Source of the DNA: Cladopsammia gracilis
Taxonomy: Eukaryota > Cnidaria > Anthozoa > Scleractinia > Dendrophylliidae
Assembly: GCA_022457155.1 (NCBI GenBank)
Contig: JAJGOT010000215.1
Span: 226,001-290,000 of the forward strand
DNA length: 64,000 bases
Direction of reading: 5' to 3'
Shown: positions 1 through 64,000 of the stretch, one piece after another
How the letters are laid out: each line of letters starts with the position of its first letter
Numbering within the stretch: the stretch's first letter is position 1
Notes under the pieces: generated by a model
What the model saw: the letters and a program-made list of their open reading frames with translations, nothing else
Told to the model about the DNA's origin: nothing
The model's database searches: none
Made by a program: the position numbers and the translations under genes

Positions 1-1299
1 TATCATTAATTTTTCTGCAAACTTGGCCAAACAAAAAAATGCCAGACGGCTATATTTGCATTGGTGTAAAAATTCCCATTTTCAATTTCTCAGGAAACAA
101 AAATTAAAATTTGTTTGTCAATTTCCAAAAAAACAAAACAAATTACATTTTTCTAATATGATTACAATTCAGATTTTACTTCAATTTCCAATTTTTCTCA
201 ATTCAATTATTACTCATGTGCATAGCGGCATAAGTTATAAAATGGGCTCCATTTTTCTTATTATTTTTATTTTTTTTTTTGGTGTCACGATTTTGCATGC
301 AAATTTATGCACGCATATTTTAAATTGTGCACTTCCAGTTCATAGACTTCCTGTTTAGTGACTTCTGGCTACTCCCACTTCTGGTAAAACAGCGTTACTG
401 AAGTGTCACGACAGCATCTCCTACAATCCTACTTATACTACTAATGTTCACATGCATTTGGTATATATGACTTATATGACTTATATTAGTTTATCTAGAT
501 ATGCCCCTTTCCTCTCCTTCCTATATACAAATGTGACTTAATTTAAGTATTATCATCTGCTAAGGTTTGGAGAAATAAATAAATGTAAAAATGTAAAAAA
601 TGTAAAAATTTTCAATTTCTTTCCCCAGGAGGGGTACTTTCATATGTCAGCTATATGGGTTTGTGCCTCTGTGAAGGATAAGGTTTTCAAACAGTTTAGC
701 CTTAGATAGCAGGGGTAGATCTAGGGCAGGGGTGCAGGGGGTGCGCACCCCCCCCCATCCCCCCCCTGAGATGACCTGCATCTTTCTAATATAACTAGTA
801 TTCTTGTTTACGTCACCCTTCAGTTACATCATTCCTTAGAGGTGCACCCCCTCCTAAGAAAAATCCTGGATCCGCCCCTGGATAGGGTATAGAAATCAAA
901 GAGTTTTGGTTTAGAATAGGGTCTTATTTACCAGGAAACTGATCAGTGGCATCAAAATAGAGTTTCTGGAAAATGACAAGTCTGGGATAGGGTAGGGATT
1001 TTTGATGTCTTGTCCAGAATAGGGTTGCAAAATGCATCTGAACATGGTCTGGTATAGGGTGAGGGCTTCAGAGTCCTAATGGCACATTAGAGTACCCCCG
1101 CCCCCTTCCCAGGTTCCCACCCCCTTTTCTCTTGTGCCTCACTCCCCACTCCAAGCTGTCAACCCAGTCTGTAAATTATTGGACACTCAATCATGGTCTT
1201 GTAGGTGTGCATGACATATCCTTAAGGTCTAACTGTGCATGTACCGGTACATGCCAGCTCATCACCCATCATATGAAATTTCTGTCTTTTTGTTTCCAG
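1..1299. other. Upstream flank of the MARCH-like gene; no coding exon supported
   Basis: No convincing coding exon is seen here. From about 610 to 1090 the DNA has phrases such as 'ggataaggttttcaaac' and 'gggtactt' that recur at about 2105-2390 in the intron of the following gene, so this is probably a dispersed repeat. Positions 745-770 hold C runs. The intron acceptor just before 1300 implies that a 5' untranslated exon lies in or upstream of this stretch; I could not place it. Confidence 0.4.
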
Positions 1300-3295
1300 A
1301 TGTCCTCTTCAAGTTTACCTTGTTTAAACAAGGAGGAAGTCGAGAGTGACTGTTCATTAAGATATACCGGTAATCATAAAAAGAAAAAGGAAACATTTGG
1401 AATGGTCAGTGAACCTCTGTTGCCATTGGTAAGGAAAAATGTGCAAGGAACCAAAACAAAAGATTCAAAGCACTCTGAAAGTGTTATGGACAATGCTTCT
1501 GATGCTGCATGTGAGGGCTCTCATTTAGTAACAGAAAATGGTGCGAGGTCGGCATCTCTGGAATACTGCTTCTTTTGCTCACAAAGTGGACCGGTGATTA
1601 AAGAGAAGGGTTGTGATGATCAAAAGTCAAAAAGGAAAACTAAATCACAAAGTGCACTGGTTTTAATTTCCTTTGGTTCAGATGGCACAACACCACCTCA
1701 GTTGCATGCAAGTTCTCATGGTAATTTGACAGGTGCAAGGAGTATGTCAGCTTCAGTTTTAAACAGTGCTGCTTTAAAAGTTCAACAGTCCAACAGGAAT
1801 ATCCCAAAAGATCAAAGCATTTCTTCAACACTTAGTAAGGGTACCGAAATGTATGAAAGTTGTGGATTGATGTGTCGCATTTGTCATAGCGGCAGTGAAG
1901 AAGAGGAGCTTATAAGACCCTGTCGGTGTACGGGAACAGTAAAGCATGCTCACCAGAGCTGTATACTGAACTGGGTTTCCAAATCTGGAAATCAGAGCTG
2001 CGAGCTGTGCAAGTTTAAATTTAGAACACGGAAGGAAAGTGTCAAGTGCCTCTGGAAGGTGTGTCTTGGTTATATTTTATTTCAGTGCTATATTTTAACG
2101 GGGAGTGGGGGGTACTCACTTATGTGACCTTAACAGTCACATGCGACCCGCCAGGATAAGGTTTTCATTTTTTTTGTCTTGAAATGGTATAGATTTTATC
2201 ACTTTTTTTGTCTTAATGGGGTATTTTTACATGGCCTAATGTCTTAAACAGGATATGCATATTGTAGGCACTGACTTCCACTACAACAAAGTCAGTCAGG
2301 GACAATTTGTAAATGTCTTTATAGATGATGTCTCAAAAACTGCAATTCTGTCTTTAATAGGGTAGGAAAATCAGATAGTTGTGTCTTAACCCTTTTAACT
2401 CTCAAGAGTGTCAAAGAACAAAATTCAAGAAAAATCCCAAATTTCGTTTTGTAAAATATTGAAAAACAAATGGTACCATGCAAAAGTACTGCTGAAGAGG
2501 TTTCATTTGAATGGTCACACCGTAGGATTTCATTGAGAGACTCAAAAGTTAAAAATGCACAATGTACATGTCTCCATAATTGACTCTAGGAGTGAAAGGG
2601 TTAAACAAGGTCAGGGTTTGAGTGGCCTGGCCACTTCTCCCTACCCAAGCATCTGTCGAGTACCCCACCCCCCAAGGTATTTAAATGTGAGGAACTAATT
2701 AAGCAGTCTTGAAATGTATCCACTCAGGAGGATACTTCCTTCAGTTTTATGCACATAAATTAAAAAAATTATTATGTAGCAGCCTCTCATTGACAGCTCT
2801 GTATTAAAACTTTCCAATTTAACTTATTGACAAATGTTTTGTTTGCAGTGGAGATTCCCTGAGGTGAGCACCAAAGGATGGCTTCATATTGGCCTTTTTA
2901 TTGCGTTTGCAACAATGCTTCTTACTTCCATTACTTGGATCATATGGTCGCGCGTCAGCAGAACTCCATCAGCAATTGCGGAACGAACTACAGAGGAGGT
3001 GAAGTTTGCATACATGGTGAATGGTTTATTCATCGCTTTGGCTGTTGGTGGTTTGTACTTTGACAGCTTAAAGCATTTTAAACAGTATTCAAAGCGATGG
3101 GCTGCACTGAATCGAAATGTAGTAGTGGAGTGTTACACAAGTGAAGACAGTGGCAAAGTCAAAGGATTGGGTGTTACATTGCTGCAAAGTGCACGCAGTC
3201 CTGATTCAAGTCCGTCTTCAGTCAGCATGGCCATGGAAGAAACCGAAACATCGCATGGAAGTACTAGCAGACGCGAAGCTGCAGATTGGGTTTAA
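1300..3295 (+). CDS. MARCH1/8-like membrane-associated RING-CH E3 ubiquitin ligase, 2 coding exons, 401 aa
   Basis: Coding exons are 1300-2058 and 2849-3295, joined in phase 0 by a GT-AG intron. The ATG at 1300 directly follows an acceptor (tgtttccag), so the 5' UTR is probably spliced. Residues 1-185 are Ser/Lys-rich and low complexity. A C4HC3 RING-CH domain follows: C192, C195, C208, C210, H218, C221, C234, C237, with the conserved Trp at 225. Exon 2 gives two hydrophobic segments (about 264-287 and 306-326) with a short loop, then a polar Ser-rich tail, matching MARCH1/8 topology. Family members recruit E2 enzymes at endosomal or plasma membranes and ubiquitinate membrane proteins. The W-x(2)-L-x-A-x-N-R-x-V-like segment after TM2 favours MARCH1/8 over MARCH4/9/11. 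It is longer than vertebrate MARCH1/8 (about 290 aa) because of the N-terminal extension. Confidence 0.88.
2391..2604 (+). repeat. Short fold-back repeat (family A), full-length copy in the MARCH intron
   Basis: It is about 210 bp with inverted ends (ttaacccttttaactctc at the left; gagtgaaagggttaa at the right). The core contains 'tgaagaggtttcatttgaat' and 'tcacaccgtaggatttcat'. At least nine related copies or fragments occur elsewhere in the window (10580, 21287, 35015, 40752, 59205, 60521, 62919, 63086, 63795). Non-autonomous MITE-like structure; no coding capacity. Confidence 0.75.
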
Positions 3296-5304
3296 AAGGA
3301 GTTTGGATTGTAAATCAGCATTCATTCTATAGTTGTATTATGAAACACAGCTTCAGACATTATAGTAATACAGTACTGTAAAGGTTTCATTTGCATATAA
3401 GAATATTAATAGTATATACAAAGAATTGTCACAAAAAAGTCAGTTGCATGCTTATCAGGAGTTTATAGCCACTGGATTACTAAAATTAACCTATTATTAT
3501 ATTTGATGGAGATGTCACAACTAATAATTAGCTGAAAATATACAGAAAAACTTTCAGAGACCAATGTGTTGTTCCAGACATCCACCACCCCACCAACCTG
3601 CTGAGAATTCAAAATTAGGTTTATTTCTTTCCTTAAAACTATGACAGACTCCCCCCTCCCCCCCCCCCTGTAGGTAGGACGACATATGGATATTTCCTGT
3701 AATTGAACATCTGTACTGTTGTTAGTCCAGAGGTATATCTAGAGGTAGATAGTCTGTAAGTATGCCCCAAATTATAAAATTAAAATATATCATTGACACA
3801 TAGAAATCTGCAATAAGTGAATAACAATTGCCTAGAATATACATGGTGATTGCCAAAAATAGAAGTGACAATCACATTCGTAGTTAAGCTAGGAGTGATG
3901 CTAGCTAGACTGACTATCATTTGAGGTGGGATGACACAGATGTAACATATCTGATTGTTTGGCATGTAAAATAAAGGTCTGGTTGTTCACTTCTAAAATG
4001 AAAACAGCATATGTCAAAAGTGCGGCGTGAAATATGGGTGATATCTTATGATTGGCTTATTGTCATTACTAGCAAAACCCTGCCACTTATGTCGCTGAGA
4101 GAAAATGTATTATCAATACTGTTAGTTGTCAGTAATGGTTTCTAATTGACTGAAAAAAAGAGGGTTGTACTTATAGGTAGATATAAAAGCTATACAATAT
4201 AATAATATATAACTTGCCATGAGCTGGCCCTTTAAATGATACTAGATATATACACTCAGCAAGGTGACATCTGAATTGCACTGATAGTAAATTACTGTTC
4301 AATGTGAATTGCAAAGAAATTAGGAAATTTGCAAACTTTTTGACTGTAATTTCGTTAAGCTTTAAGAGTAAGATTGCATGGACATCATCATCAGCAACCG
4401 TTGAGGACTCAAGACTTAAACCTTAGCCAACTTGCCAAAAATAGCGAAATGTAATGAAATTCAGTTTTGTCAAGAGTTACATGTAGATTCAATGTATTTT
4501 CGCTAGCCACATTGCAATAATTGTGTACAGAAAACACTGCAGTGTGTAGAAACCAAACTGTGAATGGTTTCATAAATGCAAAGAGAACGAAAAGATGAAT
4601 GTTTATAATTTAATCCGCCAAGTTTTATCTAAGTCAATTTATTACTCTATAATCTTTTCTTTGCACGCAAAAATCAACCATAGTTTTATTTTATGTTTCA
4701 TTTGACTTAACAAATAAAGCAAAATTGTTGTGACATTGCAACTGGTAAAAAGTTATTTTGGCTAGCGGCTAGCACTACGATTGAGTTTGTTCAACTGAGC
4801 CCTGATCAGCAATGGCAACAATGGCTGTAGGCTCTATGTGTGAAGGGAGTGCAATTAGGGATTACAACTAGTAAAAATTAGGGTGCTGGGAGCAGTAGTG
4901 CATAAAAATTGCTTTAAAGACAAGAAAAGTTAATCAGAATTAAAATAATTCACCATGTGAATGATTCAAATGCAATTAAAGTGGAGCAATATTAATAATT
5001 TACTCAAAAAGTAACTTCTGACATTTTGATTTAATTAATAAATCTGACCTTGTGTTTGTCATTTTAGGCAAGTTTATAATTGAACAAACTGTTTAAATGA
5101 AAATCTGTATCTGGTGTACCGATATCATTAAACCTTTTTTTTGTTAAAGCTGGTGAAACGCTATAGGCATGACCACAGTACCTAAGTTTAATTAAGTGCT
5201 GTAATTTTAAAATATTGCATTGTTCGGACGTTTACTTTTAATAAACTTTGTTTTTATTATCACTGCATATTTTACATATTACACATTCAAACCTCAGTGT
5301 TCCC
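3296..5304. other. 3' UTR and intergenic DNA after the MARCH-like gene
   Basis: AT-rich non-coding DNA with no supported gene. A candidate polyadenylation signal AATAAA lies at 3970-3975, and further AATAAA motifs lie downstream (about 4710). The true 3' end cannot be fixed from sequence alone. A C-rich run is at about 3650-3670. Confidence 0.4.
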
Positions 5305-5966
5305 ACCTCTCGTAAGCGACCACCTCTCCTTAGCGACCACCTCTCGTAAGCGACCATCTCTCCAAAGTGACCACCTCTCCTTAAAGGCGACCGCCTCTTC
5401 ACAGCGACCACCCGGAGGACCGCCTCTCCTAAGTGACCACCTCTCCTAAGCGACCAACTCTGCTAAGTGACTACCTCTCCTAAGCGACCACCTCTGCTAA
5501 GTGACTACCTCTCGTAAGTGACCACCTCTGCTAAGCGACCACCTCTGCTAAGTGACTACCTCTCCTAAGCGACCACCTCTCCTAAGTGACCACCTCTGCT
5601 AAGCGACCACCTCTCCTAAGTGACTACCTCTCGTAAGCGACCACCTCTGCTAAGCGACCACCTCTCGTAAGCGACCATCTCTCCTAAGTGACCACCTCTG
5701 CTAAGCGACCACCTCTCCTAAGTGACCGCCTCTCCTAAGTGACCACCTCTGCTAAGCGACCATCTCTCCTAAGTGACCGCCTCTCCTAAGTGACCACCTC
5801 TCCTAAGCGACCACCTCTCCTAAGTGACCACCTCTGCTAAGCGACCACCTCTCGTAAGCGACCACCTCTGCTAAGCGACCACCTCTCGTAAGCGACCACC
5901 TCTCGTAAGCGACCACCTCTCCTTAGCGACCACCTCTCCTTAGCGACCACCTCTCGTAAGAGACTA
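5305..5966. repeat. 17-bp minisatellite, about 39 units
   Basis: Tandem array of a 17-bp unit, consensus close to CCACCTCTCCTAAGCGA. Variants alternate at two positions (cct/gct/cgt and agc/agt). It resumes at 6478-6556 after an inserted MITE. The unit resembles the inward repeats of pogo/Tigger-like ends at 16716-17520 and 25477-25796. No spacers, so not a CRISPR array. Confidence 0.9.
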
Positions 5967-6477
5967 CCTTATTACATGAAATTTTCGCGACACGTTAATT
6001 TCGCGAATTTCGCGATTTAAAAAAAATGACGCGACAATTAAATGTCGCGAAAATAACATGACGCGAAAATTAAGTGACGCACATTATGTCAATATAAATA
6101 ATTAAAAAAACGACTTTATTACCATTACACATGTTTATAACAATCATTTTGAAATATTCTGTGGTAATGTTCTGGTCCTTCAAGAATAGACTACAAACCG
6201 TGTGTTGTATACACTGTGAGAACATCTTTCTTGTTACTGTTTACATAATCAGTTGCGTTTCTGTTTATTTCGACATTGTTGATTAAGTTGTTTGATCAAA
6301 TTCGGGGACATGTTAAATAACATTGACAAAGAAATAAAGTGTGTCTCACTCAAAAACGCGAAATTAAAGTGAGTCAAAATTCAAAATACTCGCAAAATCG
6401 CGAAATTAAAGTGTCGCGAAATATGCGAACCTCAAAATCGCGAAATTAACGTGTCGCGAAAATTTCATGTAATAAGG
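5967..6477 (+). mobile_element. TA-flanked MITE (family B), copy 1
   Basis: 511 bp bounded by TA on both sides. Long terminal inverted repeats start CCTTATTACATGAAATTTT and continue through repeated 'tcgcgaaatta' motifs. It is inserted inside the 17-bp minisatellite. TA duplication and inverted ends fit a Tc1/mariner-superfamily non-autonomous element. No transposase is encoded. Confidence 0.85.
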
Positions 6478-6556
6478 TACCTCTCCTTAGCGGCCACCTC
6501 TCCTTAGCGGTCACCTCTCCTAAGCGACCACCTCTCGTAAGCGATCACCTCTCCGA
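6478..6556. repeat. Continuation of the 17-bp minisatellite
   Basis: Four to five further units of the array at 5305-5966, split from it by the family-B MITE. This shows that the MITE inserted after the array had formed. Confidence 0.8.
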
Positions 6557-6955
6557 AGTGGTTTAAGGAAGGCTTAAGGAGAGTTGATCTGGGGACGTTG
6601 AGCCACACCCTACAAGCCTCTGTTTAAACTGATCCCACAAGAAGAAAAAAAAAGAGACCAGAGTCTCTGTAGATCGGCACAGACCAAACTTAGCAGGGCC
6701 GGATCCAGGAATTTCTGAAAGGGGCTCCGGCTCCATGCTTCCCTGGAAATTTTTTTCTATTTTTCCCTCTGAAATGCCATTTCCAGCATTCCTGAAACTC
6801 GAAAAGCGTTTATTAAGTGAAGAAAATTAACAATCAGTCAATTGGCGGAAGTCAAACAACTGTGTATAAAACAAATTTATTTTATTATTTTTATGAACCA
6901 CAAGGGAGACACAGGTCTGACACAGGTATTAGTTTCCTTTCATTGATTTTATATA

Positions 6956-7890
6956 CCTTATTACATGAAATTTTCGCGACACGTTAATTTCGCGATTTTG
7001 AGGTTCGTATATTTCGCGACACCTTAATTTCGCGATTTTGTGAAAATTTTGCATTTTGACTCACTTTAATTTCGCGTTTTTGAGTGAGACACACTTTATT
7101 TCTTTGTCAATGTTATTTAACATGTCCCTGAATTTGATCAAACAACTTAATCAACAATGTCCAAATAAACAGAAACGCAACTGATTATGTAAACAGTAAC
7201 AAGAAAGATGTTCTCACAGTGTATACAAGGCACGGTTTGTAGTTCATGCTTGAAGGACCAGATAATTACCACAGAGTAGTTCAAAATGATTGTTATAAAC
7301 GTGTGTAATGGTAATAAAGTCGGTTTTTTTAATTATTGACATAATAATAATAATATAATAATAATAACTTTATTTCTATAGCGCTCTTATCCCATGCTCA
7401 AGGCGCTTTACAGTCATATAAACAACGTTATTGAAAAAAAAATTACAAATTTACAACCAAATCCTATTATATTTACAATGAACAAAAAAAAGGAAAAAAT
7501 TAAAACTAAAGCAACTATTAAATCATCACTATTAAATCAGAAATTAGCTCTAAAACTAATGGAAAATATACAAATCTATAAAAACAATGATCCGTTATTA
7601 CTGAATTTAGTAAACAAGTACGTCTTAAGTGATCTTTTAAAACTCGAGATGGTGTTGGACTTCCGAATTTCATAGGGTATTAAGTTCCATTCTCTTGGTG
7701 CATGAACAGCGAATGCTCTATCTCCGTAGGTCTTGGTATACGATCTAGGTTGCGATCTAATGTGCGTCACTTAATTTTCGCGTCATGTTATTTTCGCGAC
7801 ATTTAATTTTCGCGTCACTTAAATTTCGCGATTTTTTTAAATCGCGAAATTCGCGAAATTAACGTGTCGCGAAAATTTCATGTAATAAGA
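6956..7890 (-). mobile_element. TA-flanked MITE (family B), copy 2, interrupted by a LINE fragment
   Basis: Reverse-complement copy of the element at 5967-6477: same CCTTATTACATG ends, same TA duplication, same internal phrases (for example 'aacatgtccctgaatttgatc'). It is longer only because about 410 bp of LINE 3' end (7345-7758) sits inside it. Together with copy 1 it forms a large inverted repeat separated by about 480 bp. Confidence 0.85.
7345..7758 (-). mobile_element. 3' end of a CR1/L2-type LINE (C-terminal reverse transcriptase remnant)
   Basis: On the minus strand, a 64-codon open frame (7576-7770) contains the typical C-terminal tail of CR1/L2-group non-LTR retrotransposons: a Y-G-D-R-A-F block, 'APREWN.IP.EIR', then 'SFKRSLKTYLF'. 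It is followed by a short 3' UTR with 'aaagcgccttgagcatggg' and an (ATT)n tail, the usual 3' terminus of such elements. It is 5'-truncated and inserted in the family-B MITE. Non-functional. Confidence 0.8.
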
Positions 7891-8426
7891 TATATTTTTC
7901 GTTATCAGCTAGTTTTATTTTTGTCTATCATTGTCGTTGGATTCGTCGTTGGACGGGAATAGAAACCGAGGCAAAAAAGACTGGAACTGAGTTTTCGCAA
8001 CAAATCCAGAAAACCTGGGAAAGAAAACAAGCAGCCAATCAGATCGTTTATTCATAAATTTGGCGCGATTTCAGAGAAACCTTCGCGGCAGAAACTGACT
8101 TAACGCAGAAAGCAGAATTTGAGCGAAGCATTTGATAGTTCTATCGTCTCTTAGCCGACATCTTATGCAGAAAATACAGCGAGAAGGTATAGTAAAATGG
8201 CTTGCATCTGAAATTCGTGTTAAAGAAATACTGTTGTGCGATCTGCGCTGCATGTTTCTGTTCTGCCTCGTCGCTCTGTGAAAGCGTGCATGTATAAGCT
8301 TAAGTCTTATATCCGAATCAATTTTATGTTATTAACACTGAGACACTAGGCTAAATTATTTTTTTATCTGTTTTCACAGAATTTTGCGATCTGATCTTTT
8401 AAAGAACGTTCAGAGAAACAAACAAG
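7891..8426 (+). promoter_or_regulatory. Probable RIF1 promoter and 5' UTR
   Basis: Between the MITE and the RIF1 start codon. A CCAAT box lies at 8035-8039 and an E2F-like site (TTTGGCGC) at 8059-8066, about 24 bp apart. This arrangement is common in S-phase gene promoters and fits RIF1, which acts in replication timing. The transcription start is not determinable by eye. Confidence 0.45.
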
Positions 8427-11400
8427 ATGGTAACGATACCTGAATGCGAGGGACTTTTTGAACCTCTTCTTCGAACTCTCGAGGACAAGATGGCGGCTAC
8501 AGACGACAAGGTTGACGCATACCTGAGAATGACCGAGTAAGTTATCCAGAAACACACGAGTTAAAGGTTTAGATAAGTTATTCAATTATACAAAGCTTGT
8601 CTTCGACGTCTTGTAACTGGTTTCGATTAATGGTTGATTTTATTAATTCTATGACTTATCAAATTATCAAAGAAGTCATGATCATGTGCAGGTTGGAATG
8701 GTATAGAACGAATAATCGTTCGAATCTCAGATCATTGTGTGGCACGACAATGTTAGTTTGCTTGTTTCTATACTGATAATTTGTTCCTTTTTAAACTTTT
8801 TTTAGCCGCCTGAGAGAGGAAGAGGATGTATTTGTAAAAGAGCTGCTTGATTTTATTAAAAGAGTTGTTTTGGTCTTTAAGGTGAGTTAACCATATGGCA
8901 CTAGAGGGAGATCAATATCTGGTTTCTCCTTACAATATAAATACTCGTACCGAGCAAAAAGGTGAAGAGACTTTAGATGACTATCAACAGGAGATTAGTG
9001 TCTTGATGTGCCACCTTGCATATCACAGATGTTGTTTATAGACCTTCACTGTACAGTTAACTATCTTAAGACGGATGCCTCTCTAAGACAGACATCCATT
9101 ATTGGCTGCTTCTGGCCAGATTTCATTTGTTCGTCTGTAACTAAACTCTCTTTAAGGCAGGCGGACACCTCTCTAAGGGACAGCTAGAACTGGTATTGAC
9201 ACTGGTACTGATATTCGAGATTTGCCATTTGAGTAAAACAGTGAATCGTTTTAACGTTATGTTTATTTTCCACATCTGTAGCAAGAAATCAAATCTGATA
9301 AATCTGACCTCTGCCAGGCATCCCTGCAAGCTCTTGGTCATTGTGTCTATCAAGAACAAATAGCGAAGTAAGTATCGATCTATTATTTCAAGTAAATGTT
9401 CACTTGTAGTTAGAGGGTCCCCTTTACAGTACTTTTTTTATTCCTGAAATTTATTATTTTTGCAGTTCCATTAGTCTTTCTGATGGTCAAGATCTTGTAC
9501 AAGGTAAGTTTAAAGATTTAAGTTTTGTTAATTTTTAACCCAAGTTGTAAGATGCAATTTAATTGAGTTGTTAATGTTTTAATAAATTTTGCATTCTCAA
9601 TTATTATTGTCTGGTCCATCCCCTGTAGGTCTTCTGACGAGAATTCAAGAATCTGAAGATAAAGGAGTATGCACACGAGCATTGTGGTGCCTAGCTAAAC
9701 AGAATTTGGACAGTGTGATAATAAAGACCAAGGTATAGTATTGGTAGTGTCTTGCACGTATATGTGCTGTTCATAAGATGTCAATAAATAAATTGACATT
9801 TTATGAACAGTAAAATATCTCATTAACCACCAGCCCTTGGGAAGAAGAAAGGTGATTGCATAGGGGAGCTTGAGAAAATCTGAATACAGTTTTTTGACTG
9901 CAGCATTCAAATTCAAATAGATGCCAGAGGTGTTTATTTAAAACTTAGCTGAGTTGACGCACATTTATTTGAACAATGGTGTTTATTCGGGGCCCAGCAT
10001 TTAATCGAGAAAATACAGTAAAATTTATGGAGCGACATGGCATAGAAACAGCAACATTAGTGAAGTGCAATGATGGTGAACAACAGAAGATTCTGTGAAA
10101 TTGTAAACTAGTAGCATGGTAGTGCAGAAAACTCTGACAGTGACACGGGAACCTCACAAAATTACAAAATGACGGGGCTTGAATTTCAGGCTTGAAATAT
10201 GCGCACCCCCTAATGGGGCCTTATTAATATGGACACTGTTTGGAGGAGAGGTGTCCATATAAAGTGCCTGATGTCATTTTTTTGTTTTAATTTGTTTTAT
10301 AGCTGGAGTCCATTCTGTTCACTTTGGAATCAGTTATCACCAGGAATCTGCAGTCTGTGACGGTCGATCATGAAGCTCTAAGTGTGATTGAAAAGTAATT
10401 GTCTACAGCTATTTCAATTAACGTTGTCGGATGAAAAAGGCGAAAAGCCAAGACCGCAAGGTAGTATGGGATTTTTAAGCAATGCTATTTACCCTAACCC
10501 ATACTGCCTTGCAGTCTTGGCTTTAAGCTTTTATCCGACAACGTTAATTGAATTAGCTGTATATTTACTTAACCTTTCATTAACCCTTAAACTCCCAAGA
10601 GTGCCAAAAATCAGATTACTACAAGAAAAATCCCAAATTTTATTTTGTAAAATATTGAAAAAGAAATGGCACCATGCAAATTTAGTGTTGAAGAGGTTTC
10701 ATTTGAATGGTCACACCATAGGATTTCATCCTCAGACTCAAAAGTTAGAACTTCAATACATGTCTCTGTAATCATAACTCTGGGAGTGAAAGGGTAACTC
10801 TTTGGTTATTTAGAATGTGTTAATTGATTAATTATTTGTTGCGTTTGCAAATCTAGGGTCTTTTGCAGGCCCATCATTAGTTATCCAGCAACCAGCTATT
10901 ATATGCATGGCCAGCGACTACAGTAAAGATAAGCGGCACTCGACATTTGAAAATGACTTAAAGACAACAAGCATGCAGTGTTGCAGATAAGAGAGGGGTT
11001 GACCCCTTAAAATTATTCATTGACTCCCTGCCTTTGAAAGTTAACTGGAACACTGAGCATGGAAGACTTTCTTTGTTTTATAACCGGATAAACTGACTGA
11101 ATAAATGTTAAGAAGAACAGAACTTAATTGAACTTTATGTGCGTGATGGATTGTACGTGCGCTAACACTACACACGAGTGCACACATTGGTTACATTTCT
11201 ATTTCAAATTCAAACTCGCTATGACGTATTTAAAATGGCGCGAGCGAGGATTCGTGGTTGTGTTGTGAAAGTTTTTTGGAGAATTGTTGTAAAGTTTTTA
11301 CCGTAGATTTTTATGGTCTTAGTTTGGACATTAAAATCCGCTGAGGATGTTTTACTTCTGCCGTGTAGTTTCGTCTGTGGACCGTTGAATTCCGCTGCTG

Positions 11401-14361
11401 AACAATAAACATGCCATATGAGAGGCCTAATTATTATGCTGGGAATTTATTCAACAGGTTACTGCAGCAGCTTCCAAAGCCTGATCTGATCAAGACAGTG
11501 GATTGTTGGGCAAAGCTGGTTTTTCCTCTGCTTGTAAGCACAGCCTCTAAGGTACATGTAATAATCAAATCTTGGTTGTTGTTTAATTTATTGTACAAAA
11601 AAATTGGGTATTTCTTGGTGTTACACTGCGAAACTATTGTTGGTTAGCTATGGTGTTATGGTGTAGAAATTGTTCAGTGTCTTTTGAATCTTTTGTGTTG
11701 TGCCATTTACATGTAATGTAGTGATCACAACTTCCGAACACGTCCAAGACACTTTCCAAAAATTCTGGTGACCTGCTGGTAGTGCTTTGCAGCGAAGTGA
11801 AGTGTTAAAAAATTAACTTTATTAAGATCTTTGTTGTTCAAGATCTGCATATACATCTACATCTACTGCATATACATGTATTTATTCAAACTGACCACTC
11901 CAGGCCTAATTTTCATTCTCTAGGTCCGAGAGAGAGCTTTAGCTGTTTTGTCTGCTGGGTTGGAGCACATGATGTCTGCCCAGGAAAAAGTTGTTAGAAT
12001 TCTTGTGCCACTGCTGAAAGGGGTATGTTTAATTACATGTACACTGTTTTCTGAGTGTTGTTTTGTTCAATCTACTTGTTGTTGTTTTAATGCTTAGCAG
12101 ATTGTGGCGTAAATAAGCTAACAGTCTCATTTTTTGTTGTTTAAGGCAGGAAAATGCAAGTATCCAAAAAAGGATTCTGCTAGCAGGGAAATCATAGCAC
12201 AGGATCCATTGATTCTTTTAATAAAATAATATCATTAATTTTCAGTGCCTGTTAAAAGAGTTTCCTAAACTGTGTTCTGAAAAGAAAGAATTGTTTGTGC
12301 TTAAGTGCTGGTGTTGCATTGTTCCAATTTTAGGAGAGGTAGGTGACGAAACATTGTTTTATTTTTTCATATTTTGTTATTTGACCCAAAGATGGGCTCT
12401 GTATAAATATATATTTTTTGTCCAATAATAAAAAGTTGGCCTTAGCTACTGATAATTTTTGGTCTAAGATCCTAATGGTTTTTTCTTGCTTCTTCACAGA
12501 TTTTACACAGGGGAGGAAGTTTAATTAATGACTTGTTAAAGCTTGTAGAGCAGGTATGACATAACTCTGTAATTCTTAAGAAATTATCTCGTTACTTAAA
12601 AAAAAAGTGACTTTTGGCAACAGTGGTCTCATGCAATTTCTTCTGCGACTATCAGCACGATTTTCAAAATATTGCAGAGTTCTCTGATAGTACACATTTT
12701 TGGCCCGTGATTTTACTGTGAATGCAACATGATTCACAAAATGTTTTTTTGCTGCCATGATTTTAGGTTTGTGGTGCAATCACGGTAAATATTGCAGCGC
12801 AATCGCAGCATCCAAAAATGAATCATGAATCACGTTGTGATCATGGCATGATCGCACCGAGATTACATTAAATTTTTACAGGGGGTCCTACATGTGTATG
12901 ACATTTAAATTTCCTGTCCTGACTGCAGGCTTTTAGCCAGAAATTGAAAAGTGGGCGTCCTGAAGGTAATTCCCATCATAAATTTTTAAAGGATTAGGTG
13001 CAATTATCATGAATTTCTTCAAAAAGTGGGCGTCCATAGGACGCCTGGACACCCTGCTGGCTAAAAGCTTGCCTGACTGGAGAGGGTATATAGACAACAT
13101 AATCCCATTAAGTAATCCTTTAAGTCCTTGCCAATCCAGTTTTTAAAGTCAATGCCATTGTATTTACATTGTGTTCAGGGATTTCGAGATACGTCAACAG
13201 AGGTTCAGGTGATGTCATTCTCAGCGTGGAATATCTTGATTGACAACTTTGCACTTTCATCAGGTAATGTCAGTTATCACTACACCCTTTAACCCTGTAA
13301 CTTCTTAGAGTGCCAAGTGGTTGCTTAGAAGATGGCATCGCTTACGAGAGGTGATCACACTTGGAGATTTGACTGTCCCTATTTTGCGTTAACTCATTGA
13401 CCTTTTTGTTTAATTTCAGATGTACTTTGCAGTCCAAGGAGGGTCAAGCTTATCATGACTCCATTACGGGTAAGTTTCAAGGAAAATCGTTCAAATAAAT
13501 CACTTTTGCTAGTAGTTAACAATTATTGGATGAGGTTGTGCATGATAGCAATAATTATCAAGGCCAAAGTTTGTGTTATCTGCCTCAGCCATAACACAAA
13601 CTGAGGCCTTGATAATTATTGCTTTCATGCAAAAACCGAACCAATAATTGTTTTATTATGCATATTCCTGAGCTGCACTTGTAAAGACCAGAGCGCGCAC
13701 AAAAAAGTGATCAATGCACAGCATAAAACTATTGTCTGTAGGTATGACGTCACTTCTACATATATAAAATTCATTGTCTGTAGGTATGACGTAACAGAAA
13801 CAGCAAGCAATAATTAGCTGCATGCTTATAGCCAATGAAAATCGAGCTAGTGACACCAATGTATAATAATAATAATTGACTTGCACTGTATTTCAATATT
13901 TTAATATTTGTGCATTATTTCAGAACCTAGCTGTCAAGGAGAGTAATGAGGCTGTTGAAGCAGCAAGACTTTCCACTTGGTGGCACTTTGTCTGCTTGTT
14001 GGGCCCACGAGTTCATGAACTGTTTGATCAGGTAAATTTGTCATTATCATTGTCACTGTCACTGTGCTACCACTGTCATCATCAGGACATCATCACCATT
14101 GTTACCACCACCATCATCATCATCATCATCATTATCATTGTGATGATGATCATCAACAGCAGCAACAGCAGCTAGCTCCATTGTTCCCACCATCACAATA
14201 TTGTTTCCACCATCATTGTCGTCGCCGCTGCCACCACCATCACCACCACCATTGTCATCATGATCATTATCACCCTCACCAGCACTGCTACCATCATTAT
14301 CGTCATCATTTTCATCTTCAGCATTATCATCATCACGACAATCCTCACCATCATCATCACC

Positions 14362-14393
<32 letters not shown>

Positions 14394-14557
14394 CATCGTC
14401 ATCACCACTGCTACCATCAGCATCGCCAGCACCACTATCATATCACCCCCACCCGCACCCCATCATCATCATTTTCATTATCACCCTCACCAGCACTGCT
14501 ACCATCGTTATCGTTATCATTTTCATCTTCAGCATTATCATCGTCACCACCACCCTC

Positions 14558-14610
<53 letters not shown>

Positions 14611-17600
14611 TGCTACCATTATCATTGCCAGTACCACTACCATATCACCCCCACCACCATCATCATCATCCTCATTATTACTGGCACCACCACCTGTACT
14701 GCTACCATCATCATCTTCATCACCATCATCGTCATCATCATCATCAGTTTCATCATCAGTGATGGTCATCATTATCATTATCATTTTCATAATCATCATC
14801 ATCATCACTGTCATCGCTACCATTATTGTTGTCATTATCATTACTATCACATTACAAGGATTTTTTTTTACAAGTTACATTTCTTTCTCTTTATATTTCA
14901 GGTTTGCACCCCACTCCTTCAGTTCATATTTGGCACAGCCATTGATCAAGTCAGCTTGTTGAAGACCAAAGAAGGCCTCAGTGATCTCAAGTGTCCTCCG
15001 ACTCCAACTAACAACAAACTGCTCACAGACATGATGACAGAAACACCCAAATCAAGTATCCGTAGATCTCTCAAGGATGTCGGCACCCCTAAAACCCCAA
15101 CTGTTTTAAATGCAAGCTTTGCTAGAACAGCAAAACAAAAGCTTCTGGCGCAGGGATGTGAGATCCTGCTGGAATTTTTAAAGATGGATGATCATGAGAC
15201 TAGTGGCAATTCTGGTTTTATTGTTTCACTTGGTAAGATGTTAATTTTTGTTATCTTAATAGACGATTTTCGTATTCACGGTATTGAACTGGAACTAGCG
15301 TGCAGTCGAGGCTCATGCAGGGGAATCTTTTCACATGCAAATATTTTTAATGATATTCCCCCGCATTAGCCTCGACTGTAAGCTAGTTCCAGTTCAATAC
15401 CGAGAATATGAATATTGTCTATTTCTTGAGTTAATGGACATATTGTAAGAGGCTCAATTGGGCAGGGGTGGGAGGAGGGGGGAAGGAGGAGGGGAGAAGA
15501 ATTGAGTGTAGTCATGGGGGAAGGAACCCAGGAGTAGGAGAGGCAGGAAACAATGGACAAGGCAACATAAACTTAGAGAAGATGGCATTTGTGCCATTTA
15601 TTTTGCAAAATTGGACAACATTGTGCAGTAGAAAAGTACAAATAAGTGGGAATTGCAATACAAGCGCCAGGAATGGGGAGTTATTATAGATATACAACGA
15701 GGGAAGTTTAGACTCCCTGGCCCTACTCCCCTACCCCACCCCCTGTCCATTCTACCCCCATTCCCCTTCCCCCACCTTCAGTAAATCACACTGTACATGT
15801 AACTCTGGTTTCTAAAGCTTGGTGAATTTGGGATCACTGCCACAATCCTTGTGATGTAGAGTTTCTAATTTCTTTAGCTGAAAGACTGCAAACAGTGACT
15901 TTTAAAAGACCAGAAGATTTTAAAAAGCATGCATCTTTATTGACAAATGCCATCAGAGAAGGATTCAAAGCCCTAGGAACAGACATTCCAGGTGAGCATA
16001 ATACTAGTGCGTAATGCATCCACCACAGCATAACCAACAATGAGTCGCAACTCATCATTAGGTATGACCCACAGCATCACCAACATTCTAAAAGTTTTTA
16101 AGGGTGTGGCAACAAAGTCATGTGAGTCACAGCCTAACCAACATTATAGATCAGCCATAGAATAAACAGCTTTTTCTGACCTGATAAGTGTGTATATTTC
16201 TCTAATTTGTCCTTTTTAATTTCAGAACCTTTGGGAATCAAAATATGGAGCCTCCTTGTTCAGAGAATCAGCAAATTACTCGAAAAAGGTTAATTCATTA
16301 CTTGTACTGTGTTGCATGAAATTGTCTATCTGACTGCTAAATTTTTGCTAGTTAAAGGAACATAGTTGACAGTGACATGTCTTTTTTTAATTAAATTAGG
16401 ATCCTCGTCAGATTATGGGGAGATTCTACTTCCCCTTCTTGCCGTCATGCAGGATTTGGTGGACAGTAATGTTCTGGCGCCATCACTAGCTCTTGTAAGT
16501 TTTTGTTACATTGATGTACATGTTGATGTATAGAATGTACTCAAGAAGAGGGGGGAAGGGGTAGAAGGGGAATTCCCACTTACCACACCAAAGTGACAGC
16601 TTGAAATGAATCCCTTAGTGGTCTGCAAAATCTTGTTTTGTAGGCTAACACTCTCCCCCCCCCCCCCCCCTCCACCACCACAAAGTCAATAATGGCTACT
16701 CAGTAGAACACTTATTAGTCAGACCTCTAGTAAGCGGCCACCTATTAAGCGGCCACTTTTCAAAGTCCCGAATTATTTGTCAGTGTAGTGCTGTATTCGA
16801 TACCTCTATTCAACGGTCACCTCTATTAAGGGGCCGCGGCCACCTTTTTGCTGTTGCAAGTTTAGTATTTATTGTATTTTTACCGCTATTAAGCGGCCAG
16901 CAAATCATCTTTTCAAGCGAAATGGTGACAGATAATAAATATGAGGGTGATAACTGATAACAATAAAAACTCAGTGCAATTTAATCTCCACTTTCCCAGG
17001 TTCATGGTTACCAGGACCTTGCCCTATCTATCGGAAAGGCAAATGACTTGATCTTCTCGTTACAACTCTGAGCTCCACAACAGCAAACAGCAGTGACGGA
17101 TTATTTTAAATAAATCGTCCGTGAAATATTTTGAGCTAAAATTTTTACAGACTGTTGGTGCAAAAAAGGCCTAAGAAACTTGATGTTTTGTTACATACTA
17201 GATTTGCATATTTTTCTGTACCTGCTCAACACCAAAAAATACTGTACTTATCGACTACATGCTCTCTGTGTTAGAGCTAAAACTTTGCATGGACTTGAAA
17301 TGCGCAAATACAGGGCACTTAATTTTTTGTTTCAATGATTTTTGCATTTATCTTCACATATGTTCACTTTTCAACAAGCCTTTTGCTATATAGAGGCAAT
17401 AAAATTACGTTGACTGCCATTTCTATCCAATTTATATTGTACCTCTATTAAACGGCCAACCTCTATTAAGGGGCCAATTTTCAAAGTCCCTAGGGTGGAC
17501 GCTTAATAGAGGTCCGACTGTAATATAATTAATCCAAGTATCTATGGGACTTGACTTTTGTTATTAACTATTAATAGTGTATATCAGTATATCAGTCAGT

Positions 17601-20600
17601 ACGAGACACGGACTACAGACTACAGACCACAGACTACAGACCACGGACCACAGATCACAGACCACAGACCACAGACCACAGACCACAGATTACGGACTGG
17701 GTTTAAAACAAGGATTGCTCTCAACTTTTTCTTATTCCATGAAGAATTGCTATGCTGTCATGCTAAACCGGACAAAACACAAAGTGTCATTTACCAAACA
17801 TCCATATCGAATGTGATCCTCCATAGTCTGTAGCCCTCATTTTATATCCAGTAGTCCATAGTCCGTAGTCTGGAGTCCCTGTTTTACACTGACGGATCCT
17901 AATATCTGGAAAGTTGTGAGAGATAGTCGCTTGACCTATTTGATATTTTATTCCAACAGAAAATGTCAGGACAGTTGTCCAGCCTTTCTTCTGAAGTCCT
18001 GAGTCATCACATGGCTTCACTGCATTCCAAAGACAATCACCAGGGATCACCTGCCCTTCTTCTTATTCAATTACTGTTTGCACCACATTTGCTGGAAAAA
18101 AATTGGCAAAATGAAAGGTTTGTAAAAAAAATATAAGCCTATGAAAGACCTACATTGTTTACAATGATATATTTTTCCTTACATCTCTCTGCATCCATCA
18201 CACTGTCTGACCAACCTGCCCTGTTCTGTGCTGCAGCTTTGGCTACATTTCAGCTTGTCCACCCTGCCTCACACTCCAATATCCAATGTCAGTCTGTTGC
18301 TTGGGGCACCATGGGGCCTATTGTCCTTTGGGCTTCCTGCAGGCTTTGACCCAAGAGCATCATTTCAGCCTCAACAGCAATGCCCCTAGTTTGGGTTGTA
18401 TCATTGTCAATGCTTTCAGTTTCTGTAACAGCAGGCTTTTTATAGGGCAGGGTTGTTAGCCTGGACAGCCTTATGTGTTCAATCATGAAGAGGATTAATT
18501 AAGTTGTTAGCCTGGAGGACCAGTGGATCGCACTTCTAAAGTCTGGCCCCTACCCTTTCAACCTGTCCAGCTTGGTTGACCCTACCAGGAGGCTAAGCTC
18601 CCGCCAGCAGCCTCTAGTGGTCATTGAGACACACAGGCTCCCTCCCCCGTCCCTGACCACAACAAGGTGGCGATTATTTTCATTTATGATTAATTGCCTT
18701 AGTTTGGGATTACATTGTAGCCCTTTGATGTCAATCTACAAATTCTTGACACATAATTTTCATGAGAACCAATATTGTATGCCATAGCCCCATTTAGCTC
18801 CAGCTTGCCCCCTGCCATCTTTGAGATTGAGATTTTAGGTAATGAAATCATTAAATAATACCTCTTAACTTACAGGCTTCACTTGTACTTTGAATCACTC
18901 ATTACCTGCGGCATGACAACAGCCTCTGGACAGTTGGTCTTCTTAGAGACAGTTTTAAATGTGCTAGAAAAAGCTTCAAGGTAAACTTATTGTTTGTTCT
19001 CTGTTTTCCACAGGGGGACTCCCATTTAAAAAATGACTGGGGTGATACCAGAATTTTGTTTTGTGGGCGTGGCTCAAATTCATTTTCATTCCTAACAGGT
19101 AGAATTTCTAAAACAACACAATCAACTTCCTGACATATCTTTTTGGCTCAATACCCCCAATTCCCCTAATTCTAATGGTGGTCAAAATTTTAGATTTTAG
19201 TATCCTAAGCAGTACCAATCTACAAATGTTGCCCCATAAAAAGTACGACAAGCACCCCTGTCATTTCTATATGGGAGTCCTGCCCCCCTGGGCAAGTGTT
19301 GGCCAACGAGAGTTGGTTGTTATGAGAGGTGCTGGCTCACACAGGGAGGTTTGGGTATCTTTGCATGATTAAGAACTGCTCTTTAAAACATGTAAGCATT
19401 GTTGGTTAACAAATCAATAATATTTCTTTTTAGTTTTGTTATCAAAAAAGATGCTCTGTGGAGACTCTGGAGCTGTGTTGTGGATCAACTTAATGAGCAC
19501 ATTCAAAAGGTATGAATAATATTAATTCACAAAATATTGCATTGCAAATGCTTACATCTCAAACTGCAGACCTTGAACTTAAGGTGGCTGAACACAGTTT
19601 GCATGTGCTCTTCAATTTCAACTGCTTACGTGAGTCAGCACGTGCAGAGTTTTAAGAAAAAAAGGGGCGCCTATTCAGCAATCATTTTATTTTGCTCAGC
19701 GTGGATTGCAAAAGTGTTGTTTTTCGTCTTAAAATCAAAAAATAGTTAATAACTCAAAAATGACTCGGTGAACCCCATTTTTTATTGTCGAATTTTCATC
19801 AGTAGGATAAGATGCAACTTTTAGCAAAGTTTAAAAAAATTCTGTAGGTGGGGTTCAGAGAAACCTTAAAATTTTCGAAAAGTTAAGGTGGCTCTGAACC
19901 CCACCTATAGAATTTTTTTAAACTTTGCTAAAAGTTGCATCTTATCCTACTGATCAAAATTTGACAATAAAAAATGATATTCACCAAGTCATTTTTGAGT
20001 TATCAACAATTAAAGCTAAAATTAAGGGTGTTTTCAGCACGTTATGCTGTTGCTACAATAACATATTTTGTGACAAAAATGATAACGTGTTCACCAATCA
20101 TTGGGCATTCGTTTGATATCGTGATTGTAGCATCAACTGATAAAGAGTGGTTTTAATGACCCATCAAAATCTAAGTCTTGGAAAGCGCTGGAAACTGTTG
20201 GGAGCCACCTTAAAAAAACACGATTTTTAAAGTTGCAAATTGTATTTTCAGACCAATGATGTGAATCAAGGTGATGCTCTGGAACATGACTTCTCTACTC
20301 TCTATTTAGCACTCATGTTCCCAATTAAATATCTGCTTGATGCCAGTTTATCTCAGGTATGCTTTAATGACATAAATAATCGATTATCTCTCCACATATT
20401 CTATTATTTTGTTTAACAGTTGTGGCTGGGTATTTGGTTAAGTGTGTAAATGTGATAATTTTTTCTCCCTTGTCATAATTGAAAATTGTATTGGTTTGTT
20501 CTACTACCAGTAATCTTGATTTTGTTGAGACATCCTAGTTGCTCATGGAAAACTTTGAATTAAACCCCTAAAGAAGACCAATCTGGGCAAATGGCCAAAA

Positions 20601-23600
20601 AATGGAACATGTCACACGCTTGACAGAATTAAGTTTCAATCATCAAGCTCCACTAATGAACTTTTTTATATTCCTCACGTACCACCCTAAACGGTACCTT
20701 GATGGCTAAAATATCAGTGTTCCTTCCTGGACACCCTAAGCGGCACCAAAAATGAGATGATGCGCATCCCCGTATCTTTCATGTGGGAGACCCCCCCCCC
20801 CCCCCCCCCCCGAGGGGGAGACATGTGCTGTGTTGATAAGGCTGATGAAGCTTCTTCTCTGGGTTGTTTGCTTTGTTTGAAGCATTGTCTAAAACTGAGT
20901 TTTCTACCATCAAACGGATTGTTAATTGTATTAAAGGAATGGTTATTTGTTTTATACAGGGTCTCGGAAAAGAAGTAAGTAAAACAATTGCCGAGCTGTA
21001 CCGGTCATTTTCCCGAGCAGCAGCTCTTGTGCCAACTGCTGTGGACAGTGACTGGAATTTGAAGGTGAGAATAATATTATAATTCTTAACGATTACATCA
21101 AATTCAAAGTGAAATTCAAATTATTTAAATTGTCGCACATAGTTGACAGCTTTACATCCTATGTACATCAGTTGCAGAAAATACCAAATTTAGTGCTGAA
21201 CAGCCATAAGCTTGGTCTTGTACCATGTGGAATTAATGGGTGTAGGGACACTTGGAATAACCCAAGATTAAGGTGGTTGTTTCAACCTGTTAACTCCCAA
21301 GAGTGCCAAAAATCAAAATAAGAAAAATGCCAAATTTCGTTTGTTAAATATTGAAAAAGAAATGGTACCATACAAAAGTGCTGCCAAAGAGGTTTCATTT
21401 GAATGGTCACGCTATAGGATTTCATCAACAGACTCAAAAGTTAGAACAAATGGTATCATGCAAAAGTACTGCTGAAGAGGTTTCATTTGAATGGTCACAC
21501 TATAGGATTTCATCAACAGACTCAAACGTTAGAACTACACTACATTTCTCCATAATTGACTCTGGAATTGAAATGGTTAAGACTGCATGATGTCACTGTA
21601 ATATTGTGAAACTGTAACATTACTTTTCCAGGATCTTACATTTGTTGACTCACTCGTCAACCTGACAGGAGTGATCATTGAATGCCTGGATTTTTCAATC
21701 CCTGGACTGTTTGCCATGGCAACCACAGCAGCGGGAAAATCACCCAACACCACCCCTACCAAGTGGACCAAACGGCTCCAAAAACCTATGGGAAATTTCA
21801 CCAGCCTGGTTCATGTGATAGCAAAGTTGCTATCTGCCTGTGAGAGAACAAGTAATTGTAAGGTCAGTGAAAGCTCTCATAATTCCCTTGTTACAACTCG
21901 TGAATATGAAATGCTCTAAATAAAAGAATCGGCACACCTTCGAACCCTCCCCTCTCCTAGGTGTTGTGGTCCACCGACCCCCTACCCCCTGCGTCCAACT
22001 CCCCACCCTCCCCTTCCCCCAGTGCTGTCCCCATGAGTAAGGCAGGTGACTATCACTTATCATGGGCTCAATGTCCACTGCCCCCCCCCCCCCCCCCCCA
22101 CCCTTTTGATTGTGGTTTTGACAGCCTAAAGTCATTTTGAATTTTTTGGCAAGCTCTTGGAAAAACTGTGCCAAATTGTCTTATTTCCATTTTTTCTTTA
22201 GTCATTTTGAGTTTCTTTTGCTAATAGTACATTTCTTTTTGTGTGTTTTTTTTAACAGGACTCGCCCCAGACCCTTGGCATCTTGACAGCTCTTGTCACT
22301 AATTTGATTGACAAGCTGTCATACCTGTTTGTACATATCAATGGAGCTGCAACTATTACTGCTGTTCTTAAGACACTGGGAACTGCTCTCGTACGCTTCA
22401 TAGAAAATGCACATACAAGGTATGTCTACATGTAGCTTCAGGTCTATTATACAATATATCTAACACCAACTGCATAAATGCAGAAAGATCTCTGTGACTC
22501 TAAATTGTTAACTAAGTCAGTAATTTTATCGTTTTTTCTCATACAGCACAAAGATTACTGAAACGACTTTGGACAAGAGACTCTTCACAGCAAGACTTAT
22601 CCAGAAGGTAAAAAAGTTAGGTCCATACTTGTTGTGGTTGTCCCAGTGACCAAAACGTCTCATTCACATATTGCAGATATATTTTATTGGTAGGGTTTCT
22701 CAGGGTACAGGGGTATCCCAAGTTAGTATTCAGTCTTCACTTTGTAAAGACAAATTAAACCATTCAGAATGCATAATAAGTATATTGTTTAATTTCCAAC
22801 CCTGCTCACTATTATAAACAGTGGACAGTCAAATATCTCTGTTATGGACAAGTTTCAATTTTTGCATGTTAATTTTTCCCTTTGAGATTGAGAAGCTGTG
22901 GACTGACCTTCTGACCTGCATTCAAAGTCGACACTGTGGACCATACAGCTCTGACCTCTTAACTGTCCTGTCTCCACTTCTGGTATGGTTGAATTTTATG
23001 CATCTTCACCTTTTATAACTGGCCTTGATTCTCAAAGAGAAAGAAAACATCCCATGTAAACTTTATTTTGACTTAACGTTGTCTGGCTTCAAATATCTTT
23101 TTGCTTGTTTTAACAGGAAGTTACACTTGGCCACCCTAAAAGAAGCATCAAAAACCATGCTGTCATGTTCTGGAATGCCACTTTTGCTCATGCACAAATG
23201 CTTGACTACCCAGAAACCCTCAGGTACATGGTAGTTCTTTATCTTTTAATATAGTTGTAGGATGATTAGCAAGGATGATGGTGATTATGGCGATGATGAC
23301 CCCAACAATGACGATGACGATGATGATGGTCATGGTGATGATACATGAAGATGAAGATGATGATGATGATGGTGGTGGTTGTGGTGATGACACACATGTA
23401 TGAATCTGACTATGATGATGATGACGATTGTGATGACCAATGACTACTGGTGACAAGAATGATGATGATGATGATGAGTAGGGGCGTAGCTACCTGTACG
23501 CACGCACGCACATGCGTACCTGAAAAAGTGGAAAAAAAAAAGATTTGGGACTTAAGGGTGGGGGGAGGAGGCGGGGGGAGTGTTTGGAAACAGTGATTGT

Positions 23601-26600
23601 GCATAACTCTGAAAAAGTCCTGGCTACGCCCCGGATGAGGATGATGTTGATGTTGACGATGGGGATGATGGCTATTAACAATGTACATGTTTTATTTTGC
23701 AGACCAGTACTTCAGGTGGCCAAAGATAAGATGTCTCTAACTCTGCCAGGATGGGAAAACATTCAGGTACATCTATAATGACATTTCTTACGCATTGCTA
23801 TGGGAACATTCTCTAAAGACAACAATTGACAACATTTTTTTCTCAACTTTATTTTCTATTTTTGTTCAGATCTCAGTTAAAGAAACTCAGCTGGACATTG
23901 AGGTAACGTACTGTGCCTTTTAGGGACCAATTCAATTTTGCGAGTAAATAAACTATTTTTGGGTGAATTTGTGATACTTTTACTGAAGAACCCTGTGTAA
24001 CAGCCACCCATTTTTAACCCGTGAATATACGCGCATGCGTAATGAACGGGTTATCGGTAACGGCGACAGATATGCAAATGAGTCACTCGCTCACTCCTTC
24101 CATCAGCTGTAAACTTAGTGACGTAATGCTTTGTTACGAATGCGTTTTGCAACAAGAACAGCGTGAATCCAGCGATAACAATAACTGAATTGATGTAAAC
24201 GAATATAAACAACAATAAGCTTAAAGATGTTTCGCATTTGGAGTCTTTAATGCAACGTTAAAATCGATCTAAAAAGTAATTTTCAACTGAGACACGCGTT
24301 TTGATGGTTATCTACCTTCAAGTAATAAAATTTATCCTATTTCAACTTAGTGGTCATGGTGGTCGAGTGGTTTAAAGCGCGGATGTACAGCCGAAAGGCC
24401 CAGGTTCGAATCTCGCTCGGACTGTTCTTTTCTTTCTCCTTCGGACTGAACATTATGAAAGTGATGTACTGTTTTTTTTTTTTGCGTTTGTCAAAAATCC
24501 TTACGTTTAATTTTAAAAAAAAAAGATATTAAACCGTGACAGAGTGAAAACATAAGCTTACCGCAATATTGAGTTACGCTAGCATTTCAAATTCACGGGT
24601 TGGCTCTAAGGGGCCTTTGATTTATTTATGCAACCACCTCATTATTGCAGCTACTGTTTATTGGCCTGAATAGCTTGGTGATGTTCTTACCAATATTGGT
24701 GATGTTCTTGCCAATATTGATGATGATGGTAATCAATACAGTCACGCCATTGATTCAACCAGGTTACAGAGGCCCAGTGGTGGCTAGACTATGAGCAGTC
24801 TCTCCTTCTCAGCTTAGTCCGTCGACGGACTAAGCTGCGAAAGAGAGACTGCTCGTAGTCTAAGTGGTGGCTGGATCAACAGAGATCTACTGTACTTTCC
24901 TTTGCTCCATATTCTTCAATATTTTTTCCCACTTGTTTTGCATTATTTCATTTTTCAGTCTGAGGACCTCACTCAACAGACCGACCTTGTAAAACCACTG
25001 CCTTATGGTATCCTGGCCTCCCCCCAGAAGCGTAAGCAAATAGCATTGTCAGGGGGGTCCCCACAGCTAAAAGGTAGTTTCCTGCACAAGGCAGTGAGTG
25101 CTGAGAAGGCAGTGGAAAGTTCTTCACCTAAAAAGGTAAAAACCATGCACTTATCCATTGCAATCACAAGGATTTCATTCTCAAATTGGCCCTAATTTTG
25201 TCTGGATGCATTGCATGCCTATGATGGCAGTGTGGTCAACTTGGCCTATCCTGGTATGCAGAGATAATCCCAGAAAATTAATGTGTTTTGGAATACCTTT
25301 GAGTGGCTGTACAACTGTACATTCTGCAGTTGAATGCTTTGTGTCATTGTCAATACTTCTCTTTCAGTTTGGACGATCGCCAAAACTTGGACGTCCCAGA
25401 AATTCACCTGCTAGTACACATGTCAGGAGAAAATTGCCACTGTCCAAATATGATGAAGATGATGAGCAGGTAAGTACAGTTGAACTTCCGGTAAGAGACC
25501 AAGCGAAGGTAGTCACTTACAGGAGGTGGTCGCTTACAAGAGGTCAGACCACAACGGATCTTAAATTTGAATGGCATGAACCTGTGGTAGTTTCAATGTA
25601 AAATGCACCTATCACCACAAAATATTGTATCATATTGAAGTATTGATACAAGGGACATAATTTTCATTCTATTGGAGTGGTACTGTAACCAATAATTCAA
25701 TTTGCATCTGTAGTAACATCGAAATATGGGTGAGTGGTCACTCAGTAGAGTTTAAAAACAATAGAAAGGTGGTCGCTTATGAGAGGTTTCGACTAATGAT
25801 TTGACTGGAAGAAATTCCTGGCTCAGGAACTCCAAAAAAGCCCAGGCATTAGGTGAGATAGGATGGCTTGTGTGAAACAACGCAAATGTGATCAGAATTA
25901 TCATTTGGGTAGTTTTGGTGGGAATCATAAGTCATTGTTCTTTTTGTTGTTAGGATTACGTCATGATCGCACCTTCTCCGAAAAAGAAACGACTGCTCAC
26001 CGAACATCAGAAAGAGATCATGCGCAGTAAAAGGTAACATACTTTTCTTTGTTGTATCTTGTTGTTGTTCAATCCTTTGTTTGTATATGACTCATTCCAC
26101 TTGTTTGTTTCATAACAATTTAGGGAGGTTCCTGCCCTGTACAACGCGCTCGACCAATCACAAGACTGCACCCAGTTTTCCCAGTATTTGTCATCACAGG
26201 CTCATGTCACGTAAGTTTGCATTTTCTCTTTAGAACTCTGTTTCCCCTGGAGGGGACTCCCCTATAAAAATGATGGGAGAGCTCATCATAACTTTTAGGG
26301 ATCAAAATTTGTAGATTGGTTTTGCTTAGGGCGCTAAAATCTAAAATGACCACCCTTAGAATTATCGTGGTACTTCTTAGGGTATTGAGCCGAAAATATG
26401 ACAAAATATGACGTGTTCTCTCTCAGTTGTTTTAGAATTGATACAGTCTTAGGGGTAAAACTCCATTTGAGCCACACCCATCAAATAAGATTCTGATTCC
26501 ATTTAGGCTGTTATTCAAAAATCTCAAACGAGCACCCCCGTCATTTTTATATGGGATTACTCCCCCCACCTAATGGGTCTGTTCCGCGCTTCTTGAAATA

Positions 26601-29600
26601 GGATTAAAACATGGTAAGTGAAAGAAAGCTACAGTGCTCTCTTATTTTCTCTCTTCACTTTCTCTTTTTCACTCACTCTGTTCCACTTGTTTAAGGTTTT
26701 CAATCAAAACATCATTAACAGTGTTACGAGTAACTGAACCATTTTTTTTCCTGTTATAGTCCTGATACGACCCCAAGCAGCACACCGGGTAAGTTTTTAT
26801 TACAGTTATAATAGTTTCCGGTAAACAACGGATGCATTTTCGATGAATTTTAACTTGAATCTATAAAGTTGATCTGTTTTGTGTCTGCTCTCTTGTTTTC
26901 CATGTAGAAGAAGAAAAGGATCATCCCTTGGAACGCAGCAAAGGGATCGAAGTTCTGTCAGAGAAAAACGAGGACAAAAAGATCGACATTGATTCAGTTA
27001 CGGAGAGAAATGAAGTAGACATTAATGACCAAAATGAAAAAGAAATCCATGAACAGAAAGAAGATAAAGTTGAGGAGAGCAACAAGGAAGATGTTAAAAT
27101 AATGGAGACAGATTGTGAAGAGCAAGTGGATGATATGGCAGAAGTAAAAGATAGCGCTTCAAGCGATAAAACATCGGGAACTGTTGAAGATGTCATGGCC
27201 AATGAGAATGAACTGCTGACCGGTGATGACGAGTGCGAGGTGACGTCACCAGACATCATACCGTCATCTCAGACACCAAGTTATGAATCTTGTTTCCAGT
27301 CCCTCAGGAGAGTCACTATTCCGCTGCCATCCATTTTACCGAGTTCACTTGATGCACTGAAAAACAAGGGAAATGCAACGAAAACCCAAGCCGAGACCAA
27401 GAAGGAGGAAGGGAGAGGTGGAATACAAAGAGAAGTGGATGTTCTGGAGACAAATGAGGAAGATGAGTGCGATTCACCTGTGAAAAAGGATGAACCAGTG
27501 CCGTCAATCAGTAAAACGACAGTGTCCCCAGTTGCTGGCCGAACAAGAAGAAGACTGCAGCAGAAAACAGGAGACAATATAGCTTCCCGTGTGGAGGCTG
27601 AAGATGAGCCAGGAGAACAAGAGGTCAGCAAACTAACGAACAAAGATGAACACCTTGATGAGATGGTCACTGAAACGTCCACAGAGAAACAAACTGAACC
27701 AGCGCATGTGGGCGTTTCAAGGGATACCACTTCATCACCAGTTCCCAGCGTGATGAATAAGTTTCTCCGTCCCTTTGCAGCCGGGGGAAGCCCCTGCCGC
27801 GTTTCTTTGCGGGGAAGAAATTCCCCAGGGGTTTCTCCAACAACTGGAATTCTAAAGAGGTGGAATGGGAACAAGCAGGCTGTTGACTCGCCATCCCCTC
27901 CCGGAAAGGTAACATTTCATTGTTTTGTTTTGCTCCAGTAGAAAGTAATAAGTAGCAAGTTTGTTTATTCAGTTTTTTTATTCAATGCTTGCCATTCTTT
28001 CTTTTATTTGTTTTTTTTTTTTATAATTTTGTTTTTTAATTTGTTTTGAATCATACGGAAAAGTTAACTTGTGATGTTGACCATCATCCTAATTTCGTTC
28101 CAGTTGAAAACAAAATAGTCTTTTCACGTTTTGACCTCATGTAAACCTTAAAAATTGTAATTGTTCCAAACTGGAGAGTCATGAAACAAAGATTTGTAGC
28201 TCTCTTTTGGCTGGCAAAAAACGCGAAAGTGGTATCAAACAAAGAAATGTAGTCAGCTACGCTAAAACGGCTGAAGGCTTCATCCATACCTAAACCGACA
28301 AATTTCCTTTGCCAATCAACTTCTAAAGTAATATATTGGAAAGCCAACGAACACGTGTGCGATTTATTAGCAAGTTGCTACATGTTATTCCCAGCTTTCG
28401 ACTTTCTTTGCAGTGGGAAAACCAGTGTAAGGCTTCAGGGCTGGTTCTAACTAGCGACGGAATCTGAAGCGGAATCGAAATCGCAAGAAAGTTACGATCA
28501 AGTGGAAATCAAAACGACGGAAGCAGAAGAGGAATCGGAATCGGAAGAAAAAGGAAACCTTCTGATTATTCCGATTCCGATTCCGTTGAACTTCCGCTTC
28601 CGACTACGACTCCGACTCTGACTTCGCTTCCGATTACGTCGCTTGAGGGAACCAGTCCTTACTAGACTGAGAGTAGTCTCATTTCTCGGGCGTCGAGTGA
28701 CCACTCGCGTGACTGTCCCTGAGAGAAATGAGGGCCAACTCGTTACTAAAGTCAGATTTCTTTAACAAGGAATACCAGTTAGAACATTAATGTGTTTTTA
28801 TTTTCAGGTGAGACGAGTATCCTTTGCTCTGCCTGTAAAAGACGATGACAATTGCGAAGAATCCAGGGATAAATTTTCTGAACCAACTTACACTGTTTCA
28901 CAACTAAAAACATCAAGCTCTTCTCCTTTTACAGCCGTAAAACAGGTTGGTACCCCATAAATAGCCCCTTATGTGGAGAAACAAATGTTTCCCAGTTTGG
29001 TCACATCAAAAGAAACAAATTTCCGCAACGATTTTTTCTAGTTTAGTTAGTCCCTCACTACGTTGACACTAAAAGCTTTATTATTTACATTTCAGCGCCG
29101 AACAATCCCTGCGAATAATGACCAGTCCACTCACGACTTGACAGACTGCGTGTACCCGGATCTTGTGACGTGCACGGTGCCTGTGGAGCAGATCCTTCCC
29201 AGCATCCTCACCATGTCTTGGTCACGTGGTATGGGTCATCTGGTGCGCGCGCAGAATATTCACACTATCGGGAACCTGTCAGCTCTCAAAGAAGAGCAGG
29301 TAAATAGAATTTCGTGTGGTGGCGGATGTAATAACGCCCAGTTGTTAATCTCTGGGGCCAATGCACAGATTAATGCTGATTGTAGACGCAAGTGCCACAA
29401 GTCGTTCGCAAGTTGTGTATTACAGCCTTATGCACGCAACCATACCAAAGCAAACTAGTGAAATACATGCGCCTACTTGCGGGCAAATTTGAGCTCCAAG
29501 AAAGTGATTGCAAGTCAACGCAAGCCATCGCAAGTACACGCAAGTCCTGGCCAAACGGGGTCGCAAGCTGCGTTTCGCCATTTTGCTATGCCATTGCGCG

Positions 29601-31032
29601 ACGAGTTGTTCAAATCGTTGTAAAGAGTATCAGTTGTGATTTTAAGAAAGCTAAACCATTTTTTTTTCCTTCCAGGTGAAAAACTTGCCGATTAAATCGC
29701 CCAAAGTACCAACACTAAAGAAAGCCTTGAAAAGATTTCACCAAACTCGAGGAAAGAATTCAAAGCCATTTGCAACGAAATTACTGGCGGAGGCTTCTCT
29801 TAAAGAGGAAACGGAAACCAAAGAAGGTAAACTGGACCTTAATTGATATTCGCTATTTTCCTCCCTAGATATTGATGACAGATAGAGGTTTTTCTTTTGC
29901 ATTGCTACGCTTTATGATTGGCTAAAAAATCTCGCGCCACTTTCTCAACCAATCAGAAGTAAAACCAAAACCAAGCGTGACTTGCTCGCTCGCGTTTTCC
30001 AGCGCTTGGCGCCGCTCGCCGGCGACATGTTTGACTTTGAGTTCTGATTGGTCCATTGGATTGTCTACGTCTGTTGTGATTTTAGTTTTACGACACTCAT
30101 TGCACCTAACTGATTTATTACATCTGCTGTCCTTGATTTGATTTTGCAGTTAATATTGCAGATATCTTTATCAAGCTTTATTCATTTTTACCACAGAAGT
30201 TGTCATCTCCACTGAGCATGCCCATCCTCAAAACGAGGCTAGTGCTGAGGTTGAACTAATCAGAGAAGAGGATTCTCTTGGTGATAAAACTGACGCTGTG
30301 GTTAGCGGACAGAAGGGAACAGAATCGACTCGAGACTCAAAGGTGGAAGAAATAATCTCCAATGAGCGGAGCAAGACGGATAATCTTGAGATTCCAAGAC
30401 TCGCTAAGGATGAGAAAATAGCGTGTGGTGAAGAGTTAGAGCCAACCGAAATGATTAGTGATATCAGCGGTAAAACTACCGCTCCTCCTGCCCAATGTGA
30501 CACTGTTGAAGGAGAACCAGCTGATCAAATGAATGACGGCTCAGATGAAGGAGAGTCGCTCACACCGCCTCATGACCCCAACGCTGTTGAGGTAACCGCT
30601 GACATGTCCACTCCACAGAGAGAAAAATGCTCTTTTCCGACAAAACTGTTTTCCTGCGAAAAATCAGAAAATGATGAAATGCGTTCTCTTGAAGAAGTCA
30701 AAGAAGATGAAGACAAACGTGATGTACTTCAAGAATGCGACGAAGGGTCAAAACAAAATGAACTTTTTGAACCAATATTGCCTGTTCAAACGACTTCTGA
30801 ACATTCTGCGGAAACTGCCGAGGCGGTTGCTGCTGTTGAAGAAGAGAACTGCAGCGACAGCGAAAAGTTCTGTGACTGTTTACGTTCTCTAAAAGAGCTT
30901 GCGTCACCGGAAGTCTTGCGCAATTTGTCAAGCGAGGAGATTTTCGAAGCGCATCACAACTTGACGGAAGTGATGTCGGTCGTTGTACAGGCGCTGAAAG
31001 GCCGTTGGCAATCACCGCGGTCGCAGAAGTGA
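8427..31032 (+). CDS. RIF1: RIF1, telomere-associated / replication-timing regulator, 39 coding exons, 1,932 aa
   Basis: RIF1 recruits PP1 phosphatase to chromatin, sets late replication timing and, in vertebrates, acts with 53BP1 in break repair. Exons: 8427-8536, 8806-8881, 9282-9367, 9466-9503, 9629-9732, 10303-10394, 11458-11551, 11924-12022, 12246-12338, 12500-12553, 13179-13263, 13420-13469, 13924-14031, 14902-15232, 15878-15991, 16226-16288, 16400-16494, 17960-18117, 18876-18980, 19434-19509, 20252-20356, 20960-21064, 21632-21862, 22259-22419, 22547-22607, 22887-22982, 23117-23223, 23703-23766, 23870-23902, 24959-25135, 25368-25469, 25954-26033, 26124-26210, 26760-26788, 26908-27908, 28808-28945, 29096-29299, 29676-29826, 30197-31032. 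All junctions are GT-AG and the phases sum to a clean stop. The N-terminal ~1,000 residues match the RIF1 HEAT-repeat domain, followed by a conserved 'LTEHQKE' block. A charged middle (from residue ~1157) leads to PP1 motifs GILK (1470-1473) and RVSF (1493-1496), then the conserved C-terminal domain (1545-1630) and a C-terminal helical segment. Human RIF1 is longer (2,472 aa), mostly in the disordered middle. Confidence 0.96.
10404..10561. repeat. Fold-back MITE in RIF1 intron 6
   Basis: About 158-bp near-palindrome. The left arm 'caattaacgttgtcgg' is matched by 'ccgacaacgttaattg' on the right, and the arms extend through 'agccaagaccgcaaggtagt' with few mismatches. It begins about 10 bp after the exon donor. 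Confidence 0.8.
10580..10797 (+). repeat. Family A fold-back repeat, copy 2
   Basis: Same ends (ttaacccttaaactcccaag ... gggagtgaaagggt) and core phrases as 2391-2604. Lies in RIF1 intron 6. Confidence 0.75.
12923..13080. repeat. Fold-back repeat in RIF1 intron 10
   Basis: Inverted ends 'gcaggcttttagccag' and 'ctggctaaaagcttgcc', plus a direct repeat 'aaaagtgggcgtcc' inside both arms. Confidence 0.65.
13518..13653. repeat. Fold-back repeat in RIF1 intron 12
   Basis: Arms of about 65 bp: 'aacaattattgg' ... 'gcaataattatcaaggcc' on the left mirrored by 'ggccttgataattattgc' ... 'ccaataattgtt' on the right. Confidence 0.75.
14075..14860. repeat. Long CAT/ATC-rich microsatellite in RIF1 intron 13
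   Basis: Nearly 800 bp dominated by CAT/CAC/ATT triplets. An internal duplication of about 200 bp is visible: the phrase 'cctcaccagcactgctacc' and its downstream context occur at about 14275 and about 14488. It creates spurious His-rich and Ile-rich open frames on both strands. Confidence 0.85.
15261..15420. repeat. Fold-back MITE (family C), copy 1
   Basis: About 160-bp inverted repeat: 'ggtattgaactggaactagc' on the left mirrored by 'gctagttccagttcaatacc' on the right, with 'cgaggct' in both arms. A related copy is at 40862-41186. Confidence 0.8.
16716..17520. mobile_element. Degenerate pogo/Tigger-like non-autonomous element in RIF1 intron 17
   Basis: The right end reads ...taatagaggtccgactg followed by TA. 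The left end reads gtcagacctctagtaagcgg. Both ends carry two to three inward copies of the 'cctctattaagcggcca' motif and the shared phrase 'tttcaaagtccc'. TIR style and TA flank suggest a Tc1/mariner (pogo-like) origin. No transposase frame remains. Confidence 0.6.
17599..17890. repeat. CAGACCA-type tandem repeat with an inverted counterpart
   Basis: 17599-17700 is a run of 'acagaccac' and 'actacagac' variants. 17820-17885 carries the inverted form ('agtccatagtccgtagtctg'). Lies in RIF1 intron 17, just upstream of exon 18. Confidence 0.6.
19014..19291. repeat. Fold-back repeat (family D), copy 1
   Basis: Ends 'ggggactcccatttaaaaaa' and 'tttctatatgggagtcctgc' are inverted, with 'gggcgtggctcaaatt' inside. 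A copy in the opposite orientation lies at 26235-26575, and a fragment near 20740-20815. Confidence 0.65.
19579..20213. mobile_element. TIR element with nested inverted repeat in RIF1 intron 20
   Basis: Outer ends 'ttaaggtggctgaac' and 'gggagccacctta' are inverted. An inner inverted repeat spans about 19757-20008, with arms of about 110 bp: 'gtaggataagatgcaacttt' and 'aaagttgcatcttatcctac' match exactly. No coding capacity. Confidence 0.7.
21287..21576 (+). repeat. Family A fold-back repeat with internal tandem duplication
   Basis: As 2391-2604, but a central block of about 100 bp ('tgaagaggtttcatttgaat ... caacagactcaaa') occurs twice in tandem. The same duplicated form is at 59205-59507. 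Confidence 0.75.
23262..23480. repeat. GAT-rich microsatellite in RIF1 intron 27
   Basis: About 220 bp of GAT/GAC/GGT triplets, followed by a T-poor G-rich patch near 23560. Confidence 0.75.
24352..24424 (+). pseudogene. tRNA-like sequence (SINE head or tRNA pseudogene)
   Basis: Has an A-box-like 'tggtcgagtgg' and a B-box-like 'ggttcgaatct' at tRNA spacing. The T stem and acceptor do not pair properly, so not a functional tRNA. Lies in RIF1 intron 29, inside a larger segment bounded by inverted 'aacccgtgaa' (about 24018) and 'ttcacgggtt' (about 24591). Confidence 0.5.
24785..24861. repeat. Near-perfect 77-bp palindrome in RIF1 intron 29
   Basis: Arms meet at GTCGAC (24821-24826). 'gcttagtccgtcgacggact' shows the centre; the outer arms 'gactatgagcagtctctc' and 'gagagactgctcgtagtc' pair with one or two mismatches. 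Confidence 0.85.
25477..25796. mobile_element. Pogo-like MITE in RIF1 intron 31
   Basis: Preceded by TA. Left end 'cagttgaacttccggtaag', right end 'gagaggtttcgactaatg' (inverted). The left arm has two inward copies of the 17-bp 'ggtggtcgcttacaaga' motif also seen in the minisatellite at 5305. Confidence 0.6.
26235..26575. repeat. Fold-back repeat (family D), copy 2
   Basis: Shares 'ggggactcccctataaaaat', 'attgagccgaaaatatgac' and the mirrored end 'tttttatatgggatta' with 19014-19291, in the opposite overall orientation. RIF1 intron 33. Confidence 0.65.
27846..28825 (+). other. RIF1: RIF1 PP1-docking module (GILK ... RVSF)
   Basis: Codons for GILK are at 27846-27857 (end of the large exon) and for RVSF at 28814-28825 (start of the next exon), 23 residues apart in the protein. 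This SILK/RVxF pair in the C-terminal part is the known PP1 recruitment module of animal RIF1 and is preserved here, so phosphatase recruitment is probably intact. Confidence 0.85.
28445..28640. repeat. Fold-back repeat in RIF1 intron 35
   Basis: 'ggaatcggaatcggaa' in the left arm is mirrored by 'ttccgattccgattcc' in the right, with flanking 'cgactccgactctgac'-type motifs. It sits between the two PP1-motif exons. Confidence 0.6.
29884..30110. repeat. Dispersed repeat (family E), copy 1
   Basis: Shares 'ttttgcattgctacgcttt', 'gattggctaaaaaatct', 'gcgttttccagcgcttggcg' and 'ttggattgtctacgtctg' with 45767-45960 in the same order. Contains several CCAAT/ATTGG motifs. RIF1 intron 38. Confidence 0.7.
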
Positions 31033-31330
31033 AAAGTTACAAGGACGAACTTACCGTCAATGAGTCGAATTCGTTAGTTTTCACAAGACATTAACTAATG
31101 CTTATTTTAAGAACACCCTGAAGAATTTGTACATAGAATGTTGTCCTTAAACTTCTCCACTGCATTTTTCACCTCAACGAGTTTTCTAACACTGAAAGAA
31201 CCTTCAGAGGCCAAGACTTTGTTTAGCTAATATTAAAATTTATTTTTAACGAAAGTAAGGGCCGGTTACGTTTGTCTTCTCTGAGTTAATTGTTAGTTAG
31301 TTATAAGTAAATTGCAATAAATATCTCTGT
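31033..31330 (+). terminator. RIF1 3' UTR with poly(A) signal
   Basis: AATAAA at 31316-31321 lies 284 bp after the RIF1 stop codon. This is the best candidate polyadenylation signal. Confidence 0.5.
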
Positions 31331-31597
31331 TTAACTGTTGTTTAGCGATTCAATTTACTAAAATCCTTTCACTACAAGAATCACTAGAGCCTTGTGTCAG
31401 TGACTATTCAGGTGAAAGCTATTGAACAATACTCCACTGTAGTGCAGTTTATTGTGTTGTACAAAAGTCAAAGATGTGCGCGAGTCTTAGGGTGCTCGAA
31501 ACCCAGAGGCGGAATAAAAGTGAAGACGGCTTCGGCCGTTGAGGCGAGATCTTCTATAGCTTTAGAGGTGCATCTCGTTGATCGACATGTAACGTCC

Positions 31598-31923
31598 TGG
31601 GCTGAGTTGTTCAAAGGACGATTAGCGCTAATCCAGGGTTAATTACCATGAAATAAAAGTAAACTGCAGAAGACCGCAAACGATAATGCTGCTAATGATA
31701 CGTAGGATCTACGAGAGACCTAACCAGCCAACGAAACAATTGTCCACGTTTACGATCCTACTTTATCGGTTTCTGTCGTGGTGTCTCGCAAATTTTACTT
31801 TTTTACGTGGTCAGATCAGCCTTGCAGTGCATTGTTTTTTTTTTTAATTACCATGACAACTCATGTTCTGTTGAAAGTTAATCCAGGATTAGTGCTAATG
31901 AGGCTTTGGACAACTCAGCCCTG
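31598..31923. mobile_element. MITE with 'gggctgagttgt' ends
   Basis: Left 'gggctgagttgttcaaagga ... gctaatccagggttaa' is mirrored at the right by 'ttaatccaggattagtgcta ... caactcagccc'. About 326 bp; no coding capacity. Confidence 0.75.
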
Positions 31924-32236
31924 ACCTTTTGCTTGATTCGGAAGAACACAAATATTTAAGTAGGTTCCCAAAGTATAATGAGGTCGAATGATACATGCAT
32001 TATTATAAACTGCATTCGCTAAAGGCAAACTTTATATGACGTGAAGCAAATTACAACCGATTAGAGCCCAAGAGGCGCATCGTTGACCGACCTATTCAAC
32101 TCTTAGTAGTCAGAAAATGATAGACTAAAAACAACTGGGGGGAGGGGTATCCGGCTCCCTGGGGGGGGGGGTATCCGGCTCCCTGGGTCCTTCCAATTGA
32201 TCCATCAACCAAGCAACCGGACCCTGGCGCTTAATT

Positions 32237-32507
32237 CAGGGTTCGTACGGGTCCTGGAAAGTCCTGGAATTTTACTTTGGCATTTTCCAGGACTGGAAAG
32301 TCCTGGAAAATGACTACAAGTCCTTGAAAGTCCTGGAGATCTGTAAGCGAAGATAAGGTGGCAGCCTTGAAAGACATTGAAGAGGAGCTGGATGGAAAGT
32401 TCCAACAGCTTAAAAGTAATAGAAGTGCATTTAGGGGTCATTGAAAAATCTATCCGAGTCCTGGAAAAGTCCTGGAAATTTGTTTCAGAAAAAGGGTACG
32501 AACCCTG
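32237..32507. mobile_element. MITE with CAGGGTTCGTAC ends and TTAATT flanks
   Basis: CAGGGTTCGTAC at the left and GTACGAACCCTG at the right are perfect inverted ends. TTAATT flanks both sides and may be a target-site duplication. The interior repeats 'tcctggaaagtcctggaa'. Confidence 0.8.
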
Positions 32508-33422
32508 TTAATTGTGTTGGTCGCCTTCTCTTTATTGCTCGTTCCCACTATCTTTGAGGCTGGAATTCAAACAACCTTACAATGGACGAGCCAGGGGCAC
32601 CCAATGAGGGATGGTTAAAAACGCCTGGAATGCCGTCCTACTGTTTTTCGTTTTGTAGCATTTTAGTGCCTTTAAAGAAGACTATGCAAAAGCTAATACA
32701 GAATACAGAAAATAAGCACCTCCGAATATAATCCCCGGGGGCTTATATTTGGGAATTGCCCTCGACTACAAAATAAACCAAAGCAAGTTACACACACCGA
32801 TGATCAAGCCCTTTTTATATATAAAAGAACGATTCCGTACGCAACCAGGAAAACGATGAAGAAAGATCGCAAATACACATGCAACAGCATACCGTATCCA
32901 AACCGTAGTAGACAAGCCCGGACGTGAGCTTTCAATCGTTCGATTTCTATTAAGTTTGAACTTCGCATAAACTACAGTATGAAACCAGGGTATGAACTAT
33001 GAACTCCCGTATGAACTATAAACTGGTATGATGTATGGTATTCCAATTTCAATGAAGTTTTACTGTTTATTGCTGTTCGTTGTAACGAATTTCTAGTTAA
33101 CGCCCCAATATTATCTTGCCGACACAAATTTTTCTCCAATTATAAGCCCAGCGGATTTTGACAAGCCACTCCGAATATAGGCCCCTCAAGAAAGTCCTTA
33201 ATTGAAAAATATAACCCCAGGGCTTATTTTCGGAAATTTACGATATTTCACCGCCAGCAGAAAATTTTAGGGACAAGAGTCTTATCCCCGAAACTTCCAC
33301 CTGCTTTTGCCTTTCCAAAAATACTAGCTGAACTTTTTTCGCATCCAAAATGACAAACAAAAGGCGTTGAAAGTTTGAGGGGGGATTTTACTAAACAAAC
33401 TCTAGTTTTTCTTTGAGGCGAC

Positions 33423-33911
33423 TAAGGCCCGGTTTCAACCTCGCATTTCATATGTGCCGAATCCAATACCAATTTAAATTCGACATTTGATTTAGACAGT
33501 TTGTAAATAGATTTTTAATATCTTTGCTAGCTTTTTTTTAAGTGTCGTCTATTAGTAGAGGGTCAATCCCTCGGCTATCTCTAAGTAGACACGTTAATAA
33601 AGTTTTTATTATTATTAGACGTCGAATTTAAAAGAGTCGCATTGAATTCATGAGCGAATTTTTATGAAGTTAGGAAAAATGTAGAATTGCGGGTAAAACA
33701 ATTTTCGATTCGGTACATGTGACGTTCGACGTATAAAACATTACTGTCGAAATTATGTCGAATATTCGACTGGCTCAGTCGAAGATGTGGCAAAAGTAGT
33801 CGCACTGTCGAAATTGATTTGAGTTAAACGTCGAACTTCATCAATTCACATTCATTTAATTCCTGAATTAGATTCGGCAAATGTGAAATGCGACGTTTAA
33901 ACCGGGCCTTA
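33423..33911. mobile_element. MITE with 'taaggcccggttt' ends (family F), long copy
   Basis: Left 'taaggcccggtttcaacc' and right 'aaaccgggcctta' are inverted. The sub-terminal 'tgccgaatc' and 'gattcggca' also pair. A short copy with the same ends is at 60345-60476. Confidence 0.8.
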
Positions 33912-34317
33912 ATGATAAAAAGTTTAAAGCTGAGATTTGATGTTAGACCTCAGAATGGTCCACTGAACAATAAATCGTCCCCTGTGTTTTCATAGAAAAC
34001 TTCCAGTGGATTCTTGAAAGTCACCACCGGCGAGCAAATGCGGGTATGGGACTGCAAATACAGGCGGGGGGTAAAATGGAAATAATTATCAAGTCTTGTA
34101 AAACCATGTGATTTAAATTTTATTACTTAAAAATCGCATTTAGACTAAGAATCAAAAATGCGTTAGACAGGTCACCTCATTTTTGAAATGGTTGGTAGAA
34201 GCAAAAAATCTCTAAAATTATGGATTGTTTATTGTTATGAATTGTTGTGATTAGAGATCACAATTGATCTTTGGTTTTTAGTTCTTTTGGCATTGATTTT
34301 TTCTTCAATTCCCTGAG

Positions 34318-37300
34318 ATGGATGACGCAGCCGAAGATTTAGAGTTTCTTGCTCGGGTAAGTAGGAACGCCCGTTACTTCAATTACGTACAAATTAGTTT
34401 TATCTCTTAATTCAGTTTTTTGCTTGTTATTTTGTCACTCATCCAATCAATGAATAATAATTTATGGATAAAAGAAATATTTTCCTTTGTGTTCTTTTTT
34501 GTTTTCCTAAAACAGTTCGAGGCGATAAAAACCTGTCAAACGATTGACTAACAAATAACAAAAACATTTATTTCGGTGTCCAAAATGTACGGTTTTGGTG
34601 ATTTCGTGTGGAAATTAGCAAATTCAAATGGGTCAAGATATGAGACGAATTTTGATTGGAAGAACCTAGTTTCGGGCTCAAAGGGTTAAGGATGTCAAAA
34701 TATGCAGTGGACATGTTGAAGCTTGGTGGTGGTTTCAACGGAATATTTGTTTAGATTATAATGTCCGAAGACAAGAAAAATGAGGCGGAGGCGGTAAGCA
34801 AATTGCTTTTGATTTAGTTTTAATTGTCCTGAGATCCAAATTCAGTTTGATCTTCTCCAGTAACCCTTAATATGTTGGAATGTGTTGTAGCTGATGTTTC
34901 GTTGGTGCTTTAGATGTGAAATAACTGATCATGTAAACTTTGTAATCAATCGATTGAGGTTCACCGCATTAAATTTCCCACTCGGATAAAGATAAATCCT
35001 TACTTTTTTATTATTTCACTCTCGAGAGAGTAGCAAAAATTAAAATTCAAGAAAAATACCAAACCATTGACTAAAAACATAACTACAGGAAAGTGCTGCT
35101 CAGCAACTTTCATTTGAATAGTCACACTGTAGGATTTCATCCACAAACACTACAGAATCTATGAGAGCGCACGACAGTCGATCAATGAAAGCGCACGAGA
35201 GTCGATAAAAGCCCATATATATATATACCATTTCGGAAAAGGGTGGAAGCCTGGAGCGAATTGCCGTGCATTTCATTTTGAAACGTTTTATTTTTAAAAA
35301 GCAAAGAAATAACGTAATTACGAACTTGAGAACGGTTTCATTGTATTTGCCAAGAAACACTGGGCGATTCACTGCAAGGTTTGGCGCCTTTTTTCTTTTC
35401 GATCCCACAGTTCAATGCGCTGTCACTCTCGTCCCAGGCTGCCACTCTTTTTCAAAGTGGTCCATTAAAGCCGATGATAGCGCACGAGAATCGAAGAGAG
35501 CACACGAGAGTCGAATGAAAGCGCATGAGTCGACAGGAGCGCATAAGAGTCGAAAAGAGCGCACGTGAGTCGTTGGGAGCGATATGATGAGAGCAGTTAA
35601 CATTTTAGTAGCTATACAAACTAGATTGAGAGTTACTTTTCGGTTCGTCTCAAACAACATGACTTCCTTTCCTGTATTCAGTTTGTTTCAGACGTAATTT
35701 CTCGAGTTCTTATGATATGTGGCTCGCTTATGGCAGTAGCAAACGGACTGATCCCATCTCTGGGCGCAATGATCTACGGAAACCTGACTGATGAGATTGC
35801 CATCCGGAAAAACTGGAATTGCACTTTGAACGACAGTACTACGACCCAAATGCTGAGAAACGTATCCACACTGGAGATGGTTATACCTAAGGTGACAGAA
35901 ATAAATGTCACGAAAATAAGATCGATTAAAATCACCCTAAACGAAACGGAAATGAGAGTTCTAATTTTGGGTGAGAACGGAAAGCAACTAATTGATAGGA
36001 CGTACGAGAACATAACAGCGGTAAGAATGAAAGGGACTGCTCTGAACGGGACAAAATTAGCAGAAATTGATGTAAGAGGAACTAGGGTAGAAATGGTGAA
36101 GTTGAAAGAGAAAAGTGAAGGTAAAACGAGTGGAAAAGGACCTGGCAGTCAAAATATTAGTGAAGAAATTAAAAAGTCAAAGAGACAGATCAAACGAATT
36201 CGAAAAAAGAGCGAAATGAATGGAGGATTAAATCTCTCCAGGAGAAAAACTGATCCAAACTCTCCTGATGATGGCATCGATGTCAGTAATGCACAGAGCA
36301 TTTCAAGCGTAGTACCTCCAACGCCAAAACCAATCATTGTTCCTCCAACAAACAATGTAAGCTACACGCTGCAGAATATCACGGAAAGTTGCCGCTCGTT
36401 TGAAAGCAGAGTGGAAGAGAACATGCGTAAATACGCTCTCTATTACGTGTACGCGGCATTTGCGACCTTGCTTTTCGCGTATGGTCAGACAGTGATGTGG
36501 AACATAGCGTCCGAAAGAGGAGTGCGAAACTTGAGCGAGAATCTGACCGACTCCGTGATGGATATTGATCCGGGATTTTATGATACCAAGATATACGAGG
36601 GCGCGGTCAACTTGGAAGACATCACGTGAGTATTGCGCATGTGCAAAAAGATAATAAGATATTCATTAGCGCTTTTCAGTCGTCTGTAGATCAAGCAAAA
36701 GACTGAGGAGCCTTCCCACCAACCTCGTCCCCAGTTCCTTCTCCACTCTCAAAAAATGGGGGACCAGGGGCAGAAACCTCTGAACGAGGCTGCCAAAATA
36801 TTCCAAATTGTCGCGTAATGAACTGTCTTCGTTTGAAAAACGTTTTCAGATGGCCAAAAAACAAACACGGCTGCTAATCGCTAAAAAGAACATTCGAAAA
36901 CGCCATCAATCAATCATTTATTTACCCACATAACGTACAATGAGTTAAAAGCCCATTTCATTGTATATCATGTGGCAAAATACTTCACAATCTTTCGAGT
37001 ATTTTGGCAGCCTTGTCCTTTGTCGGAGAAAGTCCTGGAGACGAGGTTGTCTTCCAACAACGGTTTCCGCGCTTTACCTGTGCTTGGCAACCAGGCAGTC
37101 TTGTAGGTAAGAAGTTTCAAGTGAAAACAAAAAAGGCATTGGAAAACAAAAGAAAACTGAGAGTATTTGTATGACAGTGTCCAAACGTTTAAAACTGATA
37201 TCTGAATTTACAGATGAAAAAAAAAATGGAACTACAAACAGCCCCGTGAGAGATTTGAACTCTCGACCCCTGGTTTACAAGACCAGTGCTCTAACCACTG

Positions 37301-40300
37301 AGCTAACGAGGCTAAGACTATATGTTTTGTAATGTTTTAGCACCGTGTTAGGTGAAGCACTCCAGTTGTGGCGTCATTTTCTCGTAACCTGCAAATAAGA
37401 TTGTTATATACCTTCACTTTAAGGAATAAAAATCAACTCTAAGCAAATGTAGAAAGGAACGATTACAAAGGAGTACAGGTTACAACAAGGTTTTTCCAAT
37501 AAATTGTCTATCAGTATACTGATTGTATATCCACAGGTAATAAGAGACGTCTGCGCGCAGACTAGTTTCACTTTGGTTTACCTTAGCACTATAATTTACA
37601 CACAGAGTTAATTCTCTGATTCCTTGTTAGTTTCACTTTGGGCCAAGGAAAGGGTCAGACTGTTCTATTTTATAATTTTTTCTCATCGCAAATAATGACT
37701 TCAAAAAGAAAGCGCCTTTCCAAGTGCTAACTATTTTTTCTGTTTAGAGATCCTAAAGACGCCATCAGTCAAAAAGACCTGGAAGCGCTTAGTGGGGGAC
37801 TGGGCGGAGAGATCGCGTACATGATTCAAAGCGTGTCGAATATTATGTCAGGATTTCTGGTCAGCTTCATTGAAAACTGGAAAATCACCATGGTGATGAT
37901 GTCTGCCGCGCCAGTCCTAGGAATTGTTCAGGGAGTCGCGGACAAGGTATTCAAGTCAAATGATCCGCTTACAAATACAGTCAACTCTCTCACGGCGGAT
38001 ACCCTTGAAAGGTGGACACCCCTGTAAGGCGGTAACCTCTGTAAGGCGGACACCCCTGTAAGGCGAACATCCCTGTAAGGCGGATATCCCTGTAAGGCGG
38101 ATATCCCTGTAAGGGGGACATCCCTGTAAGGCGGACGTCCCTGTAAGGCGGACTTCCCTGTATGGCGGACACCCCTGTAAGGCGGACATCCCTATGAAGT
38201 GGTCACCCCTGTAAGACGAACATCCCTGTAAAGCGGGCACCACTGTAAGGCGGTAACCCCCTGTAAAGCGGACACCCCTGTAAGACAGACATCCCTGTAA
38301 AGCGGGCATCCCTGTAAGCAGACACCTCTGTAAGGTGAAGAACAGTAGTTGGCACGTCCCGGCCCGAATTTCACTTGTTTGTTTGATAACGCCTCAGTTT
38401 GCGTCTTACGCTAAAAGATCCTCTCTCGCCGTTGGTTGCATGATTTAGCCAACAGAATACTGACGAAGATTTCTCTTTCCTCAGGCTGAAAAATTTATCA
38501 TGAAGCAAAAGGATGAGTTGATGAAACGCGCAAGTGGAATGGCAAAAAAGGGCCTGGGATCTATCAAAACCGTGGCGTCTTATGCTGGAGAAAAGGCTGA
38601 GAAAACACGGTAACAAAATCAACAATGGTTGATCAAATTTGTCTTTGTTTAAGATAAAAACTGTCATCAGATCAAGTTTCCTAATGCGACCGGTGTTCCG
38701 CACATTTGGAAAAAAGTGGAAATTCTGGCTAAACTTCAAAGACGCCGTAGTGTATGGGTGGGGCAGGCCGCTTTGAAAAAATCGAGTAAAACAAAAGAAA
38801 CCGCTTTCAGAGGGACACGCTTTTTGTGTAATGTTTTTGTTTTTATGTTATTACGCGTATGTTTTCGACAGCATGGACGGACAGTGCGACCCTAAAATGT
38901 TCTCAAATGTTTGGAACTTCCGTTTGCGGTTTCATTTTTTGGAAATTTTTGCACGGGCTAATTTTTGTTTTTGACTGCGGTGGGACCAGGCCCTTATTCG
39001 CACTGGGCTGTAAAAGTGCGCGCCAGTTTATGATTGGTAAACTTATTGACAGTTGATTGACAGTTGACATAATTCCGATTTCAAGGAAATCGGTGAGAAA
39101 AAGTCCATCTTGTGCCATTCTACTAACACTGCTAGCTTCATAAACACAAGATATTAAAGCCTCAAACCCAAATTTCAGGCAATAACTTATTTTGTCATCC
39201 ATTAGACCATCAGGCACTACTGTAGATGGTGTTTTGTATAGTGCCCCTCCCTATACAAGGTAGGACCTCTTCGAGAATGTTTGTTATGGCCACTTTCCTA
39301 AAAGGTATTTCCATCCGCAGATATTCCGGAAATTTAGAAGCTGCTGCCAGCCTGAATAAAATAAAAAGTCTTGTGCTTGCGATACAAAAGGGTGTCACTA
39401 CCGTACTCTCCTTTGGATTCCTTGGTTTAGCATTTTGGTAAGTGAAAAATGATATTTCCACCTCCTAATGTTGTTAACTCTATCTCTCTTTCTTGAAGTG
39501 GTTTCCTCCATAGAAAGCGTGGTAATCGAGGGAAAATATTTGAGAGAGCAGTGTGTGGGGGATGATGGAAAGGCTCCTATCCTTTCCCTTCCCGTCCGTC
39601 TTCGCGCGCGATTTCCTATTTCCAGTCTTCACTCAACAAATTACTCAGATTTAATAAATGGGCCTTACGTTAGAATAATCAGAGAAACTTCTGCGAATGA
39701 AACATTATAATAATTATAACTCATGATATGCTATTTCATTAGGTGAATTACAGCATGTTCAGGAATTGATGAAATGCACGTCTTCCATGCAAGTTGTCGA
39801 AAAAAATCACACTAAAACACGAGTTCTAGTTGTGAAATTCTACTTCCACATGATGCTGAAAAAATATGCCATTTCCCCTCCTCCCCCGCACAAAAGTTTA
39901 AAAATGAAAATAATAACAATAATAAAAAGGAACATCATGGACAGCCCCGTGAGAGATTTGAACTCTCGACCCCTGGTTTACAAGACCAGTGCTCTAACCA
40001 CTGAGCTAACGAGGCTGCGACAACTTTTAAACATCGTATACAAAAGGTATATTTGCTTATATTTTATTCAGGTACAGTTCCACGCTGTTACCTGGTGGAA
40101 GCGTCACTCCAGGCGCCTTGATGACGGTATGTTAGTCCGATACACAGTAGTCCTTTAGTAACTCAAGCTTAGACTGCGTAGGGAGGGGAGGGAGAGGGGC
40201 GTCACGCTCCAGATACCATGATGTGGGTATCACGCAGATAGGGTACATTGTTCTGTTGTTTGTTCTTTTGTTTTCTCAGCCAATCCTTTGAGGCGTTCCG

Positions 40301-43300
40301 AGACGTACATGCTGCCTCTCGCGCTCTGCGGTGCCAGTGCGGTCTCGCATTGCAGGGACTCGAATCTTCTATCTTCCTAGAGAAAACTGAGTACCTGCCT
40401 GTTGTTGATAGTTGAGGGAGTTCAAGATAACGACAATAGTCGTTATAAGGGTGGGGGAAACGCCACTGCAACGATAAGTGGTCTAAAAACAGGAAAACAA
40501 GAGATAGCAGGAGATTCGAGAGGAGAAAGGGTTGTACATATCGCAGTACTAGTACTTTGAATGACATGTTTCTTTTTATTCTGTTCAATAAAGATATTCA
40601 TGGCGATCATCTCTGGTGTGATGCAAATGGCGGGAACTGGAGATCAAGTGGACGACATCGGTGACGCCAGATCAGCGATTTCGTCTCTGCTAGGAATCTC
40701 TGAGTCGGTAATTTTCCTTCATTCGTTCCCGGCAGTTTTATTTCCCAAACAAACAGTACCTAAGGAAAAGTGCTGCTCAAGAGCTTTCATTTGAATGATC
40801 ACACCTTAGGATTTCATCCAGGGAATGTTCAAAAGGAGGATATTTATCCAGTGGATAACGCAAAAGACCATATTCGTATTCTTGGTATTAACCTGGAAGT
40901 GGCTTGCAATTCGCCACTTTAGAAACGAGAAGGAAACTGGGCCGAGTGAACTTTCGCAACGACTTCTGGGATCGTTACAGGGGACGCTTCTTTTGTCTTT
41001 GTCCCATTAACAGTCCCAGAAGTCGTTGCGAAAGTTCACTCGGACCAGTTTCCTTCTCGTTTCTAAAGTGGCGAATGGAGGCTCGTGTGGGATAAATTCA
41101 TTAAAAATAGTTGCATGTGAAACGATTGTCCCGCATGAGCCTCGATTGCAAGTTAGTTCCAGTTCAATACCGAGAATACCAGGATTGAGTTTTTTAATGC
41201 GTATCCACCACGGGGGCCTGAATGACACGACTCAGTGCCTTACTACGGTAGTGATAGGGTCAAAAGTTCATAAACAGATTCCTTGGTGTTGAATATAAAG
41301 CGGAACGTCAGGCCTGTCAGCGTGATAAGCAGAATCAACAGGCTGAGGGAGGCAGAGATCTCTTTCCTTTATCTGGACGTTTTGGTGGCTTCGTTTGTCT
41401 CCTTTGTTTTTCTCCTATTCCACGCTATAGTGCATAACTAGACTTTCTTCGATACCTGTGAGTGGGTGAAACTGATCATATGGGAGTTTCTATCAGCCAA
41501 TAGGGGCCGTACAACCCCTATCTCCCATCCCCTCCCCCCCCCCCCCCATAAAAAATAAAAATCGCATCAGTGGTGGTGACGTTTATTTGATAGCATTGTC
41601 ATACTAAACTAATAGGGGACTTGAAATACTCACATCGCTGTTCCAAAAAAGTATGCATTCATAGGTAGAACGGGTCGAGAGAGATTGTGAATGGGTTAAT
41701 ATAGCGGCTGGCATAGGTGCCTTTGCATGCTGAACTCCGATCTTCAACTTCAGTTGAATTGGAATTCCATTCACATTTTACAATTGGCATAAAGATTTGA
41801 CTGGATTAAATAATTCTGTAGGCTGATGATGAACCATTCGATCAGGCTACGAGTCAACTTGACGCAGTGTTTGGTAAACTGGACGTTTTTAATGTGTACT
41901 TCCATTATCCTTGTCGTCCCGAATATCAGGTATGGTACCTTCTTCTGTTTATAATTATGGCAAAGTAATGATAAAATCACACGGTACCACTAAGTTGTCC
42001 ATACGCTCCTTGGTAATCTCGTACCCAGATCTCACTCGTGCTTGTACTGCACTGAAATGTGAGATCTGGGTACGAGATTAGGCCCTGGCATGGGTAACGG
42101 TTTCTAAAGCATAAAGCGAAAGAAGTACTTCTTCTCCAGTGAAGGATGATTATCCGTCCCAAGGTTACCCCCGAGTATTGTTACGTCCCCTCCCCCCCCC
42201 CCCCCCCCCGAGTATTGTTATGTTTTCCGAACGGCTCGCCGGTACCAATTTATACGCATGGTCGGGATCGACAAAGCCTGGTGCCGGTACGCACGAAAGA
42301 AAACGGGGGCACCTGTCAAGAAACCTCTACTTTTTTCATTTGTTTTTATGTTCTCTGAGAGGACGTAAAATTCCCAGTGGCCAAGGGCGTTTTTGGCTAA
42401 TTTATCTTTCGCTTTTAGTCAATGGAAATTCGAGTTTTAAAAACATGCAACAAAAACTCACTGATCTGATCTGAACTATATATAAACAGGCGCCTGCTAC
42501 GCAGGTAAAGATAGTTAGTTCAGAGCAAAGTTTTATGTTTAAGAAAAACACCTACGGCAGAGACCAGGGTTTGAACAACCGACCTTCAGAACAGAGGATC
42601 TCTGAACAGTGAACACACCAGCCACTAGAGCACAGGGACTCCACACTAGACCACAGGGACTCCACACTAGACCACAGAGACTGTACACTAGACCACAGGG
42701 ACTGTACACTAGACCAAAGGGTATCCACGCTAGACCACAGGGAATCCACGCTAGAACACAGTGTCTCCAAAATGCGAAGGTTTCTGAGTAAGCAGTTTGT
42801 AGATGATTGTTAAATCTGGATTTAAATCTGGATTGGGGATCATTTTTTTTTAATTTAGTGAAACGTTCAGGCTTGTTTATTTTCCACAGCTGTTAAAGTC
42901 GATAAGCTTCACAGTGGACGAAGGTAAAACAGTCGCTCTGTTGGGAGACAAGGGCTGTGGGAAAAGCGCACTTATCAAATTGCTGCAGAGAATTTACGAT
43001 CCACAGATCGGAAAAGTAAGTAGGTTAGAAAATCTTTCCAGGATACCACTGTCCTCTGCAGATTTTGCAATAGTGTTTCATTAGATATTGTTAGCTTGAT
43101 TGTTATATGTTTTATTTATATTATTTTAGGTTTCAACTTTCATTATTTTGTTTATATTATAAACGACATTAATTACGAAGTTTTAAGCAATGTTCCGAAG
43201 ATTTTTCGAAGATTTTCCGAAGATTTTCGTGGAAGATCCGAAGACGTTTCGATTATAGACCAGTACCTATTATTAGCTCGTTTGACATTTAATGAAAAAG

Positions 43301-46300
43301 GCAAACATGGTAGCTAACATGAAGAATTTTATCTATTCATTCTTCACAGTGAAGATAGAATTGATATCTTCTCATGTGTCAAAATATGATTTTTCCGCAG
43401 TAGAAGAAATCCTCGCATTTCACTGAAGTTTATATAATAAATTACATTGTTTCACTTGAAGGTGAAGTTGGATGGGCAGGATATTCGTCTTCTCGATCGT
43501 CGCTGGTTTCGTCAACAAGTTGGAATAGTACATAAGAACCCCGAGTTCTTTAAAACTTCCATCGCTGATAACATTGCATTTGGCAAAAGTGAATCAACTT
43601 TGGAAGAAATCGTACGGGCTGCAAAGGATGCTGGGGCACACGAGTTTATCATGGCTTTGCCGAATGTAAGTCGCAGTCAAATTTTTCCAAACTACTTTTT
43701 TGTAATTTACACTCTTTCACAAACGCGATCGATTTGGTTTTGCAATATATAAATAAAGAAAGCTGGTAAATGTTAAGCTCGGAAATGAAATGGGAAAGAT
43801 GTTATGTTCATCATGCCACGAGCGTGGACCCCAACAGGAAACGAACCTATGACCTTTTGTATAGCGGTCAGATGCTCTAACAACTTAGCTACGAGGGACT
43901 TGTGGCGAGTTAGGCCATATACTGTGGTTCATATATGACATGTGTACTGCGTCCTGCGTCCTGCGTCCTGCGTCCTGCGTCCTGCGTCCTGCGTCCTGCG
44001 TCCTGCGTCCTGCGTCCTGCGTCCTGCGTCCTGCGTCCTGCGTCCTGCGTCCTGCGTCCTGCGTCCTGCGTCCTGCGCCCTGCGTACTGCGTACGGGAGA
44101 TTAGTTTAAGCTTACTTTATTATCTTGAAATTTGAAGGAACCATCGCTAAAAGTGATAGAAACAAAGAAATATGAACTAAACAGACAAAATAACGGCTAG
44201 AAAAGTCAAAATTTCACAAGAATGGCAAGTTTGATTTATTGACAAGCGGTCAATAAATCAAATTTTATGAACTGTATTCCACTTCAATCGTTGCAATTCT
44301 GCCCTTTACCTCTAAACTACTGCTTTTGTTTTGCTCTAAAGAATCTTTTTATCCATCAACTAAGTTGTATATTTGGTGGCATTTGGCGATATAACGTGGA
44401 CATAAGCTAAGCGAGATTTTGTTATTTCGGCGGGACAGTGCCCCTTTAACATTTCCGTCATTATAATTTATCACCTCACATGACGGTTTCGACATTGCTG
44501 ATAATCAACTAAAACGATATACATGTATATTGTAAGAAAGAGTTTCATAAAAGGTATCATACCTATCTTCATCTATTTTACCAATCTCTAGGGATACGCT
44601 ACAGTACTTAATGACAATGGATCACCGCTGACCTCCTATCAGAAACATTTGCTAGCGCTGGCTCGGGCAATGATCAGAAAACCCCGGATATTGCTGTGGG
44701 AGGAAGACTTGTCATTCATGGACTGCCCCGCCATGGATGTTCTTACTAATTACTTAGATAAGGTGATGAGCATTACTGCGCAAAAAAAAGTGTAACGACA
44801 CAAAAACAAAGCATGATATATGCAGAAGAATACTCGCAAGGGCTTTTTTTAAACAATATAGATAATGATCACTTGAGCTGAAGGTCCGTTTATACGATAG
44901 CCTGCGAGCAGGCTCACTTGTTTGGGGTATCGCGCGAGTATCTTGGGGGCGAAGCCGGCGAGAAGAATGGTGCGAGGAAAAGTAATTCGCGGCTTCCGCA
45001 TGGCACTCGCGCGTGAATTCCAAATAGTAGATCCTGCTCGCAGGCTATTTATATGACAGAAAAACAGGAAATGGTTCACATCGGTAGTAGAGCGAGTTCC
45101 CTTGAATGCGCAGCTGTTTACACGAAAGATTTCTTGGAACGGCTCGGCTAAACTGCTGTATATATCAATTCTCAAGTTAAAAAAACTGTTTATATGAGAA
45201 AACTGTTACGGAAACGGACCATATATTCGCATGTAAAAGCAACTGCCGGTTAGACAAAGGTGTTAGGTACTCGTCGCGATGCGATTATAAGCTTTTAGAA
45301 AATACATAGTTTGTCAGGGTTTTAATGAGGCATAGAGCAACAAAACGGCGCAAAAGCAAAGTGGTTATTTGAGGTAACCTGATACCTTAAGTTTAATTTT
45401 GCAGGCGCGTCGTGGACGCACTACAGTCATATCAACAAGTCACGTGTCCGTCGCCCGTATAGCTGACATCATTATTGTTCTTCACAATGGTGAAATAATC
45501 GAACAGGGGAGTCCTAAGGAGCTAATGCTGTCAGGAGGGGCATTCAGATATCTGGCTACCCTGCAGGTTATTTCTATTTGAAGATCGTTTGTATTTATTT
45601 GCTAGTTTTACATGACTTTACAATCATTGTATCACATGGTAAGGGTTTTGTACCAGGGGATGACCTGTCAACTAGATTCTTCCTAGAGTTGCTGTTACAT
45701 GAGGTAATTTTAAGTTTTGTAACTTGTCAAATGAGTGTCGAAAGTCATTTCTCATTTCGTAATTTGCTTTGGTTTTGCATTGCTACGCTTTGTGATTGGC
45801 TAAAAAATCTTGCGCCCTTTCTCGACCAATCAGATGTAAAACCAAAACCAATCGTGACTTGCTCACACGCGTTTTCCAGCGCTTGGCGCATGTATTTTAC
45901 ATTCTGATGGTTCATTGGGTTGTCTACGTCTGTTGTGATTGGCCAGAGTAATTACTTTAGTTTTGGTTTGACGACACTTAACTGAAAATCACTCTAAGTT
46001 GCAATACATGCTATACGTTGCAACGTTTTCCATAAAAAAATGGATCAATCTCCTTTTCCTGCAAATCATAATACAAAATTTGTTTGCGATACAAATTGCA
46101 AGGAGTGGTGCAATTTGTCTTGCAATGGCGTTGTGTTTCAAATCACAAAAAGAATCGCTTTGTGCAGCAGCACTAGTTTATCGTCAAGGAACTTCGTAAA
46201 TTATATATGAAAAAGCTATCCCACTGTAAAGCCACGCATGTCCAACAAACGTCTCCTTCTAACTCCTACTATATATTACTATCTACATTAAAAGGTTATT

Positions 46301-49300
46301 TTAGTAATCGCTGATTCCTTTTTGTAGTATTTTGAATCTCAATCTATACACCAAGAGAGGCTCCTAAAAACTGGTGAGACAATTTCAAATTCCATCGACT
46401 TTTTTTCTTTTGAGATTAAAAAGAAATATCTGATATTTACGAATCTGTCATGCACTTCTAGGATTGTTAACATGATCCTCATGTGTTTCTGTTCAGCACC
46501 AGTCTCAGCAACATTGCCACCGGTCAAAGATGGAATTGAAACACTGGAGTCGGGTTTAAACGAAACTGAGGAGCAGACGAAACAGCAAGTGAAAGGCTTC
46601 ATATCAAAGATTCGGCAGATGATCCAAGACAAGGTGATGAATATGAACAAATACAGTCGAAAACCCGTACTAACGGCCGAGTTCCCATAATGCTACCCCT
46701 CTACAACGGCCATGTTTTCCTGTCCCAATTTCCCCTCCATTCATTCGAATTCTCTTATTGAAACTTCCCCTTTGCCCTCTTTTCTCTACAATGGCCAGAA
46801 AAAACAGTCCAAGGATGGTCATTATTCGACTCTGTGATCCCCCCATGCCCCGAACCCGCCCAACCCTGGTAAATAGGCTGTCCAAGAAACATGTGCATTT
46901 TCAAATGCATTTTAGTCACTCTTTAAAATCAGATTGGAGTCTGATTGAAAGCAATCGAGGCAAGATTTCCCCTTTAATTTTATTACAGTGAATAAAAAAT
47001 ATGAAGAGAGCGTTCCCTGAAATTCACAACAGTATGGCAAGTACAAGAACAAAGAGGCGCTTTCCCTCTTTGGTAATTAACAGTTTGAGCTCCTACATGA
47101 AATAAAACTTTAACCTTTCTACACAAACGTTTCGTTACAGTTAAATGAGGGTCAAGCGGCGTACAAAATGATCAGAATGCAGCTTCAAGATCTACCATTG
47201 TTGTTAGCTGGAGCATTAGGAGCTGCTATCACGGGAATGGTCGCCCCTGGACTCTCCTTTTTATTTGGGGAAATTCAAAAGGTAACAAGACTGGAATGGA
47301 GCCATTTACCCAATTACGACAAAGATTTTCCAAGTCAAGATGGAAAATTTCCTAGATTTATTTCATTTTGCCAAACCGTGGAAAGATTTTCCAAAATTCT
47401 CCGAATCCTGTCCGAACGTTGTACGAACGTTTCTGAAGATTGCCGAAGATTTCCGAGGAAAATCCGAAAAAGTTTTGATTGTAGACCAACATCTTTTAAC
47501 TTATTTCACATTTTTTAATGGCAAACAAGTTAAAAGATATTGGTCTACAAATAACAGCCAACATAGTAACTAACGTGAAGATATCGATATCTTCACACGT
47601 GTTGAGATATGATTTTCCCGCAGTGGGAGAAATCCTTGTATTTTACTAAAGTTTTTATAATAAGACTACATAGCAGGCAAGTATAGCTTAGTAGTTTTCA
47701 TTTGTCATGAATTTTTCACTCTTTTTTTATTTCAGTTTATGAATGACCCACTCAGAGTAGCGAAGGAAGGCCCATTCTGGGCAAGCATGTTTGTGGTGCT
47801 TGGACTCGTTGTAGGGTTTGGTGGCACACTAGAGGTAAGCTAGTCAAAATAACAAGCTTGAAAATAAATTGTATATACTATAATAATACGAAATGTACTC
47901 ATCATAACAATTTAATACTTTAATGTTTTCTTTTCAGAAATTTATGCTGAGTTTTGCAACTGAGAAGTTGAGGACAAGACTGCAGAAAATGGCCTTTGAT
48001 TCTACCGTTAACAAGGTAAAACGAAGCTCATTGGATCCAGTGCAACATTAAATAGCATTAGCTACGTAGCCTCTTAAATCATTAATTTGTATCAAAACAC
48101 GTAACTGATGCTTAATCTTGTTCTTCCAATAGAATTCAGTCCCTCAAGTTCCAGGAATTGCAGATGCGTCGTCCTTGCTTCCTGGAACCGGAGGAAAGTT
48201 TCCCGACATGCCACAGTCCTCAGAAATGGGCTTGCCTGCACTGCCGGGTATACCATCAGCCGGTGGACTTTCTCCACCAATAGCAGGGACGCCAACAGGA
48301 AGTGTTGGAGGGATGGTGCCTAGCGCAGTGGCAGGAGGTGTTGGAGGAATGGTGCCTGGTGCAGTTAGTGGAGCTGTTGGAGGGATGGTGCCTGGTGCAG
48401 TGGGAGGAGGTGTTGGAGGGATGGAGCCTGATGCAGTGGATGGAGGTGTTGGAGGGATGGTGCCTGGTGCAGTTGGTGGAGGTGTTGGAGAGATGGTGCC
48501 TGGTGCAGTTGGTGGAGGTGTTGGAGGGATGGTGCCTGATGCAGTGGGTGGAGGTGTTGGAGGGATGGTGCCTGGTGCAGTTGGTGGAGGTGTTGGAGGG
48601 ATGGTGCCTGGTGCAGTTGGTGGAGATGTTGGAGGGATGGGGCCTGGTAAAGTGGGAGGAGGTGTTGGAGGGATGGTACCTGGTGCAGTTGGTGGAGATG
48701 TTGGAGGGATGGTACCTGGTGCAGTGGGTGGAGGTATTGGAGGGATGGTGCCTGGTGCAGTTGGAGGAGGTGTTGGAGGGATGGTGCCTGGTGCAGTGGG
48801 AGGAGGTGTTGGAGGGATGGTACCTGGTGCAGTTGGTGGAGGTGTTGGAGGAACGGTGCCTGGTGCAGTTGGTGGAGGTGTTGGAGGGATGGTACCTGGT
48901 GCAATGGGAGGAGGTCCGAATGCAAATCTCTTGGTAAGGTCGCATATCAAGAACATCGATAATCTTACTAGAGTTTTTTTTTTATTTTATTTCTCTATCT
49001 TACTGGAGTTGCAAGTTGCAATTTATAGTAGCGTTAGAATAGAATTGAAATTCAGATGCAACTCTAGTAAGATGATCGTTGTTCGATCGAAACATCTCAT
49101 GTAAATTCACAGTTCTTGTTCATTTTTAACTCGTGAATACACAAAGCGTTGAAATACTTATTACAGTGGGGCAAAATTTCACTCGATCGGTCGGTCGGCT
49201 GTTAACATTGAGTCCGCGATATGTAATGGTCACCTGTCTTACCCATAGGGACGGCGTTGGAGAGAGGAGAGAGTGGGGAGTTAGACGCAGGGGGTCGGTG

Positions 49301-52300
49301 AAGCAAAACCTCGTGGAGATGGGAGGTTCGAACGTCCCGTATTGATTTACAAAGTAATTACACCTAATTGAAAAAACGTTGTCGGATACAAACCATAAAC
49401 AATACGATCGAATGGTTTTCTGGGAAGCGGAAAAAACGTCTTGTATTCTCAGATAAATTGCACATTACTATAACACAGTATGCCCAACATCAACCACTGA
49501 AAACATTTTACAAGGAATAGATCTCAAATATCAATATAAGGAATGCTAACAAGCCTCATTTGCCTTGGTGCCAAGAATTCCATTGTGTCTTATCGTTCAT
49601 ACTTTATGCTTTTTTCCGACTTTTCTTATCAATCAAGTGCATTCACAATCATCTAAAGATGTACCAATTTAGAGGTAGCTAACGTATGAGATACTAACAA
49701 TATCTGATCAGGAGTGGAAAACATTATTTGATTACTGAAACTATAATCCTGACTCTATCCATAATATTAACCTAAGCAGTAAGGTAATGAAAGCTCAAAT
49801 TCTATATGTATAGTTTATGCACACTGCGTCAATTTTGAATTGAATTTGGCATATGGATGTTGTTTTTGTATTTAGCTGTTACCAGATCCCCAAAAACAAG
49901 CCGATGAACTCATGGCAAAGGTAGAAAAGGACGTGGAAGCGGCTATGCAAAATGTGAGTTTCCTACTAACTAGAGGCGAGGGGGACCGGGGGGGGGGATT
50001 GTTCTCCACCAACCATCGCCCCAGAAGCTGAGAGCTTGATTGCTGGCTGCCCGCTAACTAGACTACGCATTTCTTTCTTTATTAATCTATAGCTGAGTTT
50101 TACTGAGAGACCACTTCTATATTTAACAACTATTCACCGAAGTGGAGGTGGGTAGTGGTGGATATTTACCTCGCCGCAAGGTGAATAGTTGTTCTAGTAT
50201 ATACTGAAACAGTGAGATGATAACGAAAATGATGCTTTTTAACTCATTTATTCCTGTCAATGATTACAATTTTCGCGTGCAAATTGCTGGGAGGTGAATA
50301 GCACTTGCTATTCCGAGTTTCAGTAGCCAATCAGAGCGCGCCAACAATGCTATCCACTGTTTCAGTAAATACTAACAAGGGATAGTGTCGACCTTCGGGA
50401 TCGCTTAATGGAGATTGCGACCATATTTCTTTTTAATGTTTGATGTTAATAGGGATGATCTGTGATAAATTCTGAACTTTAATTTCATTAGCGACTAATC
50501 TCCCATAATCAACCTGCCCTCAGTTGCGACAGATTCTACTGTTGATAGTTATTTTTATCTTCCCGAAACGATTAATTAACTTGTCTTTTCTTTTTATATG
50601 GATATCAGTCTATAGGCAAATATCTAGGTCCTAAAGTCCAGGAGACCATAACAAGCGTATCCACGCTTGGCATGGCGCTTTACAACGGATGGAAGATGAC
50701 TCTGGTAGTGCTTGCTGGCCTGCCAATCATTGGTATAGCCAATCGCATGCAACACAATGAAGCTGATGTTACAGAGGAACCGGAAGGAGTGGAAGCAGTA
50801 GGCCTTTTATTCGTTATTGTTGATTGGAAAGTAAAAGCTTGTACACAAGGTGCAACAACCTCGGTCCCAGGACCTTCTTCGCTTTCAAAACGGCTGGACG
50901 AGCGGAGGAACGCCTGGACAATGCGGCCGGAATACTCTAAGATTTCGTAGAGTGCTATGTTGCGTGAAATATAATGAAATATAATCTTTCTTCTCGAAAC
51001 AGGGTTTTTCAGTAAAACAAATTTGGCTCTCGATCGCTAGAAATAACCTCCAAAGACAGTCACGCGACAAAATGCTCCACGATTCTTAGTGTATTCTGGC
51101 AGCCCCTACCGCCATTTTGAAAACTGAGCAGACCCTGGGGACGAGTTTGAGTGCAACGCAACATTTGGGACCCAAGGTGTGCCCACCTCCACCGCGGTCA
51201 AACGAGAGAAATTTGCAAAAGTCAAGCAAAGTACTTCAAAGTTAAGGTTGTCATTTTCACTGTTTAAAGTTTAATATATTACCAATACACTGTCAATTCA
51301 CTAAACGTTTTGAAAGTTTACCAAAAAAGTTCCAAGCGTTTGAAAACTATGAACTTCAGAATTGTCGACGCCATTTGCGAACACTATTTTGCTCGGGCAT
51401 GAAGCGTTTTGGTCAGTTTTCAACGAAAAGAAGTTCATTATTTTCAGAAAGATGAAAAGATAGTTACATAAACTATTTATTTTATACATCCTTGCCCATG
51501 TTTCACTTAATATTAAATGAATTCCCACTAAATAAAACGAAAAACGCCTCGGACGTATGACCGCGGTGAAGTGCCCACCCCTGTAATTGCGATCATGAAT
51601 TTCGAAGTAAGAATTAAGGGTAGACACATCTTGCTAGTTTGTCTCCACGTCGCCTTAATTGGATTCAATTTAAAGGCCCATGTTCACCCAATCTGCTTTG
51701 CGCGCCCGGGCTGATTTTTGCACAGACGGAAAATTGAAAAATCGACGTGCCAGCCAATCATAACGCTACATTGAACAATTGAACCGTTTCAAAACAAAAA
51801 CGCAAGCGCGCAAAGCAGATTGGGTGAACATGGGCCTTTAATTCAGAGGTCAATTGATTTGGTCATGTAAATTTTGAGTCAGTGGACAAAATTCTCATTT
51901 TTTCTTGACAGTGAAAATGAAACCTATAAGCAATAGTATCCACTAGATAAGGGTATTTAAGAATATTAGTCAACATTTTTCATGAATTTTGTGACGTTAG
52001 CAAAGCCCAATCCGTTTTAATATTTTGACCATATAAAATAGTAAAATTCTTAAGAGATTTGAATTTGTCATTATACCTAGATCAAGCAGCCAAACAGTGG
52101 ATATTTAACGTAAGAATACACTTGTTTAACAGTTATGGTTACCGTCTCATAATTGACAGTTAGTTCTCTCTTACATCATAGTTAATGAAAACTAGCTTCA
52201 AGAAGATGGAAACCATTTCAGCTCTTGGAGTGGAAAATAAGTTTGCCAATAAGTACAAGGACGCCGTCTTCGAAAAATACAAGTAACTATAGAGTTTCCT

Positions 52301-55300
52301 GAAACATTTATGTACATTGTTACCTGTAGCTATCTTGTTCTTAATAGCAGGGCGTTCAAGTTGAGAAAAGAGAAGAAAATATAATTATGTTGTTAGCGGA
52401 ATAAAGGAGGAAGGACTAGGGTGAGGGACTGCACTTTTTCCTGCCAATTCCCCTTCAGACAACGCACTTACTTTGCAGAATTTTGAGGCTCACAGTCTGT
52501 CTTTCCAAAAGATGCTACTACTATCCGTGTTTTCAACTTGTGCATTCTATAATGTTGATGCTTCTGTGTGCATCTTGCCAACAGGCAGGCGCTAAAGAAA
52601 ATCATCGCCAGCGGCTTTGCCTTTGCGCTTGGTCAAGCTATGGTTTTCTTCATCTACGCAGGCGCATTGAGGTTCGGCTGCTACCTGATTACCATTGGAG
52701 ATATGACACCAATTCAAGTGATTGGGTAAACAATGAACTCACAATTGATCATAATTTTCTCAGCGTATGTTTTAAAGGCTTTTTAGCTTATTTGATAGCG
52801 CATCGCACTGGTTTCCCTGAAGTCACGAGTTCAAATCTCAATGAAGCCTATAGCTGAAAATATCCAGGCAATTGAATTTAATAATATGCAAAACGTCTTT
52901 CTTGTGATCGATTAATAACGCGGTCTCTGATATAAACCTCTCTATTACGGACAGTTCACTTTGGTTTACTTGGTTCAATCTCTACCTCTACAATACTAAC
53001 ATTCTCAGTGTGAAATCAGTGACGAAGAAACCATTTCAATATATTTACAAATAATATTTTTTGCAGGGTTTTAATGACGGTGTTGTTCGGTTCATCTGCC
53101 ACGTCCAGCTCACGAGCGCCTGCGCATGCGTCTGAAAACAATGAAGAATCACTGAACAGACTGTTTGAAGACGAGGCAACAGACGTCACGGGTCAAATGG
53201 GCGACAAGTTGGTGAGTGTAAGACGTTGCATGCAGAACAATTAGTGCGAATATCCTTAAATTATACGTTGCAGATGTCATCCATTGTCAGTGTTCAAAGT
53301 TTAAATCATACGCCTCGTTTCCAAAATCTTTATCTGCAGTCTCAGAAACAAATGTGTCTGAAGTTAAATTAAAAACCTTTTTTGCTTGATTTTAAGTTAA
53401 CTTTTGTTTTAAAAGGATGAAGTTGAAGGTAGCTTGGACTTTAAACACGTAGAGCTTGCAGATCCCCTTCACAAGGAGAAGCCATTGTTAAGCCAGCTCA
53501 ACGTGAAGATCAGCGGAGGAAAGAAGTTAGCACTTGTTTCGCTGGACAATGAAAAGTTAAATCCATTGGAACTTTTGGCGGAACGTTTCTTTGATCCTAC
53601 TAGAGGTGCACTGGTAAGTAGAAAAGCTCATATCCAGAGTCCTGAGGCTTCTTCATTCAGTGATAGTACGCATGGGAGGAACTCTGAGATAATGCTGTTC
53701 CGGTTTCGGTTTCTGGGTACGGGATTACAAACAACCAACAGAATGTGACGCGCGTGTGCAGTTCGGGCTAAAGCTCCAACCTCGTTCCCAGGGCTTTAAA
53801 CGTCAAATTTAAAGAAAAAGGAAAAGCACTGGGAACGAGTTTGACCATTCTCGTCCCCAGAGCCACGATCCCTTTGGCCAGCGTCACGGATCACGGACTC
53901 TGGCTAGTTCCAATTTAAAAGTCGTTCTGCGCAGACTCAGAGTTTGCAAATCGGAACCTGCCAGAGTCCGTGATTCCTGGCGCTGGCCAAAAGGATCGCG
54001 GAGACGAGATCTAAGTACATCTCAGTTTGCTGCCGGATTGCCTCTCTAAGGGAGGGGAATAAGACTGGCGAGGTGACGTCTTGTCCCACAACATAATCTT
54101 AGGTTCGTTAATTTTCCAACGTTGGTGAAAAGGTTTAAGGTAAACATATGATCTTTTTTCGCCTTTTAGTTTTTAGACGGAGCTGACATCCGTGGTTTGG
54201 ATCTCTGTTGGTTACGATCACAGTATGCTGTGGTGTCTCATCGTTGTTTCCTGTCACATTGCAGTATTGCTGATAACATCAGCTATGGTAACGATTATAG
54301 AGCATGCGCCGTAACGAGGCGGGAGATTGAAGACGCTGCACACTCGGCGTACGCACACGAGTTTATCATTGACCTGCCAAAGGTTAGCCCAGATTTTTTA
54401 CTTTTAGAGTCAATCGTTTAGTCATGTGATATCGTTCTAGCTAACATTGGTGTGTGCCCGGGATTCAAAATCAAAATGCAGTACCTTTTGGCTTTACTAG
54501 TTAATGTCCAAAATAATACTAACACCATGTTAAAGTAATCAACCAATTCTTGAAAGAGGAACAAGTCACGATCTGTTCTAGCCCATTTTAGAAACAAAAA
54601 TGTGACAACTTTTCAACTTGTGATTCATTCAGACCCAGTCTCTCGGTGACAAGAAGCACTCATCGACACTCTGTACACTGAGGTGTTGATTAATAAAAAA
54701 AGTGTATCATTATTTTTCGGATTCTGTTAATACCAAAACATTGTTTGGGTTTTATATATAGCAAATTTTTTTCACCAACCATTTTGCTTAATGTTTTAGG
54801 GTTATGACACGGTCCCCGACGAAGATCAAATCGAATTAAATGAGAGTCAGAAAATGAGAATAGTTATCGCGCGAGCGATTATCAGAGGACCACCGATTAT
54901 TGTGCTTGATGAGTTAGAAGAACGAAGTCAGGTGAGTTCAGTCTTTTTCTTCTCAGGCCAGCAAGCTTAAAGTGCCTATGAAGCGAAATGGTTTTTGGAT
55001 ATATCGAAAGTTTCACTATTTGTGACCTCAAACTAAGGGAATGATAGCGTAAACAAAGCAATACGTCATCCTTTTTACGTAATTTTCGTCATCACTCGCC
55101 CTAGGCTCTCCAAAAATTGTCGCATCTTTGAGTTGCTAAAAAACGATTTTCCTTTTTTTCCTCGACAAATAATAATTATTATCGTTCTTTGGACATGATA
55201 AACTACAGAAAAACGGAGAAAAAATTTCGCTTCATGGGCACTTTAAGGTAATATCAAAACTATTATTGTGTCTCCACAGGCTGTGAACGACGCTTCGGAG

Positions 55301-55483
55301 ATTCTCTGCCGCAACAGAACTTGTCTTATACTCACGAGATGCCGACAAACAGTTGAAGCCGCAGACCAGATAGTCCTTATGTACCGCGGGCGAGTCTTGG
55401 AACAGGGAACGCTGGAAGAACTTAGGGAACGAAGGCGCTTGTATCATTTACTTACAAACTTTCAAGATGCTGATGAAATTTAG
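34318..55483 (+). CDS. Full-length ABCB (P-glycoprotein-type) protein with degenerate NBDs; candidate pseudo-transporter, 28 exons, 1,701 aa
   Basis: Exons: 34318-34356, 34755-34793, 35682-36625, 37748-37946, 38485-38609, 39321-39437, 40072-40126, 40594-40707, 41822-41929, 42890-43015, 43462-43665, 44592-44762, 45405-45566, 46328-46373, 46497-46633, 47141-47281, 47736-47834, 47938-48015, 48133-48933, 49876-49953, 50609-50797, 52182-52282, 52585-52725, 53067-53211, 53416-53613, 54170-54382, 54800-54931, 55280-55483. All introns are GT-AG and the phases close. The order TMD1-NBD1-linker-TMD2-NBD2 follows ABCB1 throughout. NBD1 keeps Walker A (599-606), but its Q-loop Gln is Lys647, its signature is LTSYQ (703-707), its Walker B Asp is Glu727 and its H-loop position is Ser759. 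NBD2 has lost Walker A (1495-1503), the A-loop Tyr (Asp1469), the Q-loop Gln (His1543), the signature (LNESQ) and the H-loop His (Arg1654). An enlarged first extracellular loop and a repeat-filled cytoplasmic loop add about 420 residues. The first exon is the least certain; an ATG at 34761 is an alternative start. Confidence 0.9.
35781..36416 (+). other. Enlarged, sequon-rich first extracellular loop of the ABCB-like protein
   Basis: Residues about 60-271 lie between predicted TM1 and TM2. In typical ABCB1 this loop is some 50-60 residues; here it is about 210, with twelve N-x-S/T sequons, a Lys/Arg-rich middle (about 186-206) and a Pro-rich stretch before TM2. It is encoded within one 944-bp exon. 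Predicted to be a heavily glycosylated ectodomain if the standard topology holds. Confidence 0.75.
37240..37312 (-). tRNA. tRNA-Thr (anticodon UGU), copy 1
   Basis: On the minus strand the 72 bases plus discriminator fold as a full cloverleaf: 7-bp acceptor (GCCTCGT/ACGGGGC, one U-G), D arm GCTC/GAGC, anticodon arm CTGGT/ACCAG with loop CTTGTAA, T arm GAGAG/CTCTC with TTCAAAT. No CCA is encoded. An A run just beyond on the plus strand gives a T-run Pol III terminator. Antisense in intron 3 of the ABCB-like gene. Confidence 0.92.
37996..38338. repeat. 17-bp minisatellite in intron 4 of the ABCB-like gene
   Basis: About 20 units close to ACACCCCTGTAAGGCGG. Same period as, and similar wording to, the array at 5305-5966. 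Non-coding. Confidence 0.85.
39943..40015 (-). tRNA. tRNA-Thr (anticodon UGU), copy 2
   Basis: The mature region is identical to 37241-37312, but the flanks differ. Antisense in intron 6 of the ABCB-like gene. A short A run about 15 bp beyond on the plus strand could act as Pol III terminator. Confidence 0.92.
40862..41186. repeat. Family C fold-back with a second fold-back nested inside
   Basis: The outer ends match 15261-15420 ('tcgtattcttggtatt', 'agttccagttcaatacc'). Inside, 40908-41078 is a separate long hairpin with arms of about 75 bp ('gccactttagaaacgagaag' mirrored by 'cttctcgtttctaaagtggc'). Intron 8 of the ABCB-like gene. Confidence 0.75.
42013..42080. repeat. Hairpin repeat in intron 9 of the ABCB-like gene
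   Basis: 'taatctcgtacccagatctc' is mirrored by 'gagatctgggtacgagatta' around a loop of about 28 bases. Confidence 0.8.
42538..42624 (-). pseudogene. tRNA-like fragment (SINE-type)
   Basis: On the minus strand it reads with an A-box-like start near 42620 and a B-box-like segment near 42573 ('ggttgttcaaacc'). Degenerate. It directly precedes a 21-bp minisatellite. Confidence 0.35.
42626..42775. repeat. 21-bp minisatellite
   Basis: About seven units of CTAGACCACAGGGACTCCAC-type sequence in intron 9 of the ABCB-like gene. Confidence 0.8.
43183..43440. repeat. Dispersed repeat (family G), copy 1
   Basis: Shares ordered phrases with 47388-47660 ('tccgaagattttc', 'gattatagacca', 'gatatcttc', 'atatgatttttccgcagt', 'agaaatcct'). 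Both copies lie in introns of the ABCB-like gene in the same orientation. Confidence 0.65.
43815..43905 (-). pseudogene. tRNA-derived SINE-like sequence
   Basis: On the minus strand it reads 'gtagctaagttgttagagc' (A box) and 'ggttcgtttcc' (B box) at tRNA spacing, with a poorly paired acceptor. Probably a tRNA-derived SINE head. Confidence 0.55.
43940..44085. repeat. Heptanucleotide array (TGCGTCC)n
   Basis: About 20 near-perfect copies of TGCGTCC in intron 11 of the ABCB-like gene. It yields a spurious open frame repeating LRPASCV. Confidence 0.95.
44897..45049. repeat. Fold-back MITE ('tagcctgcgagcaggct' ends)
   Basis: Left 'gatagcctgcgagcaggctc' and right 'cctgctcgcaggctat' are inverted; about 150 bp. 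Intron 12 of the ABCB-like gene. Confidence 0.7.
45767..45960. repeat. Dispersed repeat (family E), copy 2
   Basis: Collinear with 29884-30110 ('ttttgcattgctacgctttg', 'gattggctaaaaaatct', 'gcgttttccagcgcttggcg'). Confidence 0.7.
47388..47660. repeat. Dispersed repeat (family G), copy 2
   Basis: See 43183-43440. Contains an internal hairpin ('gtgaagatatcgatatcttc'). Confidence 0.65.
48301..48912 (+). repeat. Coding minisatellite: 17 x 36 bp, elastin-like VGGMVPGAVGGG repeats in the ABCB-like protein
   Basis: Exactly 612 bp, 17 units of 12 residues (residues 1025-1228), inside the 801-bp exon 48133-48933. The consensus unit is GVGGMVPGAVGG; variants include E, D, K and T substitutions. It is preceded by a Pro/Gly/Ser-rich 56-residue lead-in. 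The position aligns with intracellular loop 3 between TM8 and TM9, after the conserved 'EKL..RL..MAF' helix. The 36-bp period keeps several frames open on both strands, including a 270-codon antisense Pro-rich frame that I treat as a shadow. Confidence 0.9.
50117..50375. repeat. Fold-back repeat in intron 20 of the ABCB-like gene
   Basis: 'aacaactattcacc' is mirrored by 'ggtgaatagttgtt' about 85 bp apart. 'actgaaacagtg' near 50210 and 'cactgtttcagt' near 50355 may mark an outer pair. Confidence 0.6.
51669..51842. mobile_element. MITE with 'ttaaaggcccatgttcaccc' ends
   Basis: 174 bp. Left 'aatttaaaggcccatgttca' and right 'tgaacatgggcctttaatt' are perfect inverses, continuing through 'caatctgctttgcgcgc'. 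Intron 21 of the ABCB-like gene. Confidence 0.85.
52780..52880 (+). pseudogene. tRNA-derived SINE fragment
   Basis: 'ttagcttatttgatagcgc' (A box), 'gagttcaaatctc' (B box) and matching ends ggctt...aagcc look tRNA-like, followed by a short non-tRNA tail. Intron 23 of the ABCB-like gene. Confidence 0.55.
53849..54009. repeat. Fold-back MITE in intron 25 of the ABCB-like gene
   Basis: 'tctcgtccccagagccacga' ... mirrored by '...ggatcgcggagacgaga'. 'cacggactctgg' and 'ccagagtccgtg' pair exactly. Confidence 0.75.
54967..55246. mobile_element. MITE with 'ttaaagtgcctatgaagcg' ends
   Basis: 280 bp, inverted ends (right: cgcttcatgggcactttaa). Last intron of the ABCB-like gene. Confidence 0.8.
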
Positions 55484-57530
55484 CTTTTTTTTAAAGAAAT
55501 GTTTATGAGGCTCAGATTTTAAGAGAAACAATGTTTTTGCTACGTACGTAGATATGAACTGTAGCTTTTTACTTCTTTTCTTTTTTTACGGTTTGTTGTG
55601 TCAGAATTTTTTGGTCTTAGGTTAGCATTTGCAAAAAGAAAGAAAGAAAGACAGTGGAGTGCTGTAAAGAGGCGGATTTTTGACTATTTTTTTTAAGTAT
55701 ATTTTTTTATCACGTTGTTCTACTTTAATCTAAATATTACAGTTCTTGATGTAAGGCATTGTTTGCGTCTTTCTCTTGCATGTTTGGTTTCTTTGGTCTC
55801 AATGCTGCAACCCTATTTTTCTTAGGCATTTCAACTTGAAGACAGTCTGTAACAATAAAAAAATTGTTAATTTACAATTTTTTTAACTTTAGCGCCGCTC
55901 GCAGTATTTAAAACAAGCAGCCTAAATCTCAAGCCCCGAGGATCACAACATGAGTCCTCAACGACAAAAATATATGAATTTGTATGAGATTTTATCCAGA
56001 GTTTTATGTTTTTACAATGTTGATACTATATCAAACTCACGATAAAATTCCATACAAATCCTTCTATGTTTGTAGTTGAGGACTCCTGCTGTGAGCTTGG
56101 GTTCCCTGTGGTTTTCTACACAGAGCTTCATTTGACTCGATATGCACTCCTCTTCGACAAGCCAAAAAGAAGGTCTGCTTATGGGACTAAAATACTCAGG
56201 CGTTATATTTCATTCATTGGCTTTTAAATTTGACATTATGCCTTTACAGATATAGAACTAGTTGCCGAGGAGAATCTGCAAGGGCATAATTAATATATTC
56301 AATTCGTCTCCAGGCCCTTGCGCGCATTTCACGCTCACTCCCGAGTGGACGGGGTGCCTAAAGAGGACTGGCACTAACCTTGATTGTCGTCACGTAGCAC
56401 TCTTTTAGCGCAGAGCCACTTGGTTAGGTCACGTGACTGGGCTTTCATAAACCAATGAATGAGTAACTGTTGTGTATCCACCAACATGTCATGGCACTAA
56501 TTTAAACAAAGATGAAGGTTAAACAAAGCAAGTCAGTGAGCAAGTCCTTCCCTTATTTCTACTCAACAACCTCGTTCCCTAGCGTGGAAACACCTGGAAA
56601 AGGCTGCCAAAATGCTCCAAATTCCTGGAGTATTTTCCTTGCTTGAATGCTCATTTACACAGGCGATGTTTTGGGCAATTTCTGTTGCACTTTTTGGTGC
56701 AATTTTTGTCGCGCGCTAGTTGCATCTTCAAATCGCGTGTGTAAACTAGCGGCGATTTCAGTGCGATTTGTTAACGATTTGTCGCTCGATGTCGCAGAGG
56801 TTTCGAACACGTTCGAAGCATGCAACTTGGCGGCGATTTTGGGAAATCAATGCAAATCAAAGCAAATGTCGCACCCGAATGGCACAGGAAATCCTCCCCA
56901 GGAAATCACCGCTAGTTTACACTTGCGACAAAAGTTTCACTGGAGAGTGCGTCAAAAATCGCTTTAAAAATCGCCTGTGTAACCAAGCCTTATGATGAAA
57001 TTGCCAGACAACAAACATTTGATCGTGTGTCACGTGACAAAATACTATACGATTATTGGTGTATTTTGATAGCCTCGTCCAGGCGTTTTCACACTCGCCC
57101 GCCATATTGAAAGCGTAGAAGGCCTCTCTTTTAAACGGTAGAGTCTAAATGCTATAGCTCAGAAGGAGGTCGGGCACATTAATGAGAATATATAACGGAG
57201 TAACTGGTTAGCTTTAGTTGAGGGTAGGGTTAGCAGTTTATATGGCCTGAGCAACCCTAGAAGCTAGGGTGGTACCCTGGTACGATAGGCTATGTAAGCC
57301 TAAGCCTAGCTGTGGTCACAGGTTTAATCCTGAGTGGAGATTTTAGATTTTATATTTTACACTTAAAATTTTATTGAAAATAAAATTCGAAGTGTCGAAA
57401 TTATGTTATATAAGATGTCCGACCTTCTTCTGAGCTATAGCATTGAAAATAAAATTCTAAGTGTCGACATTACGTTATATAATTCTCTTCTGAGCTATAG
57501 CTGGTAGACTCTGCTCTTTTGATCTCGGTT
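55484..57530. other. Region between the convergent ABCB-like and minus-strand Canopy-like genes
   Basis: The ABCB 3' UTR probably ends near AATAAA at 55854-55859. The rest is mostly fold-back elements: 55929-56101 (arms with 'gagtcctcaac'/'gttgaggactc'), 56653-56983 ('tttacacaggcgat' and 'atcgcctgtgtaa') and 57138-57513 ('tctgagctatagc' arms). I searched the minus strand for the missing C-terminal Canopy exon and found no convincing one. Confidence 0.6.
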
Positions 57531-60500
57531 TCAGGCCAAAACAAAATTTGAACCACATCGTACATAACTTTTAAGTAAGATGTTAGCACAGGGTAATACG
57601 TAGAACCGCTGAGTTTGTACCTGTTTTTTGAGTCGTCTTATTTCGCCAGTGGGATCATCAATTTCCCCTTCAGGTGTCGCAAACATCCATTTCTTGATGC
57701 CAGAATCCTTTGTAAGGTCTTCAATATACTTTCGGTATAGGCTTTTCACTGCGACGAAAAACACCACTATTTTAAGCCTGCCACTAAGGAATGAGTACAC
57801 CCTCGTAGAAGGAACGATGCCTTTTTAAAAATTGCGTGTTGTGCGATTGGATCTCAAAATACTTGAAACCTTAAAAAAATTAGACTTAATGCACCTTGAA
57901 CCTTAACTTTTTGGCGGTTTTTGAGTCTAGGTCAATGAGATCACTAGTTGTAACAATGAAATAAAGTTGACATTCCATCGTGCATTGCCGTTCAGCACTA
58001 TCCTTCTTATGCGGATCATTACTTAAATGAAATCCCACTAAATAAAACGAGAAACGCCTCGGACTTTTGACCGCGGTGAAAGTCCCGCTTTAAGCGAACA
58101 ATGAAAAATAAGTTTCTATGTTTATAATTAACCGCTGACCTAGTAAAAGATGCCCTTGTTTGTCTTTAATAACAATGGTTCTCTCATTGTCTGGCACCTT
58201 AGACATTTAATTTTGCGCATCATCATCATTATCATCATCATTATTATTCATTACTATTGTTATTAATATTATTAATGTTTTTTTCATTACTTTTTCCCAT
58301 CCTGTTAATAACCCACTTATATAAATTATTCAAAATTCATATAAACGATTCAGCTCGATTAGTTTTTACCTATTCTGAATAGTGTTTTTTGCTAAATTTA
58401 GTATTTTTATAATTCTATTTCAATATAATATCCAAGTGTGGCAAAAACAAATGGTTTTTGTTGTTGTTGCTTTATGTTACAATAAAGAAGCTAAGGGCAG
58501 TTTACAAAAGGTGACATGCCATTTAACAATAAGAAAAAGTAACTTACAAGAGGAACATGCTATGTTATAATACAGAATTCGAAAAAATCGTACCTCCGCG
58601 TTTGTATCTGAATGGATGCTTAACTCTATAGCTATATTTTGTCATGGCGTCACATAAGTTCTCCGTCACCCTCAGAATAACTATTTGCCTGCCAAAGATC
58701 GAAGGTAAAAATGAAACTCTATCAATTATTTACATTTACATTTACATTTACATTTACATTTACATTCATTAAGTCGGCAAAATCCATGGGATATCACGCC
58801 AACTGTAAATAAAATAAAATATTAGAAAAATCAAATTAAATAAAAATAACTAAAAATCTGATATATCTAAAAATCTAAATAGTCAAATTAAGGTAGGCGA
58901 GTTTTAAAAAGTTATTAAGAGACTAAATGGAAAACAGGATGTAAGTTTTTTTAAAAGCGGTGAAAGGAGTTGATGTGAGAAAATCACAAAACCAAGCAAT
59001 GCAAAACTAATGGAAAATGGACAATGACAAATGAAAGATTGAAAAGTGGTTGTTAAAAATAAAATAATGACTTACTCTTTGTAATAAATCGGTTTTCCGT
59101 TTTCTAGCGTTTTTCTGATTCTTGCAACTGTTGTGAGTTTATTTTCAACTTCCACCGCCAGAAGCCTGCAAACTGAAATGCGCTGAATGTTACATGGCAA
59201 AGTTAACCCTTAACTCCATCCCAACCGGCAGTACCAAAGATCAAAGTTCAAGAAAAATCCCAAATTTCATTTTGTAAAATATTGATAAACAACTGGTACC
59301 ATGAAAAAGTACTGCTGAAGAGGTTTTATTTGGTCACACCATAGGATTTCATCAACAGACTCAAACGGTTAGAACAAATGGCACCATGAAAAAGTACTGC
59401 TGAAGAGGTTTCATTTGAATGGTCACACCATAGGATTTCGTCCACAGACTAAAAAGTTAGAACTACACTACATGTCTTCATAATTGACTCTGAGAGTGAA
59501 AGAGTTAAAGAGAGGTTTCTTGTCTTCTGTAAATTGAATGACGGATCCAGGGGAGGGGCTTTAGCCACCCCCATCCCCCAGTTATCTTGCTTTAATTTTC
59601 TCTAACTACCATCCCCCCTCCCCACCCCCCCCCCCCCCGCCCATTCATCCGGCAACCCACCCCACCCCCGTTACTATGAAGTCTGGATCCTCGGCTCCAC
59701 TGGGAAGTATAGCAATTGTGGGATAACCGCTTCCTTATACCTTTGATTGCGAATAGGAAAAATGTCAACGTATCATTTCCATTCCAGACCGCAGAGTCTC
59801 ATCCCCTTCGACTGATGCCAAATTCAGTATTATAATATAAATTCAGCTCGCGGTGTTAGTTTATTGATTTCCGTACGTTACGTCCCTACGGAGAATTCCA
59901 TTCATATCACCTCAGATCCATAATTGTCAAATGTCTATTGCACGTGTAACTTATTTGAATTACCGTTTTGTGGTACATGCATTAACTACCTATAAAATAG
60001 GTGACATGTAAGTAGGACGAAAGTAAACGTTCAATATTGCAATTGAAATTAAAAAGAATCTCTCAATGAGTTCTTACCGGAATGTGACTTAATAATTCGT
60101 CTTCGTTTGCTTTCAAGAACTGGAGTATTTTACATGTCTGCTATATGATGATGTAAGTGCAAGGTTGAACTTTCTTGGCGCCTTAAAAATATATGTCGCA
60201 ACTAATAGACCTCTGAAGATATTTTCCTTTCTTTTAGTCTTTTTTTTTAACTTTAGAAGTTTTAGTGTTTAATTTTCTAACAATATTATATAAACGTTAT
60301 CGTAACAACGAAGCCTTACTTTGATCAAGTTTTATTTGCAGCTCTAAGGCCCGGTTCAAACGTCGAACTCCACATGTACCGAATCTAAATGCAAATGAGC
60401 AAGAACAGTCAATAGATTTTGCTCGTTTGCATTAGATTCGGCACATGTGAAGTTCGACGTTTGAACGCCGGGCCTAAGCTGCATTTTTAATTTACTTATC

Positions 60501-61140
60501 CTGCTTGTGCAGTTTCGCTTAACCGTTTAACTCCCAAGAGTGCCAAAAATTAAAATTCAAGAGAAATCCTAAACTTTATTTTGTTAACTGGATATTAAAA
60601 AACAAATGATACCACTCAACGTACTGCTAATGATCACCCCATAGGATTTCGTCGACAGACTCAAAAGTTAGAATTACGTTAAATGTCTTCATAATTGACT
60701 CCAGGGGTAAAAAAGTTAAGGTATGGTAATACGAACTTGTCTGAATTGAGTTGAATTGAATTGATTAAATGATAAATATTTTCTCTTAGAGATTTCAGCA
60801 TACCATGACATTTTGTTGGAAGATGTTTCGTGGATTCCAAATCTTCATCTTCATTGTTATCCATTTCCTCGTCATCATCATCATCATCATCATCGTCGTC
60901 GTCGTCTTCGTCATCATCATCTTGATCAACCTCACTTTCCTCCAACCCTGAATCTTTATCCCTCCGTCCATCCTTTTTGCGGCCATTGTCCAAATTGTTT
61001 GTTTCTTTTCTTATCGAGTCTTTTCTCACTCTTATGCCGTCCATTACCACAAATTCATCATCGACCATTAATTCTGAGCATAGGACGGTATTTAGAAATA
61101 AAACCAGAACAAAAGCGATGCCATATCTTGACCTGCGCAT
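57531..61140 (-). CDS. Canopy (CNPY3/4-like) secretory-pathway protein with an Asp-rich spacer; 3' end unresolved
   Basis: Minus-strand exons: 61140-60804, 59172-59076, 58688-58594, 57748-57621, all GT-AG with closing phases (219 codons). The donor at 57620 implies a further exon that I could not find; reading through gives a stop at 57531-57533. Residues 1-21 are a signal peptide. Residues ~65-105 are an Asp/Glu tract encoded by a GAT/GAC microsatellite. Then comes the Canopy/saposin-like domain: C-x2-C start (KCHVC), 'VTENLCD' block, and an 'IRRLKKQ' end matching the CNPY3 segment just before its next Cys. CNPY3/4 are ER proteins that assist Toll-like receptor folding. The long acidic spacer before the first Cys is unusual. 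Whether an ER-retention tail exists is unknown. Confidence 0.78.
59205..59507 (+). repeat. Family A fold-back repeat with internal tandem duplication
   Basis: Upstream of exon 2 of the minus-strand Canopy gene, in its first intron. Same duplicated architecture as 21287-21576. Confidence 0.75.
60345..60476. repeat. Family F MITE, short copy
   Basis: 132-bp near-perfect hairpin. Ends 'taaggcccggttcaaacgtc' and 'gacgtttgaacgccgggcct' are inverted. Short form of 33423-33911. Confidence 0.85.
60521..60718 (+). repeat. Family A fold-back repeat, further copy
   Basis: Left 'aaccgtttaactcccaagag', right 'gactccaggggtaaaaaagtt', core 'ataggatttcgtcgacagac'. Confidence 0.7.
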
Positions 61141-62604
61141 TGTATGTAGCTAAAATGAATGCCTTCAAATCTTGTTATTTTACTGTTATGTCGTTAGTAG
61201 TAATTCCGGTAGTGTGACAATAAATCTACCAAGTGACTTTTAAGCGAACTCACGCTGTAGATACCCAAATGGGTCCAAGTGAGATTAATGTTATTTTGCG
61301 TCAGTATTCAGAACGACACAAGAAAAATCAAACTCCGAATAATAGTTGTATATCGTGGCAAAGGCTCGTTGTGTTACGTTGTATATTAGATCGTTATCAT
61401 TAATAATTTATGCATTAACCAATCCAGTGTAAACAGGATAAATTACAAATAAATTAATGGGTGTTGTCGTTGTTCTATTTTGAAAATATCCCTCTTGTTA
61501 AGAGACTCAAGATGCGCCTTTTGCTCTGATTGGGTTCAAACAAAAAAAAAAAGGCTTTAAAAAAACGCTTCATCTATATTTTCGCAATTTTTCAACGACA
61601 AAGTGGGTGAAAAGCGTTATTGGTGGCAATATTCGACATTCGCATGTGACGTGTTATTTGGAGTAAGTAGCGTTAAATAAGCTGAATAAACAGAAATATC
61701 TGACTCTCTCACGAGAAAATAACTGAATGTAATTGCACCGGAAAAATCAGCGTTGCACTTGGACTAGCATGGCTTGTATGCTATGAAAATTCAAGAAAAG
61801 AAAACAAGATGTTTTGCACTCAGTGAAGTTTGAAACATTTCGAAGTCAGTACTCAGTTTAAAAAATAACTTAATTTTAATTAGTACAACGAATTATGCGT
61901 TATTGTTGAAGGGGACGAATTTCATACCTTTAAAGTCAATTGTTCCATTTGATTTCTTATGCTTCTGAACTGAAGAAACTACTTCCTGCAAAAGTCGGTA
62001 AAACACATTGATAATAAAAGATCGCTTGCGATCGATCATTAATTCGTGCTTCTGTCTTCGTGTTTCTTAATTTTATTTTGTTCAAATGCTCATTGATTCA
62101 CAAACTTTCTGAAGAAATGATATTTTTTGACAGGATGAAACGAAATGCAAATTAACGTTTCATTATGTGATTTGTGAAAGAATAAGGAAATCCGGATCAG
62201 ATAGTTTTACACCTGGCGTACGTGTAGCAAGAAATTAAATGGCATAAAATCAACTTCTAAACATTTTAGTCAACAAATTTCATTGAAAAAGTCTAATCTT
62301 TCATAGTACTTCTTCGTTGAATTACGAGAGTCGTGATCTGTAGTTTTACTGATACGTTAACAAATGAATTACAAAACCCCAGTTCATTATTTGTTTAGCT
62401 GTCGTTTTTATTTTAAATCTTGACTCAAGCCAACCAATTGACGAATAACAAATGTTACCATTGCTTAGACTAAGAAATGACTCAAAAAGAAAAATAATAA
62501 TTAGAAATTATGTTTTTGTTTAGAATTAACAGGATCCTCCACTGTAACAAAGAAATCAAAATTCAGTCGCCGTAAAAACACAACGGGATCACTGCTTTAT
62601 TGCC
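61141..62604. promoter_or_regulatory. Shared intergenic region of the head-to-head Canopy pair
   Basis: 1,464 bp between the two divergent start codons, so possibly a bidirectional promoter. A minus-strand exon-like segment (61928-61985; acceptor ttttgcag, donor GTATGA) may be a 5' UTR exon of the minus-strand gene, spliced to the acceptor just before its ATG, or a remnant of another copy. Otherwise AT-rich with no clear core motifs. Confidence 0.4.
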
Positions 62605-63555
62605 ATGAAGTTAACAAGGATATTAATAGCTCTTTTCAGCCTATGCTTGTTAGTTATTTTACCAATTGTAACCTGCGTAGAAACATTAATTGTCGATGCA
62701 GAGGACCCGAAAACGAAGAAAACAAATCCATACATAACAAAGTTTCACGAAACAGCTAGCATAAGACCCACAAGATGCCAAGGTAAGTTAAAAAAAATGA
62801 TAAATTTATTTTCACGGTTTTGAGGCTTTTAAACCTTTGATTCCTAATAAAGTGAGCGAGTTGAAAATTGAAAAAAATCGATAAAAATGGAAAATATGGA
62901 AATATTGTAAACGTCAGTAGCTAACTTTCATTTGAATGACATGGTAACACTTAAGATTTGATCCACACACTAAAATAATCTCACAGCTCCCTGGAATGAC
63001 TCTCTTCTTTTGATCGGGAAAATATCCGAAAAAAATATCAACTAATAAACTTTAACTTTTGAGTCTGTGGCTAAAATCGTAAACGGTGCAAGCAACCAAA
63101 TAAAAACATATTGAGCAGTATTTTCCTATGGTATTGTTTATTATACTGCATAAAGTGGTTCTAACTTTTGATTCTGTGAATGAAATCCTAAAGTGTGACC
63201 ATTTAAATGAAAGCTACTGAGCAGTACTTTCACTGTCGGGTACTGTTTATTATGCTGTACAAGATGAAAGTGTGAACATTTGATGTAAGCTACTGAGCAG
63301 TACTTTCCAGTGTTAGTTTTTCGTGGTTTGCAAAAATAAATTAGGAACCTTTTCAAATTTTATATTTAGTACACTTGGTAGTGAAATGGTTTTAGTGAAA
63401 TTCCTTCTCATGTTTTGTTGTTTTATAGTATGCCGTCTTCTGGTAACAGAATTTCTTGAACGGATGAAGAAAACAGATCACCGGGAGGATATACCTCGAG
63501 GGTACTTACTTGAAGACCTCGAGGATCATGACAAGAATATTCACTACGAAAAATC
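62605..63555 (+). CDS. Canopy (CNPY3/4-like) protein, 5' part; continues beyond the window
   Basis: Exons 62605-62782 and 63429-63555 are joined in phase 1 by GT-AG. The second ends at a donor (GTAAGT) and later exons lie past 64000. An N-terminal hydrophobic signal peptide (residues 1-24) is followed by a short spacer and the C-x2-C Canopy start (RCQVC), then 'RLLVTEFLERM'. Exon 1 ends at the same codon and phase as in the minus-strand neighbour (Cys-x-|Val-Cys-Arg-Leu-Leu), which supports a duplication. It lacks the acidic spacer. Likely an ER-luminal folding factor by family; exact role unknown. Confidence 0.78.
63086..63304 (-). repeat. Family A fold-back repeat, degenerate tandem copy
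   Basis: Reverse orientation: 'aaatgaaagctactgagcagtactttc' type motifs repeat at about 63205 and 63288. Further fragments are at 62919-62990 and 63795-63885. Intronic or intergenic. Confidence 0.55.
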
Positions 63556-64000
63556 GTAAGTATTTTTCGGTCTCTTTATTAAAATCTGTTGCACTGAAGT
63601 GCGAGGTAAATGATTTGAATAACGCATAATATTGCTTTTTAAACCGCCGTGATGAAATGGTTTAAAGAATGCGACCAGGAAACAATGATTCAAAAATTAG
63701 AGTTCTAGCCTCTTCTGCAAAAATCAAAGAGACGCGAACACTTTCACTCGTGAAGGGTCAAGGATTGAGATAACAATTGGGTCATATGACAAAGGTCGAA
63801 CTTTTGAATCTGTAGTTAAAATCCTAATGTATGGCCATTTAACTAAAAGCTACGAAGAAGTACTTTCTTATGGTACTGTTAGTCCCTTTAACAATTTTCA
63901 ATTTTTCCAACAGTAGGAGTCGACATTGAAGAGATAATTAATTAAAAGTGTTGGTTTTTTAATTAAAAAGGCGGCCCTCGCAAGGGGTCTTATCAACCTC
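63556..64000. other. Intron 2 of the plus-strand Canopy gene; no further exon seen
   Basis: Contains a family A fragment near 63795-63885 and a weak tRNA-like patch near 63645-63715. No exon of the gene is recognised before the window ends. Confidence 0.5.

Follow-up and report, generated by a model that had tools for sequence, protein, structure and literature searches.

The window, i.e. the whole stretch of 64,000 nucleotides of Cladopsammia gracilis DNA analysed here, harbours on its plus strand a long gene related to those of the ABCB transporters.

34318..55483, plus strand: whole gene, coding for a pseudo-ABCB full transporter (exon reconstruction, PDB phmmer)
34318..34793, plus strand: exons 1-2, a weakly supported N-terminus, with an alternative start at Met16 in exon 2 (splice sites, resemblance to an anemone model)

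Using reading frames and splice sites, we independently rebuilt this gene. It comprises 28 coding exons amounting to 5,106 nt, or 1,701 residues and a stop codon, with no internal stops, GT-AG borders for all 27 introns and phases that close. This rebuild is identical to the 28-exon, 1,701-residue GT-AG open frame proposed in the initial annotation, including the lack of stops or frameshifts, as the frame is open over its 1,701 codons. In the spliced coding sequence, the two remaining forward frames contain 106 and 97 stops, respectively. Translation may begin in exon 2, because the model of a sea anemone relative (see below) starts with MSTEKKN, which resembles MSEDKKN at Met16, and exon 1 may be untranslated. 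Aligned with canonical ABCBs, both the window model and the anemone model lack the segment that normally precedes TM1, which sets them apart from ABCB1, ABCB4 and ABCB11.

A phmmer search of the PDB yielded 492 distinct sequences at ≤0.001, with ABCB4 and P-glycoproteins as top matches (best E value 1.6e-189, for ABCB4, PDB 9ody). The best 60 of these 492 matches are named as ABCB, MsbA or the like, and neither CFTR nor SUR occurs among these names. The TMD1-NBD1-TMD2-NBD2 order with similarity to ABCB is clear in the alignments, in which all four units are alignable. Thus, the ABCB order reported initially stands, but the conserved spacing reported with it does not hold at ECL1 or before coupling helix 3, where large insertions are found. 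Analyses of single exons with Pfam matched exon 3 to ABC_membrane (3.8e-8), and exon 12, which carries the NBD1 signature, falls under the ABC_tran cut-off (14.8 vs 25 bits). Kyte-Doolittle hydropathy did not delineate 12 clean TM segments and also flagged stretches of the NBDs and part of exon 19; the TM segments were assigned from the alignment rather than from hydropathy.

The initial annotation had considered that canonical motifs might be encoded in overlooked exons. In tblastn searches of the window with five ABCBs (two canonical proteins and three relatives, E 1e-3), we found no match beyond 34-56 kb and no tandem duplicate of the gene, and the matches of the canonical Clupea protein, among those listed, land on exons of the model. 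Scanning the window for motif strings in all six frames, we detected a single Walker A string, that of NBD1, and neither LSGGQ nor canonical strings for Walker B or the H-loop. Given these tblastn and string analyses, it is unlikely that canonical exons were missed.

Other features were found in the window. The minus strand carries two tRNA-Thr(TGT) genes that look identical by eye, at 37239-37313 and 39942-40016 (Rfam, 72.6 bits each); they lie antisense within the third and sixth introns of the ABCB gene. Its intron 4 contains a tandem array of short 'cccctgtaaggcggaca' units at about 38010-38340, and its intron 11 a 'gtcctgc' tandem repeat at about 43950-44090. Upstream, an open frame on the plus strand (1063-3292) harbours a RING-variant (RINGv) domain (E 1.3e-15 over 1063-2124), and we take it to be MARCH-like. 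Long low-complexity, His/Ser-rich open frames are found at 13876-15366 and 60682-61149, in addition to a minus-strand frame whose start, on visual inspection, is signal-peptide-like and which includes a long acidic run.

Nucleotide-binding motifs of the two NBDs

To locate the motifs, we aligned the protein with full-length canonical ABCBs from six organisms (Clupea, Haliotis, Semiaphis, Sinanodonta, Danaus and Spinacia), and the string scan served as a supplement for the NBD1 Walker A.

42944..42967, plus strand: NBD1 Walker A, intact, GDKGCGKS
43534..43536, plus strand: NBD1 Q-loop position, Gln replaced by Lys (VHKNP)
44628..44642, plus strand: NBD1 signature, LTSYQ in place of LSGGQ
44688..44708, plus strand: NBD1 Walker B, ILLWEED, Asp replaced by Glu, catalytic Glu retained
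45438..45440, plus strand: NBD1 H-loop position, Ser instead of His (STSHVS), directly followed by a His
53536..53577, plus strand: NBD2 Walker A position, replaced by VSLDNEKLNPLELL
54239..54241, plus strand: NBD2 Q-loop position, Gln replaced by His (VSHR)
54836..54850, plus strand: NBD2 signature, LNESQ
54896..54913, plus strand: NBD2 Walker B, IIVLDE, retained, with a shortened D-loop behind it
55337..55339, plus strand: NBD2 H-loop position, His replaced by Arg

The losses listed in the initial annotation were all recovered in this alignment, namely the aberrant signatures LTSYQ and LNESQ, the lack of a Walker A motif in NBD2, also borne out by the string scan, and the replacement of both Q-loop Gln residues (by K in NBD1 and H in NBD2) and both H-loop His residues (by S and R, respectively). 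VSLDNEKLNP occupies the place of the NBD2 Walker A. Three changes come in addition to that list: the Asp-to-Glu replacement in the NBD1 Walker B, the replacement of the NBD2 A-loop Tyr by Asp in seven of the eight family members (His in Acropora) and the deletion of four to five columns of the NBD2 D-loop, the latter two being read by eye from alignment blocks. The A-loop Tyr of NBD1 and both the Asp and the Glu of the NBD2 Walker B are retained in the window protein. Like ABCB1, ABCB4 and ABCB11 of the P-glycoprotein group, the coral protein has the same domain order, similarity across the four units and, in a relative, the NBD fold. It differs from them by the loss of the signature, Q-loop Gln and H-loop His in both ATP sites, the absence of Walker A in NBD2, giant ECL1 and ICL3 inserts and a TMD2 better kept than NBD2. 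Walker A motifs in both NBDs, any LSGGQ-type signature and the Q-loop Gln and H-loop His, all features of an active P-gp-type transporter, are thus not found together or, for the latter three, at all in the coral protein.

As a control for the string scans, we used 136 other homologues of at least 1,100 residues. At least two Walker A strings are present in 134 of them and one in the other 2, and members of the present family never have more than one. The signature string occurs at least twice in 79 of the 136 proteins, once in 52 and not at all in 5, and in four of the relatives it matches a stretch upstream of Walker A, e.g. KVSGGQTLAIV. The H-loop string fails in 39 of the 136 homologues. 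The Walker A string is therefore a clean control, and the signature and H-loop strings are poor ones; because of their unreliability, our motif assignments lean on the alignment rather than on string counts. In the control set, both the signature (LSICQ) and the Walker B (LDKATS) of NBD1 are degenerate in the ABCB of the aphid Semiaphis heraclei. As this control protein also deviates in NBD1, decay of a single site happens elsewhere.

In ABC proteins, each ATP is sandwiched between the two NBDs, one contributing its Walker A and the other its signature. In the coral protein, site 1 (Walker A of NBD1 and signature of NBD2) has a P-loop and no signature, and site 2 has neither. Given this established mechanism, the motif losses lead us to expect no canonical ATP cycle, as the initial annotation had proposed. 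ABC proteins with one dead site are well known, and exporters with one degenerate site, such as TAP, TM287/288 and ABCC1, still pump; motif loss alone is therefore no proof that transport is lost. Unlike those exporters, in which catalytic residues are lost in one site, the coral protein has lost the second site too.

Hexacoral relatives and sequence conservation

Three protein searches, each scoring approximately 8,000 candidates of limited length, a scope too narrow to speak for absence elsewhere in cnidarians, identified relatives in seven hexacorals, i.e. six stony corals and one sea anemone with a broken gene model. All seven score far above canonical ABCBs. They include the proteins of Oculina patagonica and Porites lobata, both recovered in two of the searches, and of Actinostola sp. 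The relatives of Stylophora pistillata, Porites lutea, Acropora palmata and Montipora capricornis are C-terminal fragments; these four carry multidrug resistance or ABCB1-like database names, and the other three are hypothetical or unnamed.

We then counted the losses among family members, including the window protein and only those sequences that cover each position. In NBD2, the Walker A Lys is absent and the Ser replaced by Asn in 8/8 sequences. The Q-loop position is His and the H-loop position Arg in 7/7, and in the signature the first Gly is replaced by E, D or M and the second by Ser, also in 7/7. The NBD2 Walker B is altered further in some relatives, with Asp replaced by Glu in Acropora and Montipora and Glu by Gln in Stylophora. 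The NBD1 losses are documented in four sequences: all have Lys in the Q-loop, Ser in the H-loop, no Gly-Gly in the signature and Glu at the Asp position of Walker B (4/4 each), the anemone additionally having Asp instead of the catalytic Glu. Walker A and the A-loop of NBD1 are retained in 3/3. The check suggested in the initial annotation, namely whether cnidarian relatives have the losses in common, thus gave a positive answer in seven hexacorals, over the parts covered.

Across the core regions that can be compared, identity to the window protein is 68-88% for the stony corals, the corresponding range for the anemone being 38-67%. By domain, NBD1 is 84-86% identical in Oculina and Porites lobata, and TMD1 80% in Oculina (Porites lobata covers only 44 columns of it). 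In the six stony corals, identity is 81-88% for TMD2 and 68-81% for NBD2. The corresponding values for the anemone are 38% for TMD1, 67% for NBD1, 53% for TMD2 and 45% for NBD2, the latter over 65 columns. TMD2 is better kept than NBD2 in all 28 family pairs vs none of the 15 canonical pairs, NBD2 being the better kept of the two in 15/15 of the latter; this is to be taken as a contrast and not a test, because the pairs are dependent and the canonical ones are much more divergent, which makes their TMDs harder to align.

Of the 242 NBD2 columns, 107 are invariant in seven stony corals. Invariant columns make up 8/14 of the former Walker A (V.LD....NP.ELL) and 6/8 of the Q-loop, and these replaced motifs are thus under a constraint at least equal to that of the domain. 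The signature (3/6), H-loop (4/9) and Walker B (2/9) are no more invariant than NBD2 as a whole, and drift after loss would account for them as well as new selection does. In a phylogenetic tree, the stem of the family measures 1.23 substitutions per site and the stony-coral branches 0.01-0.17, a pattern in keeping with rapid initial change that later gave way to constraint. The window protein groups with Porites (support 89). Oculina joins the outgroup side (support 68), and the two robust corals do not form one clade; four of the stony-coral rows are fragments, and the branching within stony corals is only partly resolved.

These data bear on whether the protein might be a slow or partner-dependent transporter, moving substrate through residual ATPase activity or as one subunit of a complex with a different ABC protein. 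Since the NBD2 Walker B Asp-Glu pair and the NBD1 Walker A and catalytic Glu persist in the window protein, a weak ATPase is conceivable, and the protein may have such an activity or undergo ATP-driven movement. The fold predicted for the 548-residue Stylophora fragment, in which NBD2 appears to retain the ABC fold, is compatible with this possibility as well. Nevertheless, both signatures, Q-loop Gln and H-loop His are lost, Glu replaces the Walker B Asp in NBD1, and the NBD2 Walker B is altered further in Acropora, Montipora and Stylophora, so that we regard such a transporter as quite improbable.

Two large insertions

The departures from ABCB spacing correspond to two insertions, one of them repetitive.

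35814..36407, plus strand: ECL1, between TM1 and TM2, residues 71-268 (exon model, sequon count)
48133..48933, plus strand: exon 19, coding for a 267-residue Gly/Val/Pro-rich insert in ICL3, directly before coupling helix 3
48304-48915, plus strand: 17 in-frame tandem repeats of 36 bp (12 residues) in exon 19

ECL1 is 198 residues long and harbours 11 N-glycosylation sequons. Its counterpart in Oculina has 328 residues and 14 sequons, and 22 sequons occur in a region of 655 residues in the broken model of the anemone. By analogy with ABCB topology, ECL1 would face the outside, and the ICL3 insert would be cytoplasmic.

The repeat units of exon 19 centre on VGGMVPGAVGGG, and Gly represents 39% of the insert. 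Its equivalents in Oculina (443 residues) and Porites lobata (516 residues) are Gly/Pro- or Gly/Ala-rich, and the proportion of charged residues ranges from 2.7 to 7.8% across the three inserts. They share the ends NKNSVPQ...LPDPQKQ. Within inserts, where alignment is less meaningful, identity to the window protein is about 42-54% for Oculina and Porites lobata. The anemone model has no such insert; as it is broken, it is no guide to true absence. Among the 17 repeat units, departures from the consensus number 5, 12 and 21 at codon positions 1, 2 and 3, respectively, corresponding to 21 synonymous and 17 non-synonymous changes vs 33 and 75 possible ones. This pattern fits mild constraint on exon 19, as a weak substitute for dN/dS and not as independent evidence, because the repeat copies share history.

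Exon 19 also bears on whether the locus might be a decaying pseudogene or an artefact of the gene model. It consists mostly of the 36-bp tandem repeat, and the database models of four of the seven relatives are fragments, as might be expected in either case. However, the frame is open over 1,701 codons, the ends of the exon 19 insert are conserved in Oculina and Porites lobata, and six other stony corals combine the same replaced motifs with 68-88% core identity. The latter observation strongly disfavours a dead copy, and we consider a pseudogene or artefact highly improbable.

Predicted roles

We propose that the gene codes for a full-length ABCB protein devoid of catalytic motifs in both ATP sites, with losses common to its seven hexacoral relatives wherever covered, and that it is probably a non-pumping membrane receptor or regulatory subunit. 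Among the possible roles, a receptor or regulatory subunit is our first choice by analogy with SUR. Non-pumping ABC proteins exist, as CFTR and SUR1/SUR2, which belong to ABCC, have such roles, and ATP binding to them regulates something besides pumping. In these proteins, an ABC exporter architecture has turned into a channel or a regulator, with ATP held at a degenerate site, to which the coral protein can be likened. They differ from it in having one competent site, whereas neither site of the coral protein is complete and its closest similarity, among the best 60 PDB matches, is to ABCB. The coral protein may work like CFTR or SUR, with no claim to membership of their family.

In the proposed mechanism, NBD1, with its A-loop Tyr and Walker A retained, would bind one ATP without efficient hydrolysis, and NBD2, having lost its P-loop, would act as a structural partner. 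The TMDs, which are with NBD1 the best-kept part of the protein, would carry the function, by binding a ligand or providing a conduit. The sequon-rich first loop would be exposed outside, and the Gly/Pro-rich loop before coupling helix 3 would weaken or replace the coupling of the NBDs to the membrane.

If the TMDs provide a conduit, the protein could be an ATP-regulated or passive channel or facilitator reminiscent of CFTR, with down-gradient flow of substrate or ions through the conserved TMDs and one ATP at NBD1. The unusually good conservation of TMD2 relative to NBD2, the retention of the NBD1 Walker A and A-loop (3/3) and the alignability of all four TMD/NBD units are in line with such a function. 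In contrast, neither channel-specific residues nor a regulatory domain came to light, short of a systematic search, and the TM part is poorly modelled, with pLDDT <75 for every TMD block of the Stylophora fragment. On the analogy with CFTR, a channel or facilitator would rank next after the receptor or regulator, and we deem it unlikely.

A broader scenario would be that of an old, constrained hexacoral ABCB family that has stopped pumping. ATP at NBD1 would be a ligand and NBD2 a dead scaffold, and the membrane domain, the glycosylated outer loop and the elastin-like cytoplasmic arm would together form a receptor, regulator or channel. We give about even chances to this scenario, which would make these proteins the ABC counterpart of pseudokinases.

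Among the titles and beginnings of abstracts surveyed in the open-licence literature, none dealt with a cnidarian ABCB degenerate in both sites. Similarly, a search limited to the open literature returned no description of a conserved ABCB full transporter with neither site complete, the NBD2 P-loop lost and two giant inserts. ABCB1 is discussed as a toxicant-efflux protein in coral work, and the same source discusses an Acropora ABCB4-like gene, LOC107340542, which could not be matched to the present family (PMC6505131). Given this view of coral ABCB1 and the naming of four relatives as multidrug resistance or ABCB1-like translocases, such genes could be miscounted as pumps, although the relatives concerned are probably non-pumps. 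If the family is conserved with neither ATP site complete, the exporter fold can serve a job without an ATP cycle, and these proteins would offer a natural way to test which of its parts still matter once that cycle is dispensable.
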